Shown here in pieces: positions 1 through 64,000 of a DNA stretch of 64,000 nt. The stretch's first letter is position 1. Each line of letters begins with the position of its first letter. Under the pieces are notes generated by a model. It saw only the letters and a program-made list of their open reading frames with translations. It had not been told where the DNA came from and made no database searches. Both the position numbers and the translations under genes were made by a program. The stretch spans positions 2,585,001 through 2,649,000 of the forward strand of contig OX345637.1 of the NCBI GenBank assembly GCA_947044365.1. Direction: 5' to 3'. The stretch is from Petrosia ficiformis (taxonomy: Eukaryota; Porifera; Demospongiae; Haplosclerida; Petrosiidae).

Positions 1-180
1 CTCTTGTCTATACTGTATTATTATAATATGTTTAGTTAGTGTTAAAATCATGTATTATATGGTGTACTAGCAGTAAAACCCTTGTCTATACTGTCAATAG
101 TATAATATGCGTAATTAGTGGTAGAATTATGTTTACCAAGAGTATACCCCTGTCTATACTGTCATTAGTATAATATGCTA
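1..180. repeat. Degenerate tandem repeat
   Basis: Three imperfect units each contain a 'gtctatactgtca.tagtataatatg' core and start with 'ttgtctatactgt' near 4, 83 and 150. A related core occurs around 25,340-25,430. No coding signal is seen. Confidence 0.6.
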
Positions 181-1271
181 CCTACTATACTGACAGTGTA
201 TGTATGTAAGGTAGTGTGTTTCATAAAGAGGAGGATGAACCTGGAATCCTCCATCCTCTTATTATGTGTAACTAATATTATTCATTAAATAATGTGTCAA
301 ATACCACTGGAGGTAATCACACAACATTTAGATTTCCCAAATTTCCTATTGAGGATGGTAAAATTATAGTTACATGTCTATATTTCCCCTCCTATCTGTT
401 GAGATACAAACTGAAACTGAGTAGATATTATTGAGTGTGCACTAATTCATATGAAACTATTGTATATAGTATATGTATAGAATATATCCATCACACTAGG
501 GATATACGACCTGTTATATCCCATGGGAAAGAGCAGTGCTTGAGTGAAGCTGACGGCATGGCCCAAAGGAAATTTGAGGCTTCTTGAAAGCATTGCTCAT
601 TCTTGATGAACATAACACGTCTTATATCACTGATTGGATGGATATATATAAAGTGTGCAATATTTATTATATTCTGCCAAATCAGATCTCTACCAACCTG
701 TACTATCCTATTTCTCAATTATATGTTCCTCTTTAATTAGTGTTTGAAATTTCACTCATTCATATTCAGTATGATAAGGAATAGTAAATGACTGTAGTAT
801 AATAAATTACACGATCTATCACACTAAATAACTATACAGAAACTGAATTCTAACTCTCTCTCTCTCTCTCTAATGAACAGTGCAGTATCAGCAAGAAAAG
901 CTTGTTGCTTAAGTGTATCTGATTGTATGTCCTGTTGCCGGATGACCACATCATTTCTCTGAACCATATAATATCTTTTGACCTGTGTAATATCATGAGT
1001 CACAGTGCAATAATTTATGTGATAGAAATTACAGCTAAATAATAGTAATAGTAATAATACAAACCTAAATAGACACATTCTGATGTGAATTTCTTCACCA
1101 AACTGAATGAAGTTTGTTTGCACTGATATTATCAATATTACAAGTGGACAAGAGTGAAATTTTCATCTCGGAATTTGTATGTAAGCACTTTGTGCATATA
1201 TATGTATATATAATATATACATATTTATGAGTGTATAATAAATACTATAGTACATGTATTATACAGTGATT
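181..1271. other. No gene recognised
   Basis: AT-rich DNA. It holds a short (CT)n run at about 853-872. The longest open frames on the minus strand (491-718 and 824-1135) show no family resemblance, and one of them is made partly from the CT repeat, so none is called. Confidence 0.5.
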
Positions 1272-1496
1272 TAAGGTTTGAAAAGTGACACTTCCCACAA
1301 AATAAATTTGGCAAAATGTTTATGTTTATAATTAGTAGGTTGCCATTCTACTATTTAGCATAGGAGGTTAATGGAAGTTGAGTCTAATATATAGCTCTTC
1401 CTGGATACCCATTAACTGTACAAAGTGGTTGAATTATGACAAATGGAAGCTTAATTTATATCAAAATTATTTTGTGGGAAAATGTCACTTTTGTCA
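1272..1496. repeat. MITE-like inverted-repeat element
   Basis: The left end reads 'aaaagtgacacttcccac' followed by aaaataaattt. The right end, reverse-complemented, reads 'aaaagtgacattttcccac' followed by aaaataatttt. The terminal inverted repeats are about 30 bp, about 220 bp apart, with no coding potential. The 'gggaca..tttcc.acaaaat' style of the ends resembles the elements at 30,136-30,365 and 37,255-37,470. Confidence 0.6.
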
Positions 1497-2389
1497 CATA
1501 ATTACACATATGTACATTAGTATGTATGTATGTAATATGTAGTATGATTATAATTATGTAAATATAGTTTATGTATACATAATTTATATAATACATGTAA
1601 TGTGTGTTTGTGAATGTATCATATTTCCTTCGTTAGAATAAATGTAGCCTCTAATAAATTCTTTTAGTAAACACCATGGCTATGCCGTCTGGTTTACTAT
1701 TCATTCTATGTACATACTATATACAATTATACATGTACATGTATTGCTTTTTGTATGTATATAATTATGCATGTACCACATTCATATATTTATTATATGT
1801 GAGTACTTTATGTATCAACTCATTCTCTTTTAATGCTCACTGATCACAATTTTGTTCATAAACTAGTAAAATATGTTATTCAAGAATTCAAGTTATTTGT
1901 CTTTCTATACATCTCTAATAGGTATAATTTAAAGAGAAGAGATTGAGTCGTAATATGTGATCATCCATACATAAAGGATCCATATATCACAAGGTAATTA
2001 TGAACAAACAAATATTATAGTTAGCCTTAAATAATCATTAGTAAGGTATGCTTCTTGTAACCTAGAACCTTTAATTAGGGTATATATGGTACTGTATTCA
2101 TATTCCCGGATCCGACTTAAGGATTAATCATCGCATATTGCAGCTCATCCCAGCCAGTAGTCAATATTGTGTCACTCGTATTTCTCTTCACTGATCTCTT
2201 CCTCTTCACAGTGCTGCAGAATAATTACATGGAATATTAACAATGAAATGATATTGGTTTCTAAGTTGAAGAAACATTAATTTGCTGCTTTGTTATACAT
2301 GATTCTACCCTGATTTAAAGGTTCATTATTTAAATATTTATCATCAAGCACATTATGCAATAGTATCTATAGTGATCAGATCTAAGGAT
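1497..2389. other. No gene recognised
   Basis: AT-rich, non-coding sequence with short repeated 'tgtacatg/tatgta' words. Nothing specific is recognised. Confidence 0.4.
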
Positions 2390-4870
2390 CTTTATTTATC
2401 TAAATTTGAAGTGAAGCTAAACAGATTTTTGCTTGTTTCTATGTTCCATTCATCCCTAACTGGATCTCCTTTTAAATGTGCATTATACTGAATAACTCCA
2501 TTTAGTTGCATGTGTCTCCAAGCCCTGTTGTTCACTGTACAATAGACTGGTAAAAGTGCTTAATAACGACAGAAAGTAATGATTTTCGGTAGTTTCTATG
2601 TTGCAATCATCTCTAGATTGATTACCTTTTAAAGGTGGATTATAGTGAATTATTACGTACATGTATCTAATCCCTATTGTTCACTGTATAATCAACTTGT
2701 AACAATATTTTATAATGACAGAAAGTCAGGATGTTTGGTAGTTTAGTAATGAAGCTAAGGATCCTTACTAATTTCTATGATCCAATCATCCATACTTTGA
2801 TTTTCGTTTAATGGTGCATTATACTGAATAATTACTAATATGCTTCCAAGCCCTATTGTCCACTGTATCTTTGACTGGTGACAGTATTTAGAAGGTAAGG
2901 ATCTTTGGTGTTTATGCTAAAGATCTTTTCTAGTTTCTATATTCCAATCATCCTTAATGTGTATTTGGTATGTGATACTCAATAATTACATTTAATTACG
3001 TGTGTTTTCAACTCCTTTTTTCACCATATCATTGACTAATGATATAACATTAAGAGTTTAAGGATCATCATTGGTGTCATAATTATAATCTTTTTGTCCT
3101 TAACCCAATGCTGTTTTGGTGTATTATACTTAGTAATGACATAACTGAACGTAAGGATCTTTGTTGTTTCCTTTAGTTTCTATTTTCCTATTATCTCTCA
3201 TTTCATGTTTGTTTAAATTCATTCGAGTGTCTGTGTTGCTATTGCTCTCCGTATTGATGGCACGTAGCTTCTAAATTACAATTAATTGTCTTTGCTAGTT
3301 TCTATTGTTAAATTCATCTCTGTGTTCTCTGTTAACTTTTGTCTTTCTAACCTGACAACATCTATCTGGATTGCACATGTTGTTGGTTAAATGTTGTCTA
3401 CAATTAAATTCTCTGGAATTGTCCAGTGTTTGAATGAGCTGCTCTTTCTTGTAAAATCAGTTACTTGATGGATTGTTATGTCATTTTGTGATGGAGTATT
3501 AAAAGCAAATAAGCTTTATCATCATGAAATGGTATGATAGCCCAACAAGTAACTGAAACATGTGGATTACAACACTTGCGAACATTCTTTCTGGCCCAAA
3601 AATATCCTCAAACATGAATGTAATTAATAGGATATATATAACATTCGAACACCAGACAATTCCAGAAATGTAATTGGAATACATTTATGAGGTATGCGGC
3701 ATATAGACATGCACCATTTATATGTAATGATACTATTTTAATGAATCTACCTATTATATATAAGTGTGTGAACACTACTGAATCATTTGTTCATCCATCT
3801 TTCCATCTGTTTTCTCATTTGGACATTTATACATTTCATATTAATTACATCCATTTTTGAAGATCTTTTTGTGCCAGAAAGAATGTTTGCAAGTGTAGTA
3901 ATCCACATGTTTCAGTTACTTGTTGGGCTATCATACCATTTCATGATGAATAAAGCGTATTTGCTTTTAATACTCCATCACAAAATGACATAAGAATTCA
4001 TCAAATTAACTGATTTTCCGAGAAAGAGCAGCTCATTCAAACACTTGACGATTCGGGAAAATTTAATTGTAGACAACATTTAACCAACAAAATGTGCAAT
4101 CCAGATAGATGTTGTCAGGTTAGAAAGACGAAAGGTAACAGAGAACACAGAGATGAATTTAACATAGAAACTAGCAAAGGCAATTAGCTGTGGTTTAGAA
4201 ACCGTGAAACATCTTTGCATTCAATACAGAGAACAACAGCAATTAAAGACACAAGCAATCAAATGAATTTAAACGAACATGAAATTAGGGATAATTGGAA
4301 AATACAAACTAAAGTAAACAACAAAGATCCTTACATTCAATCATGTCATTATTAAGTATAATGCACCTAACAGCATCGGGTTATGGACAGGAAGATTATA
4401 AGACACCAATGATGACCTTAAACTCTTAAGACTATATCTTTAGTCTATGATATGGTCAAAGAAAGGAGTTGAAAACACATGCAATTAAATGTAATTATTG
4501 AGTATCATATACCAAATACACATTATGGATGAATGGAATTTAAACCTAGAAAAGATCCTTAGCTTATTTACCAAAGATCCTTACCTTCTAAGTACTGTCA
4601 CCAGTCAAATATACAGTCAACAATAGGGCTTGGAAACATATATAATTAAGAGTAATTATATATTAATAAAACTACCAAAGATCCTTACTTTCTTTATTAA
4701 ATACAGTTACCAGTCTATTACATACATAGGAATTGGATACATGTACAATGGAATGTAATGATTCACTCTAATGCACCTTTAACAGGTAATCAAGCTGGGA
4801 ATGATTGCAACACAGAAACTACTAAAGATTATTAAATACCATTACAAGTCTATTGCTAGTCTATTACTAG
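2390..4870. repeat. Fold-back element with tandem-repeat arms
   Basis: The right arm (about 3,830-4,870) is the diverged reverse complement of the left arm (about 2,500-3,710). For example, the block 3,487-3,640 pairs with 3,845-3,990. Each arm is itself built of roughly 150-190-bp tandem units that carry 'aaggatctttggtagtttct' variants, then 'gcattatactgaataatta', then 'ccaagccctattgttcactg'. Both arms can be read as a similar small open frame around 3,499-3,684 (-) and 3,787-3,993 (+). I take these as by-products of the inverted repeat, not genes. This is probably a non-autonomous fold-back DNA transposon. Confidence 0.7.
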
Positions 4871-4879
4871 TCTATTACT

Positions 4880-5070
4880 AGTGTGATAGTCACATTTCTT
4901 GTCAAGCCCAGCCTAACATTAACCGGCAAGCAAATACCTTCCTCAATATGTTTGCATACATACAATTGAAATTAGAAAAAATAGGTGCATGTATTACAGA
5001 AAACTTTTAAGAATAAAACATAGCTTAGTATACCAGAATCCTTGTTGTATTAAATGGGTAGTTAATGCTG
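4880..5070. repeat. Dispersed repeat, copy 1
   Basis: About 185 bp including 'tagtcacatttcttgtc', 'accggcaagcaaatacctt' and 'gttgtattaaatgggtagtt'. It recurs at about 80-90% identity in the same orientation at 24,980-25,170, so it is a dispersed element end or family. Confidence 0.65.
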
Positions 5071-5086
5071 CAAATTAATGCCTATT

Positions 5087-5087
<1 letters not shown>

Positions 5088-5117
<30 letters not shown>

Positions 5118-5160
5118 CAGATACACATTCGTACACACACACACCCACACACACACACTT
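5088..5160. repeat. (CA)n microsatellite
   Basis: Two runs of alternating ca separated by a short (ta)n stretch. Confidence 0.85.
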
Positions 5161-5646
5161 ACACTCTTAGATGTACACACACAAAAACAGCTTCTTCTGT
5201 CTTCGCTCATAATAAGTGGTACAAGTCATATACATAGGGAGAGACTGACATGGGTTGACATGAACAAAATTCTCATGAGGGATTATGTTTAAATCTAGAA
5301 CTAGCATGGTTCAAAGTAAGGGTGACATGTTGAGCCACAGGTAACAAAAACACAGTAAATCAGTGACAACAGAAGTAAATAATAATTATTATATCCCATA
5401 TTATATTCAGTACATGTACAACTAATTATTATTCACAAAACTTCATTTTCTTCCTCTTATAGTTGATGTAGAGATTCATGATGTAACAGTAGAGTTGAGA
5501 TCTCAGTTTAGATAAACACTAACAACATAATTACGAACATAAAAATATCTTTTAATAATTATATGTAAACAGAAAAATATTATTATATTGTTTACTACTG
5601 TGTATTCTTATTTATAGAAATTAATCAGCTCTTCAAATGACAGTAA
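5161..5646. other. 3' flank of the NLR gene
   Basis: AT-rich non-coding DNA immediately downstream (minus-strand sense) of the NLR stop codon. It probably holds the 3' UTR. No clear polyadenylation signal could be chosen among several AATAAT/ATAAGA-like words. Confidence 0.4.
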
Positions 5647-8600
5647 TCACGTTATCTCTGTCATTTCTACTAATAGATGAGGACCAAGTTTCATCTTTTT
5701 ACGTTCAGTAATCAGTGTTTTCTTCATATCATTTAATATGTCTATCATAGTAGATGATTTTCGAATACTAACGTAACATAATGATGGATGTAGTAACACG
5801 GTTTCCCAGAAGTGATGTATCGTTGATATCCAGTCTTCTTTATATGTATCTCCAGGAGGTAAAGATCGATTGAGTATCAGTTTCAGGAACTTCATGTCTT
5901 CATTTCTCTTCAGCATACTTGTTACATGAGGAATTATTTCTTCAAGATACAATGATGTCAATACCTGTACTGATATCTTCCATGTGTAAAATCTCACTGT
6001 CAGCGATTTTAGATTATGAGTAGCTTCAAAGAATTCTTTCAAATTAATATTTTCTGATAATATAATGTCTACATTCAGCTCTTGTAATGTGTGGTTTCCT
6101 CTCATACCGGTAGTCAGGTATTTGGTAAGTAATACACAATTGGGTGCTGGACTTTTGATCTCCAGACATTGTAATGATTTGTTTGATGACAGCATCAGTT
6201 GAAGAGATTTTCCCACTTCATCATGAAACAAACCAATGTTTTCACAGTTTATTCTTAGAGCTATGACAGTTCTATTACTGGAGAGAATGTTAAACAGTTC
6301 ATTAAGACTTCCTTCTCTCCCTAGTACTATATCCAGATGTTGTAGAAAAGGGTTACAATCTAAATAGATAATTAATGGCATCAGTGGTTTATATAGGGAT
6401 AGACTTTTTAGATTAGTAACATTACTTCCTATTCCAGGCAATAAAGTTTCTGTTTTCTTTACAGGATATGTTATGATATCATGTATTGTATCACTACTGA
6501 TATGTAGTGCTGTAAGAGATTCATTAGCTGGTATGACACATAAAGATGGTAATATTCTTTTAACAGGTGTATTCAGTTTAACAGCTTGTAAAGTTCGGTT
6601 GTTTTTCAATAGCTCTTCAATTTGTAATGACTCGGTATAAGTATAGTATGATGATAGTGAAAAGAACTGGATGGTACCATTTCTCTCTACTCCAGTAAGC
6701 AAACTATTTATTAATGAGTTGAATGGCATTTGTGAGAACTCCATTGAAAATTCTTTAATAGTATGATTTGTAGATAATGCCTTCTCCGTTTCCAGTAATA
6801 AATCGTTATCAATATGCTCTTTGAATTGACCATATAACCTTTTAATGTGTACATGTAGGATACTCAGATGAGGCATTTTAAACAGTTGTGTGAACATAAT
6901 CACAACTGAATCATGACGTATAGTAACGGATGAGTATTCAACATTAGTATAGCTTTCTTGAAGGTACTGACACAATGATGATTGGTGTATCTTAATTACT
7001 GATGTGATATCATTATATGCTGCTTTCATTACAATGCAATTAGTCATGTTTGTATCTTCATTGTAAAGTTTCAGCATGTCATGAACATATTCATGATGGA
7101 GATAATTCCAAGTGATTTTTGAGTTCTTCAGGAGAAAGGACAAACACAATAAATCAAATTGTGATGAATACACTCTATTCACGCAGAGAGTGGAGTTTGT
7201 AATGGATGAAACAAATATCTGACACAATACTTTGTTTTCAGACTCGTAAATTAGATGAAGCAATTGTATAGTATCTGTATCATAATAGGGTTCATGAAGA
7301 GGATAATTAGTATACACTGAATAATGAATTTCATCGCAAAGTAATTGTGGATTCTGATGAAACATATAGCACTGACGAGATTGAAAACCAAACAATGGTT
7401 CCCTTGTACACTGTAAGTTTACCTTTTTACTGAAATACTCTTGATAGCTGTCATCTTTAAGTTCAGTCAGACCTGCCACAAATCTTAGTGTCATTTGAAA
7501 GTGAGTTCCATGGAAATGTTCTCTAAACAGCACATTTTGATCATCATGGTGAGTTATCCACCATGCTGCCAGGAACTCCTGAATTGTTAGATGTAGAAAC
7601 TGATGTTTAGTGGTGTCGGCTATCTTGTAGCAGTTCATTAATCCAAAGTATTTCCACTTGAATGAATGCGATAACTTTAGTATTTCATTTCTATTGAAAG
7701 TGGTATTTTGTGTCTTGAGCTTCTCATAAGCACAACTACAAAGTTCATCAAATGCTCTCTTTTGATCTTCTTGTAGTTCCTCAAGTGATTCAACTGTGTC
7801 TGGATCAAGTTCTTCTTTTTTCATTGATCTCTTTATAGCATAAATAACATAATCTTGTAAAATTTAGTCAAAGTGTTAGGAAGACTAAAGCCACTTAGAT
7901 GATAAACTCTCACTAACATGGAACATACAAAAGGTATATAACATAATGACAAGACATCTTCCCTAATCTTCAATTCCTTTATTAATTGTCCAGCATTCTC
8001 ATCAGTCAGCTCATTCCTAACGTATGAAATATCTCTTGCTTTTTAAAGCCTAATACTTCAACATGATGATCAACAACCTGTAGTCGAAGAAGTTTTGCTG
8101 AAGCATACGTACGTGAAGTAACTAGTACATTACATTTGCGTAGTTGTTTTCCTTGAATTATATCCAGTATGAAAGATCTGTTTTGGTCTCTTCCCTTAAA
8201 CTCATCCCATCCATCAAATATTAATAACATATCTTTACCATCAGTCTCTATGATCTCATCACTAACAGCTTCACACATACTTTTACTACCATGAAATAGA
8301 GAAACAAGATCATAAATCTTTTCAGCTAATGATGCTTCCTCATCTCTGAGAGAAATAAGAAACACAAGAGCAAAGGAACAGTTTTTCATTTCATTGTTAG
8401 CCCACATGTTACACAATTTTTGACAAAGTGTAGTTTTTCCTACTCCTGGAGGTCCATCAACTACTACTTTGATTGGACTATTATCATCATTATGTTTCAG
8501 TACATCTTGCATGTCTATTTTCTCTGATACGTTCATTATATTATCTAATTTCCCTCGTAACATATTCCATGACCTCTTCATCCCTTCTGGTTCAGAGAAA

Positions 8601-8772
8601 CTTCCTCCATGTCCCTTAATGAGTCCGAGTTGTCCAAACTTGTCTCCACCAATACGTCGATCTAACAAGTCATTATATACTACAGGTTCTTCAACATATC
8701 GATCACTTAGTTCTTGAAAGAACTTGTCAGTTTCAGTGGTGACTTTAGATGATATGACATCTAATGACGTAC
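5647..8772 (-). CDS. NLR exon 6: NACHT NTPase, winged helix and LRRs
   Basis: The exon starts with GTSLDVISSKVTT after acceptor 'acatgcag'. Walker A is GPPGVGKTT (about 8,470-8,440) and Walker B is LLIFDGWDEF (about 8,230-8,200), followed by a sensor-like LVTSRTYASAKLL. The frame then breaks by one base near 8,025-8,035 and again near 7,840-7,846. The roughly 180 bases between still encode typical NLR helical sequence (ELTDENAGQLIKELK and CYIPFVCSMLVRVYHL) in the middle frame. From 7,824 a long frame runs to the stop at 5,647, with TIQEFLAAWW and then irregular leucine-rich repeats to the end. Both breaks lie in short T runs and are consistent with single-base losses. Confidence 0.85.
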
Positions 8773-10871
8773 CTGCATGTTTGAATGTATTTCAGAATCT
8801 GATTGTAACAAGAATTATTATTTTATATCCTTACCTAATTCTTTCATCATAGTTTTACATATCACAGACATCACTGAGTTTTTCTGATTAGTTAATACTC
8901 TACACAAAGAAATGAGTGTTTCTGAATTTTCATTGACTTTAAGAGATCTCTGAACTTCATTTAGTAATTTACTGGCCTTCTCATAACGAGGTACACTTGG
9001 AGTAGAAATGATATTATCTTTAACAACATTAGATATTAGATCAACACCCCACAAATCATTAGCAAGTCTATTTGGGTCCGATACCACATCAAGTATTTCA
9101 GAGAAATGTCTCTTCAATATGTTAAATGGTGTTAACTGATTTGGTTCACAAGATACTTGTGTACATGAGTCTTCTATAGATTGTGTTTTCTGTGATGCTG
9201 AAGCTGTAATGGGATCAAAATATTTAGGGTGTGTTGTGAATATCACAAAATTTAAAATTATACTAAGTAAACTAATTGTGTTAATTATATTTAATGCATC
9301 TATGTACAGAAAATGTGTGGTCTTACATAATAATATTATTACCTTCTTGACTAAGTTTTTTCCTCATTGCATCTGCAGTATCTTTCTCTCCACACCTATC
9401 TACTAATGATATTAACTCTTTCCATGATGCTTCTGGTGTGTTCTTACTCCACCAATCCAGTGCTATTTCTATTGCATAGTCATATGTTACATAATCCTTT
9501 ATTACAGCTGTCATCTTTCCCTTTAGCTCTACTGGAACACCCAGGAAACTTGTTAACAAACTCCACTTGCTCTTAAAACTAAATCCACATTCATACAACA
9601 GTGAAACTGCTTTGCTAGGAGTAAAATCTGTTAACAACCATAGATAATAGTAAGTGATATGTAAACATACTTATATAGTAGGTTATATACATGTGTGTTT
9701 AGTACTATAGTTATTATTTCGATTATCTACTCTCCTTGCCTTTTAAGGACCTTCTAGAACTTTAGAAATATATTTCAGGAAGAATAGCCAGCTATTAGTT
9801 CCAGTTTCTACATAAGCTAGTAAAACTACAATCAGCTTTCTTTCTGGCTTCTGCTGCTGTGTATTAGCTATTAGCTTGAGCGAACGTTCTATTAGTGACT
9901 ATTACGCGCCACGCCCATTAATTGACCGAGCCCCCCGAAAATGACGTAACTTCCTTAACTACGTATACAACGCATACTCGCGCAAGTGACACAAGATTAT
10001 ACATTATATATAAACATACATCGAACCCGTGGGAAAGCAATCATAGGGATGGCCCTACGGGCCATTAAAATAAAAGAGGTTGTAGAGATGTTAAAACCCA
10101 AAAAGCATGTGAACAAATTAAACTAACATAAGTACTTACACTGCTATAAAGCAAAATACGAAGTGCTATACTTATGTAGGGTTATATGAAAGTAGTTTGT
10201 TTAATTTTGGGTCCTATGTTAGCCTCCCAACCTTGTTCATATGCTTTTTGGGTTTTAACATCCCTACATCTTCTTTCATTTTATTGAAAATGTTTTTTAC
10301 TATTCTTGTTTCCATTGTTTTTTTTTCTGAATGATGTGAACATTTTTTGTAGATCAGTGAAGTTCAGTCTTTTTTTATATATCACTTATTTTTTATATAT
10401 CACTTATTTATGCATTAACATTCTCTTTCAGTTACAGATGATGTCTATTCTTTATTTCCCTTATAGCACTGTCTGCAGTCCTAGTGTCAGTCACTGAGCC
10501 AATCATTCAGTATTCCAATCATAGTCTACAATATTATTATACAATGGCTTTAATATTAATAATTATTGTATTCCTTATTATAAGAATGTATTTGCTCACA
10601 AATTTTATCTCACTATGCTTATGATTCCAAGCAATTATTACTCCTTTTCAGCTTCCATGTTCCGAGTATACAAATGCGCATGCATAATTAAATTTCACAT
10701 GGTTGGACTAACGAATATATTTTGAATACCAGAATTTTACTATGAATGGGACTGGAATACTTGTCTCTATAATTTTAGCAGAGATTTCAGTTCATCACCT
10801 GCAGTTGAATGTATGGGTGGCCATTTTCTTTCGGTGCCATCCCAACATAGATAGTACTACCGTACTCTTTG

Positions 10872-10905
<34 letters not shown>

Positions 10906-13644
10906 TATACATATATATATATAATACATATATATATAATATAATATCATTATACATGTATAATTGCATAATTATATATAATTATTATATTACTTATCAA
11001 GAGCCTAATATGCATGACCAATCATGTTATTCGACAATTGTTCGCAAAATTACAAATCACATTAAATTTTTTCTCAGACGATATGTCACCAGTGGGTGTG
11101 AGAGATGTCTGTACTCTATTGAACAGTAGGATTACCAGACCCTAAACGATATCTTTAGAATAGGCCCAAGTTTACAAATTGTCGAGATTTTCATGGAATG
11201 TGTTCAACAACATCTCAGAATCCTTGAGCTAAGCAACAGCAAAAGGATCATGAGAAATACATCACAGTTTTTTGTTTACAAGGTAGTGACTTGTTGATTT
11301 TGTTACTCCAAATAAATATGGTGATAAACATTGTATCCACAAATCATATACTCAGTTAAGAATAAAGCCATAACAATTTCACACTATTTAAAACATGGCA
11401 GACACACCCTTGAAAAAATTATTATTGCAAAAATCTGGATGTAAAATTTTATTTGAATTTTCACCATGTATACAAAAAAAAATATATTTAACACACGCTA
11501 CACAGAAAACTTGTATTAGCTTGTAGAGGACTTTATTTACACAATATATATAGGAGTAATATTACCATAAACTAGTCATCAAACATCTGAAGCAGCATTC
11601 AGTAGGATACTGAAGTATCACATATCTATATATTCTTGCGACTGTTTGAGAGAATTGATTTCTAAGTGTTACTAATTGCATAATATCAACTATCTGTTTA
11701 CCAGCAACATCTGTGTGGTGCAACAACTGGCCTTGAAGAGTTAGAAGTTACATTGGTTTGTTTATAAGATGGCTGAAACAATCAATTACATAAACCATTT
11801 TGGAAAAGGAATTGAAAATACACAGGTCACACATAACTATTGTATACTTATGCTATACCAGAAATTATAGCAAAGATTCTGTTACATTGTTTTGTATGTT
11901 GTAGATTCCACTCCCGAACTAAATGTTGTATTTGATATTAAAATCCATTAAATTTATCAACAAGTATTCTCAAAGACATGGTATGTAATAAAACCTTACA
12001 TTATTTCACTTACCACATTCTTGTTTCAGTTGGTTTGCTAGGGCATTTTCTCCTACCATATCAAGTGTAGCGGATAATTTCAGTAGCCCTTCTTCATATG
12101 TGGAGAAACTTGTATCTCTCCTCAACCATTCATTCAACATTTCTAACACACAGCTTGACATTCTATCACGATTATTATATTCAATCTCTTCTACAACAGA
12201 ACCTAATCCTAGTAGTTGTCCAACACGTTTCCAATCCCTCAGGATGGTAATCTGGGCTACTCGTATTTGTAATTTCTCTCGATCATCAGTACTTAATATT
12301 TTCTTTGTTAATATTACACTGCCATTCTTTTTACATTCATCCATTGATATACCTGAAAGTAACAAGAGTGTATGGTAAGCAAACATGTATACAGTAGAGT
12401 TCTTAGGATTTGTTTTATGGTGAAGTATGAACATTGACCAGTGATTTTGGGGCAACAACATCATGAAAATGTTGAATTGAAATAATCACAATAGTTTAAT
12501 TATCACAGTTTTAAATGTTAAGATTCAGTTCTTGAAGCCATTGCAGGCAGTAGTTGGAATATGTGACCAAGCAAGTGAAAAAGGATTAAAAGTAACAAAA
12601 ATTTTTACTCCTGTTAGTATAACAAAAAATTCACATGCAGAAACCAAACACTACAATGATTTCAGTTTTATTGTTTATAATTCCTTGGTTACATGTTGTG
12701 CAACACTTGAACCACACATCATTATAGTATGTGTAGGACGAGCATTTAAAGCACGCCATTATCATTGTAATTAATATTTATATTGCGCTAAATGGGTGTT
12801 TTCTCAAAATCTAATTTTCCCAGTGGATAATATTTAAGCAGCCATAACTTAAGCCACATTACAAAACCAATACATCAGCATGAGGCTAATGATGTGTACA
12901 GTACATACATGTAAAAATACATTTTAAAATGTTGTTATTTTTCACCCCTTTTCGCTTGCTTTGGTGCATATCTTAGTGTAAATGTATTTTGGAGGCTTGT
13001 GGGTGGGTGGTTTGGGAGCTGGAAATGTTGTGGGAAGCTGATAGTAAGAATTATTTTTCATTATAATGTAATCAATACAAGTAACACTTCCTTTCACAGT
13101 GTATGATGCTTAACTATAATTATCTTCTTCATTCAGTTTGTTCCTCATTGTTTGTGCAGTATCTTTCTCTCCACACCTGTCTACTGATGATATTAACTCT
13201 TTCCACGATGCTTCTGATGTGTTCTTAATCCACCAATCTAATGCTATTTGTAATGCATATTCATATGCTTCATCTTCCTTTATTATAGCTCTCATCTTTT
13301 CCTTTTGTTCTAGTGGAACATTCAAGATATTTGTTAACCGATTCCAATTACTCTTACAATTAAATCCACAATCACTGAGCAGAATTACTGCTTTATCAGG
13401 AGTAATTTCTGTTATTGAATATAGAAAAATATGAAGGATTATACTTCTTGTAAACATAGATCATATTTATATAGTAGGTTATATATATCTGTGTTTGGTA
13501 CTATATTGAACATATTAATAACTAACCCACAGGTCCAGGATTTGATTCAATATCACCAGAAAGTATAAGTTGTAGAAATATACACACAGTTAGTGTATAC
13601 AACCACACACTAGTATGACAGAGTAATGTTCTAAGAACATTCAT
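5647..13644 (-). CDS. NLR receptor: 2A leader, Death-like x3, CARD-like, NACHT, LRR (two frameshifts)
   Basis: Six exons on the minus strand can be joined with GT-AG introns that are all phase 1: 13,644-13,527; 13,408-13,115; 12,352-12,014; 9,627-9,343; 9,203-8,835; 8,772-5,647. Allowing for two single-base losses in the last exon, the summed length is a whole number of codons, giving about 1,510 residues. In order, the product has a 38-residue hydrophobic leader ending in a 2A motif, three death-fold domains, a CARD-like helical domain, a NACHT NTPase, a winged-helix segment and LRRs. The family (NOD-like receptors) comprises cytosolic sensors that oligomerise through NACHT and signal through death-fold domains. 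The frameshifts make it uncertain whether this copy is active. Exon joins are my prediction. Confidence 0.85.
8835..9203 (-). CDS. NLR exon 5: CARD-like helical domain
   Basis: The exon encodes 123 residues. After a polar Ser/Thr/Gln-rich linker comes an all-helical segment, LKRHFSEILDVVSDP, then LANDLWGVDLIS, KASKLLNEVQRSLK and VICKTMMKELG. The spacing of hydrophobic residues and the P-x-x-LA-x-x-LW signature are those of CARD/death-fold domains placed before NACHT in invertebrate NLRs. The call of CARD rather than another death-fold subtype is tentative. Acceptor 'ccattacag', donor GTAAGG. Confidence 0.6.
9343..9627 (-). CDS. NLR exon 4: Death-like domain (copy 2)
   Basis: The exon encodes about 95 residues: SKAVSLLYECGF, a KSKW core, ALDWWSKNTPEASWKELI, and VDRCGEKDTADAMRKKL. 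It is a close paralogue of exon 2. The intron sequence just upstream of both copies is also shared ('ttatatagtaggttatata' at about 9,673 and 13,467), so the duplication included flanking intron. The donor chosen is GTAATA at 9,342, because it keeps the phase-1 frame into exon 5. A stronger-looking GTAAGA sits at 9,326 but would break the frame. Confidence 0.75.
9715..10065. repeat. Dispersed repeat family with 'gggatggcc' end
   Basis: The copy runs from 'gattatctactctccttgcc' to 'gcaatcatagggatggccct'. A shorter copy is at 18,985-19,215. Its terminal half (gacgtaacttccttaactac ... gggatggccctacggg) recurs at 41,935-42,085. Reverse-strand ends lie near 54,080-54,110 and 62,225-62,265. It lies in NLR intron 4 and has no coding capacity. 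Confidence 0.7.
10070..10287. repeat. MITE with about 40-bp TIRs
   Basis: The left end 'gatgttaaaacccaaaaagc' (about 10,087) is matched by 'gctttttgggttttaacatc' (about 10,243). The flanking 'aaataaaag.agg.tgtag' pairs as well. The element is about 215 bp, lies in NLR intron 4, and directly abuts the dispersed repeat. Confidence 0.7.
10288..12013. other. Remainder of NLR intron 4
   Basis: AT-rich intron with a (TA)n block at about 10,875-10,945. The stretch about 10,430-10,530 is similar to the reverse complement of 20,290-20,400. No further domain exon was recognised. Confidence 0.45.
12014..12352 (-). CDS. NLR exon 3: DEATH domain
   Basis: The exon encodes 113 residues with the classical DEATH core DWKRVGQLLGL, followed by MLNEWLRRD, a YEEGLLKLSATL helix and VGENALANQL. 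The acceptor is 'ttactttcag' at 12,353 and the donor GTAAGT at 12,013. Both borders are phase 1, so the exon is symmetric. It is clearly different in sequence from the death-like exons 2 and 4 that flank it. Confidence 0.8.
12353..13114. other. NLR intron between exons 2 and 3
   Basis: Non-coding AT-rich sequence. A short open frame on the plus strand at 12,532-12,774 has no recognisable domain. Confidence 0.45.
13115..13408 (-). CDS. NLR exon 2: Death-like domain (copy 1)
   Basis: The exon encodes about 98 residues with the pattern DKAVILLSDCGF, then a KSNW core, then ALDWWIKNTSEASWKELI, then VDRCGEKDTA. This amphipathic six-helix pattern is typical of death-fold domains. It is about 70% identical by eye to exon 4 (9,627-9,343), so one is an exon duplicate of the other. 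The acceptor is '..caataacag|aaattact' and the donor GTTAAG at 13,114. Both borders are phase 1. Confidence 0.75.
13527..13644 (-). CDS. NLR exon 1: hydrophobic leader plus 2A-like ribosome-skipping motif
   Basis: From ATG at 13,644 the exon encodes a leucine-rich, signal-like run (SVWLYTLTVCIFLQLIL) followed directly by SGDIESNPGP (motif GDIESNPGP at 13,557-13,531). This matches the 2A consensus D(V/I)ExNPGP exactly. Splicing at GTTAGT (13,526) in phase 1 gives ...NPGP-V-E at the junction with exon 2. In known 2A sequences, the ribosome fails to join the final Gly-Pro bond. The leader would be released and the downstream protein would start with Pro. N-terminal 2A sequences of this form are known in sea urchin NLRs, where they also act as signal sequences. 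The frame stays open upstream, so an earlier ATG (for example in the 13,833 region) remains possible. Confidence 0.75.
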
Positions 13645-14435
13645 ACATATTTCAATTTTTTCACTCTCCCGGTGATAATCTTTCATCCACTGTATACCTG
13701 GATGAGTTTGCATGTTACTAACAAGTCTGCTATTTATCTTGACAGACCTCATATGACAACACCACATTCCAATACAAACTCTCCATTGTATGAGATCAAT
13801 CATTATGAATATCTGCATGGAAAAAACTTCCATTATGTAGGATTCATGTATGATACTTTAGTGTAAGATCATGCTAAAGCCAAAAACATTATGTACAGGT
13901 ATTTGCATAGGTGGCTGGGTGTATGCCTTTCTTTTAACTTCCCTTCACTAGTAAAGGTGTTGGCTGGCATAGGCGTAAGAACAGTTGATTTGAGGGAGGC
14001 TAAGAATAAATGTACGTTTGACAAGCGAAGCGAGCCGTAACACTTTTAATTATTCTAGAGTGGTGTGGTCAATTAATGCCCATTTAAATTGTTATTAATT
14101 AATACTAATTAGCCCAGATGGTGTTCCACTCCTACCAAAGATTATAGGGATCTAAGGAGGAAAGGTAATATTTTCATTCACGAATTGTTTGAGGCTTTAT
14201 TATGTTGATGATAGGTGAAAAATAGTGAATTAATATACGCTGCCTCATGCTTGTGAGTATTTGGAGTAATGAGTGTGTGGGGATGTGGGTACATATTCCT
14301 GATCTTAGCAACCACCTAGCAGCAGGATGTAAGTATTTGTACATAAATCTGTAGATTGTGTACAAACAAGATAATGTCTCATTTGGTTAGATGGCAAGTG
14401 AATTACAACTCAATAAAGGATAAGGGACTTCATTA
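13645..14435. promoter_or_regulatory. Upstream region of the NLR gene (promoter not resolved)
   Basis: The region lies 5' of the leader exon on the minus strand, so it should contain the promoter and 5' UTR. An in-frame extension upstream of the chosen ATG is open to about 13,833. No convincing TATA box or initiator could be chosen in this AT-rich DNA. Confidence 0.3.
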
Positions 14436-14655
14436 ATAATGTACCGATAAGAAATTTTATCGATATACTGACAAACCGATAATTACTTTAGATACATACT
14501 GATAACTGACACCGATATCATATCTACCTTCTGGTTTTTCCAATTCCTTCAAAGGAATGTACATTTCCTCAATATACTAAATCTAAGTACAGCTACCAAA
14601 CACCGATTACTTATCAGTGTATCAGTTAATTTTGATTCACTCACCTGACCTCAAA
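14436..14655. repeat. Possible hAT-type terminal fragment
   Basis: The block contains repeated 'accgata' words ('taatgtaccgataag', 'acaaaccgataatt', 'gacaccgatatcat') like those in the subterminal ends of the hAT copy at 45,632. No paired TIR or target duplication could be fixed, so it is at most a remnant. Confidence 0.3.
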
Positions 14656-14839
14656 AAGTGTTTTTTAGGTTGTATGACAATGTACCACTGACAAGAAGGA
14701 AATTGTGTTTCAGGTTCAAAACTGTAAATCTGAGGCAGTATGTCACTTCAAAATGGTCAGTACTGTTGCAAGGAATAGTGGGAACTGTAATTAAATTAGT
14801 TGCATAGGTTGCTATGGATATACATGTAATTATAATCTA

Positions 14840-15095
14840 ATAATTCTAATTGCAATTTCCTTATACTGTCTATTAGATGTACAAAGAAGCATAATAAATG
14901 ATATAGGTTTCCTTGTGCATGTGATATGAAATATAAGGCATGATAATTGATTATATCTTTTACTTATTTTAATATAATTAGTACAATGTAGCTATGGTGC
15001 TATATAGATGTATGTATTCTGAACAACCAACTAATTGTTAAATCCTTGTAACTGCACTAATCGATACATTTGTTATTTTTGCAGTGTAGAAGACA
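14840..15095. repeat. Dispersed repeat shared with 28,110-28,340
   Basis: Shared words include 'actgtctattagatgtacaaa', 'aagaagcata', 'cttgtgcatgtgatatga' and 'ggcatgataattgatt', found in the same order near 28,150. Part of it ('aattgttaaatccttg') is also the reverse complement of sequence near 30,390 and 37,620. Confidence 0.5.
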
Positions 15096-16499
15096 AAATA
15101 ATATTAATAATACATTATGAATTTGAACATACTAATTAAGTTATAAATGCATGAAACAGTATATTACCGAACAATAGCTGACAAAATAATAATACTTTTA
15201 TTGTTATTAGGCCCATCTGTCACTCGTGCAATACTAGCTAGTAAAACATGATTTGGCGTAGTCAGGCAGTCTTTGTTTTTCAAGGAGATGATTCACATCA
15301 TCCCCCAAGAAATTTGTTTATGAAGCATTCATTAATCTTTAATTTGTTCTGTACTATGTGAAGGGACTGTCTGCCTAGACTATATAAGATAGACAGTGCA
15401 TTGATCATAATAATGTAGGTAGCATAGTCTGATGTGTCCTCCCAATTACAGGCTGGCCAGTGAGGCTAGAGGATAGAGGTTGTGCACTTCCTGCTATAGA
15501 ATAGATATAATATTAACTATGTAGGAGTGTATATAGCAACATACCGAATCAGTTTCGATATTCTGTTTTGACCCTTTTGCTTCACAAAACATATCTAGTT
15601 TGCATATATTGTGCACTTTTTGTAACAGAATTTATCCTAAAGATATAGTTAAACAAGCAATAGAAGTACGTATATAGTAATATACCGTCTTCTTTTCCCT
15701 TTACTTGATGGACACAGTACTCAGTATCAGCCATAAGTTATATGTCTTGCCAGAGAGAAAGAGGTAATAATTTTATGTCTCTTACCACATACAGAGAGGT
15801 TAGTCAGGTTACTACTGTACAATACAACTTGTGTAATGAAAAAAATTATTGTAATAGGTTGATACAATATCTAGCAAAGTAAATGGCATCTTAGTATCAA
15901 CAAGAAATGTATCACTGTACAATAGCTGTAATTATTATGTAATGAAATTGATATGGACTAGAAATTCACAACTAATCTATACTTATCAATGACATTATGA
16001 TTTCCCATGAAATTTCAAACATGTTGTTTGCACAAGGTTTATACAGATATTTAACTGGAAGGAAAGAGTTGATTGCATTTGGTGAGAAGTACTCCTGCAT
16101 GTGAGCACAATAGTTGAGTGAACGGGTTTTACTAATTTACAACCTTTGCAAACAAATTTGAATAGGATAGCTCTCTTGACTTTAGAAAGAGTGAATAAAG
16201 AAATATTCTATAACCACTGGTCTAACTGCTGGGTCATATCTCATATGTCATAGTTAATGCAGCTAGTGCATCACCAGGTAGTGCATCAAGAATTTTCTCA
16301 TCCAACATAGCTAGAACAATATTAGGCAGGGTAAGGTTTTTATACAGGCATTTATGCGACCACAATTTGAAATGACACTATCATACTGTTTGTAAGTGGA
16401 ACACAAAAAATCAAATCTGGTACAAGCTGGAAACAATTTTCTATGCAATTGTCTCAGCATCATGGTCTCTTCCATAGTATCAAAACAGTTAATGGAAGA
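15096..16499. other. No gene recognised
   Basis: AT-rich DNA. A minus-strand open frame of 64 codons (16,311-16,505) shows no known motif and is not called. Confidence 0.4.
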
Positions 16500-16800
16500 A
16501 CACATGCTCGAGCTATAGACCAGCAGGAAGACTCATAAAGGATGTAAAACTGCTATAATAACTGTTGTATATACCAAAGAAACAGTATAAAAATTTTGCA
16601 AGAATCTTTAACAAGTAAGTATATATAATAAGTTGTTGAGTTTCAAACATGAGGGAGTACTTCAGTCAGTTCATCAAAGATCTGTGTACTTAGACTGCAA
16701 TCAGACTTACACTTACTTCTTCAGGCCCTAGCTTTCGAGTACGCAGAAAGGTAGAAACACTTGTGCCAACAGCAATGATTGATACATTGTCATCACAAAA
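16500..16800. repeat. Dispersed repeat, inverted copy of 41,650-41,930
   Basis: Order of shared blocks: 'gaccagcaggaaga', 'aggatgtaaaactgctaata', 'aagaatctttaacaagtaag', 'cttcaggccc', 'cgcagaaaggtagaaacac'. The reverse complement of 41,650-41,930 gives the same series. Some blocks resemble exon/intron junctions (for example '...tttaacaa|gtaagt'), so this may be a duplicated gene fragment. Confidence 0.55.
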
Positions 16801-16974
16801 CGAATATAGGGATAATTTTTTCTCAGTTTATCTTGTTTTGAGAGCAATCTAGATGAAATAACAAAACACAACAGCAGAAGAAAAGATCATGAATTGGCTT
16901 TAAGAGTAAGTTCAACTGTTGAACGAGAGTGTGGAAATTACTGTCATATTCTCCCTTGTATATTTATTTCTATA

Positions 16975-17715
16975 GCAACAGCTAAGGAAAGTATTGGAAA
17001 ATGATAGGGATGATTTCTTGGGTGGAATCGCAATCTCCAGAGTAAGTCAAGATTTTATGTCTTTCGAACATTAAAAATTACTAGCTCTAACTTCAAATCT
17101 CAAACAAATCAAGCTGCTTTAAAAAGATTAATTAATTAAGTTAAAGCAACAAATCCCAGTTTCATTGGAAAAGACATTAGAGGTATATGAAGCATCAAAT
17201 TGAATGGCTATTTAACACTTCATTTTTAATATTCAGAAGCAGAGTACAGATTTTTTCGTACCAGAAAGGAAGCTGAATTCGTAAGCCTCTTGGGATTATC
17301 TGATAGGAAGCGTGTATATTAAAGAAGATATGAAAGACTACTCAGAGTTAGAATCAATGAATCTCAGTTACTTAGGATGTACTGTATGAGACTATATTTC
17401 ATACATATAGAAACGAAAAGCGAGAGAGTCTATCTTGTTTAAAACTATAAAACTCTCAGAAGATGTTAAAGACAAATGGCAAAAAATAATGACTTTTGAT
17501 TTCAGTCATCAGAGGAGAGTGAGGATGATTATTGTATTATAGTTCACCTTTTAAGTTGGAGAGCACCATGTGTTGAGTAGATGTTCAATGAGATTGATAA
17601 GTTCAATTTCACAAGTAGATCTGGTCAGGCTAAAAAGCAGACAAAGACTAGAAAGAAAGAATCTCTGTCAACAAGAACAAAACCCACAGCAGACAAAGGT
17701 ACTGAATGAGCTTTC
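16975..17715 (+). pseudogene. Putative exon fragments of an unrecognised gene
   Basis: Three short segments look exonic. At about 16,975-17,040, 'tttctatag' is followed by QQLRKVLENDRDDFLGG and a GTAAGT donor. At about 17,235-17,279 the exon encodes STDFFVPERKL with a GTAAGC donor. At about 17,412-17,715 a Lys-rich segment leads into SSEESEDDYCIIVHLLSWRAP, an in-frame TAG, and a Lys/Arg-rich tail (QAKKQTKTRKK). I recall similar acidic-then-WR-then-basic predicted proteins in sponges and cnidarians, but I cannot name the family. The stop and short pieces suggest a decayed copy. Confidence 0.35.
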
Positions 17716-18125
17716 AACCAATACACTAAATATTTCATTATTTTATCGTGTTATGTATGTATGCATTGTCCTTTTTTTCTTTCACATCAAATATTTAACC
17801 AATGAGATAAAATAATTTATATAAAATTTAGTATAATTATTTTTACATTTATTCACATGAGGTGCATGCGGCTGGAATGTGTGTCTATCAACCACCTATC
17901 AAATCAACTACTGGGTACATGTTACATGACACAATGAGGCCATGTGACGTCATGTGTGCACCTACTGAAATTCTGCCCTGTACTGCACGAACTGTCTGCA
18001 TGACATGCACAAATTCCTGAGGGTATGAAATCTGACACAATGTCATGTGATTACTGTCAGGACACCAGATTCCATGTATCAGGGAATGAGTAGTTCCTTC
18101 CAGTGCTGACTGAAAAACGAAATAC
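17716..18125. other. No gene recognised
   Basis: AT-rich start, then somewhat more GC-balanced sequence. It probably flanks the immunoglobulin-domain pseudogene. No further motif is seen. Confidence 0.4.
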
Positions 18126-18129
18126 CACT

Positions 18130-18900
18130 TACATAACTAATGGATGCTAAGCTAGCTATAGAACCAACTTTTATGGTGTCATTGTAACAGTAATGGAAAA
18201 GTCAGGTACTATGAAAATAAATTAATAATCAAGTTATTAGCAATAGCAATATACATGTATTGTATTGTAGTAAATGTATTTAACTTATATTTCAAATCAA
18301 AATCAGTTGTGTTTGAATCGCTTACTCCAAAAGTTATTAAACTAGTAGTACATTGATACCATCCAGCATGTGATAAACTTACATCTCCCATTGTAGTAAG
18401 TGTACTAGTATAAGTATCAGTACTCTACAGAAAGAATGGTGAGTTACTGGACTCTGTAAGTGTGGTTGAATTAATATTATTTCCATTCAAACTCCATGAT
18501 ATAGTAACTGTTAATATTATCACTAGACTGTCTAGTACAAGATACAGTGACATCACAAGTAATAGTATATTCTGTAGCACTACAAATTAAAGGAACAGTT
18601 GAAGGAGTTTGAGTCACCATAACACCTTAAATATCTATGATATAGAGACATTCATACAGACAGACATACAGATATACAGTATGATTGAAATCAAAAACTG
18701 AACCTACTGCATATATAATTAGTTTGTATGTGTGTGAAAAGTATATTTATCTTCAAGTACTGAACAGCAGTAGATCTACACATGTACTGTCCAGCATCAT
18801 CCACATCTACACTAGATATAATTAAAATACCATCAGTCCCTCAAGATATTACTGGATTGTCAGGTCCTGTCCACTCATAAACATAACTAACCCTTATATC
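18130..18900 (-). pseudogene. Immunoglobulin-domain gene remnant 1
   Basis: On the minus strand, a segment at about 18,890-18,740 reads WTGPDNPVIS-stop-GTDGILIISSVDVDDAGQYMC, which has the Ig W and the D-x-G-x-Y-x-C signature. A second segment at about 18,630-18,300 contains a YTITCDVTVSC strand, then in another frame ISWSLNGNN, an internal stop, and GDVSLSHAGWYQC. A shorter third piece resembles a strand at about 18,200-18,130. Two Ig-like domains of an immunoglobulin-superfamily receptor are recognisable. Internal stops and a frame change mark it as a pseudogene. Confidence 0.65.
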
Positions 18901-18984
18901 AGTAAAGAAGATATATAGAGACAAAAGTATTCCAATGACTGCTTTGTGATGCCCACCATTCAGTAATCATGCATCAGCCTTATA

Positions 18985-19215
18985 ATAGTTATTATTTTGA
19001 TTATATACTCTGTTTACCTTTTAAAGAACCTTGGAGAACTTTAGATATATTTTAGGTAGAATAGCTAACTATTAGTTACACTTTCTACGTAAGATACACA
19101 GCTTTCTTTCTGCTGTGACACAAACATATATAAATATAATTATAATTATATATATATATTTATACATATCTATAGTTCAAACCCGTGGGAAAGCAATCAT
19201 AGGGATGGCCATAAA
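18985..19215. repeat. Dispersed repeat family with 'gggatggcc' end, copy 2
   Basis: It aligns with 9,715-10,065 but lacks the middle ('cgcgccacgccc') part. It ends 'aagcaatcatagggatggcc'. It sits between the two Ig remnants. Confidence 0.7.
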
Positions 19216-19234
19216 AAGGAACAGACTAGAGTAG

Positions 19235-19500
19235 CTGTAAGTCCAACTGTTGCAGTATCATTAGTAACAACAATTAAAGGTTTGGGCACTGTAAAAATAA
19301 ATTAATGATCGTGATATTAGCCATAGTAATTGAAGGGGTATTTAATAGAACTTACATTTCACATCAAAATCAGTTGTGTTGAATCACTTATTCTAGCATT
19401 TATTATTAAAGCAACAGCACATTGATACTGTTCAGCATGTGATAAACTTATATCGGCCACTGTAGTAATATTATATACAGTTATAACTAATTTAGTTATA
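19235..19500 (-). pseudogene. Immunoglobulin-domain gene remnant 2
   Basis: The minus strand reads VADISLSHAEQYQCAVAL (about 19,465-19,410), parallel to GDVSLSHAGWYQC of remnant 1. It is followed after an intron-like gap by PLIVVTNDTATVG (about 19,285-19,245), also parallel to remnant 1. It is a second, shorter copy of the same Ig gene, broken by a stop after SDSTQLILM. Confidence 0.55.
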
Positions 19501-20838
19501 ATTAGACCTCATCATTTGTTATGATTAGCCCTCAGATGTCATAATTAGTCCTTATGATGTAATGAATCCAATTACTAGTCCTCATATAAAACGTAATAAG
19601 CCCTCATACTGATAAACTATTTAGACTTCCTAATTTATTGATGTAATAATTAGGCCTCTTAATGCAATAATTAGATATTATTAGCCCTCATGGTGTAATA
19701 CTTCGATTTTATTAGCCTTGATGGATATTATTATTAGCCATGATGGATATACTTTAGGCAGTGCTACTATAATTTTTTCAATTAAATATGAAATAATTGT
19801 TATTATTATTTGCAAGAGCTGTTGAGATATCAGGAGTTTGTAGTATGAAGACACTACACTTCCTAAGAAGTTGGGTCACCACCTGAAGTCATGCTTAGTG
19901 ACTAATGAGATAGACTATTATTGATAATTATTAGAGATAATCTCAGTGGTAGTGCAGAGATCTAGAGGAACTGCTGTGTTGGTTCTGGTACATGTGTCTT
20001 AAACGTTTTTACATGTATGTATATATATAACCAACAAACAGATATAGTTCAGTTCATTTATATAAATTATTATTAGAAAACCAAACCATACTCTAGATCT
20101 TACAGCAATAATGTTGTAAATATTAGCACTAAGTCTACAGTTCAAGGTCTGATTAGAATTTTGAGAAAACATTAAAATGCTCAGAGTTTCGACAGCTGGC
20201 ATTTTTAACCAGAAATACTTTTTTAACATAACAAGGACATCATTAATTAAGTCTATAGGAAAAGGTACAAGCCAATGGTGCCCCCCGTGTAGAACCACCA
20301 CTGATTGGAATACTGAATGGCTGACACAGTCACAGACACTATATCTTCTAGGAATGCAGACAGTTCTATAAGTGAAATAGAGAATAAACATCATCTCTAA
20401 GAAATACTACTCGATGAAAGAAAGTTGCTGATTCTAATATTCAGGATAATGATGGATGGGCAGCACGAACTGCATGTACGTAGATGTCATATCAATTTAT
20501 ATAAACTTAAATTAGAGCTTTACAAATTTAATGGTGTTGTGATTGTTTCAAAATTGTCTGAATTAGCATCTTATCTTAGTTCTTGATAAAATAATTAATC
20601 ATAAAGACAGCTAAGCATAATGAGTATGAAGTAGAAACAATAGGTAATTATTTGATAAAGAATGAGATTGCAGGTTTGACTGCTGTCCCATATACAGCAA
20701 CAATCACGAGGGTGTGGCTGGTCATGCTTGCATTCAGTAGTCTCGTTCCCATGCAGGATTCTCAGTACCCGGAATGAAACATTTGGTATTCAGAATCTGT
20801 GGACGATATTTCCAACATCCTCCCTACGATTCTTCTAT
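19501..20838. other. No gene recognised
   Basis: The first 300 bases repeat short words ('attagccctcatgatgtaat' variants). Sequence at 20,290-20,400 resembles the reverse complement of 10,430-10,530. Overlapping open frames on both strands near 20,000-20,390 have no known motif. Confidence 0.4.
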
Positions 20839-22734
20839 ATATAAGTGAGTTCTTAGGTCTACCTTCTGTTTGTTTACGAGTTGCATTATGCATTATAGTT
20901 GCGTACTTATTATAATATTATAAATAATTATACTAATATTATTATTATTATATGGACACTGGATGAGTTGGCTAGCCATCAAAGATTTTTAACCCACCAT
21001 TCCTGGTTCTCAAGACTTGGCATTTAGTGTTCCATTTTTACTGTGAATTTTCTTAGCCATTGTGGCTGCTTATTTTCTAAGCCACTGTGGGTGCTTATTT
21101 TCTAAGCCATGGTGTCTGATTATTATTTTTCTAAGCCATAGTGGCTGCTCTAATATTTTCTAAGCCCATGGTGGCTGTGTTTAATGAATTTTATAAGCAT
21201 TGTGCCTGCTTGTTTGTTTGTAGTGTGTGTTTGTTTGTTGTGTGTGTTTGTCTACGCCTATTACTAGCATGCTAGACACATTTATTTTCATGTACATAGT
21301 ATACATGTAAGGATAGATACATGTATGTATATTTGTATTATAATTTTGATACATGTCTGCACATACTTACATGTATAATTGATACATGTAATCACTAAGG
21401 AATTTTAGTCCAAGAGGTGGTTAGTTAATGATTTAACATAAACAAATTGTATGAACAAAAACACACACAATGTGGTTATCAACTTACCATACCTTTCTGT
21501 CTACCTTTCACAATGAGGTTAATAATTAAAATAAGTATAAATAGTTATGTGCTGTAGTTATTCATTGAATCTTCCCCTTTGGGAGGGTTACTGTAAATGG
21601 TTTGGAAAAATGCCTGACTGTCCGACGCTACTGAACCGGACACTCCTGAACTTCTATACTTGACATGTTAACACTCGTCTGAATTGGCAAGAATGAGCAC
21701 TCACTAATATTCACTACCATACTATAAGCTATCAAAAAGGGTAAGAAATCCACTAGGTGTGGCTTCTTTCAATCTTCCTGCATCTAATGAAGCACGAGTT
21801 TTACATCACTGGCACTCTTAATGACTCCTCTTTCCAATAAAGCAAGTTAGAATCTTTGTATGTATACATATACTTAGAATGTTATAAAGCTAACAAGTTT
21901 TATGAAACACTCCGCTCATAATTGTAACATAAATTAATTATAAATCTGCAAATAATATAACATTCAGCTGCTCTATATTATAAACATGTATTATGTACTA
22001 TTAACTTGGTACTACCCCTGTAAATAATTATTATTATATTAAGAACCAATGCAAGCATGTACATGTACAACATATACATCTATATATGTTATACATGTAC
22101 ATATATGTATTGATTTTGATACATCTATCTCTTAGGTATGTCTAATCATGATCCAGAGGTTTGTGTGCTGGAAATGGGATGATAGCAATAATGAAAGAGG
22201 ACATATGAATTTTGATCTGAGGAAGTATGTACTGTTAGTAATAATAAGATTTATATGTTCAGATTATAACTGGATACTATTCCTTTATTATTATATTACA
22301 AGTCTATAATGTAAAGTTATATTGATTTATGGTACATGTACAGGGTTCTTACTGAATTTTGTTGGTGGGGAGAAAGCGTATTCGATTATTATAAAATTAC
22401 CATTTTCATTAGTTACTATTAGTTAATCTCAATCCTACTTCTGTACGAAGCTTTGTTACCCTCGCTGTGCTTTTGCATAAGCTCATAAGCTCCTGGCTAT
22501 ACATGCACTAATTTAGGAAACTTTACAAAGTTCCACATTTAATTAGTAACCTGTTAGTTTGTTAATACTTTCTAAATGTTCACATTGGTAAAGCCCCCAT
22601 AATTATACATTCATTTATGCCATATATACTTGTATCCTCTCCATCGTTTGTCTATTTATCCATTATCTCTGACTAAATTCACTATTGACAGTATTATTAT
22701 GAGTGCAGTACATGATGGTCAGGTGAGATGTCAT

Positions 22735-23035
22735 GTGACATCCTTCCTTTATAACTTCCTCTTTCTTTCTCCTTTCCATACATTACCTCTTTCTTTTCTT
22801 CCTCCTCTCTCTTTTTCTTCATGCTTCTTGTCCTCTAATTCTTCCTCTACCTCTTTCTACTCTCTTTTGCAGAGCACTCTTTTTTTCCTTCTCTTCATCC
22901 TCATATTATTTTTTTATCTTCCTCACTTTTTCTTCTTCCTCCTTGTTGTATGTCTCTTTGTCCTTCTACTACTCCTCTTCCTCAATTATTAATTTTCTTT
23001 CTTCTCTATTTCATTTTTGTTTCTCATTCTACATT
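22735..23035. repeat. 300-bp polypyrimidine (C/T) tract
   Basis: The plus strand is almost wholly C and T from about 22,740 to 23,030 ('cttcctctttctttctcctt' and similar). Any open frame here is compositional. Long homopyrimidine runs can form triplex DNA; no coding role is seen. Confidence 0.8.
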
Positions 23036-23384
23036 TTTCAGCTGATGATCCTCAGAGTTGTGGAGAAGATGTAGTATTTTATAAGTCCTTTTCAGAGAAA
23101 TGGGTCACGTTAGTATTTAAATATAAAATTATAAAGAGCAAACTTTCCCACAAACCAATTATTATATAGAAACAGTTCATGTACTCTTCTATGTCCTCGC
23201 TAATTAAACTGTTTCTACGGTATTTACAATTATATTCCATAGAAACTTTTAAATACAGTATCTATTATATTTAGAGGTTTCTGTAGTTTACTATGACATG
23301 TAATCGTACATTTAATTAGCTATTTTAGAATATAGCATTCTAACACTATTTAATCTTAAATATCACATAACAATGTGATTGTAT

Positions 23385-23800
23385 ATACATGTATCAATCT
23401 TAATGTACATGTACTATATCAATCCTAATGTACATGTACAGTATCAATCCTACTGTACATGTACAGTATCAATCCTAATCTCATGTACCTATATCAATCC
23501 TAATGTACCTGTACTGTATCAATCCTAATGTGCATGTATCCTAATGTACATGTAGTACATGTACATTAGGATACATGCACATTAGGATTGATATAGTACA
23601 TGTACATTAGGATTGATATAGTACATGTATATGGACATTAGTATGCACATTAGGATTGATACAGTAGAGGTACATTAGGATTGACACAGTAGAGGTAATT
23701 AGGATTGATACAGTACATTGTACTGTATCAATCCTAATGTACATGTACTGTATCAATCCTCATGTACATGTACTGCATGTATCAATCATAATGTACAAAA
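23385..23800. repeat. Tandem 'atcctaatgtacatgtac' repeats in both orientations
   Basis: About a dozen units of roughly 25-30 bp ('tatcaatcctaatgtacatg') run forward to about 23,550, then inverted to about 23,710, then forward again. This creates long hairpins. Further units occur at 24,230-24,450 and 25,205-25,275. Confidence 0.8.
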
Positions 23801-24979
23801 AATTCTGGAATATGGAAACAATAATAATAATTAGAATTTTTATATTGCAAGAAGAAATTCCAATTTAAGTGGAATTCCTACATTTATTTTCTGATAATCA
23901 AAATTTTCTGCTTGGATCAAATTATGTAGACTACACTGTCAATCACCCACGAGCAAGATGGCGAACAAGATAGATGACATTCGGCTTCTGACATTTCACG
24001 ATTTCTTACTTCATTTCAGTTTGTAGTTGTATATAGTTGTGTTTAAATGTTACAGCAAATTTTAAGTGCAGAAGTTAAAAAATGACATAACCATAGCTTG
24101 CAGTCAAATGTGATTATTATTAATATCAATGAATAATTAATTATAATTGTAATTATCGTTATATGCGATATATTGCGATATAAACAGCCACAATATGCAA
24201 TATAACATTTTCTATATCATGCCAGCACTAATGTAATGTACATGTACTAATGTACAGTGTCAATTATATTGTAGTATCAATCATAATGTACATTATGTAT
24301 ACATGTATGTACATGTACATGTATTAATCCTAATATTCATGTACAGTATCAATCCTATTTGTATTTGTAATGTATCAATCACAATGTACATGTACAGTAT
24401 GTACATGATGTATATATGTATGTACCTGTATCAATCCTAATGTACATGAAAATTCATGTGTCTAGCACGCTAGCAATAGGCGTAGACAAACCCACACAAC
24501 AAACAAACACACACAACAAACAAGCAAGCATTAAACACTAGAGCAGCCACCATCGCTTAGAAAATAAGCAACCACAATGGCTTAGAAAATAAGCAATCGC
24601 AATGGCTTAGAAAAATAAGGAAAATGGAACACTAAATGCCCAGTCTTGAGAATCGGGAATGGTGGGTTAAAGATCTTTGATGGCTAGCCAACTCTCCCCA
24701 CGCATCCAGTGTCCATATAATAATAATAATAATAATAGTATATTTATATAACAAGTACATAACATAATGCAACTCACAAACCGGAAATAGAAATATAGAG
24801 CTGCCGTAAACTTAAGTTGGTCACATGTGCAAGGTCTAAGCTTAGTGAGGTACACCAAGCACCTGGTCTATAAAAGCAGCTGGCAATCCTTGACTACACA
24901 TGCAACACACAAAAGAAGTACTGATTAGTACTGATTACAATTTAGAACAAGCACTGATAAGTACTAATCAATGTCTAGC

Positions 24980-25170
24980 ACACCTAATAGTCATATTTCT
25001 TGTCTAGCCCAGCCTAGCACTAACCGGCAGGGAAATACCTTCCTTTATATGTTTGCATACACTACAATTAAATTTTAAAAAAATAGGTGCATGTATTCTG
25101 TAAACCTTTTTAGATATAAAACATAGCTTAGTATATCAGAATCCTTGTTGTATTAAATGGGTAGTTAACT
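24980..25170. repeat. Dispersed repeat, copy 2
   Basis: It matches 4,880-5,070 through 'accggcagggaaatacctt', 'aaaaataggtgcatgtatt' and 'gttgtattaaatgggtagtt'. Confidence 0.65.
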
Positions 25171-25433
25171 TATAATGTCTGTCTGCAAAATCTTTAAAAG
25201 GACAATTCTAATGTACATTATGTATACATGTATGTACATGTACATGTACATGTATCAATCCGATTGCACATGTACATTTTTTGAGTTTAGTGAATGAACA
25301 GTAGACCACCAAAGAATTAATTTTTTAGTCCTATTAATAATATCCTGTGGTACAATCCTGTAGTATAGAGTATATATAGTCAGCAGTATGATATACACAT
25401 GCACTAATTAGTAGTATAATCCTGTAGTATACA

Positions 25434-25678
25434 GTGTATACTAGGAGTATGTCCCTAGTATATACAGTCATTAGTAAGTGTATACTAGGAGTATGTCCCT
25501 AGTATATACAGTCAGTAGTAAGTGTATACTAGGAGTATGTCCCTAGTATATACAGTCATTAGTAAGTTTATACTAGGAGTATGTCCCTAGTATATACAGT
25601 CAGTAGTAAGTGTATACTAGGAGTATGTCCCTAGTATATACAGTCAGTAGTAAGTGTATACTAGGAGTATGTCCCTAG
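25434..25678. repeat. 44-bp tandem array, about 5.6 copies
   Basis: The unit is 'ctaggagtatgtccctagta' + 'tatacagtca.tagtaagtgtata'. Copies are nearly identical, differing mainly at one T/G position. Each unit contains a short palindrome around 'tatac'. The array ends exactly where a reverse-transcriptase fragment begins. Confidence 0.9.
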
Positions 25679-25799
25679 CGGAGTACTGATCAACACTTAC
25701 AGAAATAGTGCTAATTTATATGTTGATGGGGAAACACTTCAATCAAATGAAGGAACTACAAAGGGGGATCCATTGGCAATGACAATGTACTCAGTTTAG
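25676..25799 (+). pseudogene. Reverse-transcriptase fragment
   Basis: A short frame reads VLINTYRNSANLYVDG followed by SNEGTTKGDPLAMTMY and then a stop. The G-TT-(Q/K)-GDPLA-M block is a conserved reverse-transcriptase segment of metazoan retroelements. Only about 40 residues remain. The element class (non-LTR or other) cannot be set from this piece. Confidence 0.6.
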
Positions 25800-26290
25800 A
25801 TGATAATAATTATATATTTTCAGGTTTGGTGGTGTGTTTAATTTATGCCCAATAACCATGTCATATGATGGAGGTGGTAAAACTGTTATATAACTTATAT
25901 CCTTATGAATTGCACTGTTAAAATTGGTGTGTAAACAAAACATCCTAGTAGGAGCTGAGTTGGTGGAAGCTTTACTATGTAGGTTAATAGCCTTCTTAAA
26001 TGGTTGAACTAGCTTTTCTGCCACCCTGTTCGTGGTGATGATTTAAAATGCTTAATACCATTACTACAAAGGAAACATCAAAACTCATCTGATGTAAACT
26101 GGGAACCATTATCTGATACTACCTGTTTCAGAAGTTCGGAAACAGAAAAAATACGTCTTATAGGCAAATGTGGAAGTCATTTCCCATTTAGAATAGACAT
26201 CAATCACTATGAAGCAGTGATTTGTTACTGCAGAAATCAAATCATGAGCATCCACAATCCCACCAACTTTGCCTATAGTGAGATCAATAT
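25797..26290 (-). pseudogene. Ty3/gypsy-type integrase remnant
   Basis: The minus strand shows CFIVIDVYSKW and, after a frame change, VVSDNGSQFTSDEF with the D-N-G-x-x-F-T integrase core signature. Then come a stop, a NGIKH block and a degenerate VQPFKKAINLH segment. The frame is broken several times. This is an old, non-functional LTR-retrotransposon fragment. Confidence 0.65.
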
Positions 26291-26477
26291 TCTTAACATA
26301 ATTATCTCAAAATACAAAATGTTGCTATATGTGCGGATTTATTTATACATGACTTAGTGTAGGTATGTCCTGGCATTTAACATGTAAAACATTGGTAATG
26401 TACATGTACCTTACTAGTCAAGTGATAAACTGCATTGAACTAGTAATGCAGGAGTATCATGTTCCCTCAGTCAATCA

Positions 26478-26759
26478 ATGGCTTCATTGTGTGTTTTTGC
26501 TACGCAATTGTTTGCACTTCGTATGATAACTGAGGATGTTTACCGAAATCCTACCTGTGATACCATTATTGACTGTTTCTTAGCTGCTTGTATGTCCAAG
26601 AAACTAGAAGAGATTGAGGAACATTGTTGGAGATTCATTGGTGTTTTTTATCAAATGGGTGGTCTATATGATGCTGTGGCCAATGCAATCAAGAAAGCCA
26701 TACAAGAAACAGTTAGAGATAAGCTAAGGAGTTCAGTTCAACATAGGTGTTCACGATAA
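26478..26759 (+). CDS. Unrecognised 93-codon open frame
   Basis: An ATG-started frame encodes a helical-looking sequence with several Cys residues (CDTIIDCFLAACMSKKLEEI, then HCWRFIGVFYQMGG, then a Lys/Arg-rich end). Codon use looks like the neighbouring real exons more than like AT-rich background. I do not recognise a family. It could be a single exon of a larger gene or a retroelement remnant, since it follows a reverse-transcriptase and integrase fragment. Confidence 0.3.
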   Translation: MASLCVFATQLFALRMITEDVYRNPTCDTIIDCFLAACMSKKLEEIEEHCWRFIGVFYQMGGLYDAVANAIKKAIQETVRDKLRSSVQHRCSR

Positions 26760-26844
26760 TCATGTTATAGGTGAGATCAGGAGCCCATAATGACAGAATG
26801 TGGTAGGGCAAGAGTAGAAAACAACCACATTTGATTTTGATTGA

Positions 26845-26985
26845 ATTGTGATGTACATTGAGTTGTTTCACTTGATAATATTATGATAGTCTAAATTATA
26901 ATAATCATCAAGTGAAACAACACAATCAGGATCAAGAATGGATTAATCCGGAGATTAATCCATTCCTGATCAATATTCAGGTTCA
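26845..26985. repeat. Two adjacent hairpins
   Basis: 'attgagttgtttcacttgat' pairs with 'atcaagtgaaacaacacaat'. Directly after it, 'caagaatggattaatc' pairs across 'cgga' with 'gattaatccattcctg'. Probably a small palindromic element. Confidence 0.65.
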
Positions 26986-27159
26986 ATTATTTTTAACTTG
27001 TTCATGTTAAGTGTGATGCTCTTCACTGATTGTAATTAATAAAGCATCATACTTGTTTGTAGAGTGAGGGTTATCCACTCATGACATTCTTGTCCAATGT
27101 ATATATATGTATATATATATAAATTATATATATATATATAACTATAGTGAGTGGATAAG

Positions 27160-28015
27160 ATTGAGTGTCAATCGTTTTTTGAAGTTTCATTTCTGTGAAT
27201 TTAAGAGAGTGATAATCTCTTAAAGAATGCCAGATAACTCCTCTCGCATTATATTTGTTAAGATAAAGACCATTGAATTTTCTTCCATTATGATATGCTA
27301 ATGAATCTCCAGCTTCACCAGAATATCCTCCCACAGTGATAGTACAGTCAATAGTCAATTGTCTCCAATATTGAATATAGAGTATTTAGCATAACATGTT
27401 TCATTCTCAAAGTCCTCCAGATCCACTCTTATAGTGTGTAGTCTGTTTCATTTTGAGTTAGACGATATATCTTACTCAGTCCCAACCAGGATTCTCCATT
27501 GAAATCACCAAAATCTTCCTCATAGTCAGTTCAATTACGATAGAATTCAACTGATCCATCCTTCCTCCTCTGGAAAACAGTCCAGCCACCATCACCAGTT
27601 TCCATATCACAATAAACCTACAATACAATATGATACTATAGGTTAAAATAATGATTGACACTAACCCCAAATGGAGTCCCTTCATCAGGATTAATTAATA
27701 GAGTATTTAATGTAAACACCACTTGTAGTGCAACCATTCATAAACCATTCTTTACAGTCATACTTATACACTAGATTAAGATACAACACAAGTCATTTTT
27801 TTATTAGATGATAGTTTCTCTTACCTTCTTCACATATCTCATCTGGGCATATTATAATCTTCAACCTGTTGTTGTCATTGAACTTGAAGCTCTTTCCAAT
27901 ATTTGGACAAGATCATACTTTTTCATTCAGTGAGGGTTGATGTAATAGTCATACAGTATAAACTACTCTCAACTGTGATACCAAGAGTCAGGAACACTAG
28001 TGTCAATAACATCAT
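27160..28015 (-). pseudogene. Fibrinogen-related (FReD) gene copy 1
   Basis: From ATG at about 28,015 the minus strand encodes a signal-peptide-like MMLLTLVFLTLGITVESS. After a frame change it reads SFKFNDNNRLKIIICPDEIC. Following exons give [39 protein letters not shown], a TGA where the related copy has Trp (YRN-stop-TDYEE), VGGYSGEAGDSLAYHNG, and KFTEMKL. These are ordered landmarks of a fibrinogen C-terminal globe (CDM, GGWTVFQRR, GGYSGxxGDS), as in secreted lectin-like recognition proteins. The internal stop and indels indicate decay. Confidence 0.75.
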
Positions 28016-28349
28016 TGAGTTTAACTATGTAAGAGACACTGCAAAATAAAATTGTTAAAATAACTAATTTAGTTGTAAGAAATACATAATTAATTGTTGT
28101 TATGACTGCATGGTGACATACATGTAATTATAATGAATTTCAATTATCTTTATTCTGTCTATTATATATACAAAGAAGCAGAATAACATGTTTACAAACC
28201 TTCTTTGTGCATCTAATATGAGATATTGGACATGATAATTAATTAGTACAAGTGTTTTATGCAGTCATAACACCAACCTAATTAAATTGCATCCTTGGAA
28301 CACTGCTAATCAACATTTGTTATTTTAATAATTCTATCAATAATTATAA

Positions 28350-28950
28350 TGTGCCCAGATGAGATATCATTATTGTGTGAAGAAGATATGAGCGAACTCT
28401 CATCTAATAAAAAATGGCTTCTCATCTAGTGTATAAGTATAACTATACTGACCGTAAAGAATTCTTTATGAGTGGTAACACTATAAGTGGTGTTTACACT
28501 ATTAATCCTGATGAAGGGACTCCATTTGAGGTTAGTGTATCAATTATTACTTAAAACATTTGTATGTAGATCTATTGTGATATGGATACTGATGGTGGTG
28601 CATGGACTGTCTTCCAGAGGAGAAAGGATGGATCAGTTCACTTTTATCGTAATTGGACTGACTATGAGGAAGGTTTTGGTGATCTCAATGGAGAATTCTG
28701 GGTAAAATACATTGTCTAACTCAAGATGGAACTGCTATATACACACTGAGAATGAATCTGGAAGTCTTTGGGAATGAAACAAGTTATGCTAAATACTCTA
28801 CAATCAATATTGGAGACAATAGTACTATCAGTGTGGGAGGATACTCTGGTACTGGAGATTCATTAAAGGAGAAATTCAGTGCCAAGGATAAAGATAATGA
28901 TTTAAATGGTGTTGGTAATTGTGCTATTGGAGGATCTCATGAATCGTAAT
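28350..28950 (+). pseudogene. Fibrinogen-related (FReD) gene copy 2
   Basis: The copy is head-to-head with copy 1. The sequence 'gtgcccagatgagatat' begins the inverted similarity. It encodes EFFMSGNTISGVYTINPDEG, an intron (GTTAGT), [20 protein letters not shown], and [20 protein letters not shown] deletion of about 8-10 bases after EFW then shifts frame, and the domain resumes with YTLRMNLEVFGNETSYAKYS and VGGYSGTGDSLKEKF, stopping at GGSHES. The expected C-terminal Trp/His segment is missing. This copy keeps the Trp that copy 1 lost. Confidence 0.75.
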
Positions 28951-29433
28951 ATGTGTATAATTTGTATTAAACATTAACTGTATTATTGCTACATTCTAGT
29001 ATCTAAAGTAAATTCACTGATAACTAATTTGTTTGTATGGGTGTGTTTAAAGTATCTACAGTACATTCACCACTGATATTAAATAACCCAGATCTTGTTT
29101 GGGTTAACAATCTGTTTGGTTAAATAGATCTCATGTTAAGTAATATTCATCAGGAGTTAGAAGTTGTTTTCATTATGTTTGTAGCTCTTTTGTTCATACG
29201 GTGAAGGTTGACATAATGAACTACATCACCTTGATTTGGAAAAAAACAAATTGCTTCTTTTAAAATAAGCATAACTTATAAAATTAAGTGCTTACACATA
29301 TTATGTTAAATGAAATGGTATGGTATGAATTATGAGATGTGAACAATGCAAGGCAACTAATAATAACGATTTGCATTATAAAATATGCCACATACGTATG
29401 TAATGGACATATATGTATATGAAATCAATTTTT
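28951..29433. other. Spacer between FReD copies
   Basis: AT-rich, no gene recognised. Confidence 0.4.
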
Positions 29434-29845
29434 TCAAAGTTTCATCTCAGTGAGAGTGTATTTAAATCTTCTCCAATGATACCATGCTATCCCATCATTA
29501 GATTCATGAGATCCTCCAAGGTAAAGACCATTGAGGTTAGAGTAATAGCAATCTTTGTACCACCAAGCTCCATTGTATGTAACAGCACAAATTGAATTGC
29601 CCGCATCACCAGAATATCCTCCCACAGTGATAGTATAGTCAGTAGTACTGTTTCCAATAGTATTTAGCATAACGTGTTTCATTCTCAAAGTCCTCCAGAT
29701 CCACTCTCAGTGTGTAGTCTGTTACATCTTGAGTTAAACGATGTATCTTACTCAGTCCCAACCAGAATTCTCCATTGAGATCACCAAAACCATCTTCATA
29801 GTCAGTCCAGTTACGATTGAAGTCAACCGATCCATCTTCCTCTTC
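29434..29845 (-). pseudogene. Fibrinogen-related (FReD) gene copy 3
   Basis: The minus strand encodes GLSKIHRLTQDVTDYTLRVD and EDFENETRYAKY. An approximately 10-base deletion then changes frame, and the domain continues as YTITVGGYSGDAGNS, WWYKDCYYSNLNGLYLGG and DGIAWYHWRRF up to TEMKL. This is the best-preserved C-terminal half of the three copies. The 5' part is replaced at about 29,845 by sequence belonging to a duplicated coiled-coil gene region, so the copy is truncated. Confidence 0.75.
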
Positions 29846-30770
29846 TGAATGGTTGCCATACTATTGACTATTCTACACTATTCTTTATTAGTCTTGTCCA
29901 TGATCAAGTCCAGTCATAATCATCTACTAGCTAGCTACTGTTTTAAATCATTGAATCAAGTTTCTTGCAATATATACACAAGCCTTGGTTTGTATCATCG
30001 TAAATGCTATATGCAGCTAATCCACATGCATGCAACTATCCACTATTGTATACATGCATATATTGACATATTGTTCTATATTGTCTTTTCTTCTACATTA
30101 TCTCTAGCTGATGTTATATAATTAATCATAATATATGTGACCTAATTTTCAAAAAGGGACATTTTCCTACAAAATGATTTGATCAAATGCCTACTTACAA
30201 TCCTACAATCACTAGCCCTTCAGCCATTTGGTACAGGCATTTAGTATCCAGGAAAAGCTATTGGTAAGCTTCTTAGATACTGACTTCCCTTACAAAATGG
30301 GGGATTAAATGTGAGCATTTGATAAAAAAGCAGTTGAGTGTCCCTTTTTGAAAATTACGTCACATATAACAATTATATATAATACAGTTGCAAGGATTTA
30401 ACAATTAGTTGGTTGTTCAGAATACATACATACATCTTATACCACAGATACTTTGTACTAGTTATATGCAAGAATAACTATAATTTTGGGGTGCTGTCTG
30501 CTCATATTTCATGTCAAAGAAATTTATACTAAAGTACATGTAATTGTATCTGGCCATCAAAAAGGTTTGTAAACCCGCAAACACATATATACCTTCCAAT
30601 ACTTGCACATTATGTTGTAGTAACATACATGCATGTAGCCACAACATCTTCTATATAATTATGACAATTGACAAAATAAATCGAAACTCGTGCAATTATA
30701 CTACCCAATAGAATGGCTATTTTAATTAATTATTTTTTGGAGTGTGTTATATTAACCCAAAATGACTAAT
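29846..30770. repeat. Segmental duplication, copy 1 (non-coding part)
   Basis: It matches 36,965-37,985 almost base for base over long blocks, including 'catgatcaagtccagtcata', 'aagccttggtttgtatcatc' and 'acagttgcaaggatttaaca'. The duplication continues into the coiled-coil genes at 30,808 and 38,060. Confidence 0.75.
30136..30365. repeat. MITE with 'gtgac.taattttcaaaaagggac' TIRs
   Basis: The ends are 'tgacctaattttcaaaaagg' and the reverse complement 'tgacgtaattttcaaaaagg'. The element is about 230 bp. It is also present inside the second duplicate at 37,255-37,470, so it was inserted before the duplication. Confidence 0.75.
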
Positions 30771-30807
30771 GCTATGAAACGCAAAAGAATCACATGCACA
30801 ATATGAA

Positions 30808-31826
30808 TTATAATTCATCATGGCTGCTATACGTTTTCTGCTCAGCTTCAAGCATTGCTCTCTCCAATGATATCTCCTTTTGAAAATCGACTGCAAGTTT
30901 ACGAACAATATCGAGGGACTCTTGTCGAGAACGATTCTCCAAGACAACTGTCCTTAAATGATATTGTGCTCCTTTAAACTCTCTCACAGTTTCATAACTA
31001 ACACTACCTATGGCAACCCACTTTCCATATAACTCCATTGCCTTCCTCTTAAATGGAAATGATTGAAATACTGTTCTACGCTCTTCTGCATTAGTCTCCT
31101 CCATAATCTGGTCAAAATCATCTGCTATCATTGTTCCCTTTTTGTTTTAAATCATTTAAATGAATTTTCATCTGATTCCAATATGTTGCAGCATTCAACA
31201 TTGCTATGGACACTACTCTTAGTCCACCTAGAGTCTTTAGTAGTGCATTGATCGTTACATCAGCAAGTTCTTTGTCATTTTTACAATTTACAATACCATT
31301 TGTGAAATCTGCAAGGTCTGCCAATGCTTCATCCTTTATCTTTCGAAAGCTTTTCATTTTCTCCAGATATTTATACTTTTCTGCTCCATATGCCTCTTCA
31401 GCATTTTTGTAAGATTTGGTGTCATATACTTCACCAAATCCAAAATGTGAAGTAAAAGCATTAGCAAGTTTTATCAGAGGATTTGACTGAGCATTGATTG
31501 CTATCTTCTCTCGTTTTCGTGCATCATGAAACAAGCCTTCATATTTCTTATAAGCACCTAGGGCTTCTTCTGTAACTTTCTGTGCTCGCTTGATGTCTCC
31601 GACATTTTTCACTTCTTCCTCATGAGAATTATATAGTTTTGTTGCCTCATCTGCCATATAACCTGCTATTTTACCAATAGAAGCAAATGATCCCATAGCA
31701 AGTTTCTCTTTGTCATTATAAATGTACCAATAAGTAGATTCAAGAGCACCTAATACCCGTTCACTTGCTAACCCAAAGTCCGTCAGTGTAACAGCAGATT
31801 TGTCTGCTAGTCCAGTAATTCGAATT
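30808..31826 (-). pseudogene. Coiled-coil family gene, copy 1 (truncated, frameshifted)
   Basis: A minus-strand frame from about 31,820 encodes DKSAVTLTDFGLASERV, MADEATKLYNSHEEEVK, NAFTSHFGFGEVY, LADLADFTNGIVNC and LGGLRVVSIAMLNAATYWNQ. It shifts frame near 31,130 ('aaacaaaaaggg'; copy 2 has 'aaacaaaggga') and ends MIADDFDQIMEE ... EQKTYSSHDEL-stop. Long heptad-like helices flank a Gly/Phe-rich hydrophobic stretch (SHFGFGEVF). The N-terminal signal region present in copy 2 is missing. I do not recognise the function. The helix-hydrophobic-helix layout recalls several membrane-acting helical proteins, but that is only an architectural analogy. Confidence 0.6.
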
Positions 31827-31899
31827 TAAAAGCACTGCACAAAAAGTATTCACTTACTTTCAGTAGTTTTGAGTCTACCTCAATGGAAGTTTTACAAAG

Positions 31900-32864
31900 A
31901 TGGAAACAGCATTTAATCAACTACAGCTAGGAGAAACAGAAAGATCTATAGAAAACATAAAAACTATATCTGGATCTACAGCCGAGTTAAAAACGTCTGC
32001 CAGTAGACTTCATCAGGAAACTATCGCTTGTGAGGAAAATGTGAAAAAGCTTAGGGATAATGCTGTTCGTGTCAAAGCTGGGCATGAAGAGCAAAGACAA
32101 AATCTTCAATATCAAAAGCAAAAGTTACAAGCTGAGCAAGCACGAATAAAAAAAGAGAAAGAGAATGCTGAGGCTGCAGCAAAGCAGGCTAAAAAAAAGC
32201 TGACCAAGCACAACGTGAAGCTGATGATGCTCGGAGAAAGTATAAGAAAAAGAAACGTGGAATTGGAGGATTTTTTAACAAATTACTTGGAAAGCTTAAG
32301 AAATATGAGAAGCGTCAAAAGACAGCAAGAAATGAGCAGCATGCTCATGAAGCCAAATTAAAGAAGCACCAAGAAGAACAAAAGAAAGCTGAACAAAACT
32401 TAGTAGCATTGGAGAGTAAATTGAAGGAGATAAATGTAGATACTAGTTCAGTAGATGAGGCTATAAGTTCCCTACACGAAGCCAATGGTGAGTTTAAGTC
32501 ATTAGCAATTCTAATGCTAGATGCTACTTCATACTGGGACGGAATGCAAAGTTTCACCAATGACTTGCTTAACACCTTAACTACAACACAAGAGGAAGTG
32601 TCTGGGGAGATGAAGATTTGGGAGTCACCAGCATTCCAGTTCAAGGGTGTTCAGTTGTATGCAAAGTGGCTGGCTCTTGAACAGCAAAGTTCGTACTATT
32701 TACAGAACACTGAAGATGTTGAAGCTTAAATAGCTGGTTATGTTAGCATTCAACAGCCCTCTCCTCAGCAAGCTAAAGATATGATTAAGAAGATCAAGAG
32801 TGGACAAGGTATTCTCACTCCAAAGCAGATTAAAGATGAACTTTTACAGCACTACAGTAACTAA
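31900..32864 (+). pseudogene. Coiled-coil family gene, divergent third member
   Basis: It is divergently oriented from copy 1. It starts MET at 31,900 and encodes Gln/Lys/Glu-rich heptads (HEEQRQNLQYQKQKLQ). After an A8 run at about 32,190 the coiled coil continues in another frame (DQAQREADDARRKY, then GIGGFFNKLLGKL). It ends with SLAILMLDATSYWDGMQ and VQLYAKWLALEQQSSYY. An in-frame TAA at about 32,727 precedes YVSIQQPSPQQAKDMI ... LLQHYSN-stop at 32,864. The ML.A..YW..M block and LYAKW block are shared with copies 1 and 2, so all three are one family. Frameshift and stop suggest decay or assembly error. Confidence 0.6.
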
Positions 32865-33430
32865 ACATGAATTTGTAACAAATAATATCTGTTGCATACC
32901 ACAGATATTTGAGTAGTACTTATAATAACACATGTTATACTTATAACTACTATGTGATTTACATACTTTAGTGTATGTATTGTCATTCTATATTATATGG
33001 CATATACTTGATATACTAGTCAATAGAGATAAACATCAGTGAAATACCAAGCAAGAAAACAAATTGGCATTTATTTATACAGTGCCAGGAGTATATTATT
33101 AATTGAAACTCATATGAAGGTTAAAATAACTAATTAATGTTGCATTGCTAAGTAAAATCCAAAAAAATTAAAAACTGCTTATAAAAAATCAGTTATCTCC
33201 TGTGCGATTTTGAATTTTGTAAGAGTGACATTCAATAGTAGTACAAGTATGACTTCACATGAGGAAACGTCCATCTGGCAAGCAAAATGCAATGAGTTGA
33301 AAGGTTACCTTCACAACTGCAATACCATTATACCTGACACCCATTTGTTATTCTATATATTATAGTTTTTGGTGAACTTATCAATATCTAAAGGTCATTC
33401 ATGTTCACCTTCACTGCAAAAAAAGTTTGC
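32865..33430. other. No gene recognised
   Basis: AT-rich spacer. Confidence 0.4.
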
Positions 33431-33431
33431 T

Positions 33432-34075
33432 TATTTCAACCAATCTGTTGGTTACCTCAATTGCATGCACATCATAATGCAGTATTAAGCTGTTGGAAGG
33501 TAAGCTTTTAATTTATAGTGTTGAATTTCTGTGTTCACAATGACTAAGTAAATTAATAGTGGAGGATGACAGATAGAATGTCAGTAATTATGTAAAGTTA
33601 TAGTGGGGAAGTACTGACATGTAAACTGTGAATCATACATGTTATTGTGAACAACATTCCAACACAGAAAATTAAGCTGGCTTATTCTTCAACACCTAGC
33701 TCATTTGAAATGCAATTGACAAAGGCGGATCTAGGGGCGGTGGAGCCGGCGCACGCCCCCTTTAAATTGCACACACCCACATGGTAATGAATGTTTGATG
33801 GCTAAAAAACAAGTAGAATTACTTTCAATTCTAGCAAGAAAGATATTCATTTATATATAGTATTTTGAATGCATAGTATATGTAATTTATATATGTAGTT
33901 GAAGAGTTGGTATGACTTCCAGATTGCACCATATATCAGGTGTCCAAAATCAAAATTTTCTCCCAGACCCCTCTACAACCAATTTAATTACACCGCCCCC
34001 CTTAATCTCAAATCCTGAATTCGTCCCTGATTGAGGTAACCAACTGATTAGTTGAGATAACCAAACTGTGTTGAG
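33432..34075. repeat. Nested inverted-repeat elements
   Basis: The outer arms 'tctgttggttacctcaatt' (about 33,445) and its inverted partner 'attgaggtaaccaactgat' (about 34,030) enclose an inner element. The inner element runs from 'aggcggatctaggggcggtg' (33,724) to 'caccgccccccttaatctc'...'cgaattcgtccctg' (about 34,026). The 'GGCGGATCTAG' end resembles the ends of the hAT at 49,786. No clean target duplication was found. Confidence 0.5.
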
Positions 34076-36964
34076 TTTAGAAACATGTTCATAACTAGTT
34101 TAGAATGACCTATAATGTTTTTACCAACACCATTTTCACACAATTATTCTTCCTATTCTTTTTGTTTATATCAAATTTCATTGCTTCATTATTTATCATG
34201 TATTAACCTTATGACTTTAAACTATACACTATAGTATATAATCAAATTGTATACTTAAAATTTTGATGTCATTGTGAATTTAAACTAGCTGACTTTATAA
34301 TTTCTGCCGACAAAAGAACATTAATTTTATTATATGGCACTTTAATTCAGTGAAATAATTGTTATTGTTACTTCTTGCCTCTTTATTAATGCAGCTTTAC
34401 AATTTGAGTTTTGTTTTATATAGCTTAACGTCTTTTAAAGAAGACATAGCATAGAATATTCATCACTATAATTAGAGTTAGCTGATAGCTTGACTTTTGT
34501 TCTCAATAATAACAATAATAATTTATTAATAATTACAAGTACAGTATATGCATACAATACAGTACATATAGTACTGTATATACATACAATACAGTACATA
34601 ATATGCTAACAAAATATAGTTTATATTAAATTCATTAATAACAAAAAGAACAGTGTTAATAAGATATGATTTTACTTTCATAAGACGTAATGTTGATAGA
34701 TCCTTCCATTATAGGAGATAATACTGGTTTATTATAATTATGAAGATCTAGAACCCCACATACATAGTATTGTTGATCTTAGAAGAGAAAAGCCCACCCT
34801 GCATCATAGCCAATTCATCATCATACTTTATGAATGGTCGTATTTAATGGACAGATTGTTGGCTATCCTCTTTAAGACGATAGTAGCTGCAGGCCAAAAA
34901 CCACCAATGGTGGACAAAGCTAATGGTACCTATGTTTGACTTTTCTCACTCTTTCACCATAATCCCTTCTTATCTCCTGTTGTACAACAATTTAAACAGT
35001 TCAAAATTTTCTGAGATATTGTCACAATGAACAGTAATAATTAATTACAACCAGGATGTTACATACCCCCCCCCCCCCAAATATTGACCAACACTGTACA
35101 AATATTAACTTGGTGACCCCAATCCCCAACCACCCCCCATAATGGTCTCATCTTTCCTATTAAATGTCATGACATAATAATTAGAATAGCAATAAAGATG
35201 TATGTACCAAAGTGCTACCAACATGGATAACCAGGAAATTGCCATAAATCTGGTGTAAGATTTTTCTATACATGCTGACAATGGAGAAATAAGAGAAGTA
35301 GTATAATACTGAAAACAGACATGTTCTACAATGACTGCAAACGAGGCATTTGATATGTTGTATGGAATCACAAGAGGGAGCTGTATTGATCTTCAAGAAG
35401 CTATTATGAATATTAAAGTGTCTTTTCAGTTTACAGAATTACTTTTCACTGAAAAAATTTGGCTACAAAATCTTCCTAAACAAATGCCACAGTAAAGAGA
35501 ATTAGTGTTCCTTAATGTGTTTTTTACAGTTGATTTTAACATTAGATATAAAACTACTTTACTGTTGCTGTTTGCTCAAGCAATAAAGACCTTTACTGTA
35601 GCTTGAGTGTTCTACTTACTGGCAATAAATCCCTCAATACTATGATTAGACGTGTTGCCAGATGAGAAAACGTGCTACAAGTCATTTGTAGTTATGAGCC
35701 AAATCTCATCCGTGGCCACATGTATTATCCAGTAGCAAAGCAACAAGGGGGATTGCATGTGAAATTCCCTATAGTACTGCTAGTTGTTATGGCAGTACAG
35801 GTGTCAATGGTGTTTAATATAGTGAGCCAGTTGGAAAGTTACCATGTATTGCAGTTATAACTTTGTTAGTTAGCAGACAGAAACACAGAAGGTACCACAT
35901 GCAGTTACTGGTACATAAGTCATAATGTCTATTTACACAAATCAATTCTATGAAAACTGAAAGCAGTGTTTCCTTACTTTCATGTACTACGGAGGTACAT
36001 GTACATACATACAATAGCAAAAAAACACGAAGTCACTCAGCAAACACAGTCTAGTGCAACCAGATCCCTGCTCAGAAAGAAGGTCTGATCTGCTTGGTAT
36101 AAATATATATATAAATAATTATATAATTATATATATATATAATATATATATAGTAGTTGTACTTGCATTACGTTTGTACTGTAAAAAATCTATTGTGTAA
36201 ACAGTATTTAAAAGTGTAGAATCAAAATGTGTAGCTTGCTGTTCTTAGGAGAACACCTGGCACTCATTGACGAAACTCAACACTACTCAACAATACTTAC
36301 AGTTACATAATAGAGACATGTGAATCACGTAGCTAATCATTTCACGCTATACAATCCAATTGGGTAGGTTGATTTACAGTAACAGGGCAGAACTACTATA
36401 CGATTAGCAAACCTAACACTCCTTCTCAATGAGCGTCTGGCTACTTCAGACTTGTTAACACACATCACCCTCATGTCTGAAAAAAAAAGAGTTGTATAAC
36501 TTGAAATAAGCTGTTTTATTGTGAGATTCTATCAGATGGTTCAGGTACCTAAAACACTCTGATACCTAGGCTAACCACAAACAGCTGTATAATAAATAAA
36601 CACAAATTATAACAATACCTTCAGTTCGCTCACCAGATGACCTCTCCATCGTTCGCAGAGAACAGTAGATAATATTTAAGATCAGATCAACCATCAAAAC
36701 CAGGTGTCTGGCATGGCACCAAATACCGGTACCACACCGAGAACCATCTACATTAAAATTATTCATATTCACAATTCATTATAGTGCAACGGAATTTTAA
36801 GATCAGTTTACTGCAAAAAATAGTTAAAATAACTAATTTAGTGAGAGACCACAATATCATTTAAGGGCAGTTGTCTTGGAGAAGTATTAATATTGGTCTC
36901 TCACAGTTTCATAACAAACACTACCAATGGCAACCTACAGCTTCATTGCCACCCTCTTAAAAGG
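34076..36964. other. No gene recognised
   Basis: AT-rich region with a short poly-C run at about 35,068-35,078. A 70-bp block at 36,770-36,845 ('gtgcaacggaattttaagat' ... 'taactaatttagtg') is repeated identically at 37,543-37,606. Small open frames at 35,105-35,400, 35,672-36,020 and 36,566-36,772 have no known domain. Confidence 0.45.
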
Positions 36965-37985
36965 AAATGGTTGCCATACTATTCTATACTATTCTTTATT
37001 AGTCTTCTCCATGATCAGGTCACAGTCAAAATCATTTACTAGCTACTATGTTTTAAATCATTGAATCAAGTTTCTTGCAATATATATACAAGCCTTGGTT
37101 TGTATCATCGTAAATGCTGATTATAATTATTATAGCTAATCCACATGCAGCTATCCACTATTGAATACATGCATATATTGACATATTGTTCTACATTGTC
37201 TTTCTTCTACATTATTTCTAGCTGATTGTATATATATAATAATTAATCATAATATAATTTTCAAAAAGGGACACTTTCCCACAAAATGATTTGATCAAAT
37301 GCCTACTTACAATCCTACAATCACTAGCCCTTCAGCCATTTGGTACAGGCATTTAGTATCCAGGAAGAGCTATGAGTAAGCTTCTTAGATACTGAATTGC
37401 ATTGCCTTCCTGTACAAAATGGGGGTGATTAAAATTATTTTGCCCCTTTTTGAAAATTACGTCACATATAATAATTATATATAATATAATTTATATATCA
37501 CCTTTATCAGCTTTGCCATAATTATTCATATTCACAATTCATTATAGTGCAACGGAATTTTAAGATCAGTTTACTGCAAAAAATAGTTAAAATAACTAAT
37601 TTAGTGGTTAGTACAGTTGCAAGGATTTAACAATTAGTTGGTTGTTCAGAATACATACGTACATCTTATACCACAGATACTTTGTACTAGTTATATGCAA
37701 GAATTACTATAATTTTGGGGTGCTGTCTACTCATACTTAAATTTATACTAAAGTACATGTAATTGTATCTGGCCATCAAAAAGGTTTGTAAACTTGCAAA
37801 CACATATATACCTTCCAATACTTGCACATTATGTTGTAGTAACATACATGCATGTAGCCACAACATCTATATATGACAGTTGACAAAATAAATCGCAACT
37901 TGTGCTATTCCTTTCAACTGTACTAACCAATGAAATGGTTATTTTAATGATTTATTTTTTGGAGTGTGTTATATGAGATAATCTA
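36965..37985. repeat. Segmental duplication, copy 2 (non-coding part)
   Basis: Second copy of 29,846-30,770, with the shared MITE at about 37,255-37,470. It also contains an extra copy of the 70-bp block from 36,770-36,845, inserted at 37,543-37,606 and absent from copy 1. It joins the coiled-coil gene copy 2. Confidence 0.75.
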
Positions 37986-38059
37986 ACCCAAAATAATTAA
38001 TTTTCAAAAATTAACATGCTACGAAATGCAAAAGAATTACATGCACATTTGAATATGAA

Positions 38060-39508
38060 CTACAATTCATCATGGTTACTGTACGTTTTCTGCTCAGCTT
38101 CAAGCAGTGATCTCTCCAATAATATCTCCTTTTGAAAATCAACTGCAAGTTTACGAACAATATCAAGGGATTATTGTTGAGAATGATCTCCGAGACAACT
38201 GTCCTTAAATGATATTGTGCTATTTTAAGCTCTCTCACAGTTTCATAACAAACACCACCAATGGCAACCCACTTTCCATATAACTCCATTGCCTTCCTCT
38301 TAAATGGAAATGATTGCCATACTGTTCTATGCTCTTCTGCATTAGTCTCCTCCATAATCTGGTCAAAATGATCTGCTATCATTGTTTCCCTTTGTTTTAA
38401 ATCATTTAAATGAATTTTCATCTGATTCCAATATGCTGCAGCATTCAACATTGCTATGGACACTACTCTTAGTCCACCTAGAGTCTTTACTAGTGCATTG
38501 ATCGTTACATCAGCAAGTTCTTTGTCATTTGTACAATTTACAATACGATTTGTGAATTCTGCAAGGTCTGCCAATGCTTCATCCTTTATCTTTCCATTTT
38601 CTCCAGATATTTATACTTTTCTGCTCTATGTGCCTTTTCAGCATTTTTGTAAGCTTTGGTTTTAAATACTTCACCAAATCCAAAATGTGAAGTAAAAGCA
38701 TTAGCAAGTTTTATCAGAGGATTTGACTGAGCATTGATTGCTTTCTTCTCTCGTTTTTGTGCATCATGAAACAAGCCTTCATATTTCTTATAAGCCCCTA
38801 GGGCGTCTTCTGTAACTTTCTGTGCTCGCTTGATCCTTGATTCAGAATAATTTTGCATTTCCATTAAATTGATCTTCTTGTTCTCTTCAGTTTCTTGAGC
38901 ATAAGAGACAGCTCTAATAAGCTCTTCGACATTTTTCACTTCTTCCTCATGAGAATTATATAGTTTTGTTGCCTCATCTGCCATATAACCTGCTATTTTA
39001 CCAATAGAAGCAAATGATCCTATAGCAAGCTTCTCTTTGTCATTATAAATGTACCAATAAGTAGATTCACGAGCTACCCGTTCACTTGCTAACCCAAAGT
39101 CCGTCAGTGTAACAGCAGATTTGTCAGTAATTCGAATGGCAAGATTGGTAACTTCCCCCTGAAGAATTGGATGCATCACCAGTCCATTGTAGGGTATACG
39201 AATGAAATTCCAAACTTTCTTAAGTTGTTCAGAAATTGTGCGAACATTCAAATGCATGGGAAGACTTGCCCTAGCATTCTGTACTATCGGAGAGATATCT
39301 GGAGGTTGTTCCAAAAGCGAGTATGAAATTTTATTTATTTCTATCCACTCATGATCAGTCTCTTCCTCTTTTTTTGCAAGTTACTACAGTGAAGAAAAAA
39401 TGATTATATACAGCTTTTTACAAACAAAAAGGTATGGCCGAAAAACTTACCAGTATTTATAACTAGTATGAAAGAAATTATAGAAAGACAGATGTTCTTG
39501 CTTCTCAT
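38060..39508 (-). pseudogene. Coiled-coil family gene, copy 2, with signal-peptide exon
   Basis: A first exon at 39,508-39,451 encodes a signal-peptide-like MRSKNICLSIISFILVINT and ends at GTAAGT in phase 1. The second exon starts after 'cactgtag' at 39,383. The phase fits only if one A is removed from the A7 run at about 39,372, giving KKEEETDHEWIEINKISYS. It continues with LPMHLNVRTISEQLKKVW, MADEATKLYNSHEEEVK and SHFGFGEVF. A loss of about 7-8 bases near 38,594 (after EKM) shifts frame. The tail holds LGGLRVVSIAMLNAAAYWNQ, then another shift near 38,175 before NHDEL-stop at 38,060. A secreted helical protein is the likely ancestral product. Function unknown. Confidence 0.6.
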
Positions 39509-39610
39509 TTTGTAAGTAGTTTTGGCCCTACAAACAAAAGAGATAAAACATTTCATTACTTATGCTTACCTCAGTTTTTGAGTAAAACCCTGACTGATTA
39601 GGAGAAAACG

Positions 39611-39836
39611 TTTAAGGCACTCTGAGCGCTAGGCTGTTTCTCGGAGTCTTCATGAAGAGAGTTCTGATGTTAGCACAACAATTAATCCCCTTTGTTGTTG
39701 TATTTCATGGATTTTACAAATTGTATATGCAAGTAAGCATAAATATGTTCACTCTCTAAGCATACTTTATGTGTGCGAGGCTGATCTGCATATATATATA
39801 TGTATGCCTACAATTTTTTATTATATAATTATTATG

Positions 39837-39873
<37 letters not shown>

Positions 39874-41305
39874 TGTTGGAATTGTAGGTTTGTAGGTCCA
39901 TAGTATGCACAATAATAATTGTTGTTTTAAATTACGCCTTCTCAGTTTATGAGTAGTTGTTTGGGCTGCGATTGTTTTTAAAGCTAATGATGTCTTTAAC
40001 CCAAAGGATACAACAGCTAAGGAAACGAAACTGGCCAATGCATGTTTCGCTTTCTCCCCATCATTTAGCTATAATATATACATTACATAATCTTGTACAT
40101 ATAGTATATGTACACATTTTATAATGACTTGTGGTTGTTTGTAATATGTCAGTTTGTATACTGCGTTATAATATTCATGTATGTATTTAAACCATAATTA
40201 TAATGCAAGTGTATTATATAGACTCTTGGAGTCTATCATGTCACAAAAGAAGCTCTGGTCTAATAATGTACTATATTTATAAAATATTGCACATCTTTAT
40301 TAGTCTCACATATTTTGTGAAGGTAAAGACCATGAGACAAGATCTGCATCATATGTTAATGTATCTCAGTATAATCTTTACTGACTATAATACAATAATT
40401 ATCAAAAAATCTTTTATGGTTTTGAAAGACATTTAAGTTTAAGGAATTCATCAATATTGAAAAAATGTGGGTGGAGTGATGGGTTTGTACATGAGTTTCT
40501 TATAGGGGGTAATGAGATGAACCAAAAAATGAATTTGGTTGACTTGTCTAAAGCTTCAACTTTTTTCAATATTGGCTTAAACGTGTTTGAAATACACCTA
40601 ATTAAGGAATTCATCGATATTGAAAAAATGTGGGTGGAGTGATGGGTTCGTACATATGAGTTTCTTATAGGGGGTAATGAGATGAACCAAAAAATTATTT
40701 TGGTTGACTTGTCTAAAGCTTCAACATTTATCAATATCAACTTAAACGTCTTTCAAAACCATAAAAGATTTTTTGATAATTATTGTATTAAAGATTATAC
40801 TGAGATACATTAACATATGATGCAGATCTTGTCTCATGGTCTTTACCTTCACAAAATATGTGAGACTAATAAAGATGTGCAATATTTTATAAATATAGTA
40901 CATTATTAGACCAGAGCTTCTTTTGTGACATGATAGACTCCAAGAGTCTATATAATACACTTGCATTATAATTATGGTTTAAATACATACATGAATATTA
41001 TAACACAGTGCAGTATATACAAACTGACATATTACAAACAACCACAAGTCATTATAAAATGTGTACATATACTATATGTACAAGATTATGTAATGTATAT
41101 ATTATAGCTAAATGATGGGGAGAAAGCGAAACATGCATTGGCCAGTTTCGTTTCCTTAGCTGTTGTATCCTTTGGGTTAAAGACATCATTAGCTTTAAAA
41201 ACAATCGCAGCCCAAACAACTACTTATAAACAACTGAGAAGGCGTAATTTAAAACAACAATTATTATTGTGCATACTATGGACCTACAAACCTACAATTC
41301 CAACA

Positions 41306-41356
<51 letters not shown>

Positions 41357-41577
41357 CATAATAATTATATAATAAAAAATTGTAGGCATACATATATATA
41401 TATGCAGATCAGCCTCGCACACATAAAGTATGCTTAGAGAGTGAACATATTTAAGCTTACTTGCATAGACAATTTGTAAAATCCATGAAATACAACAACA
41501 AAGGGGATTAATTGTTGTGTTAACATCAGAACTCATGGAGACTCCGAGAAACAGCCTAGCGCTCAGAGCGCCTTAAA
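39611..41577. repeat. 2-kb near-perfect palindrome
   Basis: The left arm 39,611-40,439 is the reverse complement of 40,738-41,577 with only scattered mismatches and a few indels (for example an extra 'tgactata' in the left arm and a longer (ta)n in the right). The outer ends are 'ttaaggc.ctctgagcgcta' on both sides. The centre (40,441-40,737) is two copies of a roughly 160-bp direct repeat starting 'aaggaattcatc.atattga'. Open frames in the two arms mirror each other and are not called. Confidence 0.85.
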
Positions 41578-41649
41578 ACAAATATTATAAATAACAAGTG
41601 TATATAGAGAAAAAAACATCCCTATATTTGCTTTGTGATGACTATGTAT

Positions 41650-41930
41650 TAAGCATTGCTGATGGCACTAGTGTCTCTACCTTTCTGTGTACTCCTGGGG
41701 CCTGAAGACGTAAGTGTAAGCCTAATTGCAGTCTAAATACACAGATGTCTGATGAACTGACTGAGGTACTCCTTCAAGGTTCTAAATGATGACTTCCTCG
41801 TGTCTGAAACTCAACAACTTATCATACTTACTTGTTAAAGATTCTTGCATAATATCTATACTGTTTCTCTGGTATATACAACAGTTATTAGCAGTTTTAC
41901 ATCCTTTCTGAATCTTCCTGGCTGGTCTGT
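41650..41930. repeat. Dispersed repeat, inverted copy of 16,500-16,800
   Basis: Shared blocks in inverted order include 'ctacctttctg.gtactc', 'gggcctgaaga.gtaagtgt', 'tacttgttaaagattcttgc' and 'agcagttttacatcctttctg'. Confidence 0.55.
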
Positions 41931-41934
41931 AGCA

Positions 41935-42765
41935 CCGAGCCCCCGGGAATGACGCAACTTCCTTAACTACGTATACAACGCATAGTCGCGCAAGTGACAC
42001 AAGAATATATTATATATATATATATAATATTATATATATAATATACATTAAACCCCGTGGAAAGCAATTATAGGGATGGCCCTACGGGGGGTACTTATAA
42101 AACCAGGAACGGAACAGAACTACAGTCACGCGTATCCCAGACCCTCCCACTTACTCGTGTACTATACTACTTCTGTACTGTTAACATGTTTTGTAGTTTA
42201 TAATTACCTGGTGTCAAACTTTGTTAATTGCGGTGGTGGTACGTAGATGAGGGAAAACTTGTGCCATTAGACAATCATTTATAATAAATCCAAAACTTCA
42301 AACTCCAAGGGATCACTCACAAAATTCTTTGCATAATACTTATAGTAACCACACCCATCATTTGAACTATTTCACACTTCCACTGATTATAGGTGAAATA
42401 AATGATAAATATGAATAAGTCATCAATAAATGTACTTGTGAGAGAGAAAAAAGCTGCTGCTTCACACTTTGTGTGTGCGCTGTACTGATACACTTACCGT
42501 AGGTCTATTTCGCACGTTTCGTCGTCACTAACAATCACACATTCTTCTTCCTAGTCTTCCTTTTTAAATTTCTTCTTCACTGGACTAAGTTAATTTGTAA
42601 GATCTATGTAGACAGCCATCACTGAAGATTCGTACCACAAGCAGTTATTTTAATAACTATTAATAACTTTTAATAATAATGATAAAAATTATAGTTCCAT
42701 TCTGTTCCTGGTTCCGTTCCGTTCCTGGTTTTATAAACCCCCCTACGGGCCATAAAAAATTAATA
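41935..42765. repeat. Dispersed 'gggatggcc' repeat interrupted by another element
   Basis: The part 41,935-42,088 matches 9,925-10,065 ('cgcaacttccttaactacgt' through 'gggatggccctacggg'). After the insertion, 'ccctacgggccataaaaaat' (42,741 on) resumes the family end seen at 10,050-10,070. Confidence 0.75.
42089..42740. mobile_element. Nested 652-bp TIR element with 9-bp target duplication
   Basis: The ends are 'gggtacttataaaaccagga' and, reverse-complemented, 'gggtttataaaaccaggaac'. The element is flanked on both sides by 'ccctacggg' (42,080-42,088 and 42,741-42,749). TIRs plus a 9-bp duplication (8 bp is also possible because of the G/C runs) point to a cut-and-paste DNA transposon; Mutator-like or hAT-like are options. 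No transposase frame is present. Confidence 0.75.
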
Positions 42766-42893
42766 ATAATATAATTATCTTAATAGTTGTGCGCAAACAA
42801 CAGCACATTCATTGCTTTATGGTTTGTCACCCCGCCCCAGTGAATCAGTTGCTGGTGAATCAGTCGCCAGCTTAAGCTCGGTTAAGCAGCACA
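42750..42893 (+). promoter_or_regulatory. Likely promoter/5' UTR of the ABC transporter gene
   Basis: The 140 bases before the first ATG are unusually GC-balanced. They contain 'accccgcccca', a GC-box-like word, and two 'gtgaatcagt' repeats. The transcription start is not resolved. Confidence 0.35.
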
Positions 42894-42932
42894 ATGGAGC
42901 CAAGTAAAACTTCTGTGTTGCTTTGGAAATTG
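42894..42932 (+). CDS. ABC exon 1 (start)
   Basis: ATG encodes [13 protein letters not shown] and is followed by GTAAGT. It joins in phase 0 to YRYANCLD in exon 2, matching the 'LFRYA..D' start of ABCB transmembrane domains. The N-terminus is short for the family. Confidence 0.65.
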
Positions 42933-42953
42933 GTAAGTATTATCTATTGAGTG

Positions 42954-43000
<47 letters not shown>

Positions 43001-46000
43001 AGAAAACTTATATATGTATATTATATACAGAGTTTTTTGATAAGTTTTGAAGCATGGGCCAAATTGGCTCAAAAATGGTTAGTGCATGCGCCATTGCGAA
43101 TACATCTTGAGCCAATTACAAAGAGGTAATGCTGTTAGTGACAATATTATTATACCTAATTGCGCCACTGGCCCAAAGAGAGAATTGTGCAGTGCCAAAT
43201 AAGAAGCTCTTTGGGCCAATGGTGCACCATATAAGCTTATCAAAAACACTGACTATATAGTATGTATAGGACCTGAGTTTTGTGTCTGAGGATGTGATAT
43301 AGCCCTCGCAGGCTTGGGTTATATCATCCTCAGACACAAAACAAGGGCTACATGGGACCTATTAGCATACTATATATACAATATATTGTATGATGGTGAC
43401 ATCTCCTGCATAGTGTGCACATGGAAGTTCTATGTACAATATATATAACTCAGCACATCAAAGGGATGATGTCACCATCATACTATATATATATGCAGAC
43501 CTCTCAACTTCAAAACATAGTCTATAGTGTGAAAGATGTACATGTACAACTAGATGTTCTTACCCTGCACAATGCTCCTTGGAATCTAGTGATATAATAA
43601 TCATATACACTTAATACACAAAAATACAAAATCATTTTTATGTTGTCTTCTGTAAACCCCCGTTACGTTTTTAGCTTCTTCAGTACTTCATCATCAGGTT
43701 TTCATTGTATTGGATTATCAATATTGGTTTTTACAGCCTAAACTGAAGCCGGAGAGAGTTAAATCTAGAGACAATGAACTTCTGGCTGCTGGGAATTTTG
43801 CTTTTATTTATAATTATTATGTGAAGGTTCTTTCTTCCCCTCTAATTTAAAGTGACAGTGGTAAGTAGCTACTTCATCAACTTTCTTGTTTTTAAGAGGA
43901 AAGATCTTATTGTAGTTAGTATCTCCATCACATTCTGATTGACTGTCACAGTCAGACTCTCTTGTGTAAATAACAGTCTGGGAGAATGATTGTGTGATTG
44001 ATGATAATGATTGTGTGATCATGTGAAAATAACCTAATTTGTATGTCACACAACCAAATCATGAGAGTTGAGGTGTCTGTATAGTATTATGTATAATATA
44101 ATTCTTAATTTTGTATTTTATTTTAGTATCGCTATGCTAACTGCTTGGACACAGTGATATTATTGGTGGCTACATGCTGTTCTACTGTAGCAGGAGTGTG
44201 TTTTTCGTTACTGCTTTTAATTTATGGATTTGCATTCACTGAATTTGCTAATTATGCTGTCACTATACAACTGAAGAAAGATAATTTAAGTAGTACTGAT
44301 TACTTCTGTAACAATTCAACTCAGACTAATTTACGTGAGTACCTAAACTCAGATGATCCTGCTGATAAGCTACAAAGTGAAATACCAACTTATACTTACT
44401 ATACTTTGGGTGTGGCAGTATTATATTTTCTATTTACATCTTTGTCTCATTTCTTGTGGTGTATTAGTGCAGCTCGTCAGGGAAGAAGAATGAGGTTGGC
44501 GTATCTTAAATCAGTGTTATCTAGGCATATAGGATGGTTTGACATCAATTCTTCTGCTGAACTTCATACTCATCTATCAAAGTAAGTAATATATTGGGAA
44601 GTGCCTATTGATGAATAATATATATATGTCATGGCTTTTGACCATGGAGTTTGTGATACTACTGACATGCCTTGTGGTTTATGAGTGTAAACAATATTTA
44701 TAGTTTGGCCAAAAGGCCCTACCCTTCTATGCAATATATATGCCCAGCTGGTGATAACACTTGTGGTATGACACTTTGTGGTTTTGACTTGCTAGAATAA
44801 GTATAGGTTATAGGTCGAGGGGAGGGATATTAGTTGCGCAATATAAATTTGGCACCAAGAATTTGATCCATCACCATTTTATGTAGTGAGACGAAAAGGA
44901 ACAATGATAACAGCCATCAGAAACAGGAAATATGTATCTCGTAACGTATCTTATTTCAAGAAATCGATTCATCTGTTATTGAAGAATCAGATATCACAGA
45001 TGAAGATGATGATGAAAACAGTGATATCCTCACAGGAGCTGATAACGATATTTCTCCTCCTGTTAATCCTGCTCCACCAATCAATACATGTTGGTAGACC
45101 ATTTGTTCTGCTTTCTTTGACGAATCAAGACTCACTGATCATGTCCATATCGTTGAGTTGGCCTTCGATCTCGAATCGGATATCTTTTCGTACATGTATT
45201 GATTGGTGGAGCAGGATTAACAGGAGGAGAAATATCGTTATCAGCTCCTGTGAGGATATCACTGTTTTCATCATCATCTTCATCTGTGATATCTGATTCT
45301 TCAATAACAGATGAATCGATTTCTTGAAATAAGATACGTTACGAGATACATATTTCCTGTTTCTGATGGCTGTTATCATTGTTCCTTTTCGTCTCACTAC
45401 ATAAAATGGTGATGGATCAAATTTGGTAGACCATTTGTTCTGCTTTCTTTGACGAATCAAAACTATATCCAACCTTAATATCTGAAACTTTTTCACGAGA
45501 TTTCTTGTCTGCATAATTCTTCACTCGTTCCTTAGCTTGCTTATTATTTTTCTGAACTTTGGAATCAATGTCAGATTTGCTTTGGAATTGTTGCTTTGGC
45601 TGAAGTGCTGTGTATAATTTCATGTTACAATTAAAGATGTACCAATATTGGGATCGGCTTATCGGATATCGGTTTATCAGCACACATTCACTCATATCGC
45701 TATCGGTTTATTCTCATCTGATACGACCGTTATTGAATTGTGCATGTGCAAATTAATTAATTGCCACATGTTGATCGTCGATTTAGTTTACTTATGGATC
45801 GTCATGTTAGTTTTACTTTGTGTCTAGTTTGTGAGAATGTCAAAGAAGATATCACCAATTTGGGATTATTTCAAAGTTGCAGAAGATTCAAAATATGCCA
45901 TTTGTAATTAGTGTGGCAAATCCATTTCTCTGGAGGCAAAATTTCGAAGACATTCAACACTACAAATCTGGTATATCACATGAAATGTAGGCACATAGAC

Positions 46001-46419
46001 CTGCATTCGGAGTACAAGAAAAAGCGTGACACAGCAAAAGGCAAAGAAAAAGCTTCAAGTAGCAGCAGGCAGCTTACACTACAAGAAAGTTCAGACAAAA
46101 AACAAAAGTGGGATATTAATGATCCTTGTGCTCACCGAATTCACACCAGAATAGGTGATATGACTACACTTGACTACAAGCCCTTCTCAATAGTTGACAA
46201 TGTTGGCTTTATTTGCCTTCTTTGTTCACTGGAGCCAAGCCTATTTGAAACTATTGATCTATTAATTGTGATATCTATTATCTAACCAACTGAAATCAAA
46301 CATTTATTAATTAACATTTCCTTCTTCATCTTCAATGATAAATCATGATAAAACAATAAGATAATATTGGATTGATTATTGGAATATCGGTTAAATACTG
46401 TATCAGTACAACTCTAGTT

Positions 46420-46465
<46 letters not shown>

Positions 46466-49400
46466 TATATTATAGAAATATAATTATGATGATTATCGTA
46501 ATAATGATTACAGCATGCATGTAGCTATAATGGACAACTAATAGAAACTGGAAATCAAACATTAAGTATATATAATTATTGAAATTCACACAGTTATATT
46601 GTCTTTTACAATGTGTCTTAATTCATCAATATATTTCTTCACTTCTCTAGTGGCATACATGTTATTGAAACTGGAATTGGTTATAGTATGTCTGTGGTTG
46701 TACAGGACTTTACTCTGTTTTTATCAACATTTGTAATTGCATTTGTTGTCAACTGGAAATTAGCTTCTGTGATTAGTACACTTCTACCTGTGATGTTTAT
46801 AACATTCTACATTATCGAAAAGGTTATAGTAGTTGCAGTGCATGATAGTCCTACTGTATATCATATATTTCTATTGGATACATAGATCTTTGCAAGGGTT
46901 GGTGTAAAGCAGCTAAATGCACTTGTAATGGTTGGATCAGTAGCTGAAGAAGTTTTATCATCTATTAAAACTGTTAAAGCATTCAGTGGTCATGATAAAG
47001 AAGTTGAAAGGTTCATATTAATCTTTATATCTGTCCACAAGTTTATTCCATATAATTGTATATACTGCTAAAATAAAATCCCATTATTTTGTCAATTTTC
47101 ATATAGGATATTGTAGCTAAATAATGATGTTACTACAAATAATGTGCACCAAGTATTGAAAAGTACCTAGTTATTTTAACTATGTTGTTTTTGCAGTGTA
47201 GCAACTGATTTCTGTGACCCTTCAGGCACAGAAGTGTATAGTATATAATCAAAATGTATAGGCTAAATGTAACTTCATTGGCCAAGAATAAGTATGTTTA
47301 TGATTGTACAGTGCATCATTATGCAACACAAGATTTGAAGAATATTTGGTGCAATAGTTCTTGTGTTTCTTTAGGTGCCAAGTTAAAAATAAAGCTGTAT
47401 CTAGAGTACCGGTCTGGCAATGACCGAATTACCGAACCACAGGGTCTCACGTAATTAGGATTCTAATCTGAACAAATTTGAATCAGATTGGAACCCTAAC
47501 TACATGAGGCCTTATGGTTCGATGAATGTGGTCATTGGTTCTTGATTGCTGGGACTCTAAACACATTACATATTGGCTTCTAAATTATAAACATTAATTT
47601 GGTGGTTGAGATCTTGAAATAAAAATAATAAAAAAACAAACATACCCTAGATCATCCATACATATGAATCATGTAACACTAAAATGCTCACTCTGATAAA
47701 ATTACTGGCTGTGATATTTTATACATTAATTAATCAGAGCGTATCACCTCTGTATTGCTTCTATTAATTAATTAATGTGTATTTTAAATACTTTAGTCTA
47801 AACTTCAATATGCATGCAATAACTTATATAGGTATCATTAATTTTCATTTGAAACAAGCAAAGCAAGAATCATACAAGATAGTGATTGCAGGAACTTTAT
47901 TTTATGGCATATCCATGCTAACTGTTCCACAGTTTTATACTTTGGGAATGTGGTAAGATACACATAATAATTTGTGATGTAATCATATGCATACCTTTAT
48001 ATTCTAACTGAAATGTATATAGTCTTGAACTCTATAATGAATTAGTAGCACAACTTTTGAGCCATGATAACGTTTCATTTAAATGCAAACATTATTTCCA
48101 CATCATGCTATATCAATCCCGAACACTACCACATATAGTATTATGTTTCAATGAATGCTTAAGTCCAAAAATTTTATTATTTTAGACATACACCATTGCA
48201 GTGATTGCACACACAGATATATTCATCATTTATTCTCTACTAACAAAAAGAAACATGGGCTGAATATGCAAAGTAAATTTGCAGTAGTTAGGTTCTCACA
48301 TGGCTTGTAAATACATTATTATACTCTCTATATTGTACTAAATACAAGCTCACCAAACAAGTTTAATTGGCCAATCCAGCTAATTTTTTTGACAAAAATT
48401 AGAAAATTTCACTAAAACAATGCTGCCAAGAATGCTGCCAATAGTAACAGTATGCTTCACATACAGCAATTTAATTTACTTTCAAAGTATAGTATACTAT
48501 ATACTCATAATTATATTATTGTAGGTATGGTGCTCTATTATTTGTTGAGTGTTCTATTACAGTCGGCGACATTTTTTAAGTGAGTTGTAAAATAAAATAT
48601 CTGTTCTTCAATATGTTAGACACTTGTTTCTATATACTGGTATCCATACATATATAAAGCCCTGTTCACACAACAATGTTTTTGGTCCAAATCTGCGTTC
48701 GTTTTCGGCTTTTGCTCACACGGAAACGATGAAAACGCAATTCCAAATGGAAACGATACTCATAGTGGATTTTTTTCAAAATGCTGCATTTCACTTTTAC
48801 GTGTCAAATTCGAAAACGATTACGTGAGTAACACAATTATCACATGACAACTCAAATAATAATGAATAGAGTGATGGCTGTCTTGACTTTATACAATATA
48901 TATTGTCAACCTTGGTTTCTCTCTACCAACTGAATTGTCTACTAATGCACACAACTGCCTCAATGTTTTATTTGATATAGAAGAATATATGCCATGTTGC
49001 ACTTTCAGGAAAAATCCTGGGAAAATCTCAAAGAGGAAGGGTCATCCAAAATGTTAGATTAGGCCTGGAAGGACTGAAGCATGATGGGACAACTTAATGA
49101 ATGATGTCATGGTTAGAAGGAGACCTTTCATATGAGTAAAGAAAACGTTTTGAAACTGTATGATGAATTGTTTCTATAGACTCTATACATAAGTCAACCA
49201 ATATAAGATCATCTATTTCAGTTGAATAGCAAGTAGCTGTAACACTATACTATTTATCTGATGAAGGAAGACTCTGTAAGTCAGCAAATGCTTTTGGAAT
49301 TGCACGATCAACTTTCTCCACCATAATTACAAGTGTTACTTATGCATTGACTGTATATTAAGCTACCTGAGTAAAAGGGAAAGTCGAAAACTTCTATAGG

Positions 49401-52400
49401 GTGTTTGGGGTCCCACAATGTATTGGTGCCATTGATGGCAGATATATAGATATTAAAGCACCTAACCATAACCCTACCAACTATATCAACAGGAAGAGTC
49501 GATACTCTCTTAACATACAAGCATGTTGTGATTATAACTACTGTTTCCTTGATGTTGTCGTGAAATGGCCTGGCAGTGTACACAATGCACGAATCTTTGT
49601 CAACTCACAGCCTATTAAAAACTAAAATGATACCTCCTTGCCGAAGACAAATTGTTGATGATACAGAGCCAATACCCATCTTCGTCATTGGCGACCCCGC
49701 TTACCAGTTGTTACCTTATCTGATGAAAGAATACGCTAATGTTGCATCATCTGCACAAGAGCATTACTTCGGGTTCAAGTTGTGTCATAGGTGGATCTAT
49801 TTGGGGGGGGGGGGGGGGGGGTTCGCCCAGGGAGGGCAAAGCCCATCCTAAAATTATGCAAGACACCATTTTGACAATAATTGAAATTTGAAATTGCCCA
49901 CAAATTAAATTCATGGGTTCAATGCCAGTTCATGCCCATGCACATCATTATGTCAACTCCACGTGTGTTTCAGTGTTTGTATTATTGTATAGTACAGAGC
50001 ACCAGCTGTAAAAACTAATTGGCTATGTCTATGTCAAAGGGCAAAAGAGCTTACTTTGTTTGACTGTGGGGGTACATATAGGTCTATTAAATGTAATTTT
50101 TAATTTAAAACAAAAATACATAATAGGTAAATGTACAAATAAGAGTTGGAGTGATGACAGCGGCACTTCTACTTCTGCTGAACAACCAACAGCCAATAAT
50201 GCAGATGATGATGGTAGGCTTAATATTGGGGGTGTTGATGATGGTTTAGATACCATGAACAAGGAGGGTGGTGATGATGAGACTGAAGGGAGCCTATTAG
50301 TAGAACCACCATCTGGTCATGTGGCGGCACATACTCCTCTTGACATAGCTAAAGGTTTGGAAGACACACCAGTTCAGCCTCAAAACATTGATTTTCCTAA
50401 GGATAAGAAAACTGGTAGACCCTCACTTTGGTAGCTTTCAGGAAGTATCTTCGCTCATGTCAACCAGCATACAATACACTTTACCAGCTAGCACACATAT
50501 CCCTGACAATAGCAGTCACTAGTGCAGAAAGTGAACGATCCTTCTCGGCTCTTAAATGAATGAAGACTTGCCTCAGAAGTAGGATGATGGAAGACCGTCT
50601 CTCAGCTCTTGACTATCTTGTCAATAGTCTAGAGAGAGAGATAGCGGAGAAAGTTGACCGCAATGAAGTTGTTGACATGTTTGCCTCAACAGACAATAAT
50701 AGGCGAATTGTTTTGCATTGAAAATAATAAGCACACACCTTATTAATTTATAATAATGAACCACACCTTCTAATTAACTCTGCCCACCCAAAAATAAATT
50801 TCTAGATCCGCCCCTGAATTGTGTAGTGCACGTAATGTTATCGAGTGTTCATTCGGTAGGCTTAAAGCTTGTTTTGGTGCTTTAAAACGGGCCATGGATA
50901 TTAATATACATGATTTGCCATTTGTTATTTATGCTTGCTTTATCTTCCATAACATTTGTGAACTAAATCATGAGACTATTGGTGAGGATCAAGTACAACA
51001 GGCTATGCAATATGATACTATGTGTCAACCACCTACAGCTTCAACTACTTCTACCAGTCACTGTAACGAAGTGGAAGGCAAGAGAGTATAAAAAAGTATT
51101 GACTTCATACTTTGACCCACAACTATTAATTAATTTCTTTGACAATATTAATATCTCCATTATTTCAAGTATTCAATAATTTTTATTTGATTATTATATT
51201 TTGTTAAAACGCTAATTTTCATAGGATTGAGGAAGTGAAACTCCGTTATAACTGGTATTTGAAGGTGACTGACTATACAGAATTGATGGTGACTTTGATA
51301 ATAATAATAAGGTGTTGGTTGCAGAGGGATCATGAAATGCTTCAAAATAGAGAAGCCTTCTGAAATTGAATTAGTTAGCTTTTCCATATTACTTTGTTGT
51401 ATTGTTTTTCAAATGTGTCCATTCGTTCCACTAGTTTCTTCTTGATGGCTAATTCTTGGACACATGACAACAATTGGGTATCAACAGGCAACTTTCGCTT
51501 CATTCCCTCATGTTTGTATTTTCCATCCAACAGTTCTCTTCTTTTCTTTATGACGTCCTGGTGGTAGTTGTTTCATCACTGTCATTGTTTGTAGTTATCA
51601 GTGTCCTCCCAGTTAGTAAAGAAAGTGGTCAGCTGTGTAGGCGGAGTAGTTGGAGAATTGTCATTAACCAGTGTCTCTTCAGGTACAATTTCTGTGCTCT
51701 TTAGGCCTCCTTCAATTTGTTGTGTTGCTGGTGATCCTCCACATATGTTTTCACAGAGTTCATAGTACAACATCACTACCTGGCCATGCCAACTTCTACG
51801 ACCGGAGTCAACTGCCTCCCTAAACTTAGTATGTATTGCTTTAAGCTTGTTACTTACTCTTTTGTATGTGGGTAATCTTTTAACCTGTTTTCTTTAGCCT
51901 CTTCTTCTGTTGCAGGTAGCTCTTGGCACATAAGAACAACATACTTTGCTTTGACAAACTCCCAATCCACATTTTATAACATTTTCTTTACCTTGTAGTC
52001 ATGAGTAACTTTCAATAGGAGTTCATCATCAGTCCATATGGTTAAAGTCACCTTTCTTTTGAACAGTAGACATAATCAGGTTTATAATTCCTGGTCTTCC
52101 TTGTTGTCTTTTTTACCTGCAGCACATGCTTCGTCATGTGATTAATCATGATTTATTAAAAATTCAGGTGGCGCTGTAGCGGATACGGGTTTCAATAATT
52201 AACAGTACTTCCTGTTATTTATGAATACTCATTACTTTACACGTTTTTCCATCACAAGTATTTCATTATTGGAATGTTTGTTTTGTTTTCCATGCATGCT
52301 TAACCAAGGCGGTTGAACTGTCAGCAACCACAGAAATATGATTTCTGTTAGTTATCACAATTTGTAATGAGCTAAAATGTATAGGAGTATTCAGGTACAT

Positions 52401-55400
52401 ATTGCTCTGTTCTAATACAACGTATGGCCTCGATAATTCACTTGAATGGAGTGAAGGTGTCTGCCTGCTGTTTGTTCAATCTATTTTGTCAAGAGGTTGT
52501 CGCAAAGACTGGGAATTCCACTGTTTGTAGCACCGATTGTCACTGCAGTGAAAATACAAAATTAAATAGAAAAGTGGCCTGAACACTTTGTTGCCCTATT
52601 GAAGGTAAGAATTTATGTCCAGTTTCAGATGTATGTGATCCATCATGCTCTAGAAAAATGTACCTAAATGTCGATTTCCAGCTCTTTGTAATTTGGTTTG
52701 GAAGTATTGGATAGCTGCTAATGTTTAGCTGAAAGAGGCTCTTCCCAAGATCTGTTGAAAGGACTAGTTATCTAGCTGCAATACTTTTTTTAGTAGTAAC
52801 TAAAAACAGTTATGAATATCATTACCGAGCTAGAGTGCCACCTTAATAATTAGTTAATAACTATTAATACCCAGTTTTTAATTCCGTGTGAATGCTTGGA
52901 TAACACAACACAAGTTAGTGCGTTCTCCAACATCGTTTTTAGGTACTGTTGTCGTGTGAAAGGGGCCTAATCACTTTGGAGAAGCTATAGCACATTTACC
53001 TTTTCATTTGTATAAAAATTGCTATAGGCATGGCCCTTCTCATCACAATTTTTATACAAATGAAAAGGTGAATGTTATTACATTGTTATACATTCATATA
53101 TACATTATAACACATTTATTTGTACCATGGCTATAGTAAACTGACCAATCAGATTGCTAAAATGTGGTTGATAAATGTGTTATTAACCTTTTCAGGAGGT
53201 TGATAACTAGTTAACAACCTCTTATTATATTATAAGTAATTTGATTAGTGACTTTTATACTGATAGATAGGAAATATTGTTTTCTGTTAATTAATATTAT
53301 TGTTTGCCATGATATTTTACGACACACTGATTAAGATTTATGTATGTGATTATAGCATTATATTTGTTTATACTCTAAGTAGTAGTACTGATATAAGTGA
53401 CAGTAATATTGCTACTGGTGGAGAGATTTATAGCTAATGGGTGGGCACCAGAGTGTTGCTTTTCCTCAATGTGAGTAGCCTCAGATAGCTTAAATATTTT
53501 TCTGCCATTTGTGGTATTTTTGAGAACTGTTGACACTTTTTTTTTTGATCATCTGACACCTGTTTGTTTACTTGTGATTGAGGCCTTGGGCTCTATTGCA
53601 TTCACATTCCTTGATGATCCCTCTTATGAAATTCCAAGAGAGCTGTGATCGCGATTGATTGCTCCCGGAAGAACTACACCTTATACTGGAATGGAGGAGG
53701 AGCTGGAAGTCTGCCACATGCTAGTAGGAGAAATTATGTATACTGTTGCCACACAAAAAGATTTGCTTAGTTACTATATTATTTCGCATGTGTTGCATGG
53801 TAGAAGATGGTTATACACCTCGGTACGGTTTCTACTGATTTATCAAACCTTGTGCCGTGCCTTCAGCCCTCAGTTTGATAAATCCAGTGGAAACCTTTAC
53901 CTCTTTGTATAACCTATACATATAAGTGATTTTGATGGGAGTCATAATGTATACTGATAGGGGTTATAAATATAATAATTATGATGTCACATACTGCATG
54001 TTTGTATAATTATATAATAGTTAAGGATGTAGACGACATTATGAGGACTCCCTCAGTTATTTAATCGGGTGTTTTTATGACCATCCATCCCTATGATTGC
54101 TTCTCATGTGTTTGATTATATGTATAGTAGTAGTATATACAATTATTTGGTATATATTGGAGTTGTTTTGTATATACTATCTTGATTAAGTGACTATGAA
54201 ATTGTAGTGATATGAAGTGTATTCAGCTAGTTTATTATTATCTAATCAAAGTACGTTTATATCTAGGTGTCTGATTTACATTATAATATATAACTTTAAG
54301 GCTATTAATGAACTAAACACATAATGGATGTATTTTCAGTAGTCTGTAACTTCATCCTCATACCAAATCCTATTGTTAGGTTTTTGAAGATGAGCGATCA
54401 ATTAGAACAAATTAAGACCAATTATTGAAATAAAAATGTTCCGTACTGCTTGTGGCAAATAATCATGATTATCAACTAGATATAACTGCACACCCTTACC
54501 TTCCAGTATACAAATCCAGCAATAGAAACATGTATTTCTCATGGGTATTATATCCAAATAAATGACATTAATTATCAATGCATTGATTACACTACTAGTG
54601 TCGGTTACATCACTCAAAGGTAACCATGCAATACCAATACAAATAATAATAGACAGTAATGACATGAACATTAAAATCTATACTAAAATAGCAGTAATTT
54701 AAGATCTTACAATCTATATTACAGATTGCTGGAGGAATTGGTGTTGCTACACATGCAATTACTGATTGTCTGCCATATTTTGGAAATGTGTTTGAAGCTA
54801 TGGCATCTGCTATAGTGATATATGAAATTATTGATACAGTAAGTCATTAGCTACTAGTTTTGTAATACTCATGGTGATCACTGTGTTATAGGAATCAGAG
54901 ATTAACTCTAGTTCCAGTGATGGTATCATACCTGATAAATGTGAAGGAAATATTTTGTTCTCCGACGTTGTATTCAATTATCCATCTCATCCTGATGTGA
55001 AGGTTTTGCATGGATTAAAAATGAATATTAAACCAGGACAGACTGTTGCATTGGTTGGTCCAAGTGGGTGTGGAAAGACTACCATAGTCAAACTTATCCC
55101 AAGAATCTATGAGTCTATTGGGGGAATTGTAAGTATAATTGTATAGAAATGAAATGTTTGAATGAATTGTACTTATTTTTAGATTTCGTTAGATGGAATT
55201 GATATCAGAGATTTGAATATTAGGTGGTTACGCAACCAGATTGCTGTTGTATCTCAAGAACCTGTTCTATTCAATGTAAGTGTTGCTGAAAATATTAGTT
55301 ATGGGAAAGAGAGTGCTTCAATGCATGACATTGTAATGGCTGCTAAAGTTGCTAATGCTCATGACTTCATCTCTAGTCTTCCTGATGGATACAACACGGT

Positions 55401-58400
55401 AGTTGGTGAAGGAGGAGCTCAATTGAGTGGAGGTCAGAAACAACGCATAGCTATTGCTCGAGCCATAGTACGAGATCCCAAGATCCTTCTTCTTGATGAA
55501 GCTACCTCTGCTGTAGATACAGAGTGTGAGAAATATGTTCACAAAGCTCTAGAGAAAGCAAAGGAAGGTCGAACTACTATTATTATTGCTCATCGATTGT
55601 CTACTATTCAAAGAGCAGATGTGATTATTGGTATTGATAAAGGAGTCGTAGTAGAGATGGGTAATCATGCTGAATTGATGAATAATGAAGGTCTCTATTA
55701 TCAACTAATTATAAACCAAAAGATTGCAGAAGAAGAAAAAGGAAAAGGTATAGTGATTATTATGTTTGTCTTCATGTTTGTATCTTTATCATTTTATTTG
55801 CTTTGACATGTTTTGGAAAGCAGTTGATGAACAACAGTCAGTCTCATCTGCTATAATCAGTCCAGCACAATATAGTAGTACTGTGTACAGAGGAGGTTTA
55901 AGCCAAAACACAGAATTAATGGATGTTACCGAGGTCTGTTTACTTAGCTTGTATTATTATTGGGGCTAGTAATTTTAAATCAACTTTACTTTGGGTATTG
56001 GTTTTTGGTAAAATTGTGATGCAATAATAATTTATGCATTGTAAAGTAATATGAACAAGATATCCTTATGCAATGTAAAGTAACAAGAGTTGATTATTTT
56101 CTGGTGTCACCATTAATCTCCTCATGTCTGAAACAACAGTTGCAGGGCATTTCGGTGGAACAGCTATTATTTGCAGCTTATGAAATCTGCTTACTGTAGA
56201 GATGTTGTAAACAGTACAGCTTGAGTTCATGTGCATTCAATTCATCAATCCTCAGAATGATGAATGATGCAGAGTTTCATTCAGAATTTGTTTTTTTCAC
56301 CATGGGTCATCCATTGCTTTTTTGTTGAAAAATAGGCATACTAAAATTTAAATACCATAGATAGATATAATTTAACGTTTAAGAATTTCTGTGAGAGAAA
56401 TTTATGAGTACAGAAAACTTTGTGGCTTGAAGCATCCACGAAACATTTTGCACCTTAAAAATTTGGATGCAGCTAATTAGTTATACAAAACATGGATGAG
56501 TTAAACATGGAGATGTGTGTCCGTGGATATCACGTCTACAGACGGATATGGGAAGCAGCTATCAATGAAGAGCTTATCTGTACAAGAGCGTCACAGAATT
56601 CCACGGACTAGCAGTTATAAAAGATGGCAAATATCTTGCCTCTGGTCCCTTTTTCTAAGAGACAGGGTCAACTACACTGGACGTTTGGAAATTCCTTGCA
56701 TTCTAACAATTACAGGAAAGAAAAATGAAATAAAGAACCCTTCTTGAAAAGAATAGTAGCCTTCTTCTTGAATGCTTGAAACATCAGCTGTACTCTTCTT
56801 AAAACACTCATGTATGTATTGTTACAGTATTGTATATTGTATTCTGAGACAAGAGATTACAAGTGGCCGTGGCTTCACACTTCAAATTTAAAGCAAACAC
56901 TGTGATAATATACAATGTGATCTGGTTAAGAAATACTGTTGATCATAAATAATTAATAAGGTAACATTACCCCTCTTGATTGTCTTGCTGATAGAATGCT
57001 CAATTGTGTATGTTTCTAGGGCCACATATATATAACGATTCAAATCCCCTTACAGGTAAGACTGTATTCCACAATATTTGCTTGAAATATTGTTATCCTG
57101 CGTGATGATTTTCTGGCAAGAACCCTGGAGGGAAGTGGTTTTGCCGCCCTAGTATATAATAGCTATATAATTATAAATACTAGGTGGAACCCATAGCAAT
57201 CATATGGATGCATGCCATTAAAACTATTGTCTTGACAAAGTAATGCAAAGTAGTCTCTAGAGGCATTGAAACAGAATGAGTATGTGCATGATTGACATCA
57301 GGGATGGAGCAAAGGACATTAAAAGTATCTTACATTAAAAGCATAACTTACTCTTAATTAACATCAATTTTCGCGTTCATATGATAAGTGCACAGTTTAG
57401 CTGAGGTTGAAACACTAGCTGCCTTTTCCTTCCAAAATTGAAGGGGTACTTTTGCCTGGTTGGCTTTAACAGCATAAGTGTTTCACATGCAGCACTTGAG
57501 TGCTTAAAATACTTAAGAATGGCTTAAATCTACTCCAGTGAAAGTGCTGTAAGCGTCAGTACTCAGAGGCAGATTTAGCATAGGGCTGTAGGGACTATAG
57601 CCCCCCAACCCCCCCCCCCCCCTTTTTACAAAATGTTTTTTTTCTGGATGTTTTAAGATACTTTTCCTATCTGGTCAAGTTCTGCCTTTTTTTATTTTCA
57701 AGCCACACTTTCAAGTTACATACTTTACATTCCCATTCAGTCATCAGGCTCTGCCCAATAAATTGCACATGGCAAGTAAAAGTAGAAAGTGCACTAAAGG
57801 ACAGCAGACGATTTTGCCTTTGCCAACAGTGTGAGAGTTCAAGAAGATGAGGATGTAACTGAAACTATTGAAAATGACTCTGAGTCTCCTGTCACCCACC
57901 ACCTCTCATGATGCTGCCATTAACCTCATGGTAACTATATAGTACAAGCACCAACTGCTTCCTGTAACTGGCCCATATGATTTTTCCATTCTATTGCCAA
58001 TGCATGTTGTTAGCTAACCAGTTATCAGATGATCAAAAGTACAAAGCACTCACTGACCTTGAATGTCTACAAACGTTCCTTTCAAGTAAAATCTCGAAGG
58101 AGACCAGTGAAGATGATTTCAGGCTTCGTGCTTCCGAATGTTTCCATGGCTCACTTATAGCAGATCAGATAATGGGAGTTATTGTTCATATTGTGTTGTA
58201 TTTAAAATAAATCGTACAATAGAAGATAATCTTGGTGGATTAATTAAGTACCCATTAGTGAAATTTAAAAAGGCCTTTGACCGATTTATCATCTCGGACT
58301 ACCATAAAACTGCATGTGCCATGTTTGATGCATTTTTAGAAGTAATGTCAGGTAAAAAAAAAATATTGTTCAGCAATTGAATGATTTGTACGAAACAATT

Positions 58401-61400
58401 AAAAACAACAGTCAAGCAAGTCAATGATTGATACAATAGTAATATGTGGGCATCAAGGCATATTTTTATGGGCATATCCTTATGGGGTCATAGAGATGAT
58501 TCCCATTAAATTGTTAAAGCGAGCAACAACCTAGGCACTTTTTAACCATTTTACAATTTTGAGCACAAGGTGGAGACACAATTCTAGCAGATTTTATGAA
58601 AAAAGCTCACAAAAATGCAATATATTGCTCTAAGACTACTCAAAATGGATAACTGATACTCTTTGTGGCATGATTAGTGAAACAATTGTGAATGAAATTA
58701 AAGATGCCCTCTTTTTTCTGTTATAGGAGATGAAGTACAAGACGTATCTTGTGCTGAACAAATTAAGATATATAAAGAGAATAAACCCAAAAGAAAATGG
58801 TGTTGTTATTCAAGAGACATTAGTTGGTTTCAAAGAGCTTCGTTGAGATATGACAGGCAGACAGAAATTTGGGACCACAGTCTGTCAACTTGTGCAGTCA
58901 GGATGCTGGTGGTTCCATGGCTGGTGCTGTAATTGATGCATGCAGTGTAATACTAAAACAATACCCCTGACCACATTGCTGTAGCCACTCAACCTATTCT
59001 ACCCACTTTGTTCAAGATTCTTTCTACCATTGTACCATTGCTGTAACATCATGTGAGGAGTTTCTCTGCATTACATAGACTGAAAGTTTATTTACGCTCC
59101 ACTATTTCAGAGGACAGATTAAATGGATTAAAAATCTTACAGTAGCAGTAGATCAGTTTGCTCATGCTCATCCCAGGAGACTACAACTTCTTGCACATGC
59201 ATTTACACAATGGTGTATGCAGTATTTGTTTTAGGCTTTTAGCTCCTCCCATAATTTCATGCTGGATCCACCCCTGGTATGGCTTAAGTCTTTTCATCGA
59301 TCTACAAGCACTTTAAAGCATTTATTCTGCTGTGCGAAAGTTAAGCCACAAGTGCTTTTTAAAAATTCTTTAACTACACGTAGTGACAAATACTTAATAA
59401 TTTTATGATAAATTAGTTACAATTTTGGTATATAATTATAATTACTATATAGGGATGGCTCTGCAAACCATAAATTTAATTATATTTTTTTCAGGAAATC
59501 AATGAAAAGATGCCACTTTTACACACGACAACGCATAAGTACACTCACAGAAAATGGTACTCATTTATTGCAGTGAAGGAGGTGCTAAAATTATGTTTCC
59601 ACAAACACCACTGGGTAGCTCTAATTCTTGGAATCCTAGCATTCATAGGAATTGGTATAGCTTTTCCATTGAACAATATTTTCTACCTAAGGGTAGCAGA
59701 GGTATTTTTGATTGTTTCTTTTAAGTTAAGAATATTGTCATCTATATAGAATCTGATCAACACAGACTCTAATGATGTAATCAGTGGTGCAAGTTTTTAT
59801 TCGATTATTGCATCAACATGGGGTGTTTTGCTTTTTGCACTAGCATTCATCAGTGTGAGTAATGCTATTATTACACACATACTATATATAAAATACTCTT
59901 GATTTCCAGATATTATGTTTTGGGATTTGTGAGCTCCAAATAACTGAGAAAGTTCGGCTAATCTCTTTTAAAGCAATGTTGAATGAAGATATCAGTTGGT
60001 TTGATCAACCTGAAAATTCTGTTAGCATACTGACCAGTAAGCTAGCAGAGGAAGCAAGAAACATTGGTTATGTGAGTGAAACTAGGAATCATAAATCTGT
60101 TGTAACCTTTCATTGATTGCAGATTCTGTTTATCATGTTGTTATATGTTAGATAGAGTTGTTATTATTTGAGCTTTAGTAACATCACCTGCTTGCGCAAT
60201 AAGAATTTTGAGTCAAACCATTCCTTGGAGTAAAGTTCTTAAAACTCTATCACACTATGAATAGCTGTGTTGTCAATATTATATCAGGGTCTGTTTATAG
60301 TAAAGTACTATTATTATGTGTCAGACTTATTGTCTATCATGTTTCTATTGTTCCATATACACACACAGTTCGGTGGGTTGGTTCTTTGTTGATAATAGTG
60401 TTGTGAACAATTAGAGGCTTTTTTTTATCAAGACGTCTTCTCAAGTTCTTTAATGTTAATTAGAAACCAGGATAGAAAAAATATAACACACAACTAAGTT
60501 GATTATAATTATACATGTACATTATTAAGGAACATAACAAAACAAATCAGAGGTTATTCAACAACTTCACATACAACTAATTATGTAGTTAGTACTAGCA
60601 CCAATATCATAGTTCATAAAAGAATGTAGGTTTAATTCACTATAGGTATTACAAACACTTACGAGGTTTGTGGCTTTCCTGAATTAGTAGTTATGGTTTC
60701 TTTATAGAATCTACTATTCTATTATGTATATAACACTAGTACTGTAGTTTGGTTAATTATCATTGTTAAAAATAATTCGTGGGTGGACGAAAGAGCGAAA
60801 ATTAATCACACAAAATATTTTCTATTACGTATTATTATAGAACATTGAAATAAAAGTGTCATTGAATATTCACACTAGTCTAGTAGTCTAGAGTCACGTT
60901 TATCCTCATGTTGGCCTGTCCACAGGAAATAACGAGCACACTCTGGATATCTTCTTAGGTAGATGTCCTACAATCATTCCAGCTTTTATTACTGCTGCAT
61001 TTCTATCATTATGATTAGTTGGTTCTCTCTCGCAAATAAGAGTTTCTCCAACAGCTGCTTCCCAGATGTGCCTGTAGATATGGTAGTCACGAACACAGCA
61101 AGCAATCTCATACTTCCTAGTGCCCATCTTCTTGACACATGTAGCTGTAGAGTGTGGCTATGCGGTTCAATTTTATAGTTGACACAATGTAAACACGAAA
61201 TTTTTTAAAACGAAAATAAGTATAATATTCATCGTTATCAATACACTAGTATGTATACTCACTTACTCTACACGATATGAGTACTTAATATTTGATCTAC
61301 TGGGTATTATAAACCAGTGTTAACTGATGTAACTCCACTTTAAGATCATGTTTTGTAGTATCACCAGCAATTATAAACAGTTTGCTACATGCAAATTGTG

Positions 61401-64000
61401 GTTAGCTTAAATTTATTAAATATGCATATTTATAACTGGTCTACTAAACTGTCAATTTTGGACTATTTCCTGTTTAAAGTTCCGTTATACATTGTCAAAA
61501 GGGTGTCAGAAACATTTTGCAGCAACAAAACGGCAATCCAACGATCATCAACAGCTCATTAATGCAGAATGTAAATGTTGAAATGTCAGCACAAACGAAC
61601 AAAGGCTCAAATTTTAAATGTTAATTTTGTGTATGCCTTAATTTACACATTTGTTATATACAATAATTACAAGTCATTACACCATTTAGATCACTAGTGC
61701 TCACACGGGACTTTCCATTAGAGGTTGTGCTGCTATAGTAATTTCAGTGATATCTTCATTCATATTATCCTGGCCCATTGCATCAATTATCGCACCAGCT
61801 TTTCCATTGATGCTTCTTGGAGCTTATTTACAAGTTATGTTGACTAAGAGATATACTGATCATAGGAATAAGTTACTTGAACACACTGCTAAAGTTGCAG
61901 TTGAATCTATTGAAAATGTGTTTACAATAGCAACTCTTGGTATAGAAAAGAGATTAGTGGATAATTATAACCAACTTTTAGAACACCCATTCAGGTATGT
62001 TCTACAAAACATTTGAATGTTGAATTATTATACATTATTTGATTTTAGATTCAGTCTGAAGTGTTCTGCTATTAATAATGTTATCTATGGGTTTTCTATA
62101 TCAGTTGTTCCCTTTACAGTTGGTTTTGCCTACATCGTTGGTGCATATATGAACACATCTGATGAAAGCAAGGTGTACTATTCAGACTATGCTGAAATAT
62201 TTTTGTAAGATCATAATGACTTTTTATGGGACCATCCCTATGATTGCTTTCCATAGTGTTTGTATGTTTATATCATAATGACATTGTATCATGCTGGGGA
62301 TTGGGGGCTCAGTCATGGTAAGCGAAAGAATGCACAGTTGAATTACAGAATATAGCTGTTTATAGAATCTGGATCTACAGTCAGAGGGACAGAGGGGCTA
62401 TATGAGCCCCTCCCATTTCTAATGGCTGTTCTAACATTGCTAAATTGTTGAAGAGTGGAAAAGAAATAACTATAACAGATTGTTGTGTTTTGTTGGTCAC
62501 CACAAAGCAATCATATTTTATTCATATACTGCAATTATGGGTTTCTTCCATTTATACATTACAGTGCTATAACACTGATATGGTCTACTAGTGTCGTGAG
62601 CAAGGAACAATTTGATGCCTTACCAGATGGACAAATTGCCGTTTTTTCAGCAAAGAGTTTTGTAATGATGACATCAAATCAACCAGTAATAAATGATTGT
62701 GGAGATGGCATCATTCCTGTGAGTATTTCAATTTTTAGAATTATACGGAAAGCATGAGTAAATTAAGATGGATTGAACTTATGTTTTTGTCGATAATTCT
62801 GGAAAGTGGTAATTGTATGTATTACATACAGGAAATATTGGATGCACAAGGGGTAGGGTTAATATGCTTATACACTACTTTTTATATAGCATGAGTATAA
62901 ATCACTCTTGCAGTTTCAAACACTCGCCCTGCTGCTTTCTTGTAGCTAATGGAGCATACTTTTGTCTTCATAGAAGGTATTCTGTCCAATTAAAAGGCAC
63001 TGCTATTTTGGCTGTCTGGACTACTAAACTATCAAATTGCTCAGCTTTTGTCTTCCTGCTGCATAAATTTTACATTTAGCAAATCTTGTTTCCAGCAAGA
63101 ATACTGACTTTTACAAATGTGACCGTTACATTTCAGTAATTTAATTAGTTTTAAAACACTCTGCCCACACATTTTCTGTCATAATAAATAGTTTAAACTT
63201 TAAATTATGAACACGAAGTTGAATTGTTGAAATTCAAAAAAGTACCCAGCTTTGCATGTGCCTACAAACTGGCTCCAAACAAAGCTATATGTATTTTATA
63301 TCATAGTAACACAAAAGTATGCAATTAAATCACATTTGTCAAGTAGAAGCCATAGTACTATACTAATTAGTGTTTATTGTAAACATTGTGAAAATATGAT
63401 CACATTGTAGACACTAAATCTCTGGGCATACATCACATCAAAGGTTACCATGGTGATCGTCCACTCACTGTGGTATAAAATACATATAGCCTTGTTGGAG
63501 GTAGTTATGGGCATATAACACCCTTGAGATAATTGGTCACCAGCTATGCCCTCAACCAATTATTTCGCGGGTGTTATATACTCACAACTGCTTCCAAACA
63601 AGACTGTATCCTATATATACCTTGTTTTGTGCTGTGGCTGTGCAGTTTATGTATCATTGTTCTGCTACTATAATTATAATTGTATTATAGCAAATTAAAT
63701 TTTAAGAATTGCCCCACTATATTCAGCTTACTGATTTTCTCAAACAGGAAAAAGTTAAGGGAAGTCTAAAGATGCAGGATATTCAATTCATTTATCCAGT
63801 TCGTCCGGGAGTTACTGTACTACAGTCATTTAATATATCGGTTTCACCTGGTAAAACTCTGGCTCTAGTTGGACCCAGTGGCTCTGGCAAAAGTACAGTC
63901 ATTTCTCTCATTGAACGATTCTATGATCCAACAGCTGGTGGTATACTATTTGATGGAACTGATATTCGTGAACTTAACACCTCTTGGTATCGTCATCACA
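42894..64000 (+). CDS. ABCB-type full ABC transporter (P-glycoprotein-like), runs off the window
   Basis: Exons joined by GT-AG introns encode the order TMD1-NBD1-linker-TMD2-NBD2. Exons: 42,894-42,932; 44,127-44,581; 46,651-46,822; 46,886-47,010; 47,797 (or 47,832)-47,952; about 48,526-48,570; possible microexon 53,452-53,470; 54,725-54,838; 54,892-55,128; 55,183-55,747; 55,824-55,933; 59,495-59,701; 59,750-59,854; 59,910-60,071; 61,690-61,994; 62,049-62,204; 62,565-62,718; 63,748 onward. Phases agree across nearly all joins. NBD1 has Walker [11 protein letters not shown]-loop VVSQEP, signature LSGGQKQR, Walker [10 protein letters not shown] and H-loop AHRLST. NBD2 has Walker [10 protein letters not shown]. 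The family exports hydrophobic compounds across the plasma membrane using ATP. Lesions in exons 5 and 6 leave it uncertain whether this copy is active. Confidence 0.9.
43255..43380. repeat. Small palindromic element
   Basis: The left side 'tgtgtctgaggatgtgatat' pairs across about 16 bases with 'atatcatcctcagacacaaa'. The outer parts 'tataggacctgag' and 'gggacctatta' roughly pair. Outer 'gatggtgacatc' (43,393) and 'gatgtcaccatc' (43,468) form a second inverted pair. Confidence 0.7.
44127..44581 (+). CDS. ABC exon 2: first helices of TMD1
   Basis: It encodes YRYANCLD, a long hydrophobic helix ([18 protein letters not shown]), an extracellular loop with possible N-glycosylation sites (NNST), a second helix, and the cytoplasmic [22 protein letters not shown] coupling motif typical of ABCB proteins. 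The donor GTAAGT is at 44,582, phase 2. Confidence 0.85.
44860..45423. repeat. 231-bp perfect inverted repeat around a 102-bp spacer
   Basis: 44,860-45,090 and 45,193-45,423 are exact reverse complements as far as I can read. The 36-bp word starting 'tggtagaccatttgttctgc' follows each arm (45,092 and 45,425). The sequence belongs to the gypsy integrase tail described next. Confidence 0.85.
45125..45623 (-). pseudogene. Ty3/gypsy integrase C-terminal fragment, rearranged
   Basis: The minus strand encodes [18 protein letters not shown], then KVSDIKVG, and in the inner copy [34 protein letters not shown] and RNVSYFKK, followed by an acidic tail. This is the typical integrase C-terminal region ('ADkkR.A..i.vGD.Vl.rq...nK....f...P..V..r.G'). 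A frameshift after KVG and the inverted duplication show it is dead. Confidence 0.7.
45632..46416 (+). mobile_element. hAT element, 785 bp, with 8-bp target duplication
   Basis: The ends 'taaagatgtaccaatattgg' and, reverse-complemented, 'tagagttgtactgatacagt' are imperfect hAT TIRs. The element is flanked by 'gttacaat' at 45,624-45,631 and 46,417-46,424, a perfect 8-bp duplication. It interrupts the 5' side of the gypsy fragment. Subterminal 'atcggcttatcggatatcgg' repeats are also typical of this group. Confidence 0.85.
45838..46285 (+). pseudogene. hAT transposase N-terminus with BED zinc finger
   Basis: From ATG at 45,838 it encodes [19 protein letters not shown] and then, with a stop and a frame change, the second half of a BED finger ([12 protein letters not shown]). 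After a Lys/Ser-rich linker come [15 protein letters not shown] and [20 protein letters not shown], the conserved ZBED/hAT segment that precedes the catalytic domain. The rest of the transposase is absent, so the copy is non-autonomous. Confidence 0.75.
46651..46822 (+). CDS. ABC exon 3: TMD1 helices 3-4
   Basis: After 'cttctctag' it encodes [20 protein letters not shown] and a membrane helix with NWKLASV, the conserved 'W.L' position of the family. The donor is a weak GTTATA at 46,823. Phase 2 in, 0 out. Confidence 0.8.
46886..47010 (+). CDS. ABC exon 4: TMD1 cytoplasmic helix
   Basis: It encodes [17 protein letters not shown], then [18 protein letters not shown] and HDKEVE, the hallmark ABCB 'AEEVL..I.TV.AF.G...E..R' segment. 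It ends in phase 2 at GTTCAT (47,011). Confidence 0.85.
47797..47952 (+). CDS. ABC exon 5: TMD1 helix 5 (frame problem at its start)
   Basis: The conserved part reads [14 protein letters not shown], then a helix [12 protein letters not shown], and QFYTLGMW at the donor GTAAGA. The expected acceptor at 47,831 would give R-Y-H and then a stop; an extra 4 bases ('catt') seem inserted. An upstream acceptor 'tactttag' (47,796) restores frame but adds about 15 unusual residues. The exon is either disrupted or uses the upstream site. Confidence 0.6.
48526..48570 (+). CDS. ABC exon 6: end of TMD1 helix 5 region
   Basis: After 'attattgtag' it encodes [18 protein letters not shown], matching the ABCB 'WYG..LV....GDVF' motif. 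In-frame it then reads TAA just before donor GTGAGT. Removing one T from the T6 run would instead leave phase 2 and fit the next exon. Coordinates are approximate to within a few bases. Confidence 0.65.
49786..50816. mobile_element. Nested hAT element, 1,031 bp
   Basis: The ends 'cataggtggatctatttggg' and, reverse-complemented, 'caggggcggatctagaaatt' resemble hAT ends. The flanks are 'agttgtgt' (49,778-49,785) and 'aattgtgt' (50,817-50,824), an 8-bp duplication with one change. A G18 run lies at about 49,803-49,820. Removing the element and one flank rejoins the Harbinger reading frame. Confidence 0.85.
50435..50720 (+). pseudogene. hAT C-terminal dimerisation domain
   Basis: Inside the nested hAT a frame encodes [31 protein letters not shown], a stop, [20 protein letters not shown] and [13 protein letters not shown]. 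This is the conserved C-terminal 'T.ASSERSFS.L..IKt.LRs.m...RL..L' region. The preceding 50,060-50,434 encodes a Ser/Asp/Gly-rich stretch. The catalytic region is missing. Confidence 0.8.
51580..52070 (-). pseudogene. Myb/SANT-like partner protein of the Harbinger element
   Basis: The minus strand starts near [17 protein letters not shown] and after a stop reads [28 protein letters not shown], a stop, [18 protein letters not shown] and [19 protein letters not shown]. This follows the Myb-like DNA-binding pattern of the second Harbinger protein. A Thr/Pro-rich tail follows. Two or more stops show decay. Confidence 0.6.
52995..53075. repeat. Hairpin
   Basis: 'accttttcatttgtataaaa' pairs across about 30 bases with 'ttttatacaaatgaaaaggt'. 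It lies next to the Harbinger 3' end. Confidence 0.75.
53452..53470 (+). CDS. Candidate 19-nt ABC microexon
   Basis: 'caccag' is followed by 'agtgttgcttttcctcaat' and then GTGAGT. Taken in phase 2 it gives K-VLLFLN, which fills the exact gap between GDIF of exon 6 and [12 protein letters not shown] of the next exon, where relatives have 'TVFFAV'. Its phase (2 in, 0 out) fits both neighbours. The acceptor lacks a strong pyrimidine tract. Confidence 0.4.
53825..53898. repeat. Hairpin
   Basis: 'ggtttctactgatttatcaa' pairs with 'ttgataaatccagtggaaac'. It accounts for part of an open frame at 53,655-53,912, which is therefore not called. Confidence 0.6.
54075..54115. repeat. 'gggatggcc' family end, reverse orientation
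   Basis: 'accatccatccctatgattg' followed by 'cttctcatg' is the reverse complement of the family terminus seen at 10,030 and 19,190. Confidence 0.5.
54725..54838 (+). CDS. ABC exon: TMD1 helix 6 to NBD1 linker
   Basis: It encodes [16 protein letters not shown], then [20 protein letters not shown] and DT, equivalent to the 'A..A...I...I' end of TMD1. Phase 0 at both ends. Confidence 0.85.
54892..55128 (+). CDS. ABC exon: NBD1 first half
   Basis: It contains the A-loop tyrosine in [17 protein letters not shown] and Walker [10 protein letters not shown]. Phase 0 at both ends; donor GTAAGT. Confidence 0.95.
55183..55747 (+). CDS. ABC exon: NBD1 second half
   Basis: It encodes [18 protein letters not shown]-loop [19 protein letters not shown], signature [15 protein letters not shown], Walker [15 protein letters not shown] and H-loop [10 protein letters not shown]. 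All catalytic motifs are intact. Ends in phase 1 before GTATAG. Confidence 0.95.
55824..55933 (+). CDS. ABC exon: NBD1-TMD2 linker
   Basis: It encodes a Ser/Gln-rich stretch ([19 protein letters not shown], then [11 protein letters not shown]) as expected for the variable, often phosphorylated linker of ABCB full transporters. Phase 1 in, 0 out. Confidence 0.8.
56490..56690 (+). pseudogene. HIRAN-like domain fragment 1
   Basis: It encodes [20 protein letters not shown] then C-T-R, and after a frame change [10 protein letters not shown]. It is a diverged copy of the better preserved domain at 60,906-61,127. It lies in the intron between the linker exon and TMD2 and is probably mobile-element cargo. 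Confidence 0.5.
56900..57563. other. Intron sequence, no gene recognised
   Basis: AT-rich intron DNA. Near its end are 'ttaagaatggcttaaatc' words that recur (as 'atggcttaagtc') just after the hAT element at 59,277. Confidence 0.4.
57564..59276. mobile_element. hAT element remnant, 1.7 kb, in an ABC intron
   Basis: The ends 'cagaggcagatttagcatag' and, reverse-complemented, 'caggggtggatccagcatga' are hAT-like TIRs. A poly-C run lies at about 57,607-57,621. No matching target duplication was found at these exact borders. Confidence 0.7.
57990..59215 (+). pseudogene. hAT transposase remnant (ZMYM/TTF-finger type)
   Basis: The N-terminal part encodes [20 protein letters not shown] and, in the next frame, [19 protein letters not shown] and [14 protein letters not shown], as in TTF-type fingers of ZMYM-related hAT proteins. 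Near 59,045-59,200 the C-terminal dimerisation block appears: [18 protein letters not shown] then [11 protein letters not shown] and FAHAHPRR. The middle is degenerate with stops. Confidence 0.65.
59495..59701 (+). CDS. ABC exon: start of TMD2
   Basis: After 'ttttttcag' it encodes a polar lead, then [19 protein letters not shown], and a helix with [13 protein letters not shown], matching the first TMD2 helix of relatives ('G....G...P...'). Confidence 0.9.
59750..59854 (+). CDS. ABC exon: TMD2 helix 2
   Basis: It encodes [15 protein letters not shown] and a helix [17 protein letters not shown]; phase 0 at both ends, donor GTGAGT. Confidence 0.85.
59910..60071 (+). CDS. ABC exon: TMD2 coupling region
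   Basis: It encodes [30 protein letters not shown] and [14 protein letters not shown], the TMD2 equivalent of 'R...F...L.Q...WFD...N..G.LT..L'. Confidence 0.9.
60906..61127 (-). CDS. HIRAN-like domain open frame 2
   Basis: The 73-codon frame encodes [20 protein letters not shown], then [20 protein letters not shown] and [21 protein letters not shown] domains, found with SNF2 helicases and in mobile elements, carry 'L.REP.N..D..AV.V...G..VG..P'. The frame is intact but lies in an ABC intron on the opposite strand. It may be a single exon or element cargo. Confidence 0.5.
   Translation of the reverse strand: MGTRKYEIACCVRDYHIYRHIWEAAVGETLICEREPTNHNDRNAAVIKAGMIVGHLPKKISRVCSLFPVDRPT
61690..61994 (+). 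CDS. ABC exon: TMD2 helices 3-4 and cytoplasmic helix
   Basis: It encodes [14 protein letters not shown], hydrophobic helices ending [11 protein letters not shown], and then [18 protein letters not shown] ... VDNYNQLLE, the ABCB 'A.EAI.NI.TV..L..E......Y...L' block. Phase 0 in, 2 out. Confidence 0.9.
62049..62204 (+). CDS. ABC exon: TMD2 helix 5
   Basis: It encodes [19 protein letters not shown], then [14 protein letters not shown]. The donor GTAAGA at 62,205 is preferred to a weaker GTGTAC at 62,178 because it matches phase with the next exon. Confidence 0.8.
62225..62330. repeat. 'gggatggcc' family end, reverse orientation
   Basis: 'ggaccatccctatgattgct' and 'ttggggGctcagtcatgg' correspond to the reverse complement of the family 3' half at 9,930-10,050. 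Confidence 0.5.
62565..62718 (+). CDS. ABC exon: TMD2 helix 6 to NBD2 linker
   Basis: It encodes [18 protein letters not shown] and [20 protein letters not shown], then GDGIIP before GTGAGT. Phase 2 in, 0 out. Confidence 0.8.
63485..63605. repeat. Palindromic MITE-like element
   Basis: The left arm 'gccttgttggaggtagttat'...'aacacccttgagataattggt' pairs with 'accaattatttcgcgggtgttat'...'acaactgcttccaaacaag'. It lies about 140 bp before the NBD2 exon. Confidence 0.7.
63748..64000 (+). CDS. ABC exon: NBD2 first part (cut by window end)
   Basis: It encodes [20 protein letters not shown] with the A-loop tyrosine, Walker [10 protein letters not shown], and [17 protein letters not shown]. The exon is still open at base 64,000, so signature and Walker B lie beyond the window. 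Confidence 0.95.

Follow-up and report, generated by a model that had tools for sequence, protein, structure and literature searches.

Does the 2A (StopGo) motif lying next to death-fold and NACHT exons in Petrosia ficiformis belong to the receptor gene beside it, and what would it do there? The window, i.e., the whole DNA stretch of 64,000 nucleotides analyzed, encodes GDIESNPGP at 13557–13531 on the minus strand, four bases ahead of a phase-1 donor; the sequence-only reading of this DNA had reported an exact 2A consensus, and the motif was indeed found.

Leader exon and receptor exons in the window

Minus-strand positions 13644–13527 read MNVLRTLLCHTSVWLYTLTVCIFLQLILSGDIESNPGPV plus G, followed by the donor GTTAGT in phase 1 (Table 1). 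An acceptor AG at 13410–13409 opens the next exon and restores the frame into a death-fold-like exon, after which more death-fold exons and NACHT follow, confirming the phase-1 leader exon proposed upstream of them. The leader of about 90 residues consists of a box (MIDLxQWRxxIGxW), a variable linker, a hydrophobic run, and 2A. Its core, DIESNPGP, has the octapeptide pattern [DG][VI]ExNPGP of 2A/StopGo elements. Judged by eye, the preceding QLILSG fits the L-rich, (A/S/C)G-ending upstream hexapeptide supporting StopGo, and LILSG before D together with S at p15 fit StopGo motifs 2/6, both as given in PMC12846837.

Table 1. Features of the leader-bearing NLR locus in the window.
Feature	Position	Strand	Remarks
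Pyrimidine-rich stretch and AG acceptor ahead of leader exon	13813..13826	-	Predicted end of 5'UTR intron
Leader exon	13527..13812	-	Coding part 13803-13527, 277 nt, ends in phase 1
N-terminal box MIDLIQWRVCIGMWC	13759..13803	-	
Variable linker of leader	13612..13758	-	Copies differ in length and sequence; dN/dS 0.75
Hydrophobic run SVWLYTLTVCIFLQLILSG	13555..13611	-	Residues 65-83; Kyte-Doolittle 19-mer mean 1.72
2A/StopGo core DIESNPGP	13531..13554	-	
Splice donor GTTAGT, phase 1	13521..13526	-	
Death-fold-like exon DF1	13115..13408	-	Itself without a Pfam match; aligns in register with DF1b
Death domain exon DF2	12014..12352	-	Pfam Death E 1e-05, 26 bits vs cut-off 22.6
Extra DF1-like exon DF1b	9343..9627	-	Missing at this place in L123
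Exon DF3	8835..9203	-	Conserved in L123; no Pfam match
NACHT - helical - LRR-like exon	5647..8772	-	Two frame changes; NACHT E 9.6e-24

The position 13644, previously taken as the start of the exon and of the protein, was not retained: an AG acceptor precedes the exon, which starts at 13812, and the leader protein in all likelihood begins with the conserved ATG at 13803–13801. Met occupies the place of 13644 in 41 of 117 related leaders, and a start codon there was rejected. The pattern MI[DN][LIH]xQWR was held by 115 of the 117 database leaders, which were found by similarity and may be other copies or assemblies of P. ficiformis or related sponges; the remaining two were short predictions. 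In the genome, 57 matches align from residue 1 of the MIDL leader. The nearest AG was located 3–9 nt before the ATG (distances of 3, 4, 5, 8, and 9) in 27 of 28 matched loci, all of families A and B, with the exception of L029 (35 nt). The leader exon thus probably sits behind a 5'UTR intron.

Regarding the downstream exons, the NACHT domain was recognized both in the window copy and in its paralogue L123 (E 1e-25). An N-terminal death fold was represented by DF2, which scored above the Pfam cut-off in the window and under it in L123 (19.1 bits, cut-off 22.6); the Death match of DF1b was sub-threshold (E 0.044). A PDB profile search with DF1 returned only cullins with E 0.13 or worse, which is not meaningful, and no DF1/DF1b match was found at L082. 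LRR-like spacing was seen by eye at the C-terminus; the Pfam search of the window and L123 gave no LRR match and also found NLRC4_HD2 below the cut-off.

The leader and death-fold exons of the window copy were intact, while the frame of its NACHT-LRR exon shifts near 8027 and near 7855 (tblastn); because of these two changes, the window's own gene copy is probably a decayed, non-functional member of its family. The DF1 donor used in L123 is also altered here, with another GT 9 nt further on. L123 contains five coding exons with all introns in phase 1; after splicing, its frame stays open for 1,477 aa, and the gene is, as judged from its sequence, intact. A search with the full spliced NLR protein gave no scored relative.

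Leader family across the genome and its linkage to NLR genes

The degenerate codon pattern of D[VI]ExNPGP occurred 205 times in the genome, in receptor leaders and transposons, and 0 times when read backwards; the box pattern ending in W had 125 matches and 0 in the reversed control. A chance origin of the 2A motif was rejected on these counts. A 40-aa leader query had 60 genome matches, none with an internal stop. Family A comprised 57 full-length matches, 56 of them stop-free, and family D 19 more distant matches, one with a stop; family F leaders had no box. Among the matches listed (100 of 125), the W box was followed by 2A in 94 of 100. Of the six misses, L128 does in fact have 2A, L129 and L130 are broken or truncated, and three have an in-frame stop by their pattern. 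D-V-type 2A sites were covered for 100 of 139 among the matches listed, so the site counts are lower bounds.

The whole D[VI]ExNPGP core was kept at the leader end in 116 of the 117 database leaders, one of which is the window's own, while the x position was occupied by S, L, K, Q, A, R, or T. The length to NPG was 73–96 residues with a median of 87 (115 database leaders). The hydrophobic run begins at residue 48–71 and ends no more than 6 residues from the core in 106/117; the 19-residue segment adjoining the core had a mean hydropathy of at least 1.6 in 100/117, and p15 was S in 86/117.

Across 18 leaders, dN/dS was 0.24 for the box, 0.75 for the linker, and 0.31 for the hydrophobic run with 2A; the loci were picked by core pattern or similarity and cut by the core and box-start patterns, which biases these parts toward conservation. 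No locus was lost by pattern cutting (18/18), and the broken leader of L046 was dropped before the family-A comparison. Among 25 different family-A leaders, synonymous changes occurred in the codons for E, N, the first P, and G. Constraint acts on the box and 2A (dN/dS about 0.25) and less so on the linker. Neither 2A activity nor the presence of a signal peptide accounts for the conserved box at the N-terminus.

The sequence-only reading had called for a survey of other NLR loci for the same leader exon. NACHT scoring took in 103 of 249 candidates, so the counts are lower bounds: 63 of the 103 scored hits carried a same-strand leader no more than 5 kb upstream, compared with 1/103 for leaders downstream and 0/103 for those on the other strand. 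Within 15 kb, 69 leaders were linked (37 of family A, 20 of B, and 12 of D); the 12 leaders that belong to families C, E, and F all lacked a link to the 103 scored hits. C3:1276570 (a second core copy), C10:4230333, and C1:22536321/22536361 (broken) were left out of the leader list used here. No listed leader was found within 15 kb upstream of 34/103 hits, which is an upper bound; one of them, C10:5752583, proved to have L128. Since many NACHT hits lack a leader, 2A is not needed for all NLRs of this genome.

At the family-A loci read, DF1 was found within about 0.7 kb downstream of the leader in 31 of 32, matching in part at L064 and L075 and in two frames at L061; the sole locus without a nearby DF1, L046, has the broken leader. 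The frame closes two residues past NPGP in 11 of 12 family-A loci, with DF1 next. We consider it likely that the leader forms the first coding exon of death-fold NLR genes, an expanded family in P. ficiformis.

Predicted products of the leader-bearing genes and competing readings

The reading that we favor, and regard as likely, is that this first coding exon is a self-contained leader and that StopGo gives two products, a free leader peptide and a receptor in the cytosol. The box, linker, hydrophobic run, and 2A core would be joined to the receptor via the phase-1 intron. By the established StopGo mechanism, most ribosomes would fail to form the Gly-Pro bond and would free the leader; the cytosolic receptor would then start with Pro, in line with the N-terminus already predicted for successful skipping, and a minor fraction would stay fused. 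Because the hydrophobic run lies just before the 2A core and would not yet have left the ribosome exit tunnel at the point of decision between skipping and fusion, the freed leader would have a tail-anchored layout with the conserved box in the cytosol, and the unskipped product would be anchored or translocated. Each gene of the family thus probably makes two proteins.

The hydrophobic run had been regarded as a short N-terminal signal peptide, which does not agree with a leader of 73–96 residues in which the run starts at residue 48–71, behind a long variable linker. Dual targeting, in which the run is a working signal sequence, so that failure of 2A would send the receptor to the secretory pathway and its success would leave it cytosolic, is nevertheless a reading to which we give some weight, short of an even chance, and it can coexist with the favored one. 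The sea urchin SpNLR2A6 is a direct precedent (PMC4981915), and the hydropathy next to the core is consistent with it. However, an L-rich run with SG at its end counts by itself as a StopGo motif (PMC12846837); the run is therefore no independent evidence for a signal peptide. A translational switch of receptor location is possible. It is improbable that the 2A core is unused and the leader remains attached to the receptor, anchoring it in the membrane: conservation of the hydrophobic run would suit such an anchor, whereas the StopGo residues are kept in nearly all leaders while x varies, and cores with such an upstream motif proved active in tests elsewhere (PMC12846837).

Leaders of the same kind were found in transposon proteins. 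Some Helitron proteins of the P. ficiformis genome start with a very similar box and 2A. Like the NLR leader, Helitron L124 (2,331 aa from its Met) has M-x4-QWRxxIGxF, a linker, a hydrophobic run, and GDVETNPGP; its box ends in F, as opposed to W in NLR leaders, and, unlike the NLR genes, it continues as one ORF into a Cys-rich stretch and DUF6570, OTU, Helitron_like_N, PIF1, and endonuclease domains. PHD-finger ORFs of the non-LTR retrotransposon type, which we take to be CR1-like, also start with a leader that contains a hydrophobic run and closes with 2A, whereas no QWRxxIGx[FW] box was present in the leaders read. Among the sites listed, 39 of 72 boxes ending in F were without 2A (reversed control, 4 hits); of seven such sites read, L131 had an altered core, and six had no core in the printed frame. 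A database search with the Helitron N-terminus found no relatives.

The many transposon-type ORFs with N-terminal 2A in the genome and the box common to Helitron leaders could be taken to mean that the leader is what remains of a Helitron or non-LTR element that merely happens to lie upstream of an NLR gene and forms no part of it. Against this stand the same-strand linkage (63/103 vs 1 and 0 in the controls), the acceptor and phase-1 donor shared among loci, the frame closing just past NPGP with DF1 next, and the intact spliced gene L123; this reading was rejected as highly improbable. It is conceivable, although we think it rather unlikely, that the leader is a mobile protein module swapped between Helitrons and NLR genes, making the latter bicistronic; StopGo would free, 1:1 with the receptor, a tail-anchored micropeptide whose MIDLxQWRxxIGxW box would face the cytosol and which would act together with the receptor or upon it. 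The matching leader of the Helitrons points to a way in which host receptors and transposons could come to share parts of translational control.

Comparison with known systems

Among the records listed by our literature searches, N-terminal 2A on NLRs was reported only for a sea urchin, Strongylocentrotus purpuratus. According to Roulston 2016 (PMC4981915), the urchin leader has 26 aa, and N-terminal 2A was found in 85/241 NLRs by one count and, as the 26-aa form, in 14/87 NCBI entries by another. In the same study, SpNLR2A6 showed about 80% recoding in vitro, its reporter was 85% cell-associated and 15% in the medium, and abolished recoding led to Golgi localisation.

The sponge NLR family with 2A near the N-terminus is comparable to these urchin NLRs, as the sequence-only reading had proposed. 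In both animals, death-fold/NACHT NLRs have 2A at their N-terminus or close to it, closing the leader directly behind a hydrophobic run, and both show it in a good part of an expanded NLR family. Unlike the short 26-aa leader at the urchin protein start, the sponge leader of family A is 73–96 aa long with its run near the C-terminal end and contains a conserved N-terminal box and a variable linker; the sponge leader is encoded by a separate phase-1 exon, probably preceded by a 5'UTR intron, occurs as several families in one genome, and shares its box with Helitrons. The function of the urchin leader was assayed, whereas the sponge leader is known here from sequence.

Viral StopGo elements with an LLLLSG-like motif (PMC12846837) share with the sponge leaders the intact core octapeptide and, ahead of p12 = D, an L-rich hexapeptide that closes with (A/S/C)G; L-rich runs with SG just before D are described there as StopGo-promoting, and cores preceded by such a motif proved active in assays. 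Unlike in these viruses, the sponge motif ends the leader exon of host immune-receptor genes.

With more than 100 leader loci in one sponge genome and a constrained core, the question of whether animals in general use StopGo on immune receptors becomes testable, and with the conserved box there is also a second product to investigate.

Leader exon and start codon

The 2A motif of the sequence-only reading was confirmed on the minus strand: the hydrophobic run is followed by GDIESNPGP, after which a Val codon and a single base lead up to a phase-1 donor (GTTAGT). Across the 191 Mb of the genome, the codon pattern D[VI]ExNPGP was found at 205 sites, belonging to receptor leaders or to transposon-type ORFs; the genome read backwards had 0.

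The start Met proposed in that reading (13644, minus strand) is probably not the true one, since Met occupies this position in only 41 of the 117 leaders found by similarity, one of which is the window's own. In an alignment of upstream regions (eleven supplied, ten contributing; L061 was empty), conservation was slight 5' of the AG acceptor and strong from the ATG of the N-terminal box, MIDLxQWRVCIGMWC. Among 28 pattern-matched loci of leader families A and B, the nearest AG was located 3–9 nt (3, 4, 5, 8 or 9) 5' of this ATG in 27, the exception being L029 (35 nt). As these distances are not all in one frame, the conserved ATG is most probably the start codon, with an intron in the 5'UTR. 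The window leader then has 90 residues to NPG, with the hydrophobic run at residues 65–83; among the database leaders, the 115 whose box is readable are 73–96 residues long (median 87).

Coordinates of the features in the window and in related loci
Feature	Position	Strand	Remarks
Window leader exon	13812-13527	-	first coding exon
Window leader donor GTTAGT	13526 (start)	-	phase 1
Frame shifts, window NACHT exon	near 8027 and 7855		
Coiled-coil-like ORFs, window	29900-39400	-	two copies of a stretch, about 7.2 kb apart; by eye
Long inverted repeat, window	39659-41534		95-100%
ABC-transporter-like exons, window	44127-55806	+	by eye
Long inverted repeat, window	44860-45423		100%
Intact NLR gene L123	C10:6561050-6566900		
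Helitron ORF	L124:149-7141		
2A sites with Helitron_like_N/DUF6570 downstream, examples	C2:14088905; C2:1727103; C1:55799349		by eye
Repeated DIELNPGP-ITG stretch	L031:1937; L032:1500		one place in two overlapping loci

Leader families and their NLR genes

The 93-aa leader query had 79 matches in the genome: 57 spanning the entire query (family A, 56 of them stop-free), 19 more distant (family D), and three broken or partial. Further box-bearing leaders comprised family B (on contigs C3 and C9), family C, and one family-E leader, while set F had the 2A but not the box. Another set of DVESNPGP leaders without the QWR box was observed on C3 and C4 (L095, L103, L104, L105). The box pattern occurred at 125 sites of the genome versus 0 in the reversed control; in 94 of the 100 sites listed, a 2A core lay 199–283 nt downstream. 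Of the other six, L128 does carry a 2A, two were broken or truncated, and three had an in-frame stop. By eye, a phase-1 GT donor followed NPGP within a few codons in the A–E leaders read.

The first death-fold-like exon, DF1, was present downstream of the leader in 31 of the 32 family-A loci read (partial in L064 and L075, split over two frames in L061), and DF1-like exons also followed family-B (L031–L033) and family-D (L045) leaders. In L031/L032, a DIELNPGP-ITG stretch was repeated 437 nt past its first copy, behind the DF1-like exon. A leader lay within 5 kb upstream, on the same strand, of 63 of the 103 scored NACHT hits (out of 249 candidates); in controls at the same distance, one was downstream of 1/103 and on the other strand of 0/103. 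Within 15 kb, the number was 69 (families A, 37; B, 20; D, 12). No listed leader of families C, E, or F was linked to any of the 103 hits. For the other 34 hits, which were located at 53–55 Mb of C1, at 1.6 Mb of C10, and elsewhere, no 2A leader was listed up to 15 kb upstream.

L123 is an intact gene, in which the leader, DF1, DF2, DF3, and a NACHT-LRR-like exon form an open frame of 1477 residues with every intron in phase 1. The NACHT match in Pfam was strong in both L123 and the window; the Death match of DF2 was over the cut-off in the window and under it in L123, and the LRR-like parts had no Pfam match. The window gene, on contig C2, has the leader and the exons DF1, DF2, and DF3, with an extra DF1-like exon between the last two; its NACHT exon is spread over three frames, and the DF1 donor used by L123 is altered. 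A second copy (L026/L082), 1.2 Mb away, encodes an identical leader protein and has its own frame change within the LRR-like part. Given the consensus quality of the Petrosia ficiformis odPetFici3.1 assembly (QV 62.8, PMC12648040), the frame changes more likely reflect real decay than sequencing error. The functional argument rests on the leader–NLR family, not on the window copy.

The box in transposon ORFs and constraint along the leader

A single ORF of 2331 residues from its Met, in L124, encodes a Helitron led by the box and 2A, with DUF6570, OTU, Helitron_like_N, PIF1 (helicase), and endonuclease domains; Helitron_like_N and DUF6570 matches, compared by eye, were also found downstream of other such 2A sites. 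Several Cys-rich 2A ORFs start with MISLQQWRMTIGCF, MVSIEQWRAAIGGF or similar and share Q at residue 6 with the NLR leaders. The F-version of the box was found at 72 sites versus 4 in the reversed control, at least 33 of the 72 having a listed 2A core downstream. Common position, box, run, and core suggest that Helitron and NLR leaders are homologous, though this likeness may also have arisen by convergence. PHD-finger ORFs have the 2A but, in the leaders read, no box; an endonuclease domain was found in L013 and L027 and was under the cut-off in L015. Non-LTR-type ORFs with 2A were L013, L015, L016, L027, L028, and L051; the first five were scanned and have a PHD finger (under the cut-off in L013 and L028). 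In L015, L016, L028, and L051, a separate signal-like N-terminal hydrophobic run precedes the 2A-adjacent one (by eye).

The whole 2A core was retained in 116 of the 117 leaders, with seven values at the x residue. Among 25 distinct family-A leaders (31 loci, excised with the core pattern), synonymous variation was present at the E, N, first-P, and G codons. In these, dN/dS was 0.26 for the core and 0.34 for the preceding 22 codons; the box had 0.14 (nine distinct sequences). Across all 18 full leaders supplied, the box (0.24), the core (0.25), and the hydrophobic run (0.33) had lower values than the linker (0.75). These figures are pairwise averages over related copies without a significance test, and those of box and core are biased downwards because both were cut out by patterns. 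The leader has a conserved–variable–conserved layout. In the leaders read, about 40–70 residues separate the box from the core, so something other than StopGo probably accounts for the retention of the box.

Predicted products and comparison with known leaders

Among the best-ranked open-licence papers of a literature search, we found no report of 2A in sponge NLRs or Helitrons. The sea urchin NLR 2A paper (PMC4981915) contains neither "sponge" nor "Amphimedon", and the available part of the Dysidea avara NLR paper (PMC12909245) has none of "NPGP", "signal peptide", or "skipping".

Judging from published recoding figures and the fit of the window motif, the main product would be a cytosolic receptor starting with Pro, with a free leader made alongside. 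Because the hydrophobic run would still occupy the exit tunnel at the point where the Gly-Pro bond is formed or skipped, the released leader would have a tail-anchored layout. The fused minority product may be secreted, anchored, or degraded.

Roulston et al. (PMC4981915) put recoding by a sea urchin NLR leader at about 80%, with a reporter split between cells and medium. In a 2026 PNAS paper (PMC12846837), the values for four tested upstream motif classes (1, 3, 4, and 6, class 6 being L-rich) ranged from about 92.7% up to almost 100%. D at p12 and S at p15 are associated there with motifs 2 and 6, both L-rich, a pattern which QLILSG-DIESNPGP of the window fits.
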